A DNA stretch of 56,600 bases from Helicobacteraceae bacterium (lineage in GTDB: Bacteria; Campylobacterota; Campylobacteria; Campylobacterales; Sulfurimonadaceae): assembly GCA_013138865.1 (NCBI GenBank), contig WTBY01000075.1, positions 1-56,600 on the forward strand, in the 5' to 3' direction. How positions within the stretch are numbered: the stretch's first letter is position 1; each line of letters starts with the position of its first letter. The position numbers and the translations under genes were made by a program. Shown here in pieces: positions 1 to 56,600 of the stretch. Below the pieces are notes generated by a model. The model was not told the origin of the DNA, did no database searches, and was given only the letters and a program-made list of their open reading frames with translations.

Positions 1-145
1 AATACTCTAAAAAATGGTAAAAATATAAAAAATTAGAGAAAAATATACTTCAAAATTGAAAGTGAATTTTTAAAATGCTAGAATACCTAAATCGTGAAAA
101 ATAATTGGACTTGTTCAGAGGGTTCAATTCATAGAATAATAATAG

Positions 146-151
146 TATAAT
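146..151 (+). promoter_or_regulatory. -10 element of the envelope operon
   Basis: A perfect TATAAT lies 28 bases before the first start codon at 180. The region 1-145 is very AT-rich, holds no supported gene, and shows no clear -35 box, which is usual for sigma-70 promoters in Campylobacterota. It is the only good promoter candidate ahead of a run of tightly packed genes reaching 9352. Confidence 0.5.
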
Positions 152-179
152 CACAAAAATAATTAATTATGGACTTAAG

Positions 180-1403
180 ATGAACGTAGATATGATGAGA
201 AATGTAGATTATTATGTTGGTGTGCCACTTTGTGCGATCACTTCTGCTTTTAAAAAAATATACCATACAGTTGTAAGTGAAGCTACGATCAAGCCTCATA
301 ATGTTCTCTTAATAGAACTTTCAGAGATGGGAAGTGCTATTTTAGTAGATCCTGCTATGCGTAAACTTAGTGAAAATATTGATGGAGAGTTATACTTTGT
401 AATTTTCTCTAAAAATGCAGTTAGTCTTAACCTACTCGGCACTGTAAAAGAGGAAAATATTTTTAAAATAGATGAAAGCTCGATCATAAATCTTGCTACA
501 TCTTCACTTAAATTTTTAAAATGGTGTAGAAAAAAGAACATTGACTCTGTGATCGATCTTGAACTATTTTCACGTTTTACCGCTCTTTTAACTGCTTCAT
601 GTGGCGCAGTTAATCGTGTAGGATTTCACGCTTTTCATAATGAAGGACTTTACAGAGGAGATCTTTTAAGTAAAAAAGTAGCCTATAATGCACACCAACA
701 TATAAGTAAAAATTTCATTGCACTTGTTGACACACTTTTAAGCAAAAAAGATGAGCTACCTTTTTTGAAAAGAGAGATCAAAGATGAAGAAGTAGTGATC
801 GCAAAAGCACCTATAAACCCTCAAATACAGACTAGAGTTTTAGAAGTTATAGCTTCAAAATATGAGGGCTTTACAAAAGAGAAAAATCCTATTATTTTAG
901 TAAATGCAAATGCTTCAGATCTTCTACCACAGCGTCGTTGGGACAAAACTAACTATGCAGAAGTTATAAAGCAAATTTTAGAGTTTAACGAAAATGCTAT
1001 AGTACTTCTTACAGGTGCGCCTGCAGAACATGACGGTGCTCAAGTTTTAGTTGACTTAGTTAAGTCTGATCGCTGTATAAATTTTGCAGGTGCTATTAAA
1101 TTTTTAGAACTTCCTTCACTTTACTACTCAAGTGCTTTTATGCTTACAAATGACTCTGGACCAGCTCACTTTAGCTCGATCACTGATATGCATACATTTG
1201 TAATTTTTGGACCTGAAACTCCTGCACTTTATGGCTCACTAGGTCCGACAACTCCGATCTATTCGCATCTGTCATGTTCACCTTGTGTAAGTGCTTCAAA
1301 CCACAGAAAAACTCCATGTAGTGACAACCAATGTATTCAAGTGATCACTCCTGAATGGGTATTCAATGTTATAAAACCACACATGGAAAAACTAAGTAAA
1401 TAA
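180..1403 (+). CDS. GT9-family LPS heptosyltransferase-like protein
   Basis: This is a glycosyltransferase family 9 protein of 407 residues. The family transfers ADP-heptose or a related sugar onto the lipopolysaccharide core at the inner membrane. The C-terminal Rossmann half has the family signature around residues 318-345 (TNDSGPAHFSS followed by FGPETP), and a Cys-rich stretch follows near residues 365-390 (CSPC, CSDNQC). The N-terminal half is less conserved, and the acceptor cannot be told from sequence alone. In-frame ATGs at 192 and 195 are alternative starts because no strong ribosome binding site precedes 180. Its stop codon overlaps the next start by one base (TAATG), so the two are probably co-translated. 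It could equally be a heptosyltransferase I, II or III paralogue. Confidence 0.82.
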   Translation: MNVDMMRNVDYYVGVPLCAITSAFKKIYHTVVSEATIKPHNVLLIELSEMGSAILVDPAMRKLSENIDGELYFVIFSKNAVSLNLLGTVKEENIFKIDESSIINLATSSLKFLKWCRKKNIDSVIDLELFSRFTALLTASCGAVNRVGFHAFHNEGLYRGDLLSKKVAYNAHQHISKNFIALVDTLLSKKDELPFLKREIKDEEVVIAKAPINPQIQTRVLEVIASKYEGFTKEKNPIILVNANASDLLPQRRWDKTNYAEVIKQILEFNENAIVLLTGAPAEHDGAQVLVDLVKSDRCINFAGAIKFLELPSLYYSSAFMLTNDSGPAHFSSITDMHTFVIFGPETPALYGSLGPTTPIYSHLSCSPCVSASNHRKTPCSDNQCIQVITPEWVFNVIKPHMEKLSK

Positions 1404-2839
1404 TGGACTTTAGAGACAAGAAGCACTATAATTTATACTACCTTATTTTAGGTGTAACACTCTTTAGAATGGCGATCGCACCCTACTTCGGTTTAGGTGT
1501 TGATGAAGCACACTACGCTCTTTATGGTGAAAACTTAGCTCTAAGTTACTTTGATCACCCTCCTCTTGTAGGTTGGGTTCAAGCTGTTTTCACCTCTATT
1601 TTTGGTGTTAATGAGTTTGCAATTCGTTTAACAGCGATCATTATAGGGGCTGTAGTAAACTTAAGTGTTTACATACTTATTTTCAAAATTTCTCAAAGTT
1701 CAAAAACTGCCTTTATTTCAACACTCGCTCTAAATGCTTCATTTCTTTTTAATGCTCTATTTTTAATGCTCATGCCAGACACTCTGCTTTTTGTACTTTT
1801 AATACCTATAATTTTTCAAACTCTTAAACTTGAAGATGAAGCTACACTAAAAAACTTTTTAATTTTAGCTTTTTTACTAGGTCTTGCTGGACTTGCTAAA
1901 TATACAGCTGTTCTTTTTGTTGTTGCAATTGTAATATATTTTCTAATTAAAAAAAGGTACAACATACTTTTTAACATCAAAATAGTTCCTGCTATTATTC
2001 TTAGTGCTATTATGATTTTACCTATAATTATTTGGAATATTCAAAATGAGTGGATAAGCTTTGCCTTTCAAAGCTCTCACGTTGTGGCAGACAAAAGTAT
2101 AGACCTAAACGTATTCTTCAGCTCAATTGGTGCTCAGCTTGGTGCATATAATCCATTCCTTTTTATTTTAGCTTATTTTGGACTATATAAATCTTTGAGA
2201 TCCACTAACCGCTACTTGTTTATAAGTGCTATTTTTGCTCTAGTACTTATCTCTTTTTTCACTTACGCTTCACTCTACTCACGTGCACTTCCTCACTGGT
2301 CTGCTCTATTCTATATGTTAATGATTCCCATTGGAACTTACTATGCACTTGAGCTAAAGTGGACTAAGTATCTTAAATACTCAATAGGTTTTGGTCTTAT
2401 TGTATCTGCAATTCTATACTTAGAGTTAGCACTAAAGTTTATTCCTCTTCCACATTATCAGTCACTTCACCGAGACATACATGGATATGAACGAATTATG
2501 AATGAAGCAAATAGACTTATTAGTGATCCTACAAAAGAGGCATTCGCAGTTACAAACTGGAGCATAGCCTCTCGTGCTCTTTTTTACAATAGAGCATATA
2601 AAAGCAATGTTTACCTAATTGATGACAGGTACGATCAATTTGACATTTGGCAAAATGGATCACCAAATGGAAAAGATTTACTTTTTATTAACACTCATTT
2701 TTTTAATGTTAATGTAGATAATTTAAAATGTAAAAGCGTAGAAAAAGCAAAAGAGTTTGACATATTACTAAATAATAACAAAGTTAACACAATATCGTTA
2801 ATATGGTGCAAGGGGTACAATAAAAATGAAAATAGATAA
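1403..2839 (+). CDS. GT39 (ArnT/PMT-like) membrane glycosyltransferase
   Basis: This integral membrane protein of 478 residues has about ten hydrophobic segments. The first extracytoplasmic loop carries the dolichyl-phosphate-mannose mannosyltransferase signature: VDEAHY at residues 33-38 and YFDHPPLVGW at 49-58, where the Asp-Glu pair is catalytic in the family. Relatives move a sugar from a polyprenyl-phosphate donor onto lipid A or protein on the periplasmic face. Placement between a GT9 heptosyltransferase and a PAP2 phosphatase suggests lipopolysaccharide decoration, but the sugar and acceptor are unknown. The C-terminal 100 residues form a soluble domain. It overlaps the upstream stop by one base and the next gene by 14 bases. 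Confidence 0.8.
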   Translation: MDFRDKKHYNLYYLILGVTLFRMAIAPYFGLGVDEAHYALYGENLALSYFDHPPLVGWVQAVFTSIFGVNEFAIRLTAIIIGAVVNLSVYILIFKISQSSKTAFISTLALNASFLFNALFLMLMPDTLLFVLLIPIIFQTLKLEDEATLKNFLILAFLLGLAGLAKYTAVLFVVAIVIYFLIKKRYNILFNIKIVPAIILSAIMILPIIIWNIQNEWISFAFQSSHVVADKSIDLNVFFSSIGAQLGAYNPFLFILAYFGLYKSLRSTNRYLFISAIFALVLISFFTYASLYSRALPHWSALFYMLMIPIGTYYALELKWTKYLKYSIGFGLIVSAILYLELALKFIPLPHYQSLHRDIHGYERIMNEANRLISDPTKEAFAVTNWSIASRALFYNRAYKSNVYLIDDRYDQFDIWQNGSPNGKDLLFINTHFFNVNVDNLKCKSVEKAKEFDILLNNNKVNTISLIWCKGYNKNENR

Positions 2840-3464
2840 TATAAACAAAATAGTATATTCTATACTAATTTCTGGTGCTATTTTAATAGTGATTTTATAT
2901 AACTTTATAGATAGAGATAGCGGTTATTACTTTATAGAACAACGTGATACTGTTTTGTTTACGATCACAAAGTTTTTAAGTATGGGTGCTAAGTCTACCT
3001 ATTTTCTTATTTTTAGTGCTCTTGGTTTTTTAGCTTATAAATATATATTTAAAAATAGTGCTATACAAGAGAAGTTAGCTTTTTTCTTTCTCTCTCTCGT
3101 AGTTAGTGGAGTTATCTCTGTAGTTTTAAAAGTTTTCTTCGGTAAGGCGCGTCCATTAATTTTAAAAAATGATGATTTTTTTGGTTTTACATGGCTTAAC
3201 TTTAATTATGATTATCACTCATTTCCATCAGGTCACACTACAACAGCATTTGCGATCGCTACTTCTTTAGCACTTATGTTTCCTCGCTACATTGCAGTTT
3301 TTTACGCTTACGCCATTACTATGGGCTTAGTGCGTATAGGTTGTTGGGCTCACTTTCCAAGTGATGTAGTTGCAGGTGCTATGGTTGGGACTATTACTGT
3401 TTTATTTCTATATAAACAAGAAAAAATATTACCTATTTTAAAGGAAAAACAAAATGTTAAATAA
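2826..3464 (+). CDS. PAP2-family membrane lipid phosphatase
   Basis: This is a 212-residue membrane phosphatase with about six transmembrane segments. All three PAP2 motifs are present: K102-x6-R109-P110, PSGH at 134-137, and R170-x5-H176-x3-D180. Those residues bind phosphate and include the catalytic His pair on the periplasmic side. The likely substrate is undecaprenyl pyrophosphate (carrier recycling) or lipid A 1-phosphate (LpxE-like). Sequence does not decide between them. Presence of uppS in the same operon fits the first option, and the LPS-type transferases upstream fit the second. The start overlaps the upstream gene by 14 bases, and the end overlaps glmU by 11. Confidence 0.82.
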   Translation: MKIDNINKIVYSILISGAILIVILYNFIDRDSGYYFIEQRDTVLFTITKFLSMGAKSTYFLIFSALGFLAYKYIFKNSAIQEKLAFFFLSLVVSGVISVVLKVFFGKARPLILKNDDFFGFTWLNFNYDYHSFPSGHTTTAFAIATSLALMFPRYIAVFYAYAITMGLVRIGCWAHFPSDVVAGAMVGTITVLFLYKQEKILPILKEKQNVK

Positions 3465-4752
3465 ACTATCAATAGTAATTTTAGCAGCTGGAAAAGGCTC
3501 ACGTATGAAGTCTAATAAGGCTAAAGTTCTGCATGACATTAGTGGTAAGCCTATGCTTTACCATATTATTAAAGAGTCTTTAGTTATTAGTGATGATGTG
3601 ATCGTAGTAGTTGCTCATCAAAAAGATGCTGTAATAAAACAGATGAATAGTTATTTTGAAAACATCACTTATATAACACAAAATGCAGATGAGTTTCCAG
3701 GAACTGGTGGTGCTATGATGGGTGTTAAACCAAAGTATGATGACGTTTTAGTTCTTAATGGGGACATGCCACTTATAACTTCTGATGCACTAGAACTTTT
3801 TTTACAGAGTGATAGCGATATAACTATGAGTATTTTTGATCTTATAAACCCTGATGGTTATGGAAGAGTAGCAATAGAAAATTCTAAAGTACAATACATA
3901 GTAGAACAAAAAGATGCAACTTCTGAGCAAGAAGAAATCACAACAGTAAATGCAGGTATCTACCGTTTTAAAACATCTGTACTTAAAACTTATATACCCC
4001 AACTCTCAAATGATAACGCACAAGATGAATACTATTTAACAGATATTATTGCACTTGCCAAGAGAGACGCTTTAAGTATAAAACCTCTTTTGGTTGATGA
4101 AGAGCTATTTAAAGGTGTAAACTCTAAGTATGATTTAGCCCAAGCAGAGATAATTATGCAAAATCGCATAAAAGAGATGTGGATGAAAAAAGGTGTAACT
4201 ATGCAACTTCCACAGACTATCTACATAGAAGAGGGAGTTGAGCTTAGTGGAGAGTGTATACTAGAAAATGGTGTTAGACTCGCTCAAAATAGTATTATTT
4301 GTGACTCTCATATAAAAGCGTATTCTGTGATCGAAGATAGTGTTATTACAGACAGTGCCATAGGACCTATGGCACATATTCGCCCTTCTTGTGTTATTAA
4401 AAATACACATATAGGAAATTTTGTTGAAGTTAAAAAAAGCTCTTTAAATGGCGTCAAAGCAGGTCACCTATCTTACCTTGGAGATTCTCAGATCGAAGAG
4501 GGAACAAATATAGGTGCAGGTGTAATAACTTGTAACTATGATGGTATAAATAAGTATAAAACCACTATAGGAAAGAATGTTTTCATAGGCAGTGACTCTC
4601 AGATAGTTGCGCCATGTGTGATCGAAGATAATGTTATGATCGCAGCAGGAACGACAATTGCTTGTAAAAAGGTTGAGAGCGGTGTTTTAGCAATTAATAG
4701 AGCGCCACTTAAAACTGTAAAAAACTTTTTTTACAAATTTTTCAAGAAATAA
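3454..4752 (+). CDS. glmU: bifunctional GlcNAc-1-P uridylyltransferase / GlcN-1-P acetyltransferase
   Basis: GlmU makes UDP-N-acetylglucosamine, the shared precursor of peptidoglycan and lipid A, in two cytoplasmic reactions. The N-terminal nucleotidyltransferase domain opens with VILAAGKGSRM at residues 8-18. The C-terminal half is a left-handed beta-helix of hexapeptide repeats that includes the acetyltransferase residues around MAHIRPSCVI and NIGAGVITCNYDG. At 432 residues it is slightly short, as is common in Campylobacterota, and both domains look complete. It overlaps the upstream PAP2 gene by 11 bases. Several Ile codons here fall in GATCG context, part of the word bias described in the findings. 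Confidence 0.96.
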   Translation: MLNKLSIVILAAGKGSRMKSNKAKVLHDISGKPMLYHIIKESLVISDDVIVVVAHQKDAVIKQMNSYFENITYITQNADEFPGTGGAMMGVKPKYDDVLVLNGDMPLITSDALELFLQSDSDITMSIFDLINPDGYGRVAIENSKVQYIVEQKDATSEQEEITTVNAGIYRFKTSVLKTYIPQLSNDNAQDEYYLTDIIALAKRDALSIKPLLVDEELFKGVNSKYDLAQAEIIMQNRIKEMWMKKGVTMQLPQTIYIEEGVELSGECILENGVRLAQNSIICDSHIKAYSVIEDSVITDSAIGPMAHIRPSCVIKNTHIGNFVEVKKSSLNGVKAGHLSYLGDSQIEEGTNIGAGVITCNYDGINKYKTTIGKNVFIGSDSQIVAPCVIEDNVMIAAGTTIACKKVESGVLAINRAPLKTVKNFFYKFFKK

Positions 4753-4760
4753 GGGAAAAA

Positions 4761-4877
4761 ATGGATGACTTAGGTCCAGTTATAGTATTTATGCTTATAG
4801 TGCTCTTTATAGAGTCTCTTTTAGGTCATGATTCAAGATTAGAAATTAAACAAAAAAAAGAAAAAGAGAAGAAATAG
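4761..4877 (+). CDS. 38-residue single-pass membrane peptide
   Basis: This short reading frame fills the gap between glmU and coaBC. A good ribosome binding site (AAGGG, 4751-4755) lies six bases before the ATG at 4761, and a TAG ends it at 4877. The product starts MDDLGPVIVFMLIVLF, giving one hydrophobic helix at about residues 6-21, then a strongly basic tail (KQKKKEKEKK) that should remain in the cytoplasm. I do not recognise the family. The ribosome binding site, helix-plus-basic-tail pattern and exact fit between two operon genes argue that it is expressed. Its size is below most gene-caller thresholds. Confidence 0.55.
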   Translation: MDDLGPVIVFMLIVLFIESLLGHDSRLEIKQKKEKEKK

Positions 4878-4884
4878 AACTATT

Positions 4885-6171
4885 ATGAACTTAAAAGATC
4901 AGTTTACAAATTTACTACAAAACAAAAAAATACTACTTGGTGTTACTGGTTCTATATCAGTATATAAGGCACTTGAGCTTACTCGCCTTTTCATAAAAGC
5001 AGGTGCCGAGGTAAAAGTTGTTATGAGCCAAAGTGCTAAAAAATTTGTAACTCCTCTTAGTTTTGAAGTTCTTACATCAAATAGAGTTTTAGATGACACT
5101 AATGAGTGTTGGGTTAGTGATCATAATCATATAAAAACAACTTCTTGGGCAGATGTTTTCGTGATCGCACCTGCAACTGCAAACACGATCGCAAAACTTG
5201 CAAATGCAATCGCAGACAACATGCTACTACAGTGTGCTCTGGCTTTCGAGAATAGTAAAATTATAGCTCCAGCAGCAAACACTAAAATGTTAGCAAACCC
5301 AATAACACAAGCAAATATTAAAATGTTAAATATATCTTCTTACACTTTTGTAGAGACTCAAAATAAAGAGTTAGCTTGTAAAGAGGTTGGAGATGGCGCA
5401 CTAGCAGAGCCATTAGACATTTTTTACACAACCGCACGTGAGCTTCTTAAAGATGAATACTGGGTAAATAGACGTGTAGTTGTAAGTGGTGGAGGTACGA
5501 TCGAGAAGATTGATGAAGTTAGATACTTAAGTAACTTTTCAAGTGGAAAAATGGCAAATAATTTAGCACTAAGTCTCTACCTAAGAGGTGCTGATGTAAA
5601 CCTAATAAGTACAAAACTAAGTCCTGAACTTCCTACTAATATGCACCACATAGAAGTTCAAAGTTCTGAAGAGATGCAAGAGTATATAAAAGACTCCATT
5701 CGTATAGCTAAAAAAGGTATTCTTACAAAAGCCACATTAGTAGGTGACTCTCACCCCGAGCTTATAAGAAAAGAACCATACCTCTTTATGGTAGCAGCTG
5801 TAAGTGACTATATTCCTAAATTTTCTCAAAGTGGCAAACTTAAAAAAGAGACTTTAGGTAATGAGTGGAGTTTAGAGTTAAAACAAAATATTGATATTTT
5901 AAATTCTCTTGATAAGACAGATATAAAAACTATCGCTTTTAAAGCTGAAATGGATATATCAACTGCAAAAATGGATGCAACCAACATACTTGAAAAGAAA
6001 AAAGTTGATGCAGTTTGTTTGAATATTTTAGAAGACTCTAGTAGTTTTGGAACTACACAAAACTCAATAGAACTTATAACAAAAAATAGCTCAACCAAGT
6101 TTGAGAAGATGGATAAACTCCCTCTTTCATTAAAAATAGTAGACTCTCTTAAAGGTACATATAGTGAGTAA
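4885..6171 (+). CDS. coaBC: phosphopantothenoylcysteine decarboxylase / phosphopantothenate-cysteine ligase
   Basis: CoaBC carries out two consecutive steps of coenzyme A synthesis: CTP-dependent joining of cysteine to 4'-phosphopantothenate, then FMN-dependent decarboxylation. The N-terminal flavoprotein (CoaC) domain begins ILLGVTGSISVYKALEL near residues 16-32 and includes the APAxxNTM-like stretch APAANTKM around residue 130. The CoaB domain starts near residue 195 with VVVSGGGTIEKIDEVR and continues with FSSGKMA. The length of 428 is typical, although an insertion-like stretch follows KGILTKATLVG around residue 275. It sits seven bases after the small membrane peptide and overlaps uppS by eight bases. 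Confidence 0.95.
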   Translation: MNLKDQFTNLLQNKKILLGVTGSISVYKALELTRLFIKAGAEVKVVMSQSAKKFVTPLSFEVLTSNRVLDDTNECWVSDHNHIKTTSWADVFVIAPATANTIAKLANAIADNMLLQCALAFENSKIIAPAANTKMLANPITQANIKMLNISSYTFVETQNKELACKEVGDGALAEPLDIFYTTARELLKDEYWVNRRVVVSGGGTIEKIDEVRYLSNFSSGKMANNLALSLYLRGADVNLISTKLSPELPTNMHHIEVQSSEEMQEYIKDSIRIAKKGILTKATLVGDSHPELIRKEPYLFMVAAVSDYIPKFSQSGKLKKETLGNEWSLELKQNIDILNSLDKTDIKTIAFKAEMDISTAKMDATNILEKKKVDAVCLNILEDSSSFGTTQNSIELITKNSSTKFEKMDKLPLSLKIVDSLKGTYSE

Positions 6172-6844
6172 CCAACTAAAACATATAGCCATCATCATGG
6201 ATGGGAATGGACGTTGGGCAGAGCTTAGAGGTGAAAACCGAACAAAAGGTCATGAAAAGGGTGCTGAAGTTGTACGTGACATTACAACTTACTGTGCAAA
6301 TCATAAAGATATAGAGCAGTTAACACTTTATGCTTTTTCAACTGAGAACTGGAAACGACCAAAGCTTGAAGTTGCTTTTTTAATGAAACTCTTAGAGAGT
6401 TGGTTAAAAAAAGAACTCCCGCTCTATTTAAAGAATGACGTAAAATTTATGCCAATCGGTGATCTGTCAAAGTTCTCTTCTTCACTACAAAAAACGATAT
6501 CAAAAATTCAAGAGAAAACAGCACACTGTAAAAAACTAACTCAAACATTAGCACTTAACTATGGTGCACGTGATGAGCTAGTACGCGCTATAAACACTCT
6601 TAATAATGCTAGTATGCCTATAAGTGAAAAGAGCATATCTCATGCACTTGACTGTGAGAATGATGTTGATCTACTTATAAGAACAGGTGGCGATCATAGA
6701 CTCTCAAATTTTTTACTATGGCAAGCCTCTTATGCTGAACTATTTTTTAGTGATACTCTGTGGCCAAACTTTACAATAGATGAGATGTCAACTATAATAG
6801 AAAAATTCAGCTCTATTGAGCGTCGTTTTGGAGCGTTAAAATAA
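6164..6844 (+). CDS. uppS: undecaprenyl pyrophosphate synthase
   Basis: UppS condenses eight isopentenyl units onto farnesyl pyrophosphate to make the C55 carrier for peptidoglycan and O-antigen. The N-terminus contains the cis-prenyltransferase signature IAIIMDGNGRWAE with the catalytic Asp at about residue 13. The C-terminus carries RTGGDHRLSNFLLWQ and the ELFFSDTLWP motif. It starts at GTG, eight bases inside coaBC, so translational coupling is likely. The length of 226 residues is normal. Its product is the substrate class of the PAP2 phosphatase encoded upstream in the same operon. Confidence 0.96.
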   Translation: MSNQLKHIAIIMDGNGRWAELRGENRTKGHEKGAEVVRDITTYCANHKDIEQLTLYAFSTENWKRPKLEVAFLMKLLESWLKKELPLYLKNDVKFMPIGDLSKFSSSLQKTISKIQEKTAHCKKLTQTLALNYGARDELVRAINTLNNASMPISEKSISHALDCENDVDLLIRTGGDHRLSNFLLWQASYAELFFSDTLWPNFTIDEMSTIIEKFSSIERRFGALK

Positions 6845-7596
6845 TGGAATTAACTTTTATATTTATTATTGGTATTTTAATAGGATCTTTTTTAAATGTT
6901 GTAATTTTACGCATTCCTAAAGATGAGAGCATAGCATTCCCTGCTTCTCACTGTGGATCATGTAAAAAACCTCTTAAATGGTTTCATAATATTCCACTTT
7001 TCTCTTGGGCTTTTCTAAGAGGAAAGTGTGCTTTTTGTCAAGAAAAAATATCTATTCAATACCCTATAATAGAACTTCTTAGCGGAGTTCTTTTTGTAGT
7101 TATATTTGCTAAAATGGGTATCTCGATACCTACACTTTTAGTAGCTTTTAGCTTTTTAACACTTTTAGCTCTTTCTGTGATCGATCTTCACTATAAAATG
7201 GTTCCAGATTCACTAAATTTACTTGCTTTAACTTTAGCGATCGCAGCTGCTTACTCGTTAACAGCTTTTGTTGATAACTTGGTAAATGCACTTATTTTTG
7301 CAGGTGCTTTTACACTTTTACGTTTTTACATTAGTTTTGCTATTAATCGTGAAGCTATGGGCGAAGCAGACATTATGGTTGCAGCTACTATGGGTGCACT
7401 TTTAGGTGTTAAATTAACATTAGTAGCTATTTTCATATCAGCTCTTTTAGCGCTACCTGCTATGCTCTTAACACAAGATAAAGAAGACCCTGACTCTTTA
7501 GAATTACCATACATCCCTTTCTTAGCACTGGCAACACTTTTAGTATACATTTTTGATACTCCAATTTATGCCTACTTAGAAGCAACATACGGTTAA
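6844..7596 (+). CDS. type IV prepilin peptidase (A24 family)
   Basis: This polytopic inner-membrane Asp protease of 250 residues is expected to cleave and N-methylate prepilins or pseudopilins. The N-terminal domain has the two zinc-binding pairs (CGSC about residue 37, CAFC about residue 62) flanking the conserved NIPLFSW and QYPIIE. The two catalytic Asp positions are in VIDLHYKMVPD and GEADIMV. The second motif reads G-E-A-D, not the textbook G-x-G-D, a variant I associate with this phylum from memory. No pilin genes lie in the window. The start overlaps the uppS stop by one base. Confidence 0.88.
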   Translation: MELTFIFIIGILIGSFLNVVILRIPKDESIAFPASHCGSCKKPLKWFHNIPLFSWAFLRGKCAFCQEKISIQYPIIELLSGVLFVVIFAKMGISIPTLLVAFSFLTLLALSVIDLHYKMVPDSLNLLALTLAIAAAYSLTAFVDNLVNALIFAGAFTLLRFYISFAINREAMGEADIMVAATMGALLGVKLTLVAIFISALLALPAMLLTQDKEDPDSLELPYIPFLALATLLVYIFDTPIYAYLEATYG

Positions 7597-7598
7597 TA

Positions 7599-8618
7599 AT
7601 GGATAGTTTACGTCGCTACATAATAAAAAACTTTTCTTTACTTTTCTTTAGTATTTTTATGCCACTTTTTGTAATCGCTTCTGTTGTCTTTTTAGTTAAA
7701 CTTGCAACTTACACTTCTGTTATACAGCTAAGTATTTTTGAGATGTTTAAGCTATACCTTTTTATTTTACCTGAGATCTTTTTTTATACCCTTCCGATCA
7801 CATTCTTTATAGCTGCAACAATGTCACTGTTTCAACTCTCAACAGACAATGAGATGGTAGTTGTTTTTTCACTTGGAATTGAGCCAAACTTTATTTTAAA
7901 GACACTGCTACGCCCTGCTCTTCTGCTTTCAGTTCTGATGAGTTTTAACTTTTTTGTTCTATTTCCACACTCTACAGTTCTCTCAACTAACCTTATACGC
8001 TATAAAACAAGTGAAGCTGCATTTAACCTAAGTGCTTCAGAGTTTGGTCATAGTTTTGGAAACTGGTTGCTATATATAGGCAAAGCAAATGAAGATAAAA
8101 CATATAGTGATGTATTTCTTTTTAACAAAAGTAAAGAAGAAGAGATACTAATAAGTGCCAATAAGGCAGAAGTCTTAAATGATGGCGGTCTTTTAGTTTT
8201 AAAATTAAGTGATGGTGAGGGATATAGTTATTCTCAAGAGAGATTCAACCAACTAGAGTTTGAAACAATGAAAATAAATAATGCTCTAAAAACAGATCTA
8301 CGTCCATATGCATCTTCTTTAGAGTTTTGGTTAAGTAACGATCGACGTGAAAGTAAGCGAGAGATGTTTATTACAGACACACTGCTCTCTATTTTTCCTG
8401 TTCTATCGCTATTTTTAGTTATGAGCATAGGAATAGTAAATGTACGTCATCAAAAAGCTAAAATATATCTATTTCTATTTTTAAGTATCGCGGCCTACTA
8501 TGGTCTAACAATAGGTTTAATAAAAGTTCTTGGTTTTTACAACATTCCATTTGTAATATTCTTAACACTTTTAGTCTCCATACCTATTTATAAAAAAGCT
8601 ATCCTAAGTCGCTTTTAG
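7599..8618 (+). CDS. LptF/LptG-family LPS export permease
   Basis: This 339-residue protein has the YjgP/YjgQ (LptF/G) layout: about three N-terminal transmembrane helices, a periplasmic beta-jellyroll-like domain (about residues 115-255), then three C-terminal helices. In the Lpt machine two such subunits and the LptB ATPase lift lipopolysaccharide from the inner membrane. Start MDSLRRYIIKNF and the helix with FFYTLPITFFIAATMSLFQLS are typical. F and G subunits are similar, and I lean to LptF without certainty. No partner subunit is encoded nearby. It begins two bases after the peptidase stop and ends one base into truA. Confidence 0.82.
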   Translation: MDSLRRYIIKNFSLLFFSIFMPLFVIASVVFLVKLATYTSVIQLSIFEMFKLYLFILPEIFFYTLPITFFIAATMSLFQLSTDNEMVVVFSLGIEPNFILKTLLRPALLLSVLMSFNFFVLFPHSTVLSTNLIRYKTSEAAFNLSASEFGHSFGNWLLYIGKANEDKTYSDVFLFNKSKEEEILISANKAEVLNDGGLLVLKLSDGEGYSYSQERFNQLEFETMKINNALKTDLRPYASSLEFWLSNDRRESKREMFITDTLLSIFPVLSLFLVMSIGIVNVRHQKAKIYLFLFLSIAAYYGLTIGLIKVLGFYNIPFVIFLTLLVSIPIYKKAILSRF

Positions 8619-9352
8619 TGCGTTATAAACTAACTATTAGCTACAATGGAGCTCTCTTTTTTGGATCTCAGTCTCAAAAAAATACTTCTCAAACAGTTTT
8701 AGGTAAGTTTGAAGGTGTTCTAAAAAAACTACAAATTAACTCTAAAATAGTAGCCTCAGGAAGAACTGATCGCGGTGTTCACGCAACAGGTCAAGTTATA
8801 CATTTTGATGTACCTGACTTTTGGAACGATAAAAAAAGACTTCACACTATTTTAAACCAGAAACTACCTCCAAGTATAAGAGTAAAAAAAGTAGAGTTAG
8901 TTAATGATGAGTTTCACGCTCGTTATAGTGCTTCAAGAAGAGTCTATCGCTATGTTTTATGTGAAGGTGAAGCTAACCCTTTTGAGTATGACTTTATAAC
9001 TTTTCATAAAAAAATAGATCTAGAACTTTTAGAAAACTCTATAAAACTTTTTGAGGGTAAACACAACTTTGAAATGTTTAAAAAAAGTGGTTCACCCACT
9101 ACTAATTTTGTAAGAACTATATATAAAACTTCTGCCTATAGACATAAAGAAAAAGTAGTTTTACACTTTGAAGCAGATGGATATTTACGATCACAAATAC
9201 GCCTAATGGTAGGTTTTTTACTTCAAATAAACGATAAAATTTTAGATGAGACACAACTTCAAGATCAACTTTCAAATGTTACACAGCACTCAACTTTTAT
9301 AGCCCCTTGTAATGGGCTATACTTAGCAAAAATAAAGTACCCTTTACATTAA
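8618..9352 (+). CDS. truA: tRNA pseudouridine(38-40) synthase
   Basis: TruA isomerises uridines 38-40 in the anticodon stem of many tRNAs. The catalytic signature ASGRTDRGVHATGQV sits near residues 46-60, with the nucleophilic Asp in RTDRG. The C-terminal half carries the RSQIRLMVG motif typical of the family. The length of 244 residues is normal. The start codon is GTG and shares a base with the upstream stop (TAGTG). It closes the long envelope operon; a short AT-rich gap of 46 bases follows. Confidence 0.95.
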   Translation: MRYKLTISYNGALFFGSQSQKNTSQTVLGKFEGVLKKLQINSKIVASGRTDRGVHATGQVIHFDVPDFWNDKKRLHTILNQKLPPSIRVKKVELVNDEFHARYSASRRVYRYVLCEGEANPFEYDFITFHKKIDLELLENSIKLFEGKHNFEMFKKSGSPTTNFVRTIYKTSAYRHKEKVVLHFEADGYLRSQIRLMVGFLLQINDKILDETQLQDQLSNVTQHSTFIAPCNGLYLAKIKYPLH

Positions 9353-9398
9353 TAGTTTTTTATACTACAATCACTCTTTATAAAAATAAAGGCACTTA

Positions 9399-10652
9399 TT
9401 GAACACCAAAGAAGAGATAGAATTTGATTGCGAACAAGAGATATCTGAACATAAACATTTTATGCTATCAGTTTTAGACTCACAAGATCAACTTATAGTT
9501 ACTACTAATGGCAAAACACTAAACAGTGTAAATGAAACTTTTTTGGACTTCTTTGCAGTAGAGTCTATTGATGAATTTAAAAAAGAGTACGCAACTAACT
9601 CTATACACACTATATTTAATAACAATGCACCAGATGACTACTTAAAAGAAAGTACATGTACTAGTGAGTGGGTTAATAATATTGTAAACAAAGAGTCAAC
9701 TACTTCGTTTAAAGTTATGATACATCAAGGTAATAGTGACTTCTCTTTTTCTGTTACAGGTACAGAACTTCCTGGAAAAAAGAACTTAAAAGCACTATTC
9801 TTTACAAATATTACTGAAATTGAAACTGCCAAAAAAACGAATGATGATATTTTAAAACGTCTTAATTCTTCAATTGAGTATGCGTCTATAATTCAAGGGA
9901 CATTAGTCCCAGATAATAACATTTTTAGAAAATACTTTAGTGACTATTTTCTAATATGGCATCCAAAAGATAAGGTTGGTGGAGACATCTACTTGTTTGA
10001 AGAGTTACGCCATGATGATGAGTGTCTTTTAATGGTTATTGACTGTACTGGTCATGGTGTACCAGGAGCATTTGTAACTATGCTTGTAAAAGCAATAGAG
10101 AGAGAAGTCGTATCATTGATAAAAGCTGACGATACTATAGATGTAAGTCCTGCGTATATTCTTAGTTACTTTAATAAAACTATGAAAAAATTACTTAAAC
10201 AAGAGAGTAAAAATTCAGTTACTATCTCTAATGCAGGTTTTGATGGTCAAATTATTTACTACAATAGAAATGATAAAATTCTTAAATTTGCAAGTGCAAG
10301 AAATGAACTTTATTACTATCAAGATGATAAATTAGAGCTAATTAAAGGCGATCGTCACTCTGTTGGTTACAAAGATAGTGAAGTTGAGTATAAATTTACA
10401 GATCACATAATTGACGTCTCAAAAGATACTACACTATATCTTTCAACCGATGGGTACTTAGATCAAAATGGTGGTCAAAAAGGTTTTCCATTTGGTAAAA
10501 AAAGACTAAAAACATTACTAAATGAAATTCATAGTGAGAGCATGGCAGATCAACAAGAAGAGTTTTTATATACACTTCATGACTACCAAGGTGCATTTGA
10601 GAAGAATGATGATATTACAGTTTTTGGAATTAAAATAGAGGGAAACAGATGA
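9399..10652 (+). CDS. PAS-like sensor with SpoIIE/PP2C-type phosphatase domain
   Basis: This 417-residue cytoplasmic signalling protein has a PAS-like N-terminal half (about residues 15-145) and a C-terminal SpoIIE-type serine phosphatase domain (about 170-415). Metal-binding motifs are visible: KVGGDIY near 190, MVIDCTGHGVPGAF near 213-226, and LYLSTDGYLDQ near 350. Such proteins usually dephosphorylate an anti-sigma-factor antagonist or act downstream of a receiver. The TTG start at 9399 is preceded by AAAGG at 9388-9392. The end overlaps the next gene, a receiver protein, by four bases (ATGA), so the two probably act together. Its substrate is unknown. Confidence 0.83.
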   Translation: MNTKEEIEFDCEQEISEHKHFMLSVLDSQDQLIVTTNGKTLNSVNETFLDFFAVESIDEFKKEYATNSIHTIFNNNAPDDYLKESTCTSEWVNNIVNKESTTSFKVMIHQGNSDFSFSVTGTELPGKKNLKALFFTNITEIETAKKTNDDILKRLNSSIEYASIIQGTLVPDNNIFRKYFSDYFLIWHPKDKVGGDIYLFEELRHDDECLLMVIDCTGHGVPGAFVTMLVKAIEREVVSLIKADDTIDVSPAYILSYFNKTMKKLLKQESKNSVTISNAGFDGQIIYYNRNDKILKFASARNELYYYQDDKLELIKGDRHSVGYKDSEVEYKFTDHIIDVSKDTTLYLSTDGYLDQNGGQKGFPFGKKRLKTLLNEIHSESMADQQEEFLYTLHDYQGAFEKNDDITVFGIKIEGNR

Positions 10653-11035
10653 TAAATATATTAGTAGTTGATGACTCAAAATTAGCAAGAAAAAGAGTTA
10701 TAGAGACATTAGAAAAAATTGATGTAGATTGTAACATAGTAGCAGAGGCATCAGACGGACTTGATGCTCTTGAGAAATATAGTGCAAATGAAGTTGACTT
10801 AGTTATTTCAGATATAGAGATGCCTAATATGGATGGTATTGAACTTACAACAAAACTACGCTCTATGAGTAAAAGTTTACAAATTATTGTTGTTAGTTCT
10901 GTTGTAAATGAACTTATAAAACAGATAGTAGCGAAGGATAAAGCTATTAGTTTTTTCAAAAAACCTCTTGATCCAAAAATATTAGAAGTTGCTGTTAAAA
11001 AAATAGAACATCTTGTATTAAAAGCAAAATCATAA
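10649..11035 (+). CDS. stand-alone CheY-like receiver
   Basis: This is a single phosphoacceptor domain of 128 residues with no output domain. The acidic pair D8-D9, phosphorylation site D55 (VISDIEMPNMDG), switch residue S84 and K104 (FFKKPL) are all present. The ATG overlaps the stop of the SpoIIE-type phosphatase by four bases, suggesting a fixed ratio of the two products. The simplest inference is that the receiver, once phosphorylated by a kinase encoded elsewhere, regulates the neighbouring phosphatase. A role in chemotaxis cannot be excluded. Confidence 0.88.
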   Translation: MINILVVDDSKLARKRVIETLEKIDVDCNIVAEASDGLDALEKYSANEVDLVISDIEMPNMDGIELTTKLRSMSKSLQIIVVSSVVNELIKQIVAKDKAISFFKKPLDPKILEVAVKKIEHLVLKAKS

Positions 11036-11059
11036 ATATATTAAGATAAAATAACAATT

Positions 11060-11674
11060 ATGAAAAATATTTATAAACTATTAGCTTTTTTTACTATTCT
11101 AGGTGCTGCTTATTATGTGTGGTACGTACATTTTAACTTTCGTTTTGAAGAGATATCAAAAGGTAAAGTATACAGATCAGCACTTATACCACCAGATAAA
11201 CTAGAGAGTTATTTAATTAAAAACAAAATTAAAACCGTTGTTGATCTACTAGACCCTGGTGTACAAGATGCACTTAACCCTGCTCAGTTGAAAGATATTA
11301 TTGCTGAAGATGATGCTATAAAAGCAATCAATAAAAAAAATAACTTAAATATTAGACATATAAACATACCATCTGGACAAGTTCCAAACAAAAAGAACCT
11401 CATAAATTTCTATAAGGTTTTAGACGATCCTACTTCTTACCCTATTCTTATACATTGTTATCATGGAACAGGACGTGCCGCTATGTATAGTGCACTTTAT
11501 CGTATAGAACACGACAACCATACAAATGAAGAAGCTCGTCAAAAAACACGTTTTATGGTTCAAGGTTTTGGTTATAAAAGTAGTTTTTCAGATGGACGTG
11601 AAAAAGGTAAGTTTTTAATTAACTATAAGAAAAGAGATACAGGCAAGAATGCTACACTCAATACAATGAAATAA
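11060..11674 (+). CDS. membrane-anchored Cys-based (dual-specificity-like) phosphatase
   Basis: The protein has an N-terminal hydrophobic anchor at about residues 5-22 and a periplasmic domain with the HCx5R active-site loop H132-C133-YHGTG-R139 typical of tyrosine and dual-specificity phosphatases. The general-acid Asp could be in the loop near VDLLDP (about 61-66) or DDPTS (122-126). At 204 residues it matches small bacterial enzymes that act on phospholipids or phosphoproteins. It ends two bases before an LtaS-like enzyme that modifies envelope molecules, so a phosphorylated envelope glycan or lipid is a plausible substrate. That is inference. Confidence 0.72.
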   Translation: MKNIYKLLAFFTILGAAYYVWYVHFNFRFEEISKGKVYRSALIPPDKLESYLIKNKIKTVVDLLDPGVQDALNPAQLKDIIAEDDAIKAINKKNNLNIRHINIPSGQVPNKKNLINFYKVLDDPTSYPILIHCYHGTGRAAMYSALYRIEHDNHTNEEARQKTRFMVQGFGYKSSFSDGREKGKFLINYKKRDTGKNATLNTMK

Positions 11675-11676
11675 GT

Positions 11677-13725
11677 ATGACTCAACTACCTAAATTTTTA
11701 AAGTTCATTTTAGCACTTTTTATTTTTGAACTTATTTTGTACTCTCTATGGCGTCTTGCCTTCTACACAGCATTTAAGGATCTTCAAGCTTCTCACACTT
11801 TAAGTGAGGCACTCTACTCTTTTTGGATAGGTTTTAGGTTTGACGCACAATTAATTGCAATTATGAACCTACCTCTTTTACTTTTTGGTGCAGTTAAAAA
11901 AATATCTCTTTTTAGCTCAAAAACTTCAAAATATTTTTGGCTTGGTTATATTGTTTTAACTAACTGGTTAATGAGTTTAGTCTATATTATAAATATTGGC
12001 TACTTTGACTTCTTCAAAAAGATGGTTGACAACTCAATTATACGCTATTTTTATGACATAAGCATGGCTATGCAGATGTTAGTTGAGGGCTACCCTATAA
12101 TTAGTTCAAGTCTAGTTGTTACACTCTACTTAGTAGCTATATTTACACTATTTAACTTTATATATAACAGACTTCACTCTTCTACTGATCATAAGTTATC
12201 AAAAGGGTCTAAAGTAACTATTTATATAATCTTTGTTTTTTTATATATTTTTGCAGGTTATGGCAAGGTTGAACTATATCCATGGAGATGGAGTGAGGCT
12301 TTTTATAGTTCAAATAAGTTTTTAAACTCTGTTGCTTCAAATCCAGCTACATACTTTCTAAACACACTAAAAAATAAAACTATAAAGTTTGATGAGAGTG
12401 CTACTAAAAAATATTACGATAGTGTAGCTCAGTTTTTAAATATTAAAAAGCGTGATCCAAATAGACTCTCTTTAGTTAGAGAAGTTATACCAGATCACTC
12501 TAAAGAGTACACATTTAACAAACCAAATATAGTTTTTATTTTAGGTGAGTCAACGGCTTATGGACGTACTAGTATCTCAAATAATCCACTTAACCCTACT
12601 CCGTTTATCAAAGAGATGAGTGATAAGGGTATTACATATTCTCGTTATTACACTCCTCACTCAGGAACGGCGAGAAGTGTTTGGGCATCTATGACTGGTT
12701 TAGCTGATGTTGAACGAATTAAAACAAGCTCTCGTAACCCAATGGTTGTTAATCAGCACATGATCTTAAACTCATTTGAGAATTATGAAAAATTTTACTT
12801 TATAGGTGGTAGTCTTAGTTGGGGAAATGTTAGGGGTGTAATTTCAAATGTTAATCACTTAAATATTTACGAAGAGCATAACTACCCTAACTCATCAAGA
12901 AATGATGTTTGGGGTATAAGCGATGTTCACTTAGCACATGAAGTAAATGATGTACTAAAAAAACAGACAAAACCATTTTTTGCTTATGTTCAACTCTCAG
13001 GAAACCACTCACCAAATAACATACCAGATGATAACTTTGGTTTTAAAGCCTCTACTAATTTAGATAAAGAACTACTTCAAAAGTATGGTTTTAATGGTAG
13101 TGAAGATGAATTTAATGGGCAAAAGTTTTTAGACTTTAGTGTTGAGCAGTTAATCACACTTGCCAAAAAAGAGCCCTACTTTAAAAATACTATTTTTATT
13201 TTTGTTGGTGATCATGGACTGCCTAATAAATATGATCAACTTCACGAAGCAGAGCAAACTTTTAGAACTAATACACTACACACTCCACTTATTATTTATG
13301 CACCATACTTGATCAAACATAAAAAAGTAGACTATCCTGTAAGCGAAGTTGACATAATGGCTACTATCGGTGGACTAATTGGTAAGCCATATATTAACTC
13401 AACACTAGGTCGTGATCTTTTAGCCAAAGACTTTGATGAGCAACCTCACTACACATATTTTATGACACATGAGGTTAATCCAACTATTAATATAATGAGT
13501 AAAGAGTTTATTTTTAGAGTCAGATCAGATGGAAGTGAACCAAGACTATTTAAGTATCACTATGAAAAAAAAGATCATAACCTAATTAAGAAGTATCCAA
13601 AAATAGCTAAAGAGATGGAGAATATGGCTAGAGGTATTTTTGAGTCAACTAGATATACAAGATTTAACAACTCTAGTGAAGATGTTCAAAGAACTCTATT
13701 ACTTTTAAATAACCTCGACTACTAA
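11677..13725 (+). CDS. LtaS-like sulfatase-fold phosphoglycerol/phosphoethanolamine transferase
   Basis: This 682-residue protein has about five N-terminal transmembrane helices (to about residue 195) and a large periplasmic alkaline-phosphatase-superfamily domain (about 285-620). Metal and nucleophile motifs are visible: VFILGESTAYGR near 288-299, the nucleophile Thr in SGTARSVWASMTG near 330, and FVGDHGLP near 510. Gram-positive relatives polymerise lipoteichoic acid, and Gram-negative ones decorate glucans or lipid A. Here a head-group transfer to an envelope lipid or glycan is the best guess. It starts two bases after a phosphatase gene. Its stop overlaps the stop of the convergent TPR protein by four bases. 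Confidence 0.78.
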   Translation: MTQLPKFLKFILALFIFELILYSLWRLAFYTAFKDLQASHTLSEALYSFWIGFRFDAQLIAIMNLPLLLFGAVKKISLFSSKTSKYFWLGYIVLTNWLMSLVYIINIGYFDFFKKMVDNSIIRYFYDISMAMQMLVEGYPIISSSLVVTLYLVAIFTLFNFIYNRLHSSTDHKLSKGSKVTIYIIFVFLYIFAGYGKVELYPWRWSEAFYSSNKFLNSVASNPATYFLNTLKNKTIKFDESATKKYYDSVAQFLNIKKRDPNRLSLVREVIPDHSKEYTFNKPNIVFILGESTAYGRTSISNNPLNPTPFIKEMSDKGITYSRYYTPHSGTARSVWASMTGLADVERIKTSSRNPMVVNQHMILNSFENYEKFYFIGGSLSWGNVRGVISNVNHLNIYEEHNYPNSSRNDVWGISDVHLAHEVNDVLKKQTKPFFAYVQLSGNHSPNNIPDDNFGFKASTNLDKELLQKYGFNGSEDEFNGQKFLDFSVEQLITLAKKEPYFKNTIFIFVGDHGLPNKYDQLHEAEQTFRTNTLHTPLIIYAPYLIKHKKVDYPVSEVDIMATIGGLIGKPYINSTLGRDLLAKDFDEQPHYTYFMTHEVNPTINIMSKEFIFRVRSDGSEPRLFKYHYEKKDHNLIKKYPKIAKEMENMARGIFESTRYTRFNNSSEDVQRTLLLLNNLDY

Positions 13726-15845
13726 AATCTATAATATAGATATGTTTTAATAACATACTTATCATAATCAAATGGATTTTGATTTGAAACCTGTTTCATA
13801 AACTGCACATTTGTTGTAAAAGTAATGTTTTTATTATATACATAATTACCACCAAATGTATAACGAAGAAGTTTATCATAACGTCTAGTTTGGAAGTTAA
13901 CATCTCGATCGTCATATGTAGAATAAAGTGAATAGAACTCGGCATTTGCACTAAGGTCTTTCATAAACTGGTATGAAGTTGCAAGAACTAAAGAGTAGTA
14001 TTTTTTATCTACATCAGTTCTTACACCTTGTAGTTTCAGCTCTTTACCAAGCATAGCTTTTATATTTAGTGTTGGCTTATCTTTTAGACGAATATTTAGA
14101 CTATTAGTAAACTCAAAAGCATTTGCATTTTTATCTTTATTTGTAGGTGCTATAAATGTTTTATTAGCATACCTAAAGTAAGAGCTATATGTTAAGAACT
14201 TATCAATGGCAGTAGTAAACTTAGGCACTACGGCGGCATTGTTAAGATAACTAACTCCACCATACCAAACATGATCGTAGTAAAATGAGAGCTGGTATTG
14301 CGACTTAGCGTTAAGATAAGATGGTGCCAAAGAGAGTGAAACAAGATCAAGATCTTTCTCTTTATATTCTGGATATTTTTGAGAATACAAAGTCATAGAA
14401 TTATCTAGTCTAAACTCCTCACTATCTTTATACACATGGTTTAAAATAACACCTGCTTCATGTGTCATAGAACCTTTTTTATTTGCTGGATTGATTGGTG
14501 TATTTTGACCTAAAGAAGGTATAAAAATATTGTATTCACCAGGATTTGTACCATTATCTATATTTGAGTCATACGAAATACCATAAAAAGCCATTGCTCC
14601 AAAGAAGTTCTTTCTTGTAGCATTGTCTATTCTTGCAAGTAAATTTTTAACTTTTGATCTAACTTTATCAGGTATTTTTTCTTCTAAAATATTTGTAAAT
14701 ATTTTTCTTGCTGACTTGTAATTTTTAAGTCTAAGCATAGTCTGTGCAATTTCAAGTTTAACTCTTAAGTTATCAGGTTTATCAAAGAGAATGCGATCAT
14801 ATGCTGCAAGTGCATCTTCATACTCTCCTAACTCATAAGCTGAGCGTCCTAAATAGAAATCCACTCTATTCGCATCAACTAAACCTTCATCAAGAGTCTC
14901 AAATTTAGTATAAGCTTCTTTATAACGTTTAGCTTTAAAGAGTTGCTGAGCCTCTTTAAATTTGTCTAAACCAACCTCTGCATAGGTTTTAATAACTTCA
15001 ACTTTTGGCTTCTTTATCACAGGCTTTGGTTTAGCTACAGCGTCAACAAAACGTACATAAACTTTTGGTTTTTGATTTTTTGGTACACGAGGAATATATG
15101 TTGATTTTTTAAGATCAGGACGGCGATCTTTTATAAATGATTCAGGAAAGCTATATTGGATTTTATAGAGTTCATTTTTCACATTTTTAGGTTCAATATT
15201 TACAGCATAAATCATATAAAATTTGTCATACTCTTTCACACATATGTTAACATAGTCAACTAGCTCTAAAGTATCCGCTAAATTTATTTTATCATAAACA
15301 GCCGTTATAAAAATAATTTTTTTTCTGTAGTCAACTTTTGAAGCAGAGAGTGCTTTTTTAAAAGTTAATTTTGGAAGGTTTGTATATTTAATTTTAGGAA
15401 GTTTTATTTTAGTAGGCATCTTTAATATAGGAATTTTTATATCATATTTTTTTATTTCATATTTTTTAGCTCTATATTTTTTTGTTGAATATTTATATAC
15501 TTTTTTTCTAGATATACTCTTTTTAGTTTTTTTAGATTCTACTTTTTTATTTGAATTATTTAAATAATAGTAGTCAAAAGAGACATCTTCAAAATCAAAA
15601 TAAGCACCCTTGAAAATAGTTTTAATATTTGTCAATGCGCCTATGCCATGCTTTTCAGGTATATTAATGACATATATATCAGATATACCATTTCTAGTTG
15701 TTATAGCCAGATCATAATGTTTTAAAGAGCTAATTATTTTTTCTAGTTTATCTTTATTATTTGAAGAAGTTACTTTTATACTTATAGGTTGTGCATTGAG
15801 TGTCATACCAACAGTCGTCAAAAAAACTAACCCGAGTTTATTCAA
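13722..15845 (-). CDS. TPR protein with C-terminal outer-membrane beta-barrel
   Basis: The 707-residue product has a signal peptide (about residues 1-18, ending LNAQ), then a Lys/Tyr-rich low-complexity stretch (about 105-160), then tetratricopeptide repeats (about 290-410). The last 290 residues have alternating hydrophobic strands and end in Tyr-Arg-Phe, as expected for an outer-membrane barrel. TPR followed by a barrel of this size is the layout of the DUF560/Slam family, which moves proteins across the outer membrane. The barrel opens with the YDSNID motif, reminiscent of that family. This is a layout argument, not a database match. It lies next to a FecR-domain protein on the same strand that could be its cargo. 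Confidence 0.62.
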   Translation of the reverse strand: MNKLGLVFLTTVGMTLNAQPISIKVTSSNNKDKLEKIISSLKHYDLAITTRNGISDIYVINIPEKHGIGALTNIKTIFKGAYFDFEDVSFDYYYLNNSNKKVESKKTKKSISRKKVYKYSTKKYRAKKYEIKKYDIKIPILKMPTKIKLPKIKYTNLPKLTFKKALSASKVDYRKKIIFITAVYDKINLADTLELVDYVNICVKEYDKFYMIYAVNIEPKNVKNELYKIQYSFPESFIKDRRPDLKKSTYIPRVPKNQKPKVYVRFVDAVAKPKPVIKKPKVEVIKTYAEVGLDKFKEAQQLFKAKRYKEAYTKFETLDEGLVDANRVDFYLGRSAYELGEYEDALAAYDRILFDKPDNLRVKLEIAQTMLRLKNYKSARKIFTNILEEKIPDKVRSKVKNLLARIDNATRKNFFGAMAFYGISYDSNIDNGTNPGEYNIFIPSLGQNTPINPANKKGSMTHEAGVILNHVYKDSEEFRLDNSMTLYSQKYPEYKEKDLDLVSLSLAPSYLNAKSQYQLSFYYDHVWYGGVSYLNNAAVVPKFTTAIDKFLTYSSYFRYANKTFIAPTNKDKNANAFEFTNSLNIRLKDKPTLNIKAMLGKELKLQGVRTDVDKKYYSLVLATSYQFMKDLSANAEFYSLYSTYDDRDVNFQTRRYDKLLRYTFGGNYVYNKNITFTTNVQFMKQVSNQNPFDYDKYVIKTYLYYRF

Positions 15846-15894
15846 AGCGTACCTATCCTATATAAAATTTTTAATATTAAGCATATTTCATACC

Positions 15895-16725
15895 ATGCCG
15901 ATGTATAAGAATATCAAAATTTACGATAAAATAGTAAAAATTAATTACAAAGATTTAATGATGATGATAATTGGTGCACATGGTACAAAGTCTAAAGATA
16001 GCTCACTCTCAACATTTTTAATTGATAATGAGACTACTATTGATGCAGGAAATTTAATAGATGGGCTTGGTGAAGAGTTTTTAAATGTAAATAGTGTATT
16101 TATAACTCATTCACATTTGGATCACATTGTTGATCTACCTCTAATAATTGATACTATGTATGACAAATTAAAACATTCTATAAATGTTTATGCAACTGCC
16201 CCAATTATTAAAGCTCTTAAAGATCATATGTTTAATAATATTATATGGCCTGATTTCTCAATGATACCTCTTATAGGAACATCTGATAAGGTTATTGTAT
16301 ATCATGAAATTGAGTATGATAAAGAGTATAAAACATTTGAGAGTACTCTAACTCCATTTAAAAATAACCATATGAATGGAAGTTGTGGTTTTATAATAAA
16401 TAATAAAGTAATGCTAACTTCTGATACTTATAAGTGTGATCGCATATGGGAAATATTAAATGAAAATAAAAAGATTGACACATTAATAATAGAGATATCG
16501 TTTAGTTCTGATCTAAATGGCTTAGCTGAAGCTAGTAAGCACTTAACCCCATCTCTTTTGAAAGAAGAGTTAACAAAACTAAAGCGTGATGATGTACATA
16601 TATATATTAATCATATAAAAGAATCATCATATCATAAGATCGTTAAAGAGATAAAAGAGCTTAATCTTAATGTAGAGATTCTAGATAACTTTGTTTGTAT
16701 AGCTAACTCTAAAGCTACTGTTTAG
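15895..16725 (+). CDS. class II 3',5'-cyclic-nucleotide phosphodiesterase
   Basis: This metallo-beta-lactamase-fold enzyme carries the class II cyclic-nucleotide phosphodiesterase signature THSHLDHIVDLPLIID at about residues 80-95 of this version, preceded by IIGAHGTKSKDSS and TTIDAGN as in yeast Pde1. C-terminal metal ligands are likely at MLTSDT and YINHIKES. It should hydrolyse cAMP or cGMP. The open frame extends upstream to 15796, but that part overlaps the divergent TPR gene and reads poorly. I favour ATG 15895 or 15901. No strong ribosome binding site is seen. It lies within a cluster encoding a nucleotide cyclase and three cyclic-nucleotide-binding proteins, so it is probably their off-switch. 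The end overlaps the convergent FecR gene by 11 bases. Confidence 0.83.
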   Translation: MPMYKNIKIYDKIVKINYKDLMMMIIGAHGTKSKDSSLSTFLIDNETTIDAGNLIDGLGEEFLNVNSVFITHSHLDHIVDLPLIIDTMYDKLKHSINVYATAPIIKALKDHMFNNIIWPDFSMIPLIGTSDKVIVYHEIEYDKEYKTFESTLTPFKNNHMNGSCGFIINNKVMLTSDTYKCDRIWEILNENKKIDTLIIEISFSSDLNGLAEASKHLTPSLLKEELTKLKRDDVHIYINHIKESSYHKIVKEIKELNLNVEILDNFVCIANSKATV

Positions 16726-16732
16726 TAGCTTT
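16711..16732. terminator. bidirectional hairpin between convergent genes
   Basis: AAAGCTACT and AGTAGCTTT form a perfect 9-bp stem around a GTTT loop. The stem covers the stop codons of both the phosphodiesterase (+) and the FecR protein (-), and A/T at its base would give short U tracts in either direction. It is a probable shared terminator. Confidence 0.5.
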
Positions 16733-19700
16733 AAATACTCCTTGAGCTGTTTGTCCACCATTTCCTAAGTTAAAGTTACCACCAACACTTTTCACCTCAC
16801 CAGTACCATAATAAGCACCTTGCATGCTACCTGCACCACCACCAAGATCAGCATTAAACCCTGAGTTAGTTACAGTACCACCACCGATTGTTGAACTCCA
16901 GTTTTTAACAGTTTCTGAACCAATTTGTGAATCAAATGCCATATTACCTGTTACTGCGTTAACACCACCACCAAAGTCTATCCCAATGTCTAGTTGATTA
17001 TTACCATTCATTAAAATAGATCCTGTATTAGTACCATCACTTACTGTTCCCATAGTATTCCCACTAAATGAAGCACTTGCTCCACTATCTATTAAATTTT
17101 GAACATGAGAGGTATCAGTTGCTGTTCCACTAACCCAAGTTGATCTATGATCTACTTTGGTTATAGTTCCATCACCATTATCTAAATCAGCAGTCCAGTA
17201 TCCCCAAGAACTTTCATCATCAGCACTTTGGGTTAACTCTCCATTAGCATCCATTTTATCTGGCACAGCTACCATCCATGAAGCTTTATCAACTGCCCCA
17301 TTTCCTTGTATTAACACACCATACTTGTCATCATTTATATAGTAAGAGCTACCATCGTTTACAGTTCCACTTGCAGTATATGCAGTAGCGCCCTTTTTCA
17401 TAACTGTTGTACCACTTATAGTTCCACTTTCTCTATCAATATTTAGAACACCTGTATTAGCTGGTGCTCCGCCACTTTGAAAACCTCTGTTTTGTGTGTA
17501 TGTACCTGTATTTACAACATCTTTTGTACTACCTAAATAAGATGCTTGAATACCTTCAGATGAACTTTTTAGGTCTTGATTAGTTGCTCCGCTATTAGTA
17601 TGTGTTTTAGAGCTACTTGTAGCACCAAAACCCTGCCCATCACTTCCATATAGCGAACCATCAACACTACCTACACTATTTGTAGTAGTATCTTTTGAGT
17701 ACTTAACACCACTTACAGTTCCATCACTTTTAAGTCTCATAGAGTTAAATGTGGCACCTGCTTCATGCACTTTAGTACGATCGTACTGTGTCATACTTTT
17801 TGTTTTAGTATTTAAATGTGTTGTTTTATTAGTAAAATCACTATTGTACGAAGAGTCATTTAAAAATGTTCCACCATCTTTTGTATTTACTAACTCTTTA
17901 AAACCACTATAAACATACTCTTTGTTATCTTCTAGCTTTGTAGTGTCAGTAGCTTTTCCACTATAGTACATATCTTTATAGTTGTGAGTTTCACCATCGA
18001 TAGTCCACTGCTCATCTGTCGTTCCAACCATAAATTCACCAGTATTATCAGCTTGAATTTGATATGTTCCAGTATGCTCTACACCATCAATAGTCCTAGT
18101 AAATGCCATACTTCCAACATTTGAGTTAGTTCCTTTGTAAGTTCCAACTCCTCCACCATCAAAACCTGCATAAGTTAATGATCCACTTTTTGCAACACTT
18201 CCATCTGCTTTCTCCTCAAAAACTTGTGAGTAAATATTTCCATTATCACTTTTCCAAGATACTACAAACCGACCATCATCTAAAACAGTTATTGAGCTTG
18301 TACTGCCAGTAGCAGTTGAACCTGCACTAGCAGCAAACTCTACACCAACTTTGTTTCCATCATTATCATAGATCTGTGCATACACTTTAGCATCTTGTCC
18401 AGAGCTACTCCATGTTGCAATAAATTTATTATCACCATACTTTGTTAATTTAGAGTCTGTTGCATCACCACCAGTATATGTTGAAAGTTTAAACTCCCCT
18501 CCACTTTTGGTTCCATCTGCGTTAAATACTTGTGCATATACACCATCATTAGTTGCTGCATTATCTTGAGATTCAGAAGTCCAACTGATTATGAACTTGC
18601 CATTACCTAAACCTACTACACTTGATCCAGACTGTGTTCCAGTAGTAAAACTATTCGCTTGAACAGCACTTTCTACTACAGTACCATCATTTTTAACAAT
18701 ACTAAAAAAGACCTCTTTTGGATCTTGTGCTCCATGATCCCAAGAAACAACTACGTCACCATTAGCTAAAGATGTAACTGAAGGCTCTTTTGTCCAGTCA
18801 CTTGCTGTGTTACTTAGTGTAACTTCGCCACCTATAACACTTCCATCATTGTTATACATCTGTCCAACTATTTTATCCGTAGTTCCATCATGCCATGTAC
18901 TTCTGTAAACTACCATATATTTACCATCTAAAGCTACTATTTTAGAGTTGTCTTTTTCATTACCAATTGTTGTATTTACTTGAACTTCGGTACCGTTCTT
19001 AGTTCCATCTACATTGAAAAGTTGTGAAAATGTATTTGATGTAGATCCATCGCCAGAGTCCCAACTTACAATAAAGCTACCATCACTTAGAGCTACTGAG
19101 CTTGATTTTGATTGAGAGTTAGAGACAGAAGTATTTACTGCAAACTCACTACCAGCTGCTACACCATCTGAAGTAAATCTTTGTCCATAAACTCCATAAC
19201 CATCGCCATCTTGCGCATCACTGTCCCAAGTAACTAAATAGCCACCATCTGAGAGTGATGTAACAAATGAGTTCTGCTTATTTGTTCCAACGTGTGTCGG
19301 AGCTGTTATACCTGTATTGCTATGTGCATTAAATGCTTGTGTTGTTGAAGTTCCACTCATGGTTAAGTTATCTGGTGTCTTATTCATAGTTACATCACCA
19401 AATGTAGTAAAATTATTTTTATTAGTTGTACCTGCTGAATTAGTTAAAGAGCCTAACTGTTTACCAGTTAGTGTTGCTGTTTTAGAAGCAACTACTGCAG
19501 CAGCTTCTGCTTCTGCAGTAGCTGCTGCATCAGCAACTTCTTGTGCTGCTAACTTATCAGCTGCATCTTGTGCTGCTGTTGCCGCTGCTGCCGCTTCAGC
19601 CTCTTTTTGAGCAGCATCTTTTAAAGTCGCTTCATAAGTTGCTATTTCTAGATCGCTCTCAAGAACATCATTTTTAGAAGATTCAGTTGTTTGGGAGCTT

Positions 19701-20353
19701 GCTTTATCTACTTGTTTATTTGCATCTTTAGATGAACTATCAACTTCTTCAAGTAACTCTTCCTCTTCTAAAGTATCTGAACCACTATCCATAGAAGCGA
19801 TATCTGCTGCTTTAAACTCTACTGGTGCTGAGGGTGGTGCATTTTCAGGTGTTATTGTAATCATTCCAGCTGGTACTATTTGTGTAATGCCGTGTGAACT
19901 TACAGATATTTCACCTTGTGTACAAGCAACTTTAGTCTGGTCACCTATTAAAATAGTTCCCCTAATTCCTATTGTTGCCGTTTTTGTTTTTAACTTAAAT
20001 CTATGAGGAGCAACTTTACCAATAACACCTGTAATAGATTTAAAAGCACCCTTCATAAATTTAAAACTTGTTTTTGATTTTTTTGGTTTTTTGGGATCAT
20101 ACAGATAATCTTCAATTTTAAAGACTGCATTTTTACCTATTGTGATAGTTGTTTTGTCTTTAAAAACTATTTGAGCTCGTGATCGTCCTATTGACTTTAC
20201 TATATCTTTATTCTCTAGCTTAGTTCCCTTAGAAGCAACAATAGTTTTTCCATCTCTAAGTACATTAACTTCACCTTTTACTCCGCGAATTTTACCTATT
20301 GAGGCAAAAAGCATTATATTCATTAAAATTACTGAGATTAAGATTTTCAACAT
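16715..20353 (-). CDS. giant FecR-domain exported protein with propeller-like repeats
   Basis: This 1212-residue exported protein has a signal peptide (about 1-17) and a FecR domain (about 20-165; VKGEVNVLRDGKTI, GTKLENKD, TIGIRGTILI). An acidic linker and an Ala/Glu/Asp-rich stretch follow (about 235-290). About seven repeats of 45-55 residues then share a VVSWDS-x-QDG-x-VYAQVFNxDGxKxGxEF pattern (about 360-715). The final 500 residues are rich in Gly, Ser, Thr and Asn and look like a beta-rich surface domain. FecR domains often sense or anchor at the envelope; here there is no sigma factor nearby. A FecR domain near a CHASE2 cyclase is a combination I recall from other bacteria. Function is unknown, and adhesin or matrix protein is my best guess. 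The ribosome binding site AAGGAG precedes the ATG. Confidence 0.75.
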   Translation of the reverse strand: MLKILISVILMNIMLFASIGKIRGVKGEVNVLRDGKTIVASKGTKLENKDIVKSIGRSRAQIVFKDKTTITIGKNAVFKIEDYLYDPKKPKKSKTSFKFMKGAFKSITGVIGKVAPHRFKLKTKTATIGIRGTILIGDQTKVACTQGEISVSSHGITQIVPAGMITITPENAPPSAPVEFKAADIASMDSGSDTLEEEELLEEVDSSSKDANKQVDKASSQTTESSKNDVLESDLEIATYEATLKDAAQKEAEAAAAATAAQDAADKLAAQEVADAAATAEAEAAAVVASKTATLTGKQLGSLTNSAGTTNKNNFTTFGDVTMNKTPDNLTMSGTSTTQAFNAHSNTGITAPTHVGTNKQNSFVTSLSDGGYLVTWDSDAQDGDGYGVYGQRFTSDGVAAGSEFAVNTSVSNSQSKSSSVALSDGSFIVSWDSGDGSTSNTFSQLFNVDGTKNGTEVQVNTTIGNEKDNSKIVALDGKYMVVYRSTWHDGTTDKIVGQMYNNDGSVIGGEVTLSNTASDWTKEPSVTSLANGDVVVSWDHGAQDPKEVFFSIVKNDGTVVESAVQANSFTTGTQSGSSVVGLGNGKFIISWTSESQDNAATNDGVYAQVFNADGTKSGGEFKLSTYTGGDATDSKLTKYGDNKFIATWSSSGQDAKVYAQIYDNDGNKVGVEFAASAGSTATGSTSSITVLDDGRFVVSWKSDNGNIYSQVFEEKADGSVAKSGSLTYAGFDGGGVGTYKGTNSNVGSMAFTRTIDGVEHTGTYQIQADNTGEFMVGTTDEQWTIDGETHNYKDMYYSGKATDTTKLEDNKEYVYSGFKELVNTKDGGTFLNDSSYNSDFTNKTTHLNTKTKSMTQYDRTKVHEAGATFNSMRLKSDGTVSGVKYSKDTTTNSVGSVDGSLYGSDGQGFGATSSSKTHTNSGATNQDLKSSSEGIQASYLGSTKDVVNTGTYTQNRGFQSGGAPANTGVLNIDRESGTISGTTVMKKGATAYTASGTVNDGSSYYINDDKYGVLIQGNGAVDKASWMVAVPDKMDANGELTQSADDESSWGYWTADLDNGDGTITKVDHRSTWVSGTATDTSHVQNLIDSGASASFSGNTMGTVSDGTNTGSILMNGNNQLDIGIDFGGGVNAVTGNMAFDSQIGSETVKNWSSTIGGGTVTNSGFNADLGGGAGSMQGAYYGTGEVKSVGGNFNLGNGGQTAQGVFKATKQ
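18200..19285 (-). repeat. seven degenerate ~50-residue coding repeats in the FecR protein
   Basis: Within the FecR protein about seven consecutive units repeat a motif of the form GxFVVSWxSxxQD, then VYAQVFNxDGxKxG, then EFxVNT. Units diverge in sequence, so they are visible in protein, not as exact DNA repeats. Seven units of this size would suit a seven-bladed beta-propeller, although a linear beta-array is possible. Confidence 0.6.
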
Positions 20354-20381
20354 GATGGCTCCTTAAATATATTAAAGCTTA

Positions 20382-20387
20382 TTATAC
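20382..20387 (-). promoter_or_regulatory. -10 element ahead of the FecR gene
   Basis: On the minus strand TATAAT lies about 28 bases before the ATG of the FecR gene, in a 113-base gap after the upstream cNMP-binding gene. It implies that the large protein can be transcribed separately from the two receptor genes. No -35 box is evident. Confidence 0.4.
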
Positions 20388-20466
20388 TGAATAATATAAC
20401 AATAGAGCTTAATCATTTCTTACCATAACAATATAAAGGAAATAGGTCACTCTATTAAGATTAGAT

Positions 20467-21174
20467 TTATTTAGTTTTAACTTTGTTTGCTTTTGTAAGT
20501 TTTTTAGACAATATTTTTGAAAAGTTATGATAAACGCGCATATATATATAATCTAAATTATTTTTAATCTCTTCTTTTATTACAAAACTTAAAACAGTTG
20601 CTCCTGCATGGTTAGAGCGTATAGTCGCAGAACGTGGTTCACTATTTACAAAAGCCATCTCACCAAAAACCTCTTTCTGTTTAATTGCGGCTACTCTTAC
20701 ATTATTTACAGAAACAGAAAGTGTTCCTGAAATAACATAATAGATCTCTTTTGTTGTTTGTCCCTCTAAGAATAGTGTCTCATTTGATGCTAGCTTAGTA
20801 ATTTTTACACTATCTACAATACTTACAAGTTCACGATCACTACAATCATCAAAAAATGGTAACTTATTTTTAACTTGAATAAGTGCTTTTTGTGCAATAG
20901 TCAATTTTTGATCACTTATAAGTATGGGCATATACTTAATAATAATATCGTTCATCTCGCGTTGCATCTCTTTTTGTCGCTGAATAGCTATACTTTCTTG
21001 ATTTATTAACTCTTCATAGTACTTTTCTTCGATCATACAAGCCAAAGTATTATCTGGATTTTCATCTGAAACAACAATAACAGTTGCACCATCTTGAACA
21101 ACTCTTAAAGTATCTGGAAGAGTTGCTAGCAGTTTTGATTTATTTAATACTCGTTGTGATTTTTTTCTGGCCAT
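20467..21174 (-). CDS. cyclic-nucleotide-binding protein with Phd-like N-terminus
   Basis: This 235-residue cytoplasmic protein has a cNMP-binding domain at about residues 110-225. Its phosphate-binding cassette reads FGEMAFVNSEPRSAT, with the Glu and Arg that hold the ribose and cyclic phosphate. There is no helix-turn-helix after the domain, so it is not a Crp/Fnr regulator. The first 55 residues (LRVVQDGATVIVVSDE, then a YYEEL helix) resemble the strand-helix layout of Phd/YefM antitoxins, and a charged helix links the two parts. It starts 27 bases after the related gene at 21202-22173. No catalytic output is visible, so it probably works through protein contacts. Confidence 0.78.
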   Translation of the reverse strand: MARKKSQRVLNKSKLLATLPDTLRVVQDGATVIVVSDENPDNTLACMIEEKYYEELINQESIAIQRQKEMQREMNDIIIKYMPILISDQKLTIAQKALIQVKNKLPFFDDCSDRELVSIVDSVKITKLASNETLFLEGQTTKEIYYVISGTLSVSVNNVRVAAIKQKEVFGEMAFVNSEPRSATIRSNHAGATVLSFVIKEEIKNNLDYIYMRVYHNFSKILSKKLTKANKVKTK

Positions 21175-21201
21175 TGTTATGTTCCTTAATTTATTTCTTA
21201 T

Positions 21202-22173
21202 CTATTTTTTTTTATCTGTTTTTTTATTATGTTTATCAACTCTTTGACTTAAAATAATCGCAAAATTTTGGAAAATACGTCTTAAAGTACCTTCATCAGA
21301 TGGATCACACTCATCATCAATACGAAATTTTAGTATGTTCGTATTATTTGAGGCTGACATAGTTCCTGCACTACGTGGCTCTTTTGTAATAAAAGCCATT
21401 TCACCAAATACTGCACCTTTCTCAAGAGTAGCTACTGTTTTTAACTCATCTTGTTGAACATTGGAGATCGTTACATTTACACGCCCACTAATAATAAAAA
21501 ATATCTCTTCACTAGTTTCACCTTGAAGAAATATACGTTCATCTTTTTTTAGTTTCATAATTGTCACATCACCAACAAGACGGATCAAATCATCATTTTC
21601 TATATTGTCAAAAAAACCTAAAATATTTTTAAACTGAATAAGTGTCTCTTGACCAATAGTTAAAGATGGCTTTTGAACTGGAATATTATCTTCTTCTAAT
21701 CCCATATTGTTGCCATAAGTGATGTTTGCTAAGGCTTCGTTAGCACCAGAGCCATTATTTATAACCCTTACACCACCAGCACTCTCTTGTTTAGTAGAGG
21801 CTTCCATAACTCTTACGCCACCACCAGGAAGATCTTTTTTAGTTGATGCTTCAACTATTCTAACTCCTCCAGCTTCACCTTGCTTTGTGCCTGCTTCAAC
21901 TACACGAACAGAGTTGACACTTTTACACTCTTCAACTTCCGCTTTAAAAGCTTCTGCTTGATTTTTACTAGTAATAACTTCAGTTTTAAGATCTTTAATT
22001 TGGTCATTTTTAGAAGCGATTAGTTCACGTAAAGAGTTATAACCATAGAAGTACATAAATGGTTGCTTGTCTTTATATATAATTATTTTACCGTCTTTTA
22101 CGACCTGTGCTACACAAGCATCAAACTTAGTGCTAACAGTTTCGTATGCGACTTTTTTAACTTGTCCTGCCAT
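21202..22173 (-). CDS. cyclic-nucleotide-binding protein with Phd-like N-terminus and tandem-repeat linker
   Basis: The 323-residue protein has a C-terminal cNMP-binding domain (about residues 180-310) with the cassette FGEMAFITKEPRSAG. The N-terminal 55 residues (ETVSTKFDACVAQVVKDGKI, then a YNSLRELI helix) look like a Phd/YefM-type antitoxin fold. A coiled-coil-like helix follows (about 52-85), then a linker of short tandem repeats (89-143). No DNA-binding helix-turn-helix follows the cNMP domain. It is the first gene of a minus-strand unit with the 235-residue paralogue and probably the FecR gene, divergent from the cyclase across a 104-base region. It is presumably a receptor for the cyclase product. 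Confidence 0.78.
   Translation of the reverse strand: MAGQVKKVAYETVSTKFDACVAQVVKDGKIIIYKDKQPFMYFYGYNSLRELIASKNDQIKDLKTEVITSKNQAEAFKAEVEECKSVNSVRVVEAGTKQGEAGGVRIVEASTKKDLPGGGVRVMEASTKQESAGGVRVINNGSGANEALANITYGNNMGLEEDNIPVQKPSLTIGQETLIQFKNILGFFDNIENDDLIRLVGDVTIMKLKKDERIFLQGETSEEIFFIISGRVNVTISNVQQDELKTVATLEKGAVFGEMAFITKEPRSAGTMSASNNTNILKFRIDDECDPSDEGTLRRIFQNFAIILSQRVDKHNKKTDKKK
21745..21909 (-). repeat. 15-16-residue tandem repeats in the receptor linker
   Basis: Residues 89-143 of the 323-residue cNMP-binding protein contain three full and one partial unit: VRVVEAGTKQGEAGG, VRIVEASTKKDLPGGG, VRVMEASTKQESAGG and VRVINNGSG. The underlying DNA is about 45-48 bases per unit with substitutions. Copy number may vary between strains. 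Confidence 0.8.
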
Positions 22174-22241
22174 TTTTTATAAGCACCTAAAATTTAAATT
22201 GTAAAATAATATCATATATTGATTTAATTAATCTTTTAATA

Positions 22242-22247
22242 TATAAT
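22242..22247 (+). promoter_or_regulatory. -10 element of the cyclase operon
   Basis: TATAAT lies 30 bases before the cyclase ATG at 22278, inside the divergent 104-base region shared with the receptor gene that starts at 22173. A ribosome binding site CAAGGA is at 22263-22268. Shared control of cyclase and receptors from this region is plausible. Confidence 0.45.
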
Positions 22248-22277
22248 ATTAAACTTAAAAGTCAAGGAAACAACCTA

Positions 22278-24476
22278 ATGAACAAACACCTTAAAAAATT
22301 TTTAATATATTTCATTATGAGTTTTATACTCTCGATTACGCTTATTGGGGTCTACCTTAAGCTACCAGAAGCACTAAATACTATTAACAACAATATGAGA
22401 GACTTTATGTTTATCACACGTGGCGAGATTCCTCAAAGTGACAAAGTAGTTATTGTTGATTTAGATAACAAATCATTAGAAGAGATTGGTCAATGGCCTT
22501 GGTCACGTAATGTAGTTGCCGAACTTCTTAAAAACTTGACAATTGCAGGAGCAGAAGTAATTGGTTTTGATATTGTTTTTGCCGAGCCCGATCGTAGTTC
22601 TCCACATAAAGTTCTAGGTGACTTAGGTTATGACATAAGTGAAGCAGCAAACTATGATGAGTATTTTGCTTATATTGTTGAGAATACTCCTACCATTTTA
22701 GGGTACCAATTTGAGCTAGAAGAGTCAGACATTTTAAAAACTGATCCTCCTATTAACAAAACACTCTTTATAGACAGACCTGCTGAAGATGAAAATGGAA
22801 ACCCAATTGAAGGTATAAATAGTGAAACAACAAACTTTATAGAAGCATACGGAGTAATTACAAATATACCTATAGTTCAAGATGTTGCAAATTCGAGTGG
22901 TTTTTTTAATAACTCTCCTGATGAAGGCGGTATTGTTAGAAGTGTTCCTCTTATGATCCGTTATGAAGAGGTAGTATATCCATCATTAGTACTTGAAATT
23001 ATCAAACAGGTTAGTGAGGCAAGATTTATATACCTTGACTATGGAATCAAAGGTCTTAAAAGTGTTGATGTTGGTGACTACTCAATTCCTACAGATGTTT
23101 TTGGACGTGCTCTTATTAACTATAGAGGTAAAGAGAAAACATTTAAGTATATACCAGCTGTTGATATTTTACGTGGTGAGTTTAAAGAAGAAGATATTAA
23201 TGGGAAAATTATTCTAATAGGTACATCTGCGGCTGGTCTACTTGATCTTCGTGCTATGCCATTTGAAGCTGTTTATCCTGGAGTTGAAGTCCATGCGAAT
23301 ATGATTGACAACATCTTGGTTGGGGACTTTCTTTCAAAACCTGCTGAAGTTGAACTATTGAATATTATTCATATTATTTTAATTATATTTTTAACTACTT
23401 TTGCCCTAGCTTACCTTCCTATTTTATTAATTCCTTTTGTACTTGCTATGTTTATAGGTGGAGACCTTTATGGGTTGTATTATATGTTATTTACAGAGGG
23501 GTTAGTTTTAAATATTTTAATGCCTCTTATATCATTTGCATCAGCTGCTGTAACATTAATCTTAATTAACTACTTCTTTATCTCGAAAAATGAGAAAAAA
23601 ATTAAAGATAAGTTCTCCGCTAAAGTGTCTAAAGAGGTTATGGAGTCACTACTAGATACTGAGGGTGATGCATTTGCCGCTATGGACAAAGAAATAACAG
23701 TATTTTTTAGTGATGTTCGTGGATTTACAAATATATCTGAAGCGATGCCAAATGCTCACGCATTAATTAAGTTTTTAAATAAATATATGGATCCTATGAC
23801 TGAAATTATAATTGATAAACAAGGTACGATCGATAAATATATCGGTGATGCAATCATGGCATACTGGAATGCTCCTGGTAATGTTGAAGATCACGCTACT
23901 AAAGCACTTGATGCAACGATTGAGCAAATTGATTATCTTGATATTTTGAATGTTGAACTAGCAAAAGAGGGCTTACCTTTTATTGATATTGGTATTGGTC
24001 TTAATACTGGCTCTGCTGTTGTTGGGGAGATGGGAAGTCAGCGAAGAAGTGACTATACTGTAATCGGTGACACCATAAATTTAGGCGCTAGACTTGAAGC
24101 ACTCTGTAAAAGTTACGGTGCAAGAATAATTATATCCTCATATACTAAAGATTTATTAACAAAAGAGTACAATATAAGAAATTTAGATTTGGTACGAGTT
24201 AAAGGTAAACAAGAACCTGTTGAAATATTTGAAGTATATAACCATAATCTGAATAGTGAAGCATTGAGAGATGAACTATTTAACTTTAATATAGCAGTTG
24301 ATCTTTACAGAAAGTCAAATTTTGTTGAGGCACTTGCTATTTTCAAAAAGATGAATGCAGACGAGAATAAACATAATTTAAAAATATATGATACATACAT
24401 TGAAAGATGTGAGGCGTATATAGAACATCCACCAGAAAATTTTGATGGTGTATTTACACATACAACGAAAGGATAA
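22278..24476 (+). CDS. CHASE2-domain class III adenylate/guanylate cyclase
   Basis: This 732-residue membrane receptor has an N-terminal helix (about 8-27), an extracytoplasmic CHASE2 domain (about 35-350; VVIVDLDNKSLEEIGQWPWSR), three closely spaced transmembrane helices (about 355-435) and a cytoplasmic class III cyclase domain (about 470-640). Both metal-binding Asp residues are present (FFSDVRGFTNI and YIGDAIMAYW), as are the YTVIGDTINLGARLE strand and its Asn-Arg pair. The Lys in IDKYIGD favours ATP over GTP as substrate. A tail of about 90 residues follows. It is transcribed with the next cNMP-binding protein and divergently from two more, and a matching phosphodiesterase lies 5.5 kb away. 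The signal sensed by CHASE2 is unknown. Confidence 0.93.
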   Translation: MNKHLKKFLIYFIMSFILSITLIGVYLKLPEALNTINNNMRDFMFITRGEIPQSDKVVIVDLDNKSLEEIGQWPWSRNVVAELLKNLTIAGAEVIGFDIVFAEPDRSSPHKVLGDLGYDISEAANYDEYFAYIVENTPTILGYQFELEESDILKTDPPINKTLFIDRPAEDENGNPIEGINSETTNFIEAYGVITNIPIVQDVANSSGFFNNSPDEGGIVRSVPLMIRYEEVVYPSLVLEIIKQVSEARFIYLDYGIKGLKSVDVGDYSIPTDVFGRALINYRGKEKTFKYIPAVDILRGEFKEEDINGKIILIGTSAAGLLDLRAMPFEAVYPGVEVHANMIDNILVGDFLSKPAEVELLNIIHIILIIFLTTFALAYLPILLIPFVLAMFIGGDLYGLYYMLFTEGLVLNILMPLISFASAAVTLILINYFFISKNEKKIKDKFSAKVSKEVMESLLDTEGDAFAAMDKEITVFFSDVRGFTNISEAMPNAHALIKFLNKYMDPMTEIIIDKQGTIDKYIGDAIMAYWNAPGNVEDHATKALDATIEQIDYLDILNVELAKEGLPFIDIGIGLNTGSAVVGEMGSQRRSDYTVIGDTINLGARLEALCKSYGARIIISSYTKDLLTKEYNIRNLDLVRVKGKQEPVEIFEVYNHNLNSEALRDELFNFNIAVDLYRKSNFVEALAIFKKMNADENKHNLKIYDTYIERCEAYIEHPPENFDGVFTHTTKG

Positions 24477-24478
24477 AA

Positions 24479-25534
24479 ATGTCAGTTAAATTTTTAAATA
24501 AACATTTTTCTAAAACACACTCAGTAATAGAACACCATATAGAGATCTTTGGTATCAAACAAGACCTAAAAGATAGAGAGCTATTCTCATTAAGAGCACA
24601 AATAGGATCTGTTTATAGACTGTTTTCACTTCTTGATAATAAATATGATACAAAATTAAGTCATAATATGTTTAATGATATTATCTCCTTTTTTAATTTC
24701 CATACTAAACTAGAAGCAACAAATGCAAAAATATTGTACAAAGAGTATAGTGAAGAAGCTGAAAAGGCTGACTCTTTTGCTAAGTTTCAAGACTATTATA
24801 ACTCTGAAGTAGAGCTAAATAGTTTTGAGAAACGAATTTTAAGTATATTAAACACTAAACTATACTATTTTGATCTTCTTATTTTTGATCAAGCAAGAAA
24901 ATCAAAGCCCATACAACAATATCTCTTTTCAGTAAATGCTATAGGATCTACTACAACAGTAGACTTTTTAAAAAAATCTGCTAACAGACTAACTACTTTT
25001 GAATTTGAGATAACACCTAGTAAGCTTATGTATAGGTATAAAAGTGATGATATAGCTTATTTAAAAGATCTATACCCTGAAGAGCTAGGTGTGGCTGATA
25101 AGAATCTAATTAAACTACTATCTGTAAAAGATCGAATCAGTTTCTTTGAGAATATGAAAGATAACGATATAAAAGCGATTGTAAAAGATCCATCTTTTCT
25201 AGTATATAAAAAAGGCGATATCATTATTCAAGAGGGTGAAAAAAATGATAGTATTTATTTTATATTCTCTGGTAAATGTCAAGTAATTATAGGAGAACAT
25301 AACATAGCTGAGCTGCAAAAATCTCAGGTATTTGGTGAGTTTGCATTCTTACTAGATACTGCGCGTTCTGCTAGTGTAGTAGCATCGTCACCCACAAGTG
25401 TACTTAGGTTTCGTCTGGACTGTGCTAAGTATGAGTCACAACTTAATGGAATTACTCTGCTTTACAAAAATTTCACAGATGAGTTAGTTAAAAAAATACT
25501 TCACATAAATATGAGCATGGCAAATATTATTTAA
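24479..25534 (+). CDS. cyclic-nucleotide-binding protein with novel helical N-terminus
   Basis: The 351-residue product begins two bases after the cyclase stop codon. Residues about 225-345 form a cNMP-binding domain with the cassette FGEFAFLLDTARSASV. The first 210 residues are mostly helical and charged, contain no motif I recognise, and are unrelated to the Phd-like start of the other two receptors. There is no helix-turn-helix and no transmembrane segment. Its tight coupling to the cyclase suggests it either reads out or feeds back on cyclase activity. I cannot name a function. Confidence 0.75.
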   Translation: MSVKFLNKHFSKTHSVIEHHIEIFGIKQDLKDRELFSLRAQIGSVYRLFSLLDNKYDTKLSHNMFNDIISFFNFHTKLEATNAKILYKEYSEEAEKADSFAKFQDYYNSEVELNSFEKRILSILNTKLYYFDLLIFDQARKSKPIQQYLFSVNAIGSTTTVDFLKKSANRLTTFEFEITPSKLMYRYKSDDIAYLKDLYPEELGVADKNLIKLLSVKDRISFFENMKDNDIKAIVKDPSFLVYKKGDIIIQEGEKNDSIYFIFSGKCQVIIGEHNIAELQKSQVFGEFAFLLDTARSASVVASSPTSVLRFRLDCAKYESQLNGITLLYKNFTDELVKKILHINMSMANII

Positions 25535-25556
25535 GGGTAACCCAAATAACCCTTAA
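25531..25556. terminator. hairpin between convergent genes
   Basis: TTAAGGGT pairs with ACCCTTAA (8 bp) around a 10-base loop. The structure spans the stops of the cNMP-binding gene (+) and the GGDEF-EAL gene (-). No long U tract follows on either strand, so termination is only tentative. Confidence 0.4.
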
Positions 25557-27535
25557 GTTAAATGTTTCTCTATTGGTTCTGGTTTGCCAGTATAGTAGCC
25601 TTGTGAGTAATCAACACCTATCTCTTTAACAACATCTAAAATCTCTTTAGATGAGACAAATTCTGCAATTGTTTGAACTTTCAGTTTTTTTGCTAGTCCA
25701 ACAATAGTTTCAACCATAATTTTTGAGTTATGATCTCTGTCAATATTTGAGATTAAAGATGAGTCTATTTTAATATAATCTATTGGCAAGTTTAATATAT
25801 GCGTAAAATTTGCATAACCAGAACCGAAATCATCAAGTGCTATTTTAATACCATAAGTACGTATTTTAGTACAAAAGTCAAAAACCAATTTATAGTCTTT
25901 AAACTCTTCTGTCTCTAAAAGCTCAACAGTTAAAAGATTATTATAATCAAAATTATCTAGCTTAATATATAGCCATTTTAGTGTTTTTTCATTCTCTATA
26001 TCTTTCATAGATATATTTAAAGAACATGGTATCTTGTACTCTTTTATAGTACTTAATGTATTTATAACTACTCTTTTTGTAATTTTATAATAGACTCTAT
26101 TCTGTTTTGCAACTTCTAAAAATCTAAATGGTGGTATTATTTTCCCATTTTCTTCAACTATTCTAACTAATGACTCATACTTAGTTGGTAGAGAAGTATC
26201 TTGAATAGGAACAATAGGCTGAAAGTAAGATATTACACCATCCGTTTCAAAAGCACGAATAAGCTTATTCTTACACTTTAAGTCATCTTGATGAGTCTCT
26301 TCTAATTTTTTGTCTTCGCTAAATATAGAGATAGGTAGATTATTTTTTTTAGCATTTTTAAGTGCCATATCTGCATATGCAAGCATCTTCTCTTTAGCAC
26401 TAAAGTCTATTCCTGAACTCATAATAAGACTAAAAGAGCTCTCTTTATGAGAGAAAACTTTTTTTGAATACTTACTTAATAGTAACTCAATTTGCTTTAA
26501 AAAGTTAGTACTATCTTCATCTTTAGAGTTTTTAAGTGCGTATACAAATTCATCACCACCAACATGGTAAACATTCATATTTAAGTTTTCTACATTATCT
26601 TTTAGAAAATTTCCAGTTAAAAGTATTGCCTTATTTCCAAACTCTTCTCCATAAACATCATTAAATTTTTGAAAATTATCTATATTAAGAAGGGCAAATT
26701 GTTTAAACTTGTATACTCGTATATCTTCTAAAAGTTTATTTCTATTTGCTAAGCCAGTAATTGAGTTTGTATATACCTCTGTATATAGTTCATTAGTTTT
26801 CTTAGCTATCTCTTCTTCAAGGTTATTGTTATACTCTACTAATTGTTCTTGCAAGAGCTTCTGTTCTGCTTCTGCTTTTTCAGCACGATACAACTCTTGT
26901 TTAATTTTATTTTGTAAAATAGCAAGTTTGTAGACAGAAAAAATAATTAATAGTGCCGCTAAAACAAATGAGTACAAAATATCTGACTCACTTTTAGAAT
27001 TTACAACTTTAAGTGCGCCAATATATTCAGCTAGAATAGTATCAGATAGTGTGAGAAGTTTATTAATATTTTCAGAAAACTTCACTACTACACTATTAAA
27101 TCCAACAAGAGCATCTTCTATATCTTCTGAATCATTACTCTCGATAGCCTCAATAAGTGAAAGTTCCACTGCACTATAACCGACAAGGCGTTTTTTTAGA
27201 ACGTCTATACGCTTATTAATTTCACTAATTTGAATTTCATTATCTAAAATAAACTTATCTAAATCATTAATATTTTTTTTCAGCTTTTCAAAAGATTTAA
27301 TAATATTAACTTTTTCACTACTTTTATTAACAATAGCCTCAAGTATATTTGCACGATTATTTTGAACATTATAATTTAACTCTTTTGCTAATGAATAGAG
27401 TTTTATTTGCTTTGTCTCTATATAGTTAATCATTTTACTAGTTTGCGCAATATTTTTAGAACTTACATATAAAGAGAAAATAAGTAGTCCAAAACCTATA
27501 AGTAGTGTTATATAGAGTCTAATTTGATAGTTCAT
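25553..27535 (-). CDS. membrane GGDEF-EAL c-di-GMP enzyme
   Basis: This 660-residue protein has two transmembrane helices (about 7-25 and 183-203) around a helical periplasmic sensor region, a coiled linker (about 210-245), a GGDEF domain (about 250-400) and an EAL domain (about 415-655). The active-site loop VGGDEFVYAL is intact, so cyclase activity is possible. EAL residues also look intact: YESLVR, LNISM, LLETEEF, LDDFGSGY, IKIDSSL and QGYYTGKP, which suggests a working phosphodiesterase. The net direction cannot be inferred. It is last in a minus-strand unit behind a DUF3373 protein, nine bases away. It lies next to, but points towards, the cyclic-nucleotide cluster. Confidence 0.9.
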   Translation of the reverse strand: MNYQIRLYITLLIGFGLLIFSLYVSSKNIAQTSKMINYIETKQIKLYSLAKELNYNVQNNRANILEAIVNKSSEKVNIIKSFEKLKKNINDLDKFILDNEIQISEINKRIDVLKKRLVGYSAVELSLIEAIESNDSEDIEDALVGFNSVVVKFSENINKLLTLSDTILAEYIGALKVVNSKSESDILYSFVLAALLIIFSVYKLAILQNKIKQELYRAEKAEAEQKLLQEQLVEYNNNLEEEIAKKTNELYTEVYTNSITGLANRNKLLEDIRVYKFKQFALLNIDNFQKFNDVYGEEFGNKAILLTGNFLKDNVENLNMNVYHVGGDEFVYALKNSKDEDSTNFLKQIELLLSKYSKKVFSHKESSFSLIMSSGIDFSAKEKMLAYADMALKNAKKNNLPISIFSEDKKLEETHQDDLKCKNKLIRAFETDGVISYFQPIVPIQDTSLPTKYESLVRIVEENGKIIPPFRFLEVAKQNRVYYKITKRVVINTLSTIKEYKIPCSLNISMKDIENEKTLKWLYIKLDNFDYNNLLTVELLETEEFKDYKLVFDFCTKIRTYGIKIALDDFGSGYANFTHILNLPIDYIKIDSSLISNIDRDHNSKIMVETIVGLAKKLKVQTIAEFVSSKEILDVVKEIGVDYSQGYYTGKPEPIEKHLT

Positions 27536-27544
27536 TTACTACCT

Positions 27545-29074
27545 CTAATATTTAGCAGTTAGGCTCATATAGCCTATGCTTTGTGTTGCATCTTTTTTAG
27601 CAGGTTCACCAAAGTGCCAACCACTTCCAGTATAGTCCTCTTTAATATATAAGTACCCTACTTTAGCATACAGATGGCTGTAAAACTGCCATGTAAGGTA
27701 ACCCTCAACAGCGTCACCACGAGTTGCAAGTTTATTGTACATATCTGTAGCACCTTGTGTAGCTGAGAACCAATACTTACTACCATGGTTATACTCTGCA
27801 CCAAAACTAACTTCTTTATTTAAATCATACTTACTACCTAAATAGACTGAGTATCCATTATCTTTTAACATTGTTCCTTGAGCGTAAGAGGCAGTAGAAA
27901 AACCAACACCACCATCTACAGTTAGTTGAGCAGATGGGTTAGAAGGATCAATCTGATAGTTATCAGAGTTTCCATTTCCGTGTGGATTAGAGAGTGCAGT
28001 ATGAAGAAAAACAGTTGCATCAGTTTTTGCAAATTTTTGTATATCTAAACCTATACCATAAGTAAAAATATCACCTAAGTTGTGTGCATCATCTGCATTA
28101 ACATCTGGACCTAAATATGGGTGAGCTTTAAAATCATTTAGTAAGTTAACACCAAATGACAGAAGTGAGTTACCTAAAAAGTTTAGCTTAGTATCATAGT
28201 AGAGTCCTGCAACATTTGCATTGTCTATGTTCTCTCTATTACACTGATATGGGTAAAAAGAGGCACGAAGCGTGTATGCTTTTGCAAGTATTGCTCTTAA
28301 GTATGAGTCAGAAGCAACTTTTTGAGTACCAATAACTCCGTAAGTGTTCATATCAAAGACGAGAGCAGGAAACATTGACTTTCTTTTTGTACTTTGTGCA
28401 AACTGCATAGGAGTTCCACTTGTTGTCGGAAGAACACCAAAAGAGAGTGTAAATGCTTTGTCTGATTTTTTATTTGGCGTATAGTCAATATATGCACGAT
28501 CAATATCAAAAGCACTTGACGATGTCACAGATTTAATATCACGAGATAAAATACAGACTCTCTCATTAGACTGAGAAGAGTTAACAAAAAGCATTCTACC
28601 ATTGAACTTTACTTTTTCATCTAGTTCAGCGCTCATATTCAGACGAAAACGGATCGTTGTTGCTGGAGCAAAGTTTTTAGTGTAGTTATCTCTACGATCG
28701 TAAGTTCCATCTGGTCGATAAGCAGGATTATCATAGATTTTGGTATTTTCACCCTCTATTCCATTGTTCTGATAGTCAAATTTATCTACTCTAAGCTCTA
28801 GCTCTGGAGAGAAGTTTATTTTATCTAAAATACTTTTTCTCTCTATATAGTCAAGTATAGGCAATATGTCTGAAACATCATCAGCATTTAATTTTGAAAT
28901 TTTAGAGTTTTGACTTGTTAGTTTAGTGTTTAAAGTTGTACTTTTTGTATTTTGTAAAGTTAGTTGTTTTAGTTCAAGAATTTCATTTTCCAAAAACTCT
29001 ATTCTCTTTTCTAGTTCACTTTGTGAAGCTAACAGTAGAGTAGTAAAAGTTGTTAAAATAAGTAATTTTTTCAT
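27545..29074 (-). CDS. DUF3373-like outer-membrane porin-type protein
   Basis: The 509-residue product has a signal peptide (about 1-17), a short coiled coil (about 18-60; SELEKRIEFLENEILELKQL), then a long beta-strand-rich barrel ending YMSLTAKY. This matches the DUF3373 family, which I know mainly from sulfur-oxidising Campylobacterota. It is probably an outer-membrane channel, and its substrate is unknown. The ATG directly abuts the stop codon of the small exported protein upstream, and a GGDEF-EAL gene follows nine bases downstream. The three probably form one transcript. Aromatic residues near the C-terminus fit a barrel. Confidence 0.75.
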   Translation of the reverse strand: MKKLLILTTFTTLLLASQSELEKRIEFLENEILELKQLTLQNTKSTTLNTKLTSQNSKISKLNADDVSDILPILDYIERKSILDKINFSPELELRVDKFDYQNNGIEGENTKIYDNPAYRPDGTYDRRDNYTKNFAPATTIRFRLNMSAELDEKVKFNGRMLFVNSSQSNERVCILSRDIKSVTSSSAFDIDRAYIDYTPNKKSDKAFTLSFGVLPTTSGTPMQFAQSTKRKSMFPALVFDMNTYGVIGTQKVASDSYLRAILAKAYTLRASFYPYQCNRENIDNANVAGLYYDTKLNFLGNSLLSFGVNLLNDFKAHPYLGPDVNADDAHNLGDIFTYGIGLDIQKFAKTDATVFLHTALSNPHGNGNSDNYQIDPSNPSAQLTVDGGVGFSTASYAQGTMLKDNGYSVYLGSKYDLNKEVSFGAEYNHGSKYWFSATQGATDMYNKLATRGDAVEGYLTWQFYSHLYAKVGYLYIKEDYTGSGWHFGEPAKKDATQSIGYMSLTAKY

Positions 29075-29335
29075 TTATAATCCTGGTACTATAGGTTGCT
29101 CTGAGTCTGCTGCATGTTCTATGAGGTATTGTTTTAACTTACCTCTAGTCTCAGGTGAAATATCATTAAGACTGTATCGAACAAGTCTTCTTTGAGTAGA
29201 GAATATACGCTCCCACTGTATAGTAGCTTTAGTTCCTGCATAAAGATTCAAATTTTTGGCTAAAACTTGTATATCATCTGCTTGGGAAAGAGTACAAATA
29301 AAAGTTAATATGATAAATTTTGATAAATTTTTAAT
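29075..29335 (-). CDS. small exported protein, probable AUU start
   Basis: This frame of 86 residues has no ATG, GTG or TTG near its start. It begins at an ATT codon directly preceded by an in-frame TAG. An excellent ribosome binding site (AGGGGGAAG) lies a few bases upstream. The reading KNLSKFIILTFICTLSQA is a textbook signal peptide with a cleavage site before DDIQV. The mature part (LAKNLNLYAGTKATIQWERI, ending EQPIVPGL) looks well conserved in character. The stop codon abuts the ATG of the DUF3373 gene. Either AUU is the natural start, as known for infC, or ATG has mutated. I do not know its function. Confidence 0.65.
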   Translation of the reverse strand: MKNLSKFIILTFICTLSQADDIQVLAKNLNLYAGTKATIQWERIFSTQRRLVRYSLNDISPETRGKLKQYLIEHAADSEQPIVPGL

Positions 29336-29413
29336 CTACTTCCCCCTACATTAGAATATTTTGAATATAATTATAGCAAAATAATTTAATAAGTTTTATA
29401 GGTGGTGCTTAAT

Positions 29414-30085
29414 ATGTCAGCAAAAATACTACTATTAGAAGATGATATGACACTAAACGAAACAATTGTTGATTTTTTAGAAGATAACAATTATGAAGTA
29501 ATTTCTGTTTATGATGGAGAAGAAGCATCCACACTTATATATGAACAAAATTTTGATCTTTTTGTATTTGATGTAAATGTACCTTTACTAAATGGGTTTG
29601 AACTTCTCAAACAAAAAAGAGAAGATGGTATTAAAACTCCTGCCATTTTTATAACATCTCTTAACTCCATAGAGTCTTTAGAATCTGGTTATGAAGCTGG
29701 ATGTGATGACTATATTAGAAAACCTTTTATACTTAAAGAGTTACTATTTAGAGTAGAAAACATACTCAAAAGGGGCTATTTTCATGAGAGTGATTCTAAA
29801 ATTAAGATAGATACAAATATAGAGTATGACACCTCATCAAATCTACTATTTATAAACACTAAAGAGGTTAGCCTTAATAACAAAGAGTCTAAGTTACTAA
29901 AGCTATTTTTACAACATCAAGATGAAGCCATAACACATGAACTAATATATGAAACACTTTGGCAATACGAAGAAGTACCAAGTGAAACTGCACTAAGAAC
30001 GTATATAAAGAACCTTAGAAAATTAATAGGAAAGGAAAAAATTGTCAGTATCAAGAAAGTTGGATATAGATTTACTAGCAAGTGA
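29414..30085 (+). CDS. OmpR-family response regulator
   Basis: This is a receiver domain (about residues 1-120; acidic cluster LLEDD, phosphoacceptor Asp in FVFDVNVPLLNG, Lys in IRKPF) followed by a winged-helix DNA-binding domain (about 130-223, ending VGYRFTSK). The frame extends up to GTG 29402, but the strong AGGTGG ribosome binding site at 29400-29405 points to ATG 29414 as the true start. It overlaps the sensor kinase gene by 44 bases. Divergent from the porin-like operon starting at 29335, which it could control. The pair is followed by a cytochrome gene, suggesting respiration-linked control. Confidence 0.92.
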   Translation: MSAKILLLEDDMTLNETIVDFLEDNNYEVISVYDGEEASTLIYEQNFDLFVFDVNVPLLNGFELLKQKREDGIKTPAIFITSLNSIESLESGYEAGCDDYIRKPFILKELLFRVENILKRGYFHESDSKIKIDTNIEYDTSSNLLFINTKEVSLNNKESKLLKLFLQHQDEAITHELIYETLWQYEEVPSETALRTYIKNLRKLIGKEKIVSIKKVGYRFTSK

Positions 30086-31232
30086 AAAGCAATCTTTACG
30101 TAGATTTTTATCACTATATATTTTACTAACTATTATAATAATATCGATCTTCTCTTTTGTATATTATGAGTTTCAAAAAGATCTTATGTTGCAAGAAAAA
30201 AGAGTAACTCTTCAAGAGTATTCTAGAGAACTTATTCATGATCTAAAAAAGCTTCACAGCAATTTTAATACAACCCAAACTTATCCAAGGTATGAAAACT
30301 TTACAAGTTCTATTTTTGACAATAATAAAAAACTTATTTTTAGAACATCTAACTCAACAAAAGTGCCAAATAAAATTTTATCCTTAAAAGATAATACTAT
30401 TCGTCTTGTTAGTGTCCCAGAGTCTTACTACTTAGGTGCTACATATATTTTAATTGAAGCCAAAGACGATCAAATATGGCTAGAAAAAACAAAAAAGACA
30501 ATTTTACTATTTTCTACTATCTCTTTTATTTTTATGTCTTTTATAGGGTATGTTTTAATGAGACTCTTTTTAAAGCCTATGAGAGATGCTTTACAACTAC
30601 TCGATCACTTTATTAAAGACACGACGCATGAACTAAATACGCCAGTAACTACGATCGTAGCCAATATTGAGATGATCGATCACTCATCACTAGATCCTAA
30701 ACTACTCAAAAAAATAAAACGTATAGATATAGGTGCTAAAACTATCTCTAATATATATCAAGATCTTACATACTTAACGCTAGGTAATAAAATTATTTCT
30801 CACGATCAAGAGTTAAATGTAGCTAGCATAGCCAAAGAGCGAGTTGAATATTTTAGATCAATAGCTGATGCGAAAAAAGTTACTTTAGAGGTAGACGTAC
30901 AACAAGAGAGTACTCTAAACATGGATCTAGCTAAGTTTTCAAAGCTACTAGACAACCTACTCTCTAATGCCATTAAATATAACGTAGTTAATGGAAATGT
31001 TAAAGTAACTATTTACAACAAAAGTATAATAGTTGAAGATAGTGGAATAGGAATACCAAAAGATAAACTCTCTAAAATATTAACAAGATACAGTCGTTTT
31101 AATAAAAGTACAGGTGGCTTTGGAATAGGTTTAAATATAGTCTCTTTAATATGTAAAGAGTATGATCTCTCAATTGAGGTTAGCTCAGAGTTAAAAATAG
31201 GTACAAAAGTGAGTATATCATGGTTAAAGTAA
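30042..31232 (+). CDS. membrane sensor histidine kinase
   Basis: The 396-residue kinase has two transmembrane helices (about 23-43 and 153-177) enclosing a periplasmic sensor domain of about 110 residues, then a dimerisation/phosphoacceptor region with the His in TTHELNTPVTTI (about 198), and an ATPase domain with LLDNLLSNAIKYN, VEDSGIGIP and GGFGIGLNIV. The TTG start at 30042 lies inside the response-regulator gene, and AGGAAAGG at 30027-30034 is a good ribosome binding site for it. TTG 30060 is an alternative. The following cytochrome gene starts 13 bases before its end. The ligand is unknown. Confidence 0.92.
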   Translation: MSVSRKLDIDLLASEKQSLRRFLSLYILLTIIIISIFSFVYYEFQKDLMLQEKRVTLQEYSRELIHDLKKLHSNFNTTQTYPRYENFTSSIFDNNKKLIFRTSNSTKVPNKILSLKDNTIRLVSVPESYYLGATYILIEAKDDQIWLEKTKKTILLFSTISFIFMSFIGYVLMRLFLKPMRDALQLLDHFIKDTTHELNTPVTTIVANIEMIDHSSLDPKLLKKIKRIDIGAKTISNIYQDLTYLTLGNKIISHDQELNVASIAKERVEYFRSIADAKKVTLEVDVQQESTLNMDLAKFSKLLDNLLSNAIKYNVVNGNVKVTIYNKSIIVEDSGIGIPKDKLSKILTRYSRFNKSTGGFGIGLNIVSLICKEYDLSIEVSSELKIGTKVSISWLK

Positions 31233-31546
31233 TTTTACTACTACTAAGTGTAACTATTTTATATGCTGACATATATGTGAAGAACTGTCTACCTTGCCAT
31301 CAAAAACAACCCGTAAGCATAGAAAACTATTTTTATAAGTACCTACTTCACTATAGCTCTGAAGAAGATGTAAAGAGTGCTATGGTTAGTTTCTTAAAAG
31401 ATCCAACAAAAGAGAGTAGCGTAATGCCAAGTAAGTTTATAGATCAGTTTGGTATAAAAAGTAAAACTACACTTAACGAGAAAGAGTTACAGCAAGCTGT
31501 AAACATCTACTGGAAAAAATATACTGTTTTTGGAAAATTAAAATAG
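31220..31546 (+). CDS. small periplasmic cytochrome c-like protein
   Basis: The product has 108 residues with a signal peptide (about 1-16) and one haem-binding CLPCH motif at about residues 24-28. A Met in SSVMPSKF (about 72) could be the second axial ligand. It overlaps the histidine kinase gene by 13 bases and probably belongs to the same transcript. It may serve as a redox input or as a target of the two-component system. It resembles mono-haem cytochromes but is too divergent for me to assign a subfamily. Confidence 0.75.
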   Translation: MVKVILLLLSVTILYADIYVKNCLPCHQKQPVSIENYFYKYLLHYSSEEDVKSAMVSFLKDPTKESSVMPSKFIDQFGIKSKTTLNEKELQQAVNIYWKKYTVFGKLK

Positions 31547-31604
31547 TTACAACTCTTCACATTAATATTACTTTTTAAGAAAGACTATCTATAACTTGTA
31601 TATT

Positions 31605-31661
31605 TATAATAGTTTATGTTAGAATTCACAATTATTTCACAATAAGCTGTTAAAATAACAG
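31605..31661 (+). promoter_or_regulatory. promoter and operator-like inverted repeat of the cytochrome gene
   Basis: TATAAT at 31605-31610 is a probable -10 element. Downstream, CTGTTA-AAA-TAACAG (31647-31661) is a perfect 6-bp inverted repeat in the leader, followed by a ribosome binding site AAAGGA (31672-31677). The repeat could be a regulator site or a weak leader hairpin. The whole gap 31547-31684 holds no gene. Confidence 0.35.
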
Positions 31662-31684
31662 TACAAAAACAAAAGGATCGAAAT

Positions 31685-31963
31685 ATGAAAAAAATTGCAT
31701 TAGCATTAACAGTATCAAGTGTTGCTCTATTAGCAGCAGTAAATGTAGGCGCTTGTAAAGGTTGTCACGGAGCTAACTTTGAAAAGAAAGCTATGGGTAA
31801 ATCTAAAGTTGTTGCAGACATGACTCATGCAGACATCGCAGCTTCACTTAAAGGTTACAAAGCAGGAACTTACGGAGGACCAATGAAAGGTCTTATGAAA
31901 GGTCAAGTTGCTAAGTATTCTGACGCTGACCTAGATGCATTCGCTCAAACTATTGGTAAATAG
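31685..31963 (+). CDS. periplasmic class I cytochrome c (c553-like)
   Basis: This 92-residue exported mono-haem cytochrome has a signal peptide (about 1-20), then CKGCH at about residues 24-28, and the axial Met probably in GGPMKGLMKG (about 61-70). It should carry electrons between respiratory complexes in the periplasm. It has its own promoter and a strong downstream terminator, so it is a single-gene unit. Codon choice is cleaner than in its neighbours (GCA, AAA, GGT), as often seen for abundant proteins. Confidence 0.92.
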   Translation: MKKIALALTVSSVALLAAVNVGACKGCHGANFEKKAMGKSKVVADMTHADIAASLKGYKAGTYGGPMKGLMKGQVAKYSDADLDAFAQTIGK

Positions 31964-31979
31964 TAATTAACACCCTTTT

Positions 31980-32016
31980 CTCATTTAGCACTTAGCTAAA
32001 TGAGTCTCTCTTTTTC
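31980..32016 (+). terminator. rho-independent terminator after the cytochrome gene
   Basis: CTCATTTAGC (31980-31989) pairs perfectly with GCTAAATGAG (31995-32004) around a five-base loop, followed by TCTCTCTTTTTC. A 10-bp stem with a pyrimidine/U-rich tail is a convincing intrinsic terminator. It marks the left edge of the acquired region. Confidence 0.85.
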
Positions 32017-32083
32017 ATCACATATTTTAAATCACTAAAATAAAATATCATAACTAAATCTGAATATTTTATTACCAATGCTA

Positions 32084-32149
32084 TCATAACGGTTGACTTG
32101 AACTGTAGATTTTCGTAGAAAATTTATTAGTTCCAAGGTTTTGTTGTGT
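32084..32149 (-). other. attC-like recombination site 1 (Hachiman cassette)
   Basis: Read on the minus strand, the site runs from ACACAAC (outer R'' box) to GTTATGA (outer R' box). Inner arms CCTTGGAACT and AGTTCAAGTC pair with unpaired extra bases, around a small ATTTTC/GAAAAT hairpin. The extra bases lie in the minus-strand left arm, which by integron rules orients the site on the minus strand. It lies 14 bases after the stop codon of hamB, as expected for a cassette. It shares GGTTGACTTGA and TTCCAAGG (plus strand) with site 2. Confidence 0.7.
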
Positions 32150-32163
32150 ACAAAGTACATCAT

Positions 32164-32677
32164 TTAAAGAAACCTATTTAACTCAAATTTGTAAAAATCA
32201 TCAACTGAATTTTTATACTCTTCAAACTCAAAACTTACATTGACATTTTTGAATACATCTATTGATATATTATCTAATTGACCATCTTCTTCTAATCTTG
32301 AAATTAAACTTCCACTAAGTCCAATTTTTCTTAAGCTTGACTTGGATATATCTGTTGTACCATAGATATATAAGTTATACTCATCTTCATTAATTAAATT
32401 ATAATCATACATCATTGTAATGAATTTATTTAATTGAAAACTTACAAAATCATCTTCTATTTTTAATTTTACAATAGCTAGGTTAATTAATTCTTTATCA
32501 CTCTTAGCAGATAAATTCACATAAACTTCATTACTTGAATTTGGGTAAGGTTCTGTTGACTTAGATATTTCACCATACGTATTACCCACATAAAATTCTT
32601 GTCCATAAGTTGTCTTTTTTCTTTGAGAAAAATATTCAAACATTTTATTTATATTTGTATTAAGATTATATTTATGG
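32164..32677 (-). pseudogene. hamB: C-terminal part of hamB, separated by an IS element
   Basis: This is the 3' end (about 170 codons) of the Hachiman helicase gene, cut off by an IS insertion. The open frame continues to 33078, but everything beyond 32680 is antisense IS sequence and not real. Starting at HKYNLNTNINKMFEYF, the frame joins exactly in phase with the 5' part when the IS and one GAA copy are removed. Content includes an Asn-Ser-Ser-Asn-Glu-Val-Tyr-Val-Asn stretch and ends YKFELNRFL. No catalytic motif is visible. It lacks an obvious start of its own and is unlikely to be made as a stable protein. Confidence 0.85.
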
Positions 32678-32680
32678 GAA

Positions 32681-32704
32681 TGGAGTGGTAACATAAATTC
32701 ATAC
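32681..32704 (+). repeat. left terminal inverted repeat of the IS
   Basis: It begins TGGAGTGGTAACATAAATTC and pairs with the right end at 21 of 24 positions (mismatches at positions 6, 13 and 14). It lies directly next to the GAA target copy. Confidence 0.88.
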
Positions 32705-32752
32705 TTAGAATTAACGCATTCTAAGTTAAAATAAAAATGAATAAGGGTTACA

Positions 32753-33052
32753 ATGAGAACAAGTAAATATAGTAAAGAGTTTAGGGATTCAACGGTGCAG
32801 TTGATAATTAATAATAATGAGAGCATCTCAAAAGTTGCAATAGATTTGGATATAAATCCAAAGACTTTATATAATTGGGTTAGTACATATAAAAAAGTGC
32901 ATAATATAGCAACTAAAAGTGTTAATTCATCTTCATCTAATGAGACATTAGATGAAGAGAATAAACGCTTACGCCGAGAAAATAAGATATTGAAACAAGA
33001 GCGTGATATATTAAAAAAGGCAACAGCATACTTTGCAAAAGAAACTCTATAA
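32753..33052 (+). CDS. IS3-family transposase OrfA
   Basis: This 99-residue protein has an N-terminal helix-turn-helix (about residues 5-50; KYSKEFRDSTVQLI, then NPKTLYNWV) that should bind the IS ends, followed by a leucine-zipper-like helix (about 65-92; DEENKRLRRENKILKQE) for oligomerisation. It starts after a good AAGGG site. Near its end a slippery A-AAA-AAG lets ribosomes move to the orfB frame and make the OrfAB transposase. By itself OrfA usually represses transposition. Confidence 0.92.
   Translation: MRTSKYSKEFRDSTVQLIINNNESISKVAIDLDINPKTLYNWVSTYKKVHNIATKSVNSSSSNETLDEENKRLRRENKILKQERDILKKATAYFAKETL
33013..33019 (+). promoter_or_regulatory. programmed -1 frameshift site (A AAA AAG)
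   Basis: In the orfA frame the codons read TTA-AAA-AAG, so A-AAA-AAG forms the canonical heptamer used by IS3 elements. After a -1 slip the frame continues without a stop through KYAWIYKQQKSFSIKL into orfB. No downstream pseudoknot was modelled. Confidence 0.8.
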
Positions 33053-33099
33053 AGTATGCGTGGATATATAAACAACAAAAGAGTTTTAGCATAAAATTA

Positions 33100-33930
33100 A
33101 TGTGCAAGGTTATTAAAGTAGATAAGTCATCTTATTATCATTGGATACAAGCTGGTTCTATTATCAAAAAGGTTGATATAGAACTAAATGAGCTCATTAA
33201 ATCTATATTTATACAAGGTAGAAACACCTATGGTACTAGACGTATTCATGATAAGCTATTAGAACTTTATGGTCTAATAGTATCCAGACAGCGCATAGCT
33301 TCTATTATGAAGGATCTAAATCTAAAAGTAAAAATGAAAAGAAGATATAAAAATACAACTGATTCTAATCATAACCTTCCAATAGCACCTAATATTTTAA
33401 ATAGAGACTTTTATGCATCTAATCCTGATGAAAAATATGTAGGCGATATTACATATATATCCACAGGTGAGGGATGGTTATATCTTGCAACAGTGATTGA
33501 CCTATATTCAAGAAAAATTGTTGGTTGGTCTATGGCTGACACTATGAAAGTATCACTCGTAAATGATGCTTTAACTATGGCTATTAAGCATAGAAATCCA
33601 CCTATAGGACTTATCTGGCATACCGATAGAGGAAGCCAATATGCTTCTTACTCTCATAAAGATTTACTACAACAGCATGGTATCACTCAAAGTATGTCAA
33701 GAAAAGGTAATTGCTGGGACAATGCAGTGGCAGAAAGCTTCTTTAAAACATTAAAAAGTGATCTAGTATATAAAACATATTTCTATACTAAAAGACAAGC
33801 GAAAAGAGAGATATTTGAATATATTGAGTTTTACTATAATAGAACAAGATCACACAGTTACTTGGGCAATTTATCTCCTACTAGGTTTGAAGAAATAAAT
33901 GATATGTTACAAATCGAAATGGTTGCTTAG
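33100..33930 (+). CDS. IS3-family transposase OrfB (DDE integrase core)
   Basis: This is the 276-residue catalytic part of the transposase. The DDE triad is visible: Asp in VGDITYIS, Asp in WHTDRGSQYAS, and Glu in NCWDNAVAESFFKTLKSDL. An N-terminal HTH_21-like region (about 5-60; RNTYGTRRIHDKL) precedes the rve core. The functional frame begins upstream of this ATG, reached by frameshifting from orfA. The C-terminus (YNRTRSHSYLGNLSPTRFEE) is typical. Nothing is truncated, so the element should be able to transpose. Confidence 0.94.
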   Translation: MCKVIKVDKSSYYHWIQAGSIIKKVDIELNELIKSIFIQGRNTYGTRRIHDKLLELYGLIVSRQRIASIMKDLNLKVKMKRRYKNTTDSNHNLPIAPNILNRDFYASNPDEKYVGDITYISTGEGWLYLATVIDLYSRKIVGWSMADTMKVSLVNDALTMAIKHRNPPIGLIWHTDRGSQYASYSHKDLLQQHGITQSMSRKGNCWDNAVAESFFKTLKSDLVYKTYFYTKRQAKREIFEYIEFYYNRTRSHSYLGNLSPTRFEEINDMLQIEMVA

Positions 33931-33946
33931 AAATAAGTTAGAAAGT

Positions 33947-33970
33947 GTATGAATTTCAGTTACCTCTCCA
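33947..33970 (-). repeat. right terminal inverted repeat of the IS
   Basis: On the minus strand it begins TGGAGAGGTAACTGAAATTC, matching the left end at 21 of 24 positions. It is followed on the plus strand by the second GAA target copy at 33971-33973. Confidence 0.88.
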
Positions 33971-35877
33971 GAATTACTGATATGCATTTCATAGTAGTTT
34001 CTTGCTTCAGGATTTGACAATCGTTTAAATTCAAATTCTATAATATTATTTTCTAGTCCTTTAATAAATAAAATATATATTTTATCCATCATGGTTAGTT
34101 CTTTCCATTTTTCACTTGAATGATTAATTTTCTCTATAACATTGAAAATATGTTCAATAGTTAGCTTACTATTTTCATAAATATTATATATACCAACCTC
34201 AATTAAATACTTTTTGGTTGCATCAAAATTATTTTGAGGTTCTTTTATTATAAAATCTTCTTCATGTTTTATTTTTAATGGTTTTAGTTGGTCTTGAGTA
34301 TCTAATTTGTCAAAATCAAATGATTCTAATGTAGGATTTTGAATTTTATCTTTAAATATTCTACTTCTTAATAATTCTATTTTCTTTGACATATTGCTTT
34401 TTTTACGATTATATTTATTAGAATTAATAAAATGTATTTTAGGAACTAGTTTATTTAATGTATTCTCGCTTTTAAATATTTCATTTAATCTATTTGCTCT
34501 ACCAATTAGGTTAGTTAGTTCCTTAGCTTGTAGCGAATGTGTATTTAAAATAAATATAGTATCAATTGGAAAATTTATTCCTTCTAAAATAACAGTATTA
34601 GCAATAATATATTTTAAGTCAGTAAGTTCCTTAAATTTATATTCAAGGTATTCTTTTATTAGATCTGGAACTTTTCCGTGAATATAAAGAAAACCTTTTT
34701 TTACAAAGTCTACACAATAGAAATCTTTATGTATATTTTCTTCAAGAATTTTTGATAACTCAATTAATTTATCATTTTCAATATCAATTCCATTACTTAG
34801 TGTTTTTGAAAAATCTTCTATTTTTTTTGGAGAACGAATATAAAAGAAATTTTTCTTCTGTGTATTTTCATTAATATATTCAAGCTGATTTTTATATTTA
34901 TTTACAAAATAAAATTCATTAACAAACCTATTGTATTTATACACTTCATCATTAAGCCTATACTCATAAATATCAGGTTCTTTTATATTAAAGTTTATTC
35001 TTTGTTCTTGAATTTCTTGTTGATTAGAGATTTTTAAATTATCACTATTCATAATTAATGGTGACAAATATATAATTTTTTGCTTTGGGTTTAGTACTTT
35101 ATTTTTTTTAATAAGTCTTGACAATAAAATACTACGATGTGATTTATCAAAAATATTATGAGCTTCATCAATAAATAATATATCAAAATATATATCATTT
35201 TTATTAATTAGTCTTAGTGCTCTCTCTTGTGTAAAAACAGCAATAAAAGATTTGTCATTATCATACATTTCGTCATGAATTATAATTCTTTTATCTGAAA
35301 TATGACTTCTCAATAATTTATATGTTTGTGCTAACAATGATTTTGTAGGTACAATAATTCCTATTTTCTCATTAGCTTTATTTAATTTTAAGTGTTCTAC
35401 AATAATGGAACTTTTTCCGTATGATGTTGGTGCAATATAGCTCTGTTCATCTTCTTTACTTGAAAGTAAAATATTTCTTTGCTTTTTTTGTTCATAAGTT
35501 TCTATATAATCATTATTTCTAAAATTTTCTAAATTAAATTTAATAACCATATCATTAACATTAATATATTCAAGTAAATTATTTTCAATAATATAGTTTG
35601 ATATAGGGTATAGTCCAAAATTAGTTGATATATCATAAAGTGGTTCAAAGTCATTATATTTAAACGTATATTTTAAAATTAAATAATAAGCTAGTTCAAT
35701 ATAGCTGGTATGTGTTTTATTACTTTCATATTGTCTTAAAAAAATAATGGCACTACTTAATATATAGGTTTTTTCCTCATCGGTCAAATCAGCATCTAAT
35801 GTTAACTTTTCTATGATATTTTTAAATAAAGGCATTTTGTTTATTGCAGTTAGTGATATTTTTTCTACTTGTTCCAT
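33971..35877 (-). pseudogene. hamB: N-terminal part of Hachiman helicase HamB, interrupted by IS
   Basis: About 635 codons of a superfamily 2 helicase, the nucleic-acid translocating partner of HamA in Hachiman anti-phage defence. A Walker A-like APTSYGKS is at residues 149-156, the DEAH box IDEAH at 236-240, a motif III-like YLSPLI near 270, and the C-terminal helicase motifs VILEGINFP and LIGRANRLNE (about 445-480). The frame runs 21 codons into the IS and stops, so a 656-residue truncated protein could still be made with all helicase motifs. What is lost is the last ~170 residues. Without the IS the gene would encode 806 residues. It starts seven bases after hamA. Confidence 0.85.
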
Positions 35878-35884
35878 CTTAAAC

Positions 35885-36646
35885 CTATTCTTCTAAATAT
35901 GATTGAAATATATTTAATGATTGCTTTGTTACACAAATAGCATTTAATTTTTTGAACTCTAGTGTTGAACTTAAACTTTCTAATGTATCCATAATTTCTT
36001 TTGAATAGTTATCTGTCCATATATCTTCTAAAAATATTGTTGAAGCAGGAATGATATTAAAATCACTTATTTCATAATAAATAGATTTATTATAATTATC
36101 AGAAAGTTGTTTTATATTTTTACGTATATTTGAACTTGTACCAACATCAATGTGAGAAGCATGGTTGTATGCATTTTTCCAAGGGTTGTTATTACTTTTT
36201 TTACTTTTTCCTGCAAGGTTATTCTTCAAATCTGAATATGCTTCTTTAATTTTGTCATTGTGGCTAATGTTACTTGTTTCACTTGAACCTGATTTGCTTT
36301 CCATGATGTATTCATCGTCATGTAATGAATAATATCCATCAAAGCCTTTTTTAATTGATCTTTCTTCTAGATTTAAAAATAAACATTCTTGTTTGAATCC
36401 TATATATTTCAAATAAAGATGCAAAAAAAATTCAGCAGTAGCTCCCATCTTTGTCCTATGGTCTTTTGTACTTAAGAAATCTATAATTATTTTTTTTACT
36501 TCACTTAATTCTGTACCAGAGTTACCCTCACATATACTTACAAAATGTTCATCTAAATATTCTTTTAATGATAGAGAAAGAGTTTTTATATCTATGATAT
36601 GTATAGAAATATTTGGACTTGGTTCTTTTAATACTATGTCAAACAA
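35885..36646 (-). CDS. hamA: HamA-like DUF1837 nuclease of Hachiman defence
   Basis: This 253-residue protein lies directly upstream of an SF2 helicase of HamB type. A PD-(D/E)xK-like active site can be read: E72 in GATAEFFLHLYL, D103 in KGFDGYY, and E116-S-K118 in IMESKSG. That arrangement matches the DUF1837 (HamA) effector nuclease, which is held inactive by HamB and released on phage infection. The assignment rests on motifs and gene pairing. The gene is intact, while hamB is cut by an IS. An unrestrained effector could be toxic, so either truncated HamB still restrains it or HamA is inactive or silent. Confidence 0.78.
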   Translation of the reverse strand: MFDIVLKEPSPNISIHIIDIKTLSLSLKEYLDEHFVSICEGNSGTELSEVKKIIIDFLSTKDHRTKMGATAEFFLHLYLKYIGFKQECLFLNLEERSIKKGFDGYYSLHDDEYIMESKSGSSETSNISHNDKIKEAYSDLKNNLAGKSKKSNNNPWKNAYNHASHIDVGTSSNIRKNIKQLSDNYNKSIYYEISDFNIIPASTIFLEDIWTDNYSKEIMDTLESLSSTLEFKKLNAICVTKQSLNIFQSYLEE

Positions 36647-36683
36647 TTTATAATATCCTTCTAATTTTAAAATTCAGATAGCT

Positions 36684-36752
36684 ACACAACGGTTGACTTG
36701 AGAAATAGTTTAACAGCTAGGGTAAACTATTTTTTCCAAGGTCTTGTTATGC
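36684..36752 (-). other. attC-like recombination site 2 (toxin-antitoxin cassette)
   Basis: On the minus strand it runs GCATAAC, GACCTTGG, a 10-bp perfect stem (AAATAGTTTA / TAAACTATTT) with a 10-base loop, CAAGTC, AACC, GTTGTGT. GAC-C-TTG pairs with CAAGTC leaving one extra C, that is, an extrahelical G on the other strand. This is the hallmark that orients attC sites. The PIN toxin stop codon TAA lies inside the GCATAAC box. GTTGTGT at the far end is the exact complement of the ACACAAC box in site 1, as expected for two ends of one cassette. Confidence 0.72.
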
Positions 36753-37118
36753 TTTTGATGTCTCAATGCATTTGTTGAGTTTGTTATCAAAAGTAATAAT
36801 CTCATCTTGAGGGGAGTAAGCACAAAGTAGACAATCTACAAAATCTATATTTTTTGTTTTGAAAAGCTCTAAGGCTTTTTGAATGACATTTTGATTTGAA
36901 GTTGAAATATTTTTAAAATTTATTAACATTATAAGGTGTGTTGAAATATCTTCTTTTTTAATTTCATATACTCCAAGTAAAACATATACAACTTCGGCAA
37001 GTATCTCATTTGAAATAAAAACATTTTTTGTTGTGAGAATATTTTCGGCAATATCTGCCATTTTAATATTATCATTTACTAGGTACCTTATAATATAGTT
37101 TGTGTCAACTCTAATCAT
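36747..37118 (-). CDS. PIN-domain toxin (VapC-like)
   Basis: This is a 123-residue PIN-fold ribonuclease, the toxin of a type II toxin-antitoxin pair. The acidic active-site residues can be placed at D5 (IRVDTNYI), E42 (ILAEVVYVL), D95 (IDFVDCLL) and D111 (ITFDNKL). It overlaps the antitoxin gene by eight bases. Its stop codon lies within an attC-like site, typical of integron cassettes. It probably cuts tRNA or rRNA and may act in cassette maintenance. The exact target is unknown. Confidence 0.85.
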   Translation of the reverse strand: MIRVDTNYIIRYLVNDNIKMADIAENILTTKNVFISNEILAEVVYVLLGVYEIKKEDISTHLIMLINFKNISTSNQNVIQKALELFKTKNIDFVDCLLCAYSPQDEIITFDNKLNKCIETSKA

Positions 37119-37359
37119 GTTTTTTAAATTTTTTCATAACATTAAGTTGCCAAGCGTTATCTTCTAAAGCTACTTTTATATCATCTGAATATGAATTAAA
37201 AACTCCTCGAAGAGACTTTTCTTTTGGTATTTCTACTTCTTGAATATGTTCTTGTTCGTCAAGAGGAAACATAATAAATTCGACATCTTTATTAAGATAT
37301 TCCGTAGGTATATAAATATGAAAATCATTTTGAATAGGTCTAATAACTTCTCTTATCAT
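37111..37359 (-). CDS. antitoxin of the PIN toxin
   Basis: This 82-residue protein precedes and overlaps the PIN toxin gene. The start (MIREVIRPIQNDFHIYIPTEYL) looks like a short beta-hairpin DNA-binding module of AbrB/SpoVT character, and the C-terminal half (KSLRGVFNSYSDDIKVALED) like the toxin-binding tail. The ATG lies in GTTATGAT on the minus strand, which resembles an R' box, so the cassette may begin at this base. Upstream, 37360-37469 is AT-rich and contains no second attC that I can see. Confidence 0.75.
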   Translation of the reverse strand: MIREVIRPIQNDFHIYIPTEYLNKDVEFIMFPLDEQEHIQEVEIPKEKSLRGVFNSYSDDIKVALEDNAWQLNVMKKFKKHD

Positions 37360-37469
37360 AACTCATCCTTGTTATTATTAAGTTGTTATATTTTAGCACA
37401 AGTTTATTTACATAGATGTTATTTACTATCATTACTTTTATTTGTAACAATAAATTTCCACTAGGTGCT

Positions 37470-39479
37470 TTACTGTGTTCTTCCAGGTATTGTTGGTGCA
37501 CTAAGCCCTACAAAGATCACCATACCATCACCACCAGGATTTTCATACAAGTTAGTAGTCAAGTTTGGTTTCCAGTTATTACTTACCCACAAATTACCTG
37601 CGCGATCAGATACAGCACTTACTGTACGCATCATAGGAGTATATTTTGGTTGATTATTTCCAGTTTGACTTAAAGGAGTACCATCGAACATCAGTACCTC
37701 TGCTCCTGCTGTTGGTAGTGTAAACCCAGTCGTAGGTGAGAGTGCAGTACCTACTGCTTTACCTGATGTTGATCTAACGCCTGCAAGTGATGTTATAGAA
37801 GAGTTATAGTAAATATTATCAAGCTCAAGCTGCATTGAACCGAAGTTGGCAACCCAAACATTCCCCTGATCATCAATACGTATTCCCCACGGTGATATTA
37901 GTCCACCTACACCTGAAATAGAATCAAGCACTTTGCCAGATGAGCTAACATGGTAAACTGTATTATCCGAACCAGAAGCTATCCAAACAGAACCATCAAA
38001 GTCAACATCAAGCCCTTTATTTGAATTACCTACTTTTGTAAAGGAGAGTTCTCTAATTTTATTATTTTCAATTTTGTAGTGACCTACTCCGCTATCTTTA
38101 ATCTCATTGAAACAACCAACAGTTGTAGCCCAGACACTATTATCATCGGGGTTGTGTGCTAATCCGAAGGGCTGACACTCTATTGGGAACTCTAAAGTAT
38201 TGCTTGAATCACCACCTAGCAAAACAATAAGTTTATTGTTACCATAACTGGCTGTCCAAATATTTCCATCATTATCTGTAAGAATACCTTGCACTCTATT
38301 AGTCCCGCCATCATAGGCTGTACTTGGAGAGAGTGCCCTACCATCAAGTGCAATGTTGGAAACAGATCCCGCACCATTTCCTCCACCACTTGAAGGTCCA
38401 GGATTTACACCACCCCATCCAAAGTTACCCATCCAAATTGACTTGTCATACTTGTTGTAAGTAATACCAAACCCAGCGCCCAATATACCGCCGCCAACAA
38501 TAGGTGAAGTAGGTGTACCATCGGTACCATCTGATGGTGTTCCATCAGGTTTTAGAACAATAACAAAGTTAGATGATCCTGTAGTACCTTGAAAAATATT
38601 GTTATTTATCCATGCATATCCACGCTCATCAAAAACCGTATTTGCTGGTCCACCAAAAGTATAAGAGTTACTTCCACTATTATTTACTTTAACCGCGAGT
38701 GTCCACGCATCAGGAATTTTTTCAAGTGTTGGAGTGTACAGTTCCATGTTGCGTGAGAGAGCGTAGACACCATAAACATTAGCGTGTGGATTTTGCGCTA
38801 GAAATACTAATGCTTCAGTAGATGTTATAGGATGTCTACCACTAGCTGATGGTGTAGCAAGTAAAAGTTTTGGTAAATTAGCAGGATCGCTAATACACGA
38901 GGCGATCATATTTGCTAGGTTACGAAGTGAACGTAAGCTGTTTGTTTGATCAGCATTAGGAGTATTAAGCATGACGCTTGAAGGTTTACCAGTTGTTACA
39001 TCTACCAAGTTTGCACTCATTTGTGCAGCAATACTTAACGATAAAGGATCTCCTCTACCATGTATACGGTGTAGAGTAGTACTAAAAAACTGTGCAAAAG
39101 CATAAGAAGCAGCAACTGTTGTTAATTCATTTACAACTACAGTACTCTTTGGCTCTGTACCAATAATACTAAGTAACTCAACCCCCTCACTAATGTGTGC
39201 ACTAACAAACATCACTCCGCCAAGTGAACTTGCAGAAACACTAAAAGCAAAATTCCCATCCTTATTTGTTGTAGTAGAGGCAAGTAAGAAAGATTCATCT
39301 CCTGCTGTAGAGTACAAATTAACAGTTTTGTTTTCCAAAGGAGTAATGTTACCTGTATTAACGACACCTAATATTGTTATATCTTTTTGCGAGCTGTTAC
39401 CGGGTATGTCGCATCCCGTTAAGAGTATAAAAGAGAGAAAAGAAAAAAATATAATTCTTAGGTGCTTTAAATTGTGCAT
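37470..39479 (-). CDS. lipoprotein with NHL/Vgb-type beta-propeller
   Basis: The 669-residue product has a lipoprotein signal (LLTGC, Cys at about residue 23), a carboxypeptidase-regulatory-like beta-sandwich (about 35-110), a helical middle part (about 110-230) and a C-terminal region of repeated blade motifs such as DNDGNIWTASYGNNKL, DFDGSVWIASGSDNT and DDQGNVWVANFG (about 270-660). Those blades match NHL or streptogramin-lyase-like propellers. It is probably anchored to the outer membrane or exposed in the periplasm. I see no catalytic signature and would call it a binding or adhesion protein. It is divergent from the antiporter gene and its base composition is less AT-rich than the adjoining island. 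Confidence 0.7.
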   Translation of the reverse strand: MHNLKHLRIIFFSFLSFILLTGCDIPGNSSQKDITILGVVNTGNITPLENKTVNLYSTAGDESFLLASTTTNKDGNFAFSVSASSLGGVMFVSAHISEGVELLSIIGTEPKSTVVVNELTTVAASYAFAQFFSTTLHRIHGRGDPLSLSIAAQMSANLVDVTTGKPSSVMLNTPNADQTNSLRSLRNLANMIASCISDPANLPKLLLATPSASGRHPITSTEALVFLAQNPHANVYGVYALSRNMELYTPTLEKIPDAWTLAVKVNNSGSNSYTFGGPANTVFDERGYAWINNNIFQGTTGSSNFVIVLKPDGTPSDGTDGTPTSPIVGGGILGAGFGITYNKYDKSIWMGNFGWGGVNPGPSSGGGNGAGSVSNIALDGRALSPSTAYDGGTNRVQGILTDNDGNIWTASYGNNKLIVLLGGDSSNTLEFPIECQPFGLAHNPDDNSVWATTVGCFNEIKDSGVGHYKIENNKIRELSFTKVGNSNKGLDVDFDGSVWIASGSDNTVYHVSSSGKVLDSISGVGGLISPWGIRIDDQGNVWVANFGSMQLELDNIYYNSSITSLAGVRSTSGKAVGTALSPTTGFTLPTAGAEVLMFDGTPLSQTGNNQPKYTPMMRTVSAVSDRAGNLWVSNNWKPNLTTNLYENPGGDGMVIFVGLSAPTIPGRTQ

Positions 39480-39578
39480 AAATAAATCCTTTAAGTTTAA
39501 AAGGCAATTATACTCAATAAGTGTAATGAATTGTAATCAGTTATAAATTATGATTAGAATAAAATAGTATACTATCAC

Positions 39579-40778
39579 ATGGAAGTACATGATTTTTTCT
39601 TAACACTCTTTTTAATATTAATAGTCGCAAGAATTTTAGGCGAGCTTTTTGCTAAGTATGGAATACCTTCAGTTTTAGGTGAACTGTTTGCTGGAATACT
39701 TTTAGGCTCATCTATTTTAGGTATTATTCAACCTAACGAAATACTGAAAATATTAGCTGAGATTGGTATTATTTTATTACTTTTTGAAGTTGGTTTAGAG
39801 ACTGATTTTCAACGCTTAAAAGATGCAGGTACAAAGTCCTTTATAGTTGCCATGCTAGGAGTTATTTTACCCTTTACATTTGGAGTTTTAACATCTTACT
39901 ATATTTTTGAGCTCTCATTTGATATAGCCCTTTTTGTTGGTGGGACACTCACAGCTACAAGTATAGGTATAACTTTAAGAGTTTTAAAAGATATACATAT
40001 GGAAAATACGAATATCGCACAAATTGTTATTGGTGCAGCCGTGATCGATGACATAGTAGGAATAATACTCTTAGTCTTTATATACGACTTTTCCATATCT
40101 CACGAAGCTAATTTTAAACATACACTCTCAGTAGCTAGTATGGTTATAATGTTTTTACTCTTAGCGCCCATTTTAGCAAAAAGCCTCTCATTTATTATAG
40201 ATAAATTTCACACAAGGCACTTAGTCCCCGGTTATATTCCTACTATTATTATCTCACTTATTTTACTTTTTGCATATCTTTCACATTTAGTTGGAGCACC
40301 TGCCATATTAGGATCTTTTGCAGCAGGTATAGCACTCTCTAGAAGGTTCTTTTTACCATTTGGTACATTTCTACATGCAAATGAGAGACTCTTAAAAGAT
40401 GTTAAAACAAATATGACACCCATAATACAAATTTTCACACCTATCTTTTTTGTTATGGTTGGACTATCAATGGATCTAAGAGTAATAGATTTTTCCTCTC
40501 TATCGTTTTGGATTATGGGAACTTCTTTTGTTTTAATAGCCTTCATAAGTAAGTTTATAGGAGCTTTTTTTATCGCGCAAAAATGTATTAGAAATAATGT
40601 ATTAATAGGTATATCTATGGTACCAAGAGGTGAAGTAGGACTTATATTTGCAGAGATGGGTAGAGTTAGCGGTATTTTACCTAATGAAATTTATGCAATG
40701 CTTATTTTTGTAATTATTATAACTACAGTTGTACCACCATTTTTGCTTAAGAAGTACTTTAAAGGTGAATGTGTTTGA
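39579..40778 (+). CDS. CPA2-type (Kef-like) cation:proton antiporter
   Basis: This 399-residue membrane protein has about 12 hydrophobic helices and the CPA2 fold. Motifs include LLLFEVGLETDF (about 67-78), the Asp pair AAVIDDIVGI (about 150-160, the ion-binding site), and GEVGLIFAEMG near residue 350. It should exchange K+ or Na+ for H+ across the inner membrane. It lacks the C-terminal NAD-binding (TrkA-N) domain of full Kef proteins. It lies upstream of the hyp genes with only 23 bases between, so it could share their transcript. Confidence 0.9.
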   Translation: MEVHDFFLTLFLILIVARILGELFAKYGIPSVLGELFAGILLGSSILGIIQPNEILKILAEIGIILLLFEVGLETDFQRLKDAGTKSFIVAMLGVILPFTFGVLTSYYIFELSFDIALFVGGTLTATSIGITLRVLKDIHMENTNIAQIVIGAAVIDDIVGIILLVFIYDFSISHEANFKHTLSVASMVIMFLLLAPILAKSLSFIIDKFHTRHLVPGYIPTIIISLILLFAYLSHLVGAPAILGSFAAGIALSRRFFLPFGTFLHANERLLKDVKTNMTPIIQIFTPIFFVMVGLSMDLRVIDFSSLSFWIMGTSFVLIAFISKFIGAFFIAQKCIRNNVLIGISMVPRGEVGLIFAEMGRVSGILPNEIYAMLIFVIIITTVVPPFLLKKYFKGECV

Positions 40779-40801
40779 TGTTTAGGATATGTATTTAAAA
40801 A

Positions 40802-43039
40802 ATGAGACGAAATAGATACCTTATAAAAGGTCAGGTTCAAGGTGTTGGTTTTCGTCCTTTTATCTACAAAACAGCTATTAAACTTAAACTTATTGGTTAT
40901 GTAAACAATAGTATAGATGGTGTTGTAGTAGAGATACAAGGAACTCAAAACGCACTTAAACTCTTTGATGACATACTTCAAAACAACCCTCCTCTTCTAG
41001 CAAGAGTAGATAGCATTCAAAAAGATGAGATCACAACTAAAAGTGAGACAGAGTTTAAAATAGTGCAAAGCAGTAATGAACTACATGACTCAAATAAAAG
41101 TGCCATAGTCTCACAAGATAGTGCTATATGCAAAGAGTGTTTAGCTGAAATAGACGACGAGAACAACACTCGTTACCACAACTACTTTGCAACAAACTGT
41201 ACAAACTGCGGACCTCGCTACAGCATAATACGAACTGTTCCCTACGATCGTATAAATACAGCTATGAGTAAGTTTACATTATGTAGAGCATGTAAAGAAG
41301 AGTATGAAGGTCCAAACAATAGAAGGTACCATGCCCAAGCGATCGCATGTAGAGAGTGTGGACCAAAACTAGAACTTATATTTAATAAAAAAACAGAACA
41401 TAATAACATTATAAGTAAAACAGCAAAACTTATTAAAAGTGGTGCGATCGTAGCTATAAAAGGGGTTGGTGGTTTTCATATAGTTTGTGACGCTACAAAT
41501 AGCAACATTATAAATAGACTAAGAGAGTACAAAAATCGCCCTACTAAGCCATTTGCTATTATGTGTAAAAATTTAGAACAAGTTAAAAACATAGCAACTA
41601 TAACACCTTATGAAGAAGAACTTTTACTCTCAAACAAAGCTCCGATCGTAGTAGTTAAAAAATTAAAAGAACTAAATGCGATCGCTCCAAACATTGATCG
41701 AGTAGGATGTTTTTTAGCTTATAACGGAGTACATCACTTACTGTTCAAACATCTTGATGAACCCATAGTCGCTACAAGTGCTAACCTATCTGGTGAGCCT
41801 ATCATTACAAATAAAACTGAACTTATACAAAAGCTTCCTTTTTTAGATGCGATCGTAGACTTTAACAGAGAGATCACAAATGCAGTTGATGACAGTGTAG
41901 TTCAAGTTGTAAATAATAGAGTTCAAGTTCTAAGAATGGCTCGTGGGTTTTCTCCAAAAGTAATAACACTAAAACAAAAGATTAATAAGAAGATCTTAGC
42001 AGTAGGAGCGAGTTCTAAAAACACGATCGCGCTAGCCTTTGAAGACAAAATAGTACTCTCTCCTCATATAGGAGATCTTGAGAGTTTAAAAGCTTTTGAA
42101 TACTTTACAAAGAGTATAAATACGTTTAAAAACTTTTACGACTTTGAGCCTGATGTGATCATATGTGATATGCACCCTGAGTATGAGACAACAAAATGGG
42201 CAAAAAAACAGAACAAGCCTATTGTTGAAGTTCAGCACCACTTAGCACACATCTACTCCACAAAAGCAGAGTTTAACTTAAGTGGTGAGCACTTAGGTTT
42301 TAGCTTCGATGGAACAGGCTATGGTGAAGATGCAACTCTTTGGGGTGGCGAAGTATTTGTAGCAAACAAAAGAGCCTACAGCTTTAAAGGTATAAAACTA
42401 TTAGGCGCTCAAAAAGCCATAAAAGAGCCAAGACGAGTTGCACTTAGTATGCTATTTGATAAGCTTTCACTTGTAGAGGTTCTAGAGCTTGATCTACAAC
42501 TTGTGCGATCGTTTAGTAAAAGTGAAATAACTCTACTTCACAGAAGTTACGAGAAAAATTTAAATGCACCATTAACTAGCTCAGTAGGCAGACTTTTCGA
42601 CGGTGTTGCTTCTCTTTGTGGCATAGTAGACTTCATTAGTTATGAGGGTGAAGCTGGTCTTTTGTGTGAGAGCTATTACGATCGAAACATTACTGAATGT
42701 TTTGAGTATACTATCGAAGACTCTGTGATCTGCGTTGCGATCGTAGAGACTGTTTTGAAGCACAAACATAGCAAAGAAGAGGTTGTAAGTATGTTTATAA
42801 ACACACTTGCAAGCATTATAGTTACGATCGCAAAAAAACACAAGTTAGATGTAATACTTAGTGGTGGTGTTTTTCAAAACAAAACTCTTGTGGAGTTGAC
42901 AACTAAAAAACTAGACTCAGAACATATAAAATATTACTACAACCAAAGCACACCTATAAATGATGGTGGAGTTGCTTTAGGACAGTTGTACTATGCTTTA
43001 GAAAACTCAAGCTTAAGGGGAAAAATATGGAAAGTTTAG
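40802..43039 (+). CDS. hypF: hydrogenase maturation carbamoyltransferase HypF
   Basis: HypF makes the thiocarbamate on HypE that becomes the cyanide ligand of [NiFe] hydrogenase. Domains are in order: acylphosphatase (about 1-90; GQVQGVGFRPF), two zinc-finger blocks (CKECLAE...CTNCG and CRACKEE...CRECG, about 108-185), YrdC-like (about 195-375), and Kae1-like carbamoyltransferase (about 395-745; EVQHHLAHIYS, SFDGTGYGED, SGGVFQN). The length of 745 is standard. This gene has by far the highest density of CGATCG words in the window. It overlaps the transporter gene by 13 bases. Confidence 0.97.
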   Translation: MRRNRYLIKGQVQGVGFRPFIYKTAIKLKLIGYVNNSIDGVVVEIQGTQNALKLFDDILQNNPPLLARVDSIQKDEITTKSETEFKIVQSSNELHDSNKSAIVSQDSAICKECLAEIDDENNTRYHNYFATNCTNCGPRYSIIRTVPYDRINTAMSKFTLCRACKEEYEGPNNRRYHAQAIACRECGPKLELIFNKKTEHNNIISKTAKLIKSGAIVAIKGVGGFHIVCDATNSNIINRLREYKNRPTKPFAIMCKNLEQVKNIATITPYEEELLLSNKAPIVVVKKLKELNAIAPNIDRVGCFLAYNGVHHLLFKHLDEPIVATSANLSGEPIITNKTELIQKLPFLDAIVDFNREITNAVDDSVVQVVNNRVQVLRMARGFSPKVITLKQKINKKILAVGASSKNTIALAFEDKIVLSPHIGDLESLKAFEYFTKSINTFKNFYDFEPDVIICDMHPEYETTKWAKKQNKPIVEVQHHLAHIYSTKAEFNLSGEHLGFSFDGTGYGEDATLWGGEVFVANKRAYSFKGIKLLGAQKAIKEPRRVALSMLFDKLSLVEVLELDLQLVRSFSKSEITLLHRSYEKNLNAPLTSSVGRLFDGVASLCGIVDFISYEGEAGLLCESYYDRNITECFEYTIEDSVICVAIVETVLKHKHSKEEVVSMFINTLASIIVTIAKKHKLDVILSGGVFQNKTLVELTTKKLDSEHIKYYYNQSTPINDGGVALGQLYYALENSSLRGKIWKV

Positions 43040-43668
43040 CTTTTATAACTATTTTTTACTATGGCGTGCTACACGCTTTTGGTCCTGATCATTTAACTGC
43101 GATCGCAGACTTCTCTATAGGTAAAAACAAGAAAAAAACTATGCTTATTACAGCACTGTTCGCGTTAGGGCATGGCTTAACTCTCTTTATATTTGCAAAA
43201 CTTTTACAGAGCTATGACATAAGTGATAGCATTTTAGCTTATGGAGATGTAATCTCATCTTCGATTATTTTAGGTATGGGTATTTACTTGCTCATTATGG
43301 TCTATAGCGATCGTATACAGCTTAGAAAACATATTCACAATGGTTCTGAGCATATTCATATTTTTTTCGGAAAAGAGCACACACACAATAGCTCAGATAT
43401 AGCTTCAGCATTTAGTGTAGGTGCATTGATGGGGATAGGTGGAGTAAGAGGTATGCTAGTGACACTAGGTGTTGTTCAAGCACAAAATGTTGACTTCACT
43501 TTAGTGCTAAGTTTTACGCTAGGTGTAATGCTTGTTTTTGTTAGTTTTGGCACAGTTATACTTTATATTAATAAAAATCTGTTAAACTCAAAACAGAATT
43601 TAAACAGAGTTTTTACAACAGCTGGAATAGTCTCAGTAATAGTTGGCTCAAATATGTTAATAGGCTAG
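43027..43668 (+). CDS. NiCoT/NicO-like nickel transporter
   Basis: This membrane protein has 213 residues, with about six helices and a His-rich cytoplasmic loop (about 100-122; RKHIHNGSEHIHIFF, HTHN). Near the start it carries HAFGPDHLTAI, which contains the H-x4-DH signature of nickel/cobalt transporters, and GHGLTLF follows in the next helix. Position between hypF and hypB indicates that it supplies nickel for hydrogenase. It starts within hypF behind an AAGGGG ribosome binding site. At 213 residues it is shorter than classical NiCoT proteins and closer to NicO/UreH-type ones. Confidence 0.8.
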   Translation: MESLAFITIFYYGVLHAFGPDHLTAIADFSIGKNKKKTMLITALFALGHGLTLFIFAKLLQSYDISDSILAYGDVISSSIILGMGIYLLIMVYSDRIQLRKHIHNGSEHIHIFFGKEHTHNSSDIASAFSVGALMGIGGVRGMLVTLGVVQAQNVDFTLVLSFTLGVMLVFVSFGTVILYINKNLLNSKQNLNRVFTTAGIVSVIVGSNMLIG

Positions 43669-43676
43669 GAGAAAAA

Positions 43677-44441
43677 ATGTGTAAAGATTGCGGTTGTAGT
43701 ATTACAGATAGTGGGCATTCCCACGATCATGGAAGCACAAATGAACATCAAGGTGCACACCAGCACCTACATGATAACCCTCAACTTAATGACAAAAAAA
43801 CAATAGATATAATCACTAAAATATTAGACAAAAATGATCATGAAGCTGGACACAATAGAGAACACTTTAATTCAAAAGGTGTACTTAGTATAAATCTTAT
43901 GAGCTCACCTGGTAGTGGTAAGACAGCACTACTTGAAGCTCTTGCAGATATTGCAGAGTTTAAGTTTGGTGTTGTTGAGGGTGATCTTGAAACTTCAAAA
44001 GATGCCGATCGGCTTAAAGCAAAAGGGATCGAAGCACACCAGATCCAAACAGGAAGTGCTTGTCATTTGGACGCTTTTATGGTTCACAAAGCACTTCACC
44101 ATATGGACTTAGATGCTATGGATGTCTGCTTTGTAGAGAATGTAGGAAACCTAGTTTGCCCAGCTTCATACGATGTAGGATCACACCTAAACATAGTTCT
44201 TGTAAGTATTCCTGAAGGTGAAGACAAAATAGCAAAGTACCCTGTTATGTTTAGAAAAGCTGACCTTATACTTTTTACAAAAGTAGATCTTCTACCATAT
44301 TTTGAATACGACATAGAAGCTGAAAAAGAGATGGCAAGAAAACTAAAACCTAATGTAGATATTTTAGAAGTTAGCACAAAAGATGAAGCTTCAATAAAAA
44401 AAGTAGCTGAGTGGATCAACTTTAAAAAAAGGATGCGCTAA
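43677..44441 (+). CDS. hypB: hydrogenase nickel incorporation GTPase HypB
   Basis: HypB is the SIMIBI GTPase that, with HypA, inserts nickel into the hydrogenase large subunit. The N-terminus is metal-binding (MCKDCGCSI, then a His-rich stretch to about residue 33). The G1 loop SSPGSGKTALLEAL is near residues 76-89, the conserved Cys-His pair of the metal site in TGSACHLDAFM, and the G4-like FTKVDLLP near residue 200. The length of 254 is normal. The stop overlaps the hypC start by one base. Confidence 0.97.
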   Translation: MCKDCGCSITDSGHSHDHGSTNEHQGAHQHLHDNPQLNDKKTIDIITKILDKNDHEAGHNREHFNSKGVLSINLMSSPGSGKTALLEALADIAEFKFGVVEGDLETSKDADRLKAKGIEAHQIQTGSACHLDAFMVHKALHHMDLDAMDVCFVENVGNLVCPASYDVGSHLNIVLVSIPEGEDKIAKYPVMFRKADLILFTKVDLLPYFEYDIEAEKEMARKLKPNVDILEVSTKDEASIKKVAEWINFKKRMR

Positions 44442-44731
44442 TGTGTCTGTCTATACCATCAAAAGTAACTAAGATCGATCTTGAAAGTAACATGGCAACT
44501 GTTGATACTATGGGTGTTTCAAGAGAAGCAAGCCTAAACCTAATGGAAGATGGCGATGTAAAAGTAGGCGAATACGTTCTACTTCACATAGGTTTTATTA
44601 TGAACAAAATAGACGAAGAAGACGCACTCTCTTCGCTTGAAACATATCGAGAAATAATAGAAGTAATGAACGAAGAAGACAAAAGAGCTGCAATCCTAGA
44701 AGACGACGAGTGTAAAAAAAGGGGACTCTAA
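44441..44731 (+). CDS. hypC: hydrogenase maturation chaperone HypC
   Basis: HypC carries the Fe(CN)2CO group with HypD to the hydrogenase large subunit. The essential N-terminal Cys is in MCLSIPSKV, and the OB-like core reads YVLLHIGFIMNKIDEEDA. The length of 96 is slightly longer than usual because of an acidic C-terminal tail. It shares single bases with hypB and hypD at each end, consistent with coupled translation. Confidence 0.96.
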   Translation: MCLSIPSKVTKIDLESNMATVDTMGVSREASLNLMEDGDVKVGEYVLLHIGFIMNKIDEEDALSSLETYREIIEVMNEEDKRAAILEDDECKKRGL

Positions 44732-45873
44732 TGAGCTTAGAACTTAAAAACCTTTACGATGACTTTCGAGATGCTGACACCATAAAAGCATATGCACAAA
44801 TAATAAAAAAAGATGCTCTAAAACTTCAAAAACCTATAAACATAATGGAAGTTTGTGGAGGTCATACACATACGATCATGAAGTATGGAATACCCCAACT
44901 TCTACCCAAAAACATAAACTTTGTACATGGTCCAGGCTGTCCTGTTTGTGTTATGCCAAAAGAGAGGATTGATCATGCCTTTGTGTTAAGTATGTTAGAT
45001 GATGTCATACTTGTAACTTTAGGCGATATGATCAAAGTACCAGGAAGCAAAGGTAGTTTACAAAATGCACGCTCACGTGGTGCAGATGTTCGTTTTGTTT
45101 ACTCTCCACTAGACACTCTAAAAATAGCAAAAGAGAACCCTGAGAAAAAAGTTATATTTTTTGCGATCGGCTTTGAAACTACAACACCTATGAGTGCCGC
45201 ACTGTTTGATAGTGTGATCAAGCAAGGTATTAAGAACATACTCTTTCATATAAACCATGTAACAGTCCCAGAAGCTATGAGACTACTAGTAAGTAGTCGT
45301 GACAATAAAATAGACGCTTTTTTAGGACCTGCTCATGTGAGTGTGATCTCAGGAGCTAAAATATACGAAGAGTTCCCAAGAGACTTCTCAAAACCAGTCG
45401 TAGTTTCAGGCTTTGAACCAGTTGATGTTATGCACTCTATAAGTATGATCGTCAAACAGTTTGTAGAAAATAGGTGCGATCTTGAAGTTGAATACAACAG
45501 ACTAGTTAGTTTTGATGGGAACCTAAAAGCACAAGAATTAGTTAAAAAGTATTTTGAGAAAGCAAGTGTCTTTAAATGGCGAGGCATAGGTAACATAGAG
45601 AACAGTGCACTAAAACTAAGAGATGAGTTTGACGAGTATAACGCGGAAGTGATCTATAAAGACATTCTACCAACCAAAGAGATTAACGATCACAAACTAT
45701 GTCTATGTGGTGATATTTTAAGAGGTGTTGCAACTCCTCCTGAGTGCACTATTTTTGGAACTTCATGTAAACCAAGCTCACCAGTTGGAAGCTGTATGGT
45801 AAGTAGTGAAGGAGCGTGTGCGGCTTATTATAAATATGGGAATATGTTAAAAAAGGAAAAACATGGATTATAG
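44731..45873 (+). CDS. hypD: hydrogenase maturation protein HypD
   Basis: HypD is the iron-sulfur scaffold on which the Fe(CN)2CO group is assembled with HypC and HypE. Signatures: MEVCGGHTHTIMKYG (about 39-53), HGPGCPVCVMP (about 66-76), GFETTTPM, and the C-terminal cluster Cys residues in CGDILRGVATPPEC and FGTSCKPSSPVGSCMVS. The length of 380 is normal. Its stop overlaps the following aldo/keto reductase start by 11 bases, so that gene is translated with it. Confidence 0.97.
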   Translation: MSLELKNLYDDFRDADTIKAYAQIIKKDALKLQKPINIMEVCGGHTHTIMKYGIPQLLPKNINFVHGPGCPVCVMPKERIDHAFVLSMLDDVILVTLGDMIKVPGSKGSLQNARSRGADVRFVYSPLDTLKIAKENPEKKVIFFAIGFETTTPMSAALFDSVIKQGIKNILFHINHVTVPEAMRLLVSSRDNKIDAFLGPAHVSVISGAKIYEEFPRDFSKPVVVSGFEPVDVMHSISMIVKQFVENRCDLEVEYNRLVSFDGNLKAQELVKKYFEKASVFKWRGIGNIENSALKLRDEFDEYNAEVIYKDILPTKEINDHKLCLCGDILRGVATPPECTIFGTSCKPSSPVGSCMVSSEGACAAYYKYGNMLKKEKHGL

Positions 45874-46882
45874 ATACATAGGGAAAACAGGTCTTAGAGT
45901 TACACCTATATGTTTAGGAACTATGAGCTTTGGAAGCTGGAGTGATGAGGCGGAAGCTTTTAAAATAATGGACAAAGCGTATGAGCGTGGTATAAACTTT
46001 TTTGACACAGCGGAGGTTTACCCCGTTCCACCAAAAGAGAGTTATGCAGGCGAGACTGAAGTTATAATAGGTAAATGGCTAAAGAGTAAACAAAGAGACT
46101 CTCTTATAATAGCCTCAAAAGTTGCAGGTGCCGCTAATGGTTGGTTTGTACCACCGATCAGACATGGTATGACAGCTATTGATAAGTTTCATATTAAACG
46201 TGCGATCGAGGGTAGTCTGAAAAGACTAGGAACAGACTACATAGACCTTTACCAAATGCATTGGCCAGATACGATCGTACCCATAGAGGAGTCGCTAAAA
46301 GCTTTCGATGAGTTAGTTCAAGAGGGAAAGATTCGTTACTTTGGAACTTCAAATGACACTGCTTATGGTCTAACAAAAGCAACTGAAACATCAAAACGCT
46401 TAGGTATAAGTAGGTTTGAGTCTATTCAAAATAACTTCTCATTAAATAATCCTCGTTTTTTAGATGAGTTGGCTCATATTTGTAAGCAAGAGAAGATCTC
46501 TTTACTACCATATTCTCCGATCGGTGGAGGTGTTTTAAGTGGTAAGTATAACGGTGCATTCTACCCTGAAATAGCTCGTTTTAGTGACTATTTAGCAAGT
46601 ATTAACCCACGTATAAAAGCACAAGCTACAAGGTTTGTAAATGAGAAGTCACTAAAAACTACTGCTGAATATATGAAACTAGCTTCAAAACTTGAAATAT
46701 CCCCAGTAACTTTAGCAGTCGCTTACTCAAAACAGTTTGACTTTGTAGCTTCTACGATCGTAGGAGCAAGAGAAGCGTCACAACTAGACGAATCATTTGC
46801 AGCACTAGATCTTGAGTTAAGTGAAGAGACTATGCAAGAGATCAAGAAGATACAAGAGATCACTATGTATCCGATGGGTTGA
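45863..46882 (+). CDS. aldo/keto reductase within the hyp operon
   Basis: This NADPH-dependent TIM-barrel oxidoreductase of 339 residues is similar in layout to Tas/YajO proteins. The catalytic tetrad can be placed: Asp and Tyr in FFDTAEVYP, Lys in IIASKVAG, and His in LYQMHWPD. The start lies 11 bases inside hypD, but no hydrogenase-maturation role is known for the family. It may be a passenger gene or serve redox balance. It carries several CGATCG words, so it is not a recent arrival by that criterion. It is followed by 350 bases of decayed DNA before hypE. Confidence 0.9.
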   Translation: MDYRYIGKTGLRVTPICLGTMSFGSWSDEAEAFKIMDKAYERGINFFDTAEVYPVPPKESYAGETEVIIGKWLKSKQRDSLIIASKVAGAANGWFVPPIRHGMTAIDKFHIKRAIEGSLKRLGTDYIDLYQMHWPDTIVPIEESLKAFDELVQEGKIRYFGTSNDTAYGLTKATETSKRLGISRFESIQNNFSLNNPRFLDELAHICKQEKISLLPYSPIGGGVLSGKYNGAFYPEIARFSDYLASINPRIKAQATRFVNEKSLKTTAEYMKLASKLEISPVTLAVAYSKQFDFVASTIVGAREASQLDESFAALDLELSEETMQEIKKIQEITMYPMG

Positions 46883-46998
46883 GTTGATACAAATTTACAC
46901 TGAAATTTTAAAAGATAGTATTAAGCAAGGACATAGTCGATTAGCTAATAGTTCATCTATATCAGATGAAAAACATACAGAATTGATTAAGTTTAAAT

Positions 46999-47202
46999 CT
47001 AATTATTTTTAATCTCATCTTTAAGTGCTTCAAATAGTACTTTATGAGTATAACGATTAAAAATATACTCTTTAGCATTTAGGAGTGTTCCAAACATAAC
47101 TTTCCAAAGTGTTGAAAAGTTTTCATCACTCCTAACACTACAAAGCTTAGTTTGAATTTGTTGTTCAAGCTCTGAAAGCTCTTTAGTTATACAATATTCT
47201 AG
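46999..47202 (-). pseudogene. gene remnant between the reductase and hypE
   Basis: The gap 46883-47233 has no intact gene. On the minus strand an open frame of 67 codons lacks any usual start codon and is bounded upstream by an in-frame TAG. It reads like real protein (TKELSELEQQIQTKL, FSTLWKVMFGTLLNAKEY, ending KDEIKNN). It is most simply the 3' end of a gene whose front is lost. On the plus strand 46883-47012 continues a short open frame (ILKDSIKQGHSRLANSSS) that might be another fragment. Confidence 0.45.
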
Positions 47203-47233
47203 CTATAATATATTTACAATTGAAAGGTCAGTT

Positions 47234-48226
47234 TTGAGTAAAACTATAACACTAGCAGATGGTAATGGTGGAGAAGAGAACAACAACCTTATAAGTGAGG
47301 TATTTTACAAAGCTTTTGCTAATGACATTTTAGAAAAGAGCGAAGATGCTGCGATCATAGAAGATGGTCGACTAGCTTTTAGTACAGATAGTTTTACTGT
47401 GTCTCCTCTTTTTTTTGCAGGAGCTGACATAGGTAAACTTGCAGTTTGTGGAACTTGTAATGACTTAGCTATGATGGGTGCCAAGCCAAAGTACTTAACT
47501 TGTAGTGTAATCATTGAAGAGGGTTTTGAGCGTGAAAAGCTTGAACGCATAGTTAAAAGTATGGCTAAAGAGTTAAAAGTTAATGGTGCGATCGTAGTTA
47601 GTGGCGACACAAAAGTTATGCCAAAAGGTACAATTGATCAGATCATAATAAACACAACAGGTATAGGGCATATCACACAAGAAGGTATTAGCTCAAACAA
47701 CATAAGCATGGATGACGTTATATTGCTTAATCGCGATATTGGTACTCATGGAGCTACTATATTTTCTGCTAGAGAGGGTATTGAGCTTGAGAGTAACCTT
47801 CAAAGTGATTGTGCTTCACTCTACCCTATTGTTAAAGCGTTGATCCACTCTGGAATTAAGATTACAGCACTGCGTGACGCAACAAGAGGTGGAGTGGCTG
47901 CTGTACTTAATGAGTGGTCAAAACAGTCAAATGTTTGTATAGAAATTCAAGAGAAGTTAATTCCTGTGAGCGATGAAGTAAATGGAATTTGTGAAATTTT
48001 AGGTTTTGAAGCAACAGCCCTTGCTAATGAGGGAACTTTTGTATTAGCTATAAACAAAGAGTATGAAACAAAAGCACTAAAGATTTTAAAAACTTTTAAC
48101 ACAAATGCGACAACCATAGGAAGCGTAACTTCAACACACTTACAAAAAGTTATTTTAAATAGCGCTTGGGGAACTCAAAGGTTTTTAGAGACTCCTAATG
48201 GCGAACTTCTCCCACGTATATGTTAA
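47234..48226 (+). CDS. hypE: hydrogenase maturation protein HypE
   Basis: HypE converts its C-terminal Cys thiocarbamate to thiocyanate using ATP, providing the cyanide ligands. It starts at TTG behind GAAAGG (47221-47226) and opens ITLADGNGGEENNNLI as the family does. The PurM-like core includes VCGTCNDLAMMGAKPKYL and TALRDATRGGVAAVLNEW. The chain ends PRIC, with the required terminal Cys. The length of 330 is standard. It is separated from hypD by a reductase and decayed sequence, unlike the compact order seen in many genomes. Confidence 0.96.
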   Translation: MSKTITLADGNGGEENNNLISEVFYKAFANDILEKSEDAAIIEDGRLAFSTDSFTVSPLFFAGADIGKLAVCGTCNDLAMMGAKPKYLTCSVIIEEGFEREKLERIVKSMAKELKVNGAIVVSGDTKVMPKGTIDQIIINTTGIGHITQEGISSNNISMDDVILLNRDIGTHGATIFSAREGIELESNLQSDCASLYPIVKALIHSGIKITALRDATRGGVAAVLNEWSKQSNVCIEIQEKLIPVSDEVNGICEILGFEATALANEGTFVLAINKEYETKALKILKTFNTNATTIGSVTSTHLQKVILNSAWGTQRFLETPNGELLPRIC

Positions 48227-48235
48227 AGAGTTAAT

Positions 48236-48577
48236 ATGCACGAATATAGTATAGTTCAAGCTCTAATAACTAGTTGTGAAGAGAATGCTACGGCAAATAA
48301 CGCACAAAAAGTAACTAAAGTTTTTATAAAAGTAGGTGTAATGAGTGGTGTTGAGCCTGAGCTATTAAAAACTGCTTTTGATACTTTTAAATATGATACT
48401 GTTTGTGAAGAGGCTGAGCTTAACATAAATGTTCAAGCTGTTGTTATTTTATGTAACAGTTGTGAAAAAGAGTCTACACTAAAGAAAAATGAGTACTGTT
48501 GTTCATTCTGTCAAAGTATAGATATAAAAATACTTGATGGTGAAGAGATGTATCTGATGAGCTTGGAGTTAGAGTAA
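48236..48577 (+). CDS. hypA: hydrogenase nickel incorporation protein HypA
   Basis: HypA passes nickel to the hydrogenase large subunit with HypB. The N-terminal nickel site MHEYS is intact, and the zinc site has two Cys pairs (CNSC near residue 75 and CSFC near residue 92). The length of 113 is normal. It follows hypE by nine bases and closes the hyp operon. No hydrogenase structural genes are in the window, so those must be elsewhere. Confidence 0.96.
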   Translation: MHEYSIVQALITSCEENATANNAQKVTKVFIKVGVMSGVEPELLKTAFDTFKYDTVCEEAELNINVQAVVILCNSCEKESTLKKNEYCCSFCQSIDIKILDGEEMYLMSLELE

Positions 48578-48679
48578 GTTTTTATAGCCATAAATTACTT
48601 ATTTAAGGTATGTTAATATGATTTTTTTATTAAATTTAGCTAAAATATACATTATTATTAAAAGTGGATAAATTCTAAA

Positions 48680-51361
48680 ATGAATGAAGCAGAAACAAGA
48701 ACAAATTTAATTGATGATGAGCTTATTAAGTGTGGATGGAATATTAAAGATATTGCGAAAGTAGTAGAAGAATATGAAATTGAACTTGGTGATAATTTAC
48801 CAGCATTTTTTGATAGAACAAAAAGATATGTTGATTATGTATTATTAAATAAAATTGGAAAAATTATTGCTATTGTTGAAGCTAAAAGAGAAAATAAAGC
48901 CGTTGGTTCTGCTAAAACACAAGCTGAATACTATGTTAGAAGAATTAAGAATATTCAAGGCTTCGCACCATTTGTTTATATCACTAATGGACTTGAAATT
49001 GAGTTTTGGGACAGTGAAAATTATCCTATTAGAAAAGTTTTATCATATCACTCTCTTGATGATTTAGAAACTTACAGAAAACGAAATGATAACAATATAA
49101 AGCTATCTTCTGAACTACTTAATAAAGATATAGCAGGAAGATACTACCAAATAAATGCTATTACTAAATCACTTGAAACACTTACAGATAAACACAGAAG
49201 TATTTTATGGGTTATGGCTACTGGAACGGGAAAAACAAGAACAATTATATCTCTTGTAGATATATTACTTCGCCAAGGCTTCATTAAAAGAGTTTTATTT
49301 CTTGCTGATAGAAGAGAATTAGCCCGTCAAGCTATGGACAACTTCAAAGAGCATTTACCAAATCAATCACGAGAGCGAATTGAAACGGGAAGTTTTGAGA
49401 AAGATAAAAGGCTTTATGTTTCCACTTATCAAACTATGATGAGCCTACTCAAAAAAACTAATATATCCCAGGGCTTTTTTGATTTAATTATCGCAGATGA
49501 AAGTCATAGAAGTATTTATCACTATTACGGACAACTGTTCTTAAAGTTTGATGCTATCAAGTTGGGTTTAACAGCAACACCAGTTGATTTTATAGATAGA
49601 GATACATTTCAGTTTTTTTCAACTGATAAAGGCAATCCTACCTTTGCTTATACATATGAAGAAGCTATAGAAGATGAGTTTTTATCACCTTATGAAGTTG
49701 TAAATGTTAAGACAACCTTTCTAAGCGATGGAATAAGATTTAATCTACTTCCAAAAGATGAACAAGAGAAGCTTTTGGTAGATGGATATAGTGGAGAAGA
49801 GATAGATTTCGAGGGTAGTAGTGTTGAAAAGATTGTTAAAAATGATGATACTAACAGACTTATTTTAACTACGCTCATTGAAGATGGATACAAAAATCCA
49901 AAAACTAATCTACCTGCAAAAACTATTATATTTGCTATAAACAAACCTCATGCTTATAGACTTGCTAAGCTGTTTGATGAGCTATATCCTCACTACAACT
50001 CCCAAGTAGCTAAAGTGATAGTTTCTGAGTTAAACAATACTGATGAACTTATGAAACAATTTCGAGATGAAGAAAGTGGGTTTAACATAGCCATATCTGT
50101 TGGTATGCTTGATACCGGTATAGATGTTCCCTCTATTATGAATCTTGTTTTTGCAAAACCAGTTTACTCTAAATCTAAATTTTGGCAAATGATAGGACGA
50201 GGAACAAGACTTTATGATGGGGATTTCAAGAAAGAGAAATTTGTTATCTTTGACTTTTGGGGTAACTTTGAGTATTTTAACCAAACACCAAGTGGAAAAG
50301 TTCCAACTGAGCAGAAGAGTTTACACAGAGAGATTTTTGAGCAAAACATAGAGCTACTAAAAAGTTTAAATGCAGATGATGCTAAAACTATAAAAACAGA
50401 GATACGTAAGCATATAGAGAGTATCCCAAAAGATGATTACTATATAAAACAGCATGCAAAAGAGTTGCATCCTTTTATAGAAGATTTAGAAAACAACTTA
50501 TCTAAGCTCTCTACAATCTCTAAACTTTTTGACAGAATCACAGTACAAAACTATAGTGAGTTAAGATTTAGATTACAAACTAAAAAGCTTCAAACTTACA
50601 AGGTGATTCAAGATGATGATAAGCTACAAAAAAGTATAGAGAAAGTTGTGACTGATGTTCTTAAACTTCAAAAAAACATTACAGTAGTTAAAAATCAAGA
50701 GAAGATTATAGAAGAGTCAGAGAATGGTCTTTTTTGGTTAGAACTTGATTTTGCAGAGTTAAACGCAACTACAAATATCTTAGCACCACTGATGATATAT
50801 AAGTCAAAAGCTGAGGAGACAAAAGTGTATCACTTTGATCTCAAAGATGCCATCAAAAGTAAAACCAAGATAAGCATCAATCATCTTAGCGTTGATTTGA
50901 AAGTTTATGATGAGCATATTTTGCTGGTTATACAAAGACTCATAAATGAAAGTCCTACCTTACAACAGTTGTTTGTGGGTGGAGAACTTAAAGACAGAGA
51001 AATAGAGATCCTAAAAAATGAACTTCTAAAAGAAAATATAGAAGTAGAAAAATTAAGTGAGATGTTTGAGTGTAAATCAAATGATATAGTTGATATATTC
51101 AAAGCTATCATTAGTAAAAAAGAGTATAAACTCCCATACCTTTTAGATACTTTTTTAGAGACGCATAAACTAAGTTCAAATCAGATAAACTTCATAAAAG
51201 CTATAAAGCATTATGTCCAAGAGAAGCACGATATACAAAGAACAGATTTAGTAAAAAATCCATTTACAAAGTTTCATAAAATGGGAATACAAGGAATGTT
51301 CAAAGGCTCACTTATGACTGAGCTTGTAGAGATAATAGATGACAAAGTGGAAGAAGCTTAA
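48680..51361 (+). CDS. hsdR: type I restriction enzyme R subunit
   Basis: HsdR is the DNA-translocating, cutting subunit of a type I restriction system. The N-terminal nuclease domain (about 1-150) has the Asp in YVDYVLL and the ExK in IVEAKRE. The SF2 motor carries Walker A ATGTGKTRTI (about 179), DESHRSI (about 274), and the C-terminal motor residues GMLDTGIDVP and MIGRGTRLYDG. The C-terminal domain resembles EcoEI_R_C. The length of 893 is full. It starts the locus after a 102-base AT-rich gap from hypA and abuts hsdS. No CGATCG occurs in it. Confidence 0.94.
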   Translation: MNEAETRTNLIDDELIKCGWNIKDIAKVVEEYEIELGDNLPAFFDRTKRYVDYVLLNKIGKIIAIVEAKRENKAVGSAKTQAEYYVRRIKNIQGFAPFVYITNGLEIEFWDSENYPIRKVLSYHSLDDLETYRKRNDNNIKLSSELLNKDIAGRYYQINAITKSLETLTDKHRSILWVMATGTGKTRTIISLVDILLRQGFIKRVLFLADRRELARQAMDNFKEHLPNQSRERIETGSFEKDKRLYVSTYQTMMSLLKKTNISQGFFDLIIADESHRSIYHYYGQLFLKFDAIKLGLTATPVDFIDRDTFQFFSTDKGNPTFAYTYEEAIEDEFLSPYEVVNVKTTFLSDGIRFNLLPKDEQEKLLVDGYSGEEIDFEGSSVEKIVKNDDTNRLILTTLIEDGYKNPKTNLPAKTIIFAINKPHAYRLAKLFDELYPHYNSQVAKVIVSELNNTDELMKQFRDEESGFNIAISVGMLDTGIDVPSIMNLVFAKPVYSKSKFWQMIGRGTRLYDGDFKKEKFVIFDFWGNFEYFNQTPSGKVPTEQKSLHREIFEQNIELLKSLNADDAKTIKTEIRKHIESIPKDDYYIKQHAKELHPFIEDLENNLSKLSTISKLFDRITVQNYSELRFRLQTKKLQTYKVIQDDDKLQKSIEKVVTDVLKLQKNITVVKNQEKIIEESENGLFWLELDFAELNATTNILAPLMIYKSKAEETKVYHFDLKDAIKSKTKISINHLSVDLKVYDEHILLVIQRLINESPTLQQLFVGGELKDREIEILKNELLKENIEVEKLSEMFECKSNDIVDIFKAIISKKEYKLPYLLDTFLETHKLSSNQINFIKAIKHYVQEKHDIQRTDLVKNPFTKFHKMGIQGMFKGSLMTELVEIIDDKVEEA

Positions 51362-52512
51362 TGATAGAAAATATTCCTGATGGGTGGAAAATATTACCAT
51401 TAAAAAAACTTTTAAATATTCAGAGTGGTTTTGCTTTTGATTCTAAGAAATTTTCTAAGGATAAAGGAAAACAACTTATTAGAATTAGAGATTTAAAAAA
51501 TGCTTACACAACAGATGTATTATTTAATGGAGATTATAATAATAACTATCTTGTAAAGTCAGGTAATTATTTAATTGGAATGGACGGTGACTTTATTTGT
51601 TATCAATGGAAAGGTATAGATTCATTATTAAATCAGCGAGTTTGTAGGCTACAAGATTTTGATAGCTCAATTGATAAAAAATTCATTTACTACGGAATAA
51701 ACAAAAAATTAAAGAAGATACACGATGTAACACCTTTTGTTACGGTAAAACATTTATCTATAAAAAAAATAAACGATATTGAGTTTTTAATCCCACCACT
51801 TCCACAACAAGAAAAGATAGTAAAAGTTCTTGATATTAGCTCACAGTTGATAGAGAAACAAAAAGAGCTTATAGTAGAATATGACTTATTCTTAAAATCA
51901 AAGTTTATAGAGATGTTTGGCGACCCTATTAAGAATCCTATGGAGTGGGAAGTTGTTAAGTTAGGGAAATATGGAACATTAGCAAGAGGAAAATCAGCCC
52001 ATCGCCCAAGAAATGCCCCTTTTCTATATGGAGGGAAATATCCATTTATTCAAACGGGTGATATTACAAAGGGCAATAGTATTTATCTTAAACACTATAA
52101 ACAAACATATTCAGAAGATGGTATTAAACAGAGTAGAGTATTTCTAAAAGACACTATCGCAATTACAATCGCTGCGAATATTGGCGACACTAAAATATTA
52201 AGTTTTGATTGCTACTTCCCTGATAGTGTAGTAGGGTTCAATGTTGAAAATCCTTTATTTGTCTCTTCACTATTTAGTTATTACAAAATTCAATTAGAGC
52301 AACGAGCTACAAAAACAGCACAAAAAAATATTAATTTACAAATACTAAATAATCTTGATGTTTTATATCTACCAACAGACCTACAAAATAAATTCGCTAA
52401 AATAGTAGAAAAAATAGAAACCATCAAAACGAAAGAAAGTAAAAAATTAGAACATTTAGAAACACTTCATAAAAGCCTTATGGATAAAGCATTTAAGGGT
52501 GAAATAATATGA
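51361..52512 (+). CDS. hsdS: type I restriction specificity subunit S
   Basis: HsdS chooses the DNA target of the type I complex. It shows the two-part layout: first target domain (about 1-140, opening IPDGWKILPLKKLL), central conserved helix (about 140-185, LPPLPQQEKIVKVL), second target domain (about 190-345, opening MEWEVVKLGKYG), and C-terminal helix (about 350-383). Because target domains are exchanged between strains, its sequence will be variable. It overlaps hsdR by one base and rhuM by four bases. The recognised sequence cannot be read off. Confidence 0.92.
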   Translation: MIENIPDGWKILPLKKLLNIQSGFAFDSKKFSKDKGKQLIRIRDLKNAYTTDVLFNGDYNNNYLVKSGNYLIGMDGDFICYQWKGIDSLLNQRVCRLQDFDSSIDKKFIYYGINKKLKKIHDVTPFVTVKHLSIKKINDIEFLIPPLPQQEKIVKVLDISSQLIEKQKELIVEYDLFLKSKFIEMFGDPIKNPMEWEVVKLGKYGTLARGKSAHRPRNAPFLYGGKYPFIQTGDITKGNSIYLKHYKQTYSEDGIKQSRVFLKDTIAITIAANIGDTKILSFDCYFPDSVVGFNVENPLFVSSLFSYYKIQLEQRATKTAQKNINLQILNNLDVLYLPTDLQNKFAKIVEKIETIKTKESKKLEHLETLHKSLMDKAFKGEII

Positions 52513-53492
52513 ATGAAACAAGTATGTTGATATACCAAAGTGAAGATGGAAAAACAAAGATTCAAACAAGACTTCAAGATGAAACTCTTTGGCTTACGCA
52601 ACAAAACATGTCTGAACTTTTCCAAATAGATGTAAGTGGCATAACAAAACATATATCTAATATTTTTAAAGAGAATGAACTCGAAGAAAAAAGCAATGTG
52701 CAAAATATGCACATTGCAAATTCTGATAAACCTGTAAAGTTTTATAATTTAGAAGTCATTATCTCTGTTGGGTATAGAGTCCGTTCAAACCAAGGCACAA
52801 AGTTCCGTCAATGGGCTACTGCAAGACTTAAAGAGTACATAGTAAAAGGTTTTACTATGAACGATGAGATGCTCAAAGAGGTCGGTGGTGGAACTTACTT
52901 TGATGAACTACTTGCTCGTATTCGAGATATTCGTTCTTCTGAAAAGGTATTTTATAGAAAAGTTTTAGATATTTATGAGACAAGTGTTGACTATGATGCT
53001 TCTTCTCAAACTGCGATGACTTTCTTTAAAACTATTCAAAACAAACTACACTTTGCAGCTCACGGACACACAGCCGCAGAGATAATCTTTAAAAGAGCAG
53101 ACTCAACAACCTTGAATATGGGTCTCACAACTTTTAAAGGCGAGACACCAAATAAAAAAGAGATACAAATAGCCAAAAATTATCTGAGTGAAGATGAAGT
53201 AAATATCTTAAACAGAATAGTTACCGCATATCTCGAAATAGCAGAACTTCAAGCACTTGATAAGAGACCAATGTATATGAAAGACTGGATACAAGAGATG
53301 GATAACTTCTTAAAAATGACTAGAAAAGATGTCCTAACTCATAAAGGCATTAGAAGTCATACTCAGGCAATAAACAGAGCTAAACAAGAGTATGAGATAT
53401 ACAAACAAAACCATAAAAATGAGCTTACTAAAGTAGAAAGAGATTATGTTGCTTTTCTCGAAACAACGCACAAAGAGTTAAAAGGAAAATAG
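52509..53492 (+). CDS. RhuM-family protein in the type I locus
   Basis: This 327-residue protein is of the RhuM family (first named as a Salmonella pathogenicity-island gene), which often lies inside type I restriction loci. Family features are the N-terminal winged-helix-like LWLTQQNMSELFQIDVSGITKHI region in pieces (LWLTQQNMSELF, VSGITKHI), ISVGYRVRSNQGTKFRQWA (in pieces ISVGYRVRS and FRQWA), and a long helical C-terminus. The biochemical role is not established. It overlaps hsdS by four bases and abuts hsdM, so it is produced with the complex. Confidence 0.88.
   Translation: MNETSMLIYQSEDGKTKIQTRLQDETLWLTQQNMSELFQIDVSGITKHISNIFKENELEEKSNVQNMHIANSDKPVKFYNLEVIISVGYRVRSNQGTKFRQWATARLKEYIVKGFTMNDEMLKEVGGGTYFDELLARIRDIRSSEKVFYRKVLDIYETSVDYDASSQTAMTFFKTIQNKLHFAAHGHTAAEIIFKRADSTTLNMGLTTFKGETPNKKEIQIAKNYLSEDEVNILNRIVTAYLEIAELQALDKRPMYMKDWIQEMDNFLKMTRKDVLTHKGIRSHTQAINRAKQEYEIYKQNHKNELTKVERDYVAFLETTHKELKGK
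52693..52717. repeat. perfect inverted repeat inside rhuM
   Basis: GCAATGTGCA and TGCACATTGC form a perfect 10-bp stem around a five-base AAATA loop, within codons for NVQNMHIAN. It may act as an RNA hairpin or as a protein-binding palindrome in the coding region. Confidence 0.6.
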
Positions 53493-54965
53493 ATGTTCGT
53501 AAGAAGTGAAGTAAAAAGTAAAATAGATAGCATTTGGAACAAATTTTGGAGTGGTGGAATTGCTAACCCCCTTAATGCTATTGAGCAAATAACAGCATTA
53601 ATATTTCTTAAAATGTTAAGTGAAAAAGATAATCAAAAAATCTCTCAATCCTCTTTTACGGGTGAAGATTACATATCTGTTTTTGAAGACAATAAAAATG
53701 CTAAATGGGATAATTTCAAAGAGTTAGATAGTGAGAGTATGCTTAACACTGTTAGAGATATAGCATTTCCTTTTATTAAAACTTACAACGAAGGAAGTGA
53801 ATTTAACAAATCACTTAAAGATTTAGCTTTTATCATTACTAAACCCTCTCTATTGAGCGAAACGGTTGAAGCACTTGAAGAGGTGTTCAATATCCTTGAA
53901 CAAGATGATAAAGGTTTTATGGATAGCTTAGGGGATATGTATGAGTATCTTTTATCTGAAATAAGTTCAAGTGGTAAAAATGGACAATTTAGAACACCAA
54001 GACATATAATCAAAATGATTACAGAGCTTGTTAATCCTCAAATTGGAGAAAGAGTATTTGACCCGAGTTTAGGAACAGCAGGATTTTTAGTAAGTGCTTA
54101 TACTCATATGCTTCAACCATACACAGAAGAAGATGGAAGATTAGGAGCAAATTTAACTGATAATAATTTATGGGATAAACTCTCAAATGATACTTTCTTT
54201 GGTAATGATAGTGATATATCAATGATAAGAATATCTATGATGAATATGATGCTTCACGATATAGAAAATCCACATATCAAACAGACAGACACTCTGTCTA
54301 AGCGATATACTGAAAAAGACAAGTATCAAGTTGTATTAGCAAATCCACCTTTCAAGGGTAGTATTGACAAAGAAGATAAAAGTGAAGATTTTAGTATCAG
54401 TTCAACTAAAACAGAACTTCTATTTGTAGATTTAATTACACGAGTTTTAGATATTGGTGGTCGTTGTGGTGTGATTATTCCAGATGGTGTTTTATTTGGA
54501 AGCTCTAATGCTCATAAGACACTTAGAAAGCACCTTTTAGAGAATAATGAGCTTAAAGCCGTTATATCTATGCCAAGTGGAGTATTTAAGCCATACGCAG
54601 GGGTATCAACAGCAGTTTTAGTTTTTGTAAAAGGTGGAACAACTGAAAAAGTTTGGTTCTATGATATGGAAGCCGATGGATATAGTTTAGATGACAAAAG
54701 AAACCAGATAGAGCAAAATGATATACCAAATATTATTGAGCAATACAACTATAAAGATAGTGCAGAGTATAAAGATACTAAAAAACACTTTTTTGTTGAT
54801 GTATCTGAAATAGTTGAAAATGATTATGATTTGTCTATTAATCGCTACAAGACAATAGAATATGAAGAAATAGAGTATCCACCTACTAATGAAATTTTAG
54901 GGGATATTGAAAAATTATCTGTTAGTATTGAGAGTGATTTAAAAGAATTGAAAAGAGTGTTGTAA
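53493..54965 (+). CDS. hsdM: type I N6-adenine methyltransferase subunit M
   Basis: HsdM methylates adenine in the target chosen by HsdS and so protects self DNA. The N-terminal helical domain (about 1-150) is followed by the methyltransferase core. The AdoMet motif reads VFDPSLGTAGFLVSAY (about 189), a variant of the usual DPxCGTGGF, and the catalytic motif IV is VVLANPPFKGS (about 283). The length of 490 is full. It starts directly after the rhuM stop (AAAGGAAAATAG precedes). It is the last gene of the locus; a 57-base AT-rich gap follows. Confidence 0.94.
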   Translation: MFVRSEVKSKIDSIWNKFWSGGIANPLNAIEQITALIFLKMLSEKDNQKISQSSFTGEDYISVFEDNKNAKWDNFKELDSESMLNTVRDIAFPFIKTYNEGSEFNKSLKDLAFIITKPSLLSETVEALEEVFNILEQDDKGFMDSLGDMYEYLLSEISSSGKNGQFRTPRHIIKMITELVNPQIGERVFDPSLGTAGFLVSAYTHMLQPYTEEDGRLGANLTDNNLWDKLSNDTFFGNDSDISMIRISMMNMMLHDIENPHIKQTDTLSKRYTEKDKYQVVLANPPFKGSIDKEDKSEDFSISSTKTELLFVDLITRVLDIGGRCGVIIPDGVLFGSSNAHKTLRKHLLENNELKAVISMPSGVFKPYAGVSTAVLVFVKGGTTEKVWFYDMEADGYSLDDKRNQIEQNDIPNIIEQYNYKDSAEYKDTKKHFFVDVSEIVENDYDLSINRYKTIEYEEIEYPPTNEILGDIEKLSVSIESDLKELKRVL

Positions 54966-55022
54966 AATTATAAAAATTACTTTTTAGATTGTTACAACTT
55001 GAATAATAAATAGGATAATAAT

Positions 55023-56459
55023 TTGAAGTTACTTAAATATATGATTTTACTGCTAAGCGCCATAGGTTTTATGGGTTGTGTGAGTACAGGCGAAAATAAA
55101 GTTTATGCTGCTTATTCTATGTTATCAACAGATAATGCAGGTAAGACTATCTTATTTGCTCGTGTTATTATTGATCCAAATGAGCAAAAATGTCCAACAC
55201 TACTTGGATCAACTTCAGACATTGAGATGTCTTTTCGTAGTAACCCATTTGGCTTTGTAGTAAATGTTTGTGAAGCTATTATTCCTTTTAGCCAAAAGTT
55301 TAGTGTAAGCAATAGTAGCTTAAGTATTGCAGCTGCTAAAAAAAGTCCTTCACATATTTTAGTTTATGGAGATAGTGGTTGCAAGGAAGGTGATTGCAGC
55401 GGTGTAGCCGAACCATTTGGAACATTAAGTACTATTGGTGCGAATTTACTGACTCCTGTGGATCTTATACTGCACATGGGTGATTTTAATTATCGTGGAA
55501 ATGGTGGTCAAATTGAGGTAGATAACAAAAAGTTTTGGGCATATGATGCGGGTGATGGTGTACCTAGTGACTCAAGTTGTGAGCTTACTTCTAACTACTA
55601 TAGTCAAAATGCAGTAGATAGCACAAGACCAGACACTTGGAACAGTTGGAAGCTTGACTTTTTTGAGCCAGCAAAAGAACTTTTAAGTTCAGCTCCTTGG
55701 GTATTTGCAAAAGGTAATCATGAACTATGTAGTAGGTCTGGACCTGGATGGTTCTACTTTTTAGGGCCTGGTTCAAACTTAGCAGGTTCTGGTATTGCTC
55801 AGCAGAGTTGTCCCTCACAAGGTAGCTTACTTAACCCTGACAAAAATGTTATAAGTCACTTGAAATTTGTCCCACCATATACACTTAATTTAGATAATTT
55901 ACAACTAATAGTTATGGATACATCTAATGCATGTGATAACTATGCACCAAGTAGTACAACTAGCTTGTACCGTGATCAGTTTGAGCAATCATTTCAAACC
56001 ATAAACAGTGGTGTTACAACTTGGCTTATTACACACCGACCTATATGGGGTGCAAATGTCTACTCTGGACAAGAGTATTTTATGAACAAAACACTTCAGT
56101 CTTCACTCGCACAAACAAACAGTGGCGCACTACCTAGCTCTATTGACTTAGTCTATTCAGGTCATATGCATAAGTTTCAAGCTCTTACGTTCTCTGGTGG
56201 TAACTCTGCTTCACAAATTACTCTTGGAAATAGCGGTGTGAGTCTTGACTATTCAGGACCTAGCGGAGATATTGCCCCTTTTACTATAGATAATCGTGAA
56301 GCATTTGGAGTTGGTTTAAATGAGTTTGGTTTTATGGATATAAATTATAATGCAAACGGTTCTTGGACTTCAAAGTTGATTAGAGTGAATAGATCTACAT
56401 CTATGAACTGTGATTCATCAAATCCACCTGCTAAGTCTATCTGTACAGCAGAAAGGTGA
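55023..56459 (+). CDS. metallophosphoesterase lipoprotein (purple acid phosphatase-like)
   Basis: This exported protein has 478 residues with a lipoprotein signal (GFMGC, Cys at about residue 19). The calcineurin-like phosphoesterase motifs occur in order: YGDSG (about 116), HMGDFNYRG (about 151), KGNHELC (about 234), ITHRPIW (about 339) and SGHMHKF (about 379). Those give a full set of metal ligands. The layout resembles purple acid phosphatases, and a role in phosphate recovery from organic esters is likely. It starts at TTG after AGGATAATAA, with several Cys residues for disulphides. It is followed by repeats at the window edge. Confidence 0.82.
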   Translation: MKLLKYMILLLSAIGFMGCVSTGENKVYAAYSMLSTDNAGKTILFARVIIDPNEQKCPTLLGSTSDIEMSFRSNPFGFVVNVCEAIIPFSQKFSVSNSSLSIAAAKKSPSHILVYGDSGCKEGDCSGVAEPFGTLSTIGANLLTPVDLILHMGDFNYRGNGGQIEVDNKKFWAYDAGDGVPSDSSCELTSNYYSQNAVDSTRPDTWNSWKLDFFEPAKELLSSAPWVFAKGNHELCSRSGPGWFYFLGPGSNLAGSGIAQQSCPSQGSLLNPDKNVISHLKFVPPYTLNLDNLQLIVMDTSNACDNYAPSSTTSLYRDQFEQSFQTINSGVTTWLITHRPIWGANVYSGQEYFMNKTLQSSLAQTNSGALPSSIDLVYSGHMHKFQALTFSGGNSASQITLGNSGVSLDYSGPSGDIAPFTIDNREAFGVGLNEFGFMDINYNANGSWTSKLIRVNRSTSMNCDSSNPPAKSICTAER

Positions 56460-56473
56460 CTTCTTCATTCTTC

Positions 56474-56511
56474 AGAAGTAAGTAAACTCTAATTGTAGCC
56501 TTTGGCTATCA
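56474..56511. repeat. 38-bp direct repeat, copy 1
   Basis: Identical to 56563-56600. It begins AGAAGTAAGTAAACTC and ends in the hairpin TAGCC-TTT-GGCTA. The preceding ACTTCT pairs with its first bases as a second small hairpin. Confidence 0.85.
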
Positions 56512-56562
56512 ATTGAGTATTTCCCTACGGGGTTAAAGTGACTTCGTAATTTCTTCAAAATT

Positions 56563-56600
56563 AGAAGTAAGTAAACTCTAATTGTAGCCTTTGGCTATCA
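56563..56600. repeat. 38-bp direct repeat, copy 2 (at window edge)
   Basis: Identical to copy 1, at a period of 89 bases. The stretch between copies contains CCCTACGGGG. The unit probably continues past the end of the window, so the number of copies is not known. Confidence 0.85.

What the first reader, a model, noticed from the sequence alone, without database searches (positions are those of the whole stretch)
13722..25534. Self-contained cyclic-nucleotide circuit wired to a giant envelope protein
Seen: a CHASE2 class III cyclase with intact metal-binding Asp residues, a class II phosphodiesterase (HSHLDH signature) and three proteins with cNMP-binding cassettes, all within 12 kb. They are interleaved with a 1212-residue FecR-domain exported protein and a TPR/beta-barrel protein. 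None of the three receptors has the helix-turn-helix of Crp/Fnr. Known: cyclases, such phosphodiesterases and cNMP domains handle cAMP or cGMP. Inference: synthesis, removal and read-out of one messenger are encoded together, and the output is protein-level control of a surface structure, not direct transcription control. I know of no described system with this exact composition.
Basis: partly seen in the sequence, partly recalled or inferred. Interest (0 to 1): 0.85.

Follow-up and report, generated by a model that had tools for sequence, protein, structure and literature searches.

The report
Envelope-coupled cAMP signalling cluster variant
This stretch encodes a bacterial signalling unit in which a probable surface-displayed protein and its outer-membrane carrier sit beside the enzymes that make and destroy cAMP; the four-gene core has been described before, but this genome adds three unusual cAMP receptors and the surface part most likely feeds signals in rather than being the output.

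Summary
In detail: a CHASE2 class III cyclase, a class II phosphodiesterase, three HTH-less cNMP-binding proteins, a 1212-aa FecR protein and a TPR/beta-barrel protein lie in 12 kb. The core is not new. Mo et al. 2022 (PMC9239204) described the clustering of CHASE2 adenylate cyclase, phosphodiesterase, FecR protein and TPR protein in Campylobacterota; I find it in most cyclase loci there and in some Gammaproteobacteria. Three things are added here. (1) The FecR protein ends in a TbpB-like barrel, and its neighbour models as TPR plus a 14-stranded barrel of the Slam type: a probable type 11 secretion cargo/carrier pair. (2) FecR genes sit beside CHASE2 genes even where the cytoplasmic output is an HD-GYP or histidine kinase (17 of 17 loci), so FecR belongs to the CHASE2 sensory side. 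(3) This genome has one class III cyclase and no detectable Crp-type HTH; its cNMP receptors replace Crp. Some carry a weak Phd/YefM-like N-terminus, so "no transcription control" is not secure. Verdict: a new variant of a known cluster; direction of signalling inferred, not shown.

The parts
13725..14609 (-). 14-stranded outer-membrane beta-barrel of the TPR/barrel protein (gene 13722-15845), ends in ...YYRF
   Evidence: AlphaFold model pLDDT 95.5; CymA/OmpG best structural matches Z 21-23; 8/36 orthologs match SlipAM PF04575
14616..14990 (-). TPR helices of the same protein (Slam-like)
   Evidence: TPR_19 1e-8, TPR_Slam 4e-5 for the window; TPR_Slam in 21/36 orthologs
15964..16725 (+). free-standing class II cyclic-nucleotide phosphodiesterase (ORF listed from TTG 15796)
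   Evidence: PDEase_II 6e-10; yeast PDE1 8.5e-7
16715..20353 (-). 1212-aa exported FecR-domain protein, whole gene
19907..20185 (-). FecR domain, aa 57-149
   Evidence: PF04773 2.2e-8
18134..19276 (-). seven repeats of about 50-59 aa, beta-propeller-like, aa about 360-740
   Evidence: motif positions 367, 422, 474, 529, 582, 641, 690; propeller fold inferred, not modelled
16718..17140 (-). C-terminal TbpB-like barrel (TbpBBD), aa 1072-1212
   Evidence: 93.8 bits, E 5e-28, against a profile of 31 orthologs without the window; 28/32 members match PF01298; TbpB, LbpB, NHBA, hemophilin in PDB
20467..21174 (-). cNMP receptor cN1 (235 aa), short N-terminal domain plus coil plus cNMP domain
   Evidence: cNMP_binding 1.9e-11
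21202..22173 (-). cNMP receptor cN2 (323 aa), N-terminal 60 aa weakly Phd/YefM-like, disordered linker, cNMP domain
   Evidence: cNMP_binding 9e-15; hhalign of the N-terminal family with Phd
22174..22277 (.). 104-bp divergent intergenic region between cN2-cN1-FecR (-) and cyclase-cN3 (+)
22278..24476 (+). CHASE2 membrane class III adenylyl cyclase, the only class III cyclase found in the genome
24479..25534 (+). cNMP receptor cN3 (351 aa), unknown helical N-terminus plus cNMP domain; 2 bp after the cyclase
   Evidence: cNMP_binding 5.3e-15

Best explanation
An envelope-to-cytoplasm cAMP signalling unit. The TPR/14-stranded barrel is a Slam-like (type 11 secretion) outer-membrane carrier and the FecR protein, with its C-terminal TbpB-like barrel, is its probable cargo, with large repeats exposed at the surface. 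The FecR domain lies on the periplasmic side and acts with the CHASE2 domain of the inner-membrane cyclase, so that a change at the surface or outer membrane sets cyclase activity. cAMP is read by the three HTH-less cNMP proteins (with two relatives elsewhere in the genome) and cleared by the class II phosphodiesterase. Shown: genes, domains, catalytic residues, neighbourhood conservation, FecR-CHASE2 pairing across different outputs. Inferred: cargo/carrier pairing, signal direction, cAMP as ligand, receptor function.
For: Core conserved: 37/51 loci with FecR+TPR/barrel, 29/51 with the PDE as well; also in Hydrogenovibrio, Thiomicrorhabdus and Thiomicrospira. FecR domain in 20/20 cyclase-bearing and 4/20 cyclase-free genomes. 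CHASE2 proteins with HD-GYP or HK output also have an adjacent FecR gene, 17/17, and second-type cyclases 3/3: the sensor pair is constant, the output varies. TbpB-like barrel and Slam-like carrier. One FecR fused to an OmpA-like barrel (L068). Adenylyl-cyclase residues invariant. cNMP-only proteins adjacent to cyclase or PDE also in L079/L169, L160, L080, L082. Literature: NsrA upstream of CHASE2 cyclases (PMC13001267; PMC7529298); FecR + CHASE2 histidine kinase operon (PMC5192318).
Against: Some orthologous loci have short FecR proteins (about 230 aa) without the TbpB-like barrel beside the same kind of TPR/barrel protein, so cargo status is not general. The window's own TPR/barrel protein does not itself match SlipAM. 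7 of 51 (and 13 of 40) cyclase loci have no FecR gene detected within 5 kb (in one, L109, FecR is hidden in the cyclase frame by an assembly gap). The receptors are rare at other loci. Gene pairing shows partnership, not direction.
Confidence: 0.6

Rival explanations
1. One reading: cAMP made here acts through the three receptors to control, at the protein level, display or assembly of the giant FecR surface protein.
For: cN2 and cN1 lie in the same divergent unit as FecR, 27 and 113 bp apart; no Crp HTH over the cut-off in the genome.
Against: Receptors are absent from most loci that keep FecR and the barrel (1 of 51), and FecR pairs with CHASE2 even without a cyclase; receptors are cytosolic by sequence while FecR is exported.
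Confidence: 0.17
2. cN1/cN2-type receptors are cAMP-responsive DNA-binding proteins with a Phd/YefM-like N-terminus: output is transcription after all, through a non-Crp fold. (Compatible with the best explanation; it concerns the read-out step.)
For: Two paralogs match PhdYeFM_antitox at 0.003 and 0.011 over the whole N-terminus; hhalign of nine members with local Phd proteins scores 24.0 against at most 16.7 in 60 shuffled controls; no HTH_Crp_2 over the cut-off in the genome.
Against: Below Pfam's cut-off; cN1, cN2 and four further homologs do not match alone; AlphaFold of the N-terminus is low confidence; cN3 has a different N-terminus.
Confidence: 0.3
3. An anti-phage Pycsar-type system: a class III-like cyclase with cNMP-domain effectors.
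For: PADLOC PycC and PycTIR models match.
Against: Matches cover only the shared cyclase and cNMP domains; no TIR or membrane effector; adenine-selecting Lys/Asp conserved; PDE, FecR and barrel conserved with it.
Confidence: 0.03

Closest known systems
Campylobacterota cAMP cluster of Mo et al. 2022 (PMC9239204)
   Same: CHASE2 adenylate cyclase, phosphodiesterase, FecR protein and TPR protein clustered
   Different: here the PDE is free-standing instead of an MBL-GAF-HD-GYP fusion, and three cNMP receptors are added; carrier/cargo nature not stated there
NsrA - CyaD1/D2/CyaK - Clr of Sinorhizobium meliloti (PMC13001267, PMC7529298, PMC5498481)
   Same: outer-membrane beta-barrel protein and CHASE2 cyclases in one cAMP pathway; FecR and TPR proteins among Clr targets
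   Different: read-out by a Crp-family regulator; NsrA homology to this barrel not tested
BiofilmReg operon of Burkholderia (PMC5192318)
   Same: FecR protein beside a CHASE2 sensor protein
   Different: histidine kinase and response regulator, LysM on the FecR protein, no cyclase
Type 11 secretion system, Slam/DUF560 with TbpBBD cargo (PMC8406197, PMC12282271)
   Same: TPR plus 14-stranded barrel next to an exported protein with a C-terminal TbpB-like barrel
   Different: cargo has FecR and repeats and sits beside a cyclase; no FecR or cyclase is mentioned in those papers

Membership tests
Campylobacterota cAMP cluster (PMC9239204) | CHASE2-domain class III adenylyl cyclase | tested here: met
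Campylobacterota cAMP cluster (PMC9239204) | cAMP phosphodiesterase in the cluster | tested here: met
   class II PDE; free-standing, without GAF-HD-GYP
Campylobacterota cAMP cluster (PMC9239204) | FecR-domain protein and TPR protein in the cluster | tested here: met
Type 11 secretion OMP (Slam/DUF560) | N-terminal TPR and 14-stranded barrel | tested here: met
   model pLDDT 95.5; CymA/OmpG
Type 11 secretion OMP (Slam/DUF560) | SlipAM/DUF560 sequence family | tested here: inconclusive
   8/36 orthologs match PF04575, window does not; TPR_Slam 21/36
Type 11 secretion OMP (Slam/DUF560) | cargo with TbpB-like barrel encoded nearby | tested here: met
Type 11 secretion OMP (Slam/DUF560) | moves cargo across the outer membrane | not testable with these tools
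   needs surface-display or secretion assay
Crp/Fnr regulators (for cN1-cN3) | C-terminal Crp-type HTH | tested here: not met
   only cNMP_binding found; no HTH_Crp_2 over the cut-off in the genome
Phd/YefM-like regulators (for cN1/cN2 N-terminus) | Phd/YefM domain | tested here: inconclusive
Pycsar defence | cNMP effector with TIR or membrane domain | tested here: not met
   receptors match only over the cNMP part
NsrA-CHASE2 pathway | outer-membrane barrel homologous to NsrA acting upstream of the cyclase | not tested
   NsrA sequence not at hand; function known from the papers only

The most novel reading that the evidence does not exclude
A surface sensor built from a type 11 secretion carrier and a FecR/TbpB-barrel cargo drives a CHASE2 adenylyl cyclase, and the cAMP is read by a family of Phd/YefM-cNMP proteins that replace Crp in a genome without a detectable Crp HTH: a new class of cAMP-responsive regulator and a first signalling role for type 11 secretion.
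Probability: 0.2. Interest if true: 0.8.

Novelty: new variant of a known kind. Interest (0 to 1): 0.5.

Why it matters
The ligands of CHASE2 domains are largely unknown. A fixed FecR-CHASE2 pairing over cyclase, HD-GYP and histidine-kinase outputs says where to look for the input, and the TbpB-barrel/Slam-like pair suggests a surface-exposed sensor. It also offers a genome in which cAMP read-out must work without Crp.

Tried and rejected
FecR-cyclase fusion in L109 (G361): the 1088-aa frame runs through an assembly gap (X residues), so rejected. Single-sequence scan of genome contigs found nothing; an alignment query was needed. AlphaFold of cN2 gave low confidence at the N-terminus. Foldseek/VIA of the TPR/barrel listed CymA, OmpG and FadL and no Slam; a missing match is not evidence against. 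Profile search of the receptor N-terminus against PDB gave only chance-level matches. Pycsar considered and rejected. First ORF filter hid FecR genes behind antisense frames in two loci; a six-frame search found them.

Full report
The observation. The cyclase keeps both metal aspartates (D479, D524), the adenine-selecting pair K520/D598 and N601/R605, all invariant in 15 orthologs (the roles of these positions are from general knowledge of class III cyclases), so cAMP is the predicted product. The phosphodiesterase is a class II enzyme (yeast PDE1 is its best solved relative); its start is probably near 15964. The three cNMP domains keep the Gly-Glu and Arg-Ser-Ala of the phosphate-binding cassette, and their profile finds PKG, PKA and HCN domains. 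cN1 and cN2 are 40% identical over the cNMP part, cN3 28-33%. Gene order gives two divergent units from a 104-bp gap: cN2-cN1-FecR (-) and cyclase-cN3 (+).

Neighbourhood. A search of 397 Campylobacterota genomes with the cyclase gave matches in 93, some of them only over the CHASE2 or the catalytic part. In loci with at least 5 kb on both sides, FecR was present in 44 of 51, the TPR/barrel in 38, the class II PDE domain in 36, all three in 29; in an overlapping set of 40 named loci the numbers were 27, 26, 25 and 18. The PDE elsewhere is usually a 780-aa MBL-GAF-HD-GYP fusion. Gammaproteobacteria (Hydrogenovibrio, Thiomicrorhabdus, Thiomicrospira) have the cluster too. FecR domains occur in 20 of 20 sampled cyclase-bearing and 4 of 20 cyclase-free genomes. 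This cluster is already in print: Mo et al. 2022 (PMC9239204) report CHASE2 adenylate cyclases clustered with a phosphodiesterase, a FecR-domain protein and a TPR protein and propose one pathway.

What the envelope proteins are. The C-terminus of the FecR protein is a TbpB-like barrel: 28 of 32 family members match TbpB_B_D, the profile finds TbpB, LbpB, NHBA and hemophilin, and the window sequence scores 93.8 bits against a profile made without it, with none of 200 shuffles reported. The window protein alone does not match the Pfam model, so its assignment rests on its orthologs. The neighbouring protein models with pLDDT 95.5 as TPR helices and a 14-stranded barrel; orthologs match TPR_Slam (21/36) and SlipAM (8/36). 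TbpBBD cargo beside a TPR/14-stranded DUF560 protein is the known pattern of type 11 secretion (PMC8406197). The middle of the FecR protein has seven repeats of about 50-59 residues, propeller-like by sequence. Secretion itself is not shown.

Direction. From the same search I took 17 CHASE2 proteins whose match lacked the cyclase domain. The six checked end in HD-GYP or histidine kinase domains, and all 17 have a FecR gene close by, as do three second-type cyclases. A FecR-CHASE2 histidine kinase operon is known in Burkholderia (PMC5192318). The sensory pair stays while the output changes, which places FecR on the input side. In S. meliloti the outer-membrane barrel NsrA is needed for activation of CHASE2 cyclases (PMC13001267, PMC7529298). 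I therefore read the envelope proteins as input. This remains inference: gene pairing does not prove direction.

Read-out. The genome has one class III cyclase, seven cNMP domains and no HTH_Crp_2 over the cut-off. cN1 and cN2 belong to a small family with members on contigs C45 and C24, the former beside a second class II PDE, and with relatives in a few genomes of the same family. cNMP-only proteins lie beside the cyclase or PDE in a few other loci (L079/L169, L160, L080, L082). The first 60 residues of this family weakly resemble Phd/YefM; four further homologs did not match Pfam and the model is inconclusive. DNA binding is thus possible, not shown.

Judgement. The core is a known cluster; this locus is a variant with a free-standing PDE and three receptors. 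New here, as far as the searched library goes, are the type 11 secretion reading of the FecR/barrel pair, the FecR-CHASE2 pairing across outputs within Campylobacterota, and the Crp-less read-out.

Noticed in passing
25553-27535 (-): GGDEF-EAL protein with an intact GGDEF motif, 18 bp from the end of cN3 and convergent with it; possible link to c-di-GMP.
   Followed up: no
L087 (G000:C24) 651-2902: A cN2-like cNMP receptor lies convergent with and overlapping the end of a flagellin gene.
   Followed up: no
L086 (G000:C45) 7478-9593: A second class II PDE and a cN2-like receptor flank a glucosaminidase-like gene: a second read-out/removal locus without cyclase.
   Followed up: partly
L241-L257: CHASE2-HD-GYP and CHASE2-histidine kinase proteins in Campylobacterota with adjacent FecR and OmpA-domain genes.
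   Followed up: yes
L068 7819-8892 (+): FecR domain fused to an OmpA-like barrel next to a CHASE2 cyclase, in a locus without the TPR/barrel protein.
   Followed up: partly
L136 7687-12130: Campylobacter gastrosuis carries the CHASE2 cyclase and MBL-GAF-HD-GYP pair, unusual for host-associated Campylobacter, and without FecR nearby.
   Followed up: no
L044 2459-9451 (+): A 2330-aa exported protein with LamG-like repeats (by eye) directly precedes a CHASE2 cyclase that lacks FecR neighbours.
   Followed up: no

Follow-up and report, generated by a model that had tools for sequence, protein, structure and literature searches.

A small gene with a predicted signal peptide and a probable AUU start codon heads a conserved DUF3373 and GGDEF/EAL operon in Campylobacterota

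Introduction

Where does translation begin in a gene whose frame is intact and yet offers no ATG, GTG or TTG codon before its signal peptide? This question is raised by a short gene in the contig WTBY01000075.1 (assembly GCA_013138865.1) of a Helicobacteraceae bacterium placed in the Sulfurimonadaceae; the whole stretch of 56,600 nucleotides analyzed here is referred to as the window. AUU is a rare and inefficient start codon. The infC and pcnB genes of Escherichia coli start at AUU, and in infC this codon serves the autoregulation of IF3. The original prediction, which gave no strand, read the locus as an exported-protein gene starting at AUU and hinted at a regulatory use as in infC. Here, we describe the anatomy of the gene and its operon, its homologs, the start codons used across its family and the probable origin of the encoded protein.

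Results

Anatomy of the small gene and its start site

The small gene lies on the minus strand, running from 29335 to 29075. The frame of 86 codons reads IKNLSKFIILTFICTLSQADDIQ...HAADSEQPIVPGL and ends at a TAA stop (29077–29075), and the ATG of the following porin gene (29074) begins at the very next base. The putative start codon ATT occupies positions 29335–29333, as judged from the frame, the Shine-Dalgarno (SD) spacing and the relatives. It is adjoined on its 5′ side by an in-frame TAG (29338–29336), which shuts out any upstream in-frame start, and is preceded at a distance of 6 nt by the SD-like sequence AGGGGG (29347–29342), which compared with AGGAGG contains one G-U pair. The first 19 codons (29335–29279) encode IKNLSKFIILTFICTLSQA, in which two lysines, a hydrophobic core and the terminal SQA were recognized by eye as a signal peptide; hydrophobic leaders occur at the matching position in relatives. 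All these elements were found as originally predicted, including the stop codon ahead of ATT, the SD sequence close upstream and the abutting of the terminal stop on the next gene.

The only ATG, GTG or TTG codon in the frame is the TTG at 29251, so that ATT stands as the sole plausible start of an exported-protein gene, in agreement with the prediction. The expectation that gene callers would shorten the gene was likewise borne out, as an ORF list restricted to ATG, GTG and TTG gives a product of 58 aa from this TTG, without the signal peptide. Initiation at TTG 29251 would yield a cytoplasmic protein and has the merit of using the sole canonical codon available, but no SD lies ahead of it, and it would cost the protein its signal peptide along with the conserved beginning of the mature domain, which is retained in most relatives whose start can be read; we regard this reading as extremely improbable.

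Further upstream, an ATG-TAG start-stop pair (29351–29346) overlaps the SD sequence. An ATG followed by a stop within 30 nt upstream of the start was found in 4 of 86 members of the small-gene family, and in L009 an ATG-TAA pair lies at the place matching that of the window, ahead of a TTG start. TATAAT preceded by TGC, an extended −10-like element, is located 34 nt before ATT (29375–29370), and TANAAT occurs at comparable distances in many relatives. Since a sigma-70 scan found no consensus promoter on the minus strand, we treat this element as a putative promoter. Folding of the leader RNA revealed nothing unusual (z 0.62 and 0.08), by which an RNA structure over the start codon was ruled out.

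Homology of the small gene

To gauge how often such an arrangement arises by chance, 381 kb of the same genome (the window and 20 other stretches) were scanned for an SD sequence and a signal-peptide-like sequence without a canonical start. A single ATT site was returned, that at 29335, while five random replicates together gave one ATT; other codons also gave matches, about as in random sequence. Because of these chance matches, the anatomy alone is not significant, and the combination of SD sequence and signal peptide was dropped as a proof of the gene.

It is homology that establishes the small gene as real. Matches were detected at E ≤ 0.01 in 67 of the 228 genomes of its own family, with a best identity of 71%, and of 64% over nearly the full length. 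The frame was free of stops in 64 of the 67 matches, one of which was ended by a contig edge, and the three matches with internal stops (G211, G111 and G215) were weak. Several tblastn alignments of relatives extend to residue 1, and that of the profile begins at residue 2. An alignment of 24 rows shows no variation at K36, Q40, W41, F45, L67 and D77, and the C-terminal end HAADSEQPIVPGL is conserved. By profile search, the gene was detected in 33 of 398 genomes at the level of the order and in 20 of 397 at that of the phylum, the latter set overlapping the former. No further complete member was found in the family of G233, no relatives in viral contigs (0 of 34 stretches) and plasmids, and no other copy in the rest of the window's genome.

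A separate frame of the same genome is also of note for its start. This phage-type frame (L140, contig C70, 7446–6556, minus strand) has homologs in Campylobacter and Helicobacter phages, which align mostly from residue 34 onward. The first ATG, GTG or TTG after its preceding stop is a TTG some 20 codons into the frame, and the ACG of ACG AAG AAA TTA, following AAAAGGAG, is a possible start.

The small gene heads an operon with DUF3373 and GGDEF/EAL genes

The small gene is a genuine gene that opens an operon on the minus strand. The second gene (29074–27545) encodes a DUF3373 outer-membrane beta-barrel protein of 509 aa (PF11853, 146 bits against a cut-off of 26.1), a family given as 1.B.62 in the excerpted text of PMC4827864. 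The third (27535–25553) encodes a GGDEF/EAL protein of 660 aa (EAL 2.7e-54, GGDEF 2e-15), in which inspection by eye showed two likely membrane spans enclosing a segment. The apparent SD sequence of the porin, AGGA (29084–29081), falls within Pro-Gly codons at the end of the small gene, CCAGGATTATAA, and the arrangement ccagga...taa|ATG recurs in relatives. As this sequence sits in the last codons of the small gene, translation of the porin may be coupled to it.

The operon is conserved. Of the 69 loci L001–L069 (duplicates included), 64 have a DUF3373 gene after the small gene, the exceptions being L004, L023, L026, L035 and L053; in the first four of these, a GGDEF/EAL gene or a fragment of one directly follows instead. 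Twenty loci of the order were classed as carrying the porin by a long downstream frame alone. When 20 members were sampled with longer flanks, 15 had the three genes in the same tight order as the window, four (L171, L172, L173 and L175) had the porin with no GGDEF/EAL gene seen within about 3 kb, and one had a GGDEF/EAL fragment only. In view of those four members, the link between the three genes is not universal. DUF3373 itself is broader than the small gene, being present in 181 of the 228 family genomes.

Two observations were made on the genomic surroundings. A second, stronger DUF3373 gene is located elsewhere in the window's genome (G000:C19:69006-70196). On the plus strand of the window, 29402–31963 contains divergently oriented genes for a response regulator and a sensor kinase, after which come two small proteins with CxxCH (108 and 92 aa); this kinase and regulator pair, when looked for among the loci of relatives, was found only in L046, in another arrangement.

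Start codons across the family

Start codons were assigned in 86 members by judgement on the SD sequence and on the position relative to the conserved lysine, which gave ATG in 67, TTG in 11, GTG in six and ATT in two. The count omits L031 (a duplicate of L013) and L032 and L069 (truncated, on one shared contig), and L064–L068 were entered by hand coordinates; in L019, L030, L035 and L117, ATG or another canonical start is also in frame, and L002 has a CTG with an SD sequence beside its ATG. In L008, L010, L011 and L038, an ATT or ATA with better SD spacing lies directly before the assigned TTG, and these are possible further AUU or AUA starts.

The window's ATT precedes the invariant K36 by 35 residues, within the span of 30–47 residues covered by the assigned starts, and the window's gene is the only one of the 86 members in which a canonical start at least 28 residues before the conserved lysine is missing. 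The second ATT, in L022 (1486–1488), is preceded by AGGAG at 7 nt and lies 34 residues before the conserved lysine. The sole canonical option in L022 is a TTG six codons later, which has a 3-base SD match and would lose the charged n-region. The two ATT rows fall apart on a poorly resolved tree, and since only two of the 86 members have ATT, ATT is not a conserved device. The nearest relatives, about 60–73% identical in the core, start at ATG. The SD sequences of most ATG members are comparable to that of the window or weaker, so the SD sequence by itself says little.

In the genes at the porin position after the small gene, ATG is the start in 75 of 79. This count omits L031, L032, L069, L004, L053, L063 and L100 (no long frame) as well as L023, L026 and L035, in which GGDEF/EAL comes next, and L047, with an apparent frameshift, was entered as ATG. 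Non-ATG starts thus occur in 19 of 86 small genes versus 4 of 79 porin-position genes (Fisher p 0.0015, kinship ignored); the small gene accordingly has an unusually loose start codon, with AUU as its extreme.

The absence of ATG, GTG and TTG before the signal peptide, together with the TAG directly 5′ of ATT, leads us to favor AUU 29335 as the place where translation probably begins. The rarity of ATT in the family, the high variability of its start codons and the fact that the persistence of ATT rests on one genome in the genus could also be taken to mean that the start codon was recently lost, with the gene silent or nearly silent in this strain, the porin relying on an SD sequence of its own for translation. 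We consider this unlikely, as the frame, signal peptide and invariant residues are intact, the strong SD sequence is kept, and ATT recurs at the matching place in L022. A base error hiding an ATG or another canonical start in an assembly of 82 contigs has only a slim chance of being the explanation: ATT is indeed one base from ATG, the codon of most relatives, but the sequence gives no reason to suspect an error, and the matching codon of L022, in a separate genome, would have to carry an error of the same kind. An indel in the G5 run is of no help to this reading, because the TAG sits between the run and ATT and no upstream frame can be opened. The only errors that could matter are an altered base at or close to ATT and an indel 3′ of the TAG.

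The hint at a regulatory role as in infC found no support. Besides the scarcity of ATT in the small-gene family, infC in the order of the window begins with TTG at each of the 26 loci, out of 30, whose start was readable, the window's genome included, and there is thus no sign of an AUU circuit of the infC type. In the infC loci of Campylobacterota (L070–L099), the TTG is often part of GGTAAATTTTTG and closely follows an upstream TGA.

The small protein is likely related to cytochrome c

No Pfam or NCBIfam model matches the small protein. A homolog in L033, from a deltaproteobacterial MAG that the tree tool assigns to Myxococcota, precedes a DUF3373 gene and carries CxxCH; it matches Cytochrom_C above the cut-off and DHC at E 0.006, and hhalign of L033 against the small-protein family gave Prob 98. 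CxxCH is present in one of 89 rows, that of L033, and is missing from the window protein and every Campylobacterota row. These results suggest that the small protein is likely a cytochrome-c-like protein without haem, differing from DHC and class I cytochrome c (PF09626, PF13442 and PF00034) by the lack of their haem motif CxxCH, and that the CxxCH protein of L033 and its DUF3373 neighbor are a possible porin-cytochrome pair.

A relationship to DHC in particular is only a lead. The model of the window protein, of middling quality (pLDDT 68), matched 2fwt (DHC) in the VIA list with Z 3.3 over 65 residues (rmsd 4.1), a score that unrelated folds also reach. In hhalign, local DHC proteins gave Prob 66 over 21 columns, aligning YL..(N/H)A.DS. 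The PF09626 profile matched neither the window protein nor anything else in its genome, Foldseek with the model returned no usable match (E 5.6 or worse), and the family profile found nothing below E 0.18 among solved structures.

Discussion

We propose that the strong AGGGGG selects AUU 29335 for initiation, that the initiator tRNA presumably places formyl-Met at this codon, and that the signal peptide would then export the small protein. As AUU is a weak start, the small protein would be made at a low rate. Porin translation would be partly coupled to that of the small gene through the SD sequence in its last codons, and the scarcity of the small protein together with this coupling might determine in what proportions the three products are made. 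The most likely role for the small protein in the periplasm would be to connect the outer-membrane barrel with the c-di-GMP enzyme of the inner membrane, and it may have evolved from a cytochrome-c-like protein whose haem site was lost.

Such a layout resembles YfiBNR which, as excerpted, likewise comprises an outer-membrane protein, a small periplasmic protein and an inner-membrane GGDEF protein, whereas the outer-membrane part here is DUF3373 and the enzyme also has an EAL domain. The small protein has no YfiR-type Pfam match, and the other two proteins, compared by Pfam only, likewise gave no sign of homology; YfiBNR is therefore an analogy only.

Among known AUU starts, those of E. coli infC and pcnB are alike in the use of AUU as a weak start, but infC in the order of the window starts at TTG, and the small gene encodes no translation factor. 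For Staphylococcus aureus, the excerpted text of one study (PMC13009471) describes cvfC1, which encodes 61 aa at the head of an operon; its AUU start and extended SD sequence are conserved among staphylococci and were demonstrated by initiation profiling and reporters, and non-canonical starts there reached about 10% of an AUG reporter in poor medium. Going by that excerpt, cvfC1 is a closer parallel to the small gene than infC, since it too encodes a small protein, opens its operon and pairs AUU with a strong SD sequence, although AUU is conserved and experimentally shown in cvfC1, whereas here ATT is found in just two of the 86 family members and is read from sequence; we claim no kinship of the two proteins. 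ATA and ATT starts backed by proteomics are also described for Nostoc in the excerpted part of PMC8557916. In open-access full texts, we found no AUU starts in Campylobacterota, and open-access texts yielded nothing on an operon of the small gene with DUF3373. AUU starts are thus already known from infC, pcnB and cvfC1, while the operon reported here is undescribed.

More broadly, the three genes might form an undescribed envelope signaling module of Campylobacterota, composed of a haem-less cytochrome-c-like periplasmic protein, a DUF3373 barrel and a GGDEF/EAL enzyme, in which weak starts (TTG, GTG and twice AUU) would hold the periplasmic protein at low levels compared with its partners and so set the sensitivity of c-di-GMP signaling; we put this forward as a doubtful, speculative proposal. 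Documented bacterial AUU starts are few, and the small gene, if it does start at AUU, would offer a testable case outside infC and pcnB. It would also mean that gene calling limited to ATG, GTG and TTG deprives an exported protein of its signal peptide. The small-protein family, which matches no Pfam or NCBIfam model, marks a conserved porin and c-di-GMP operon that is worth naming.
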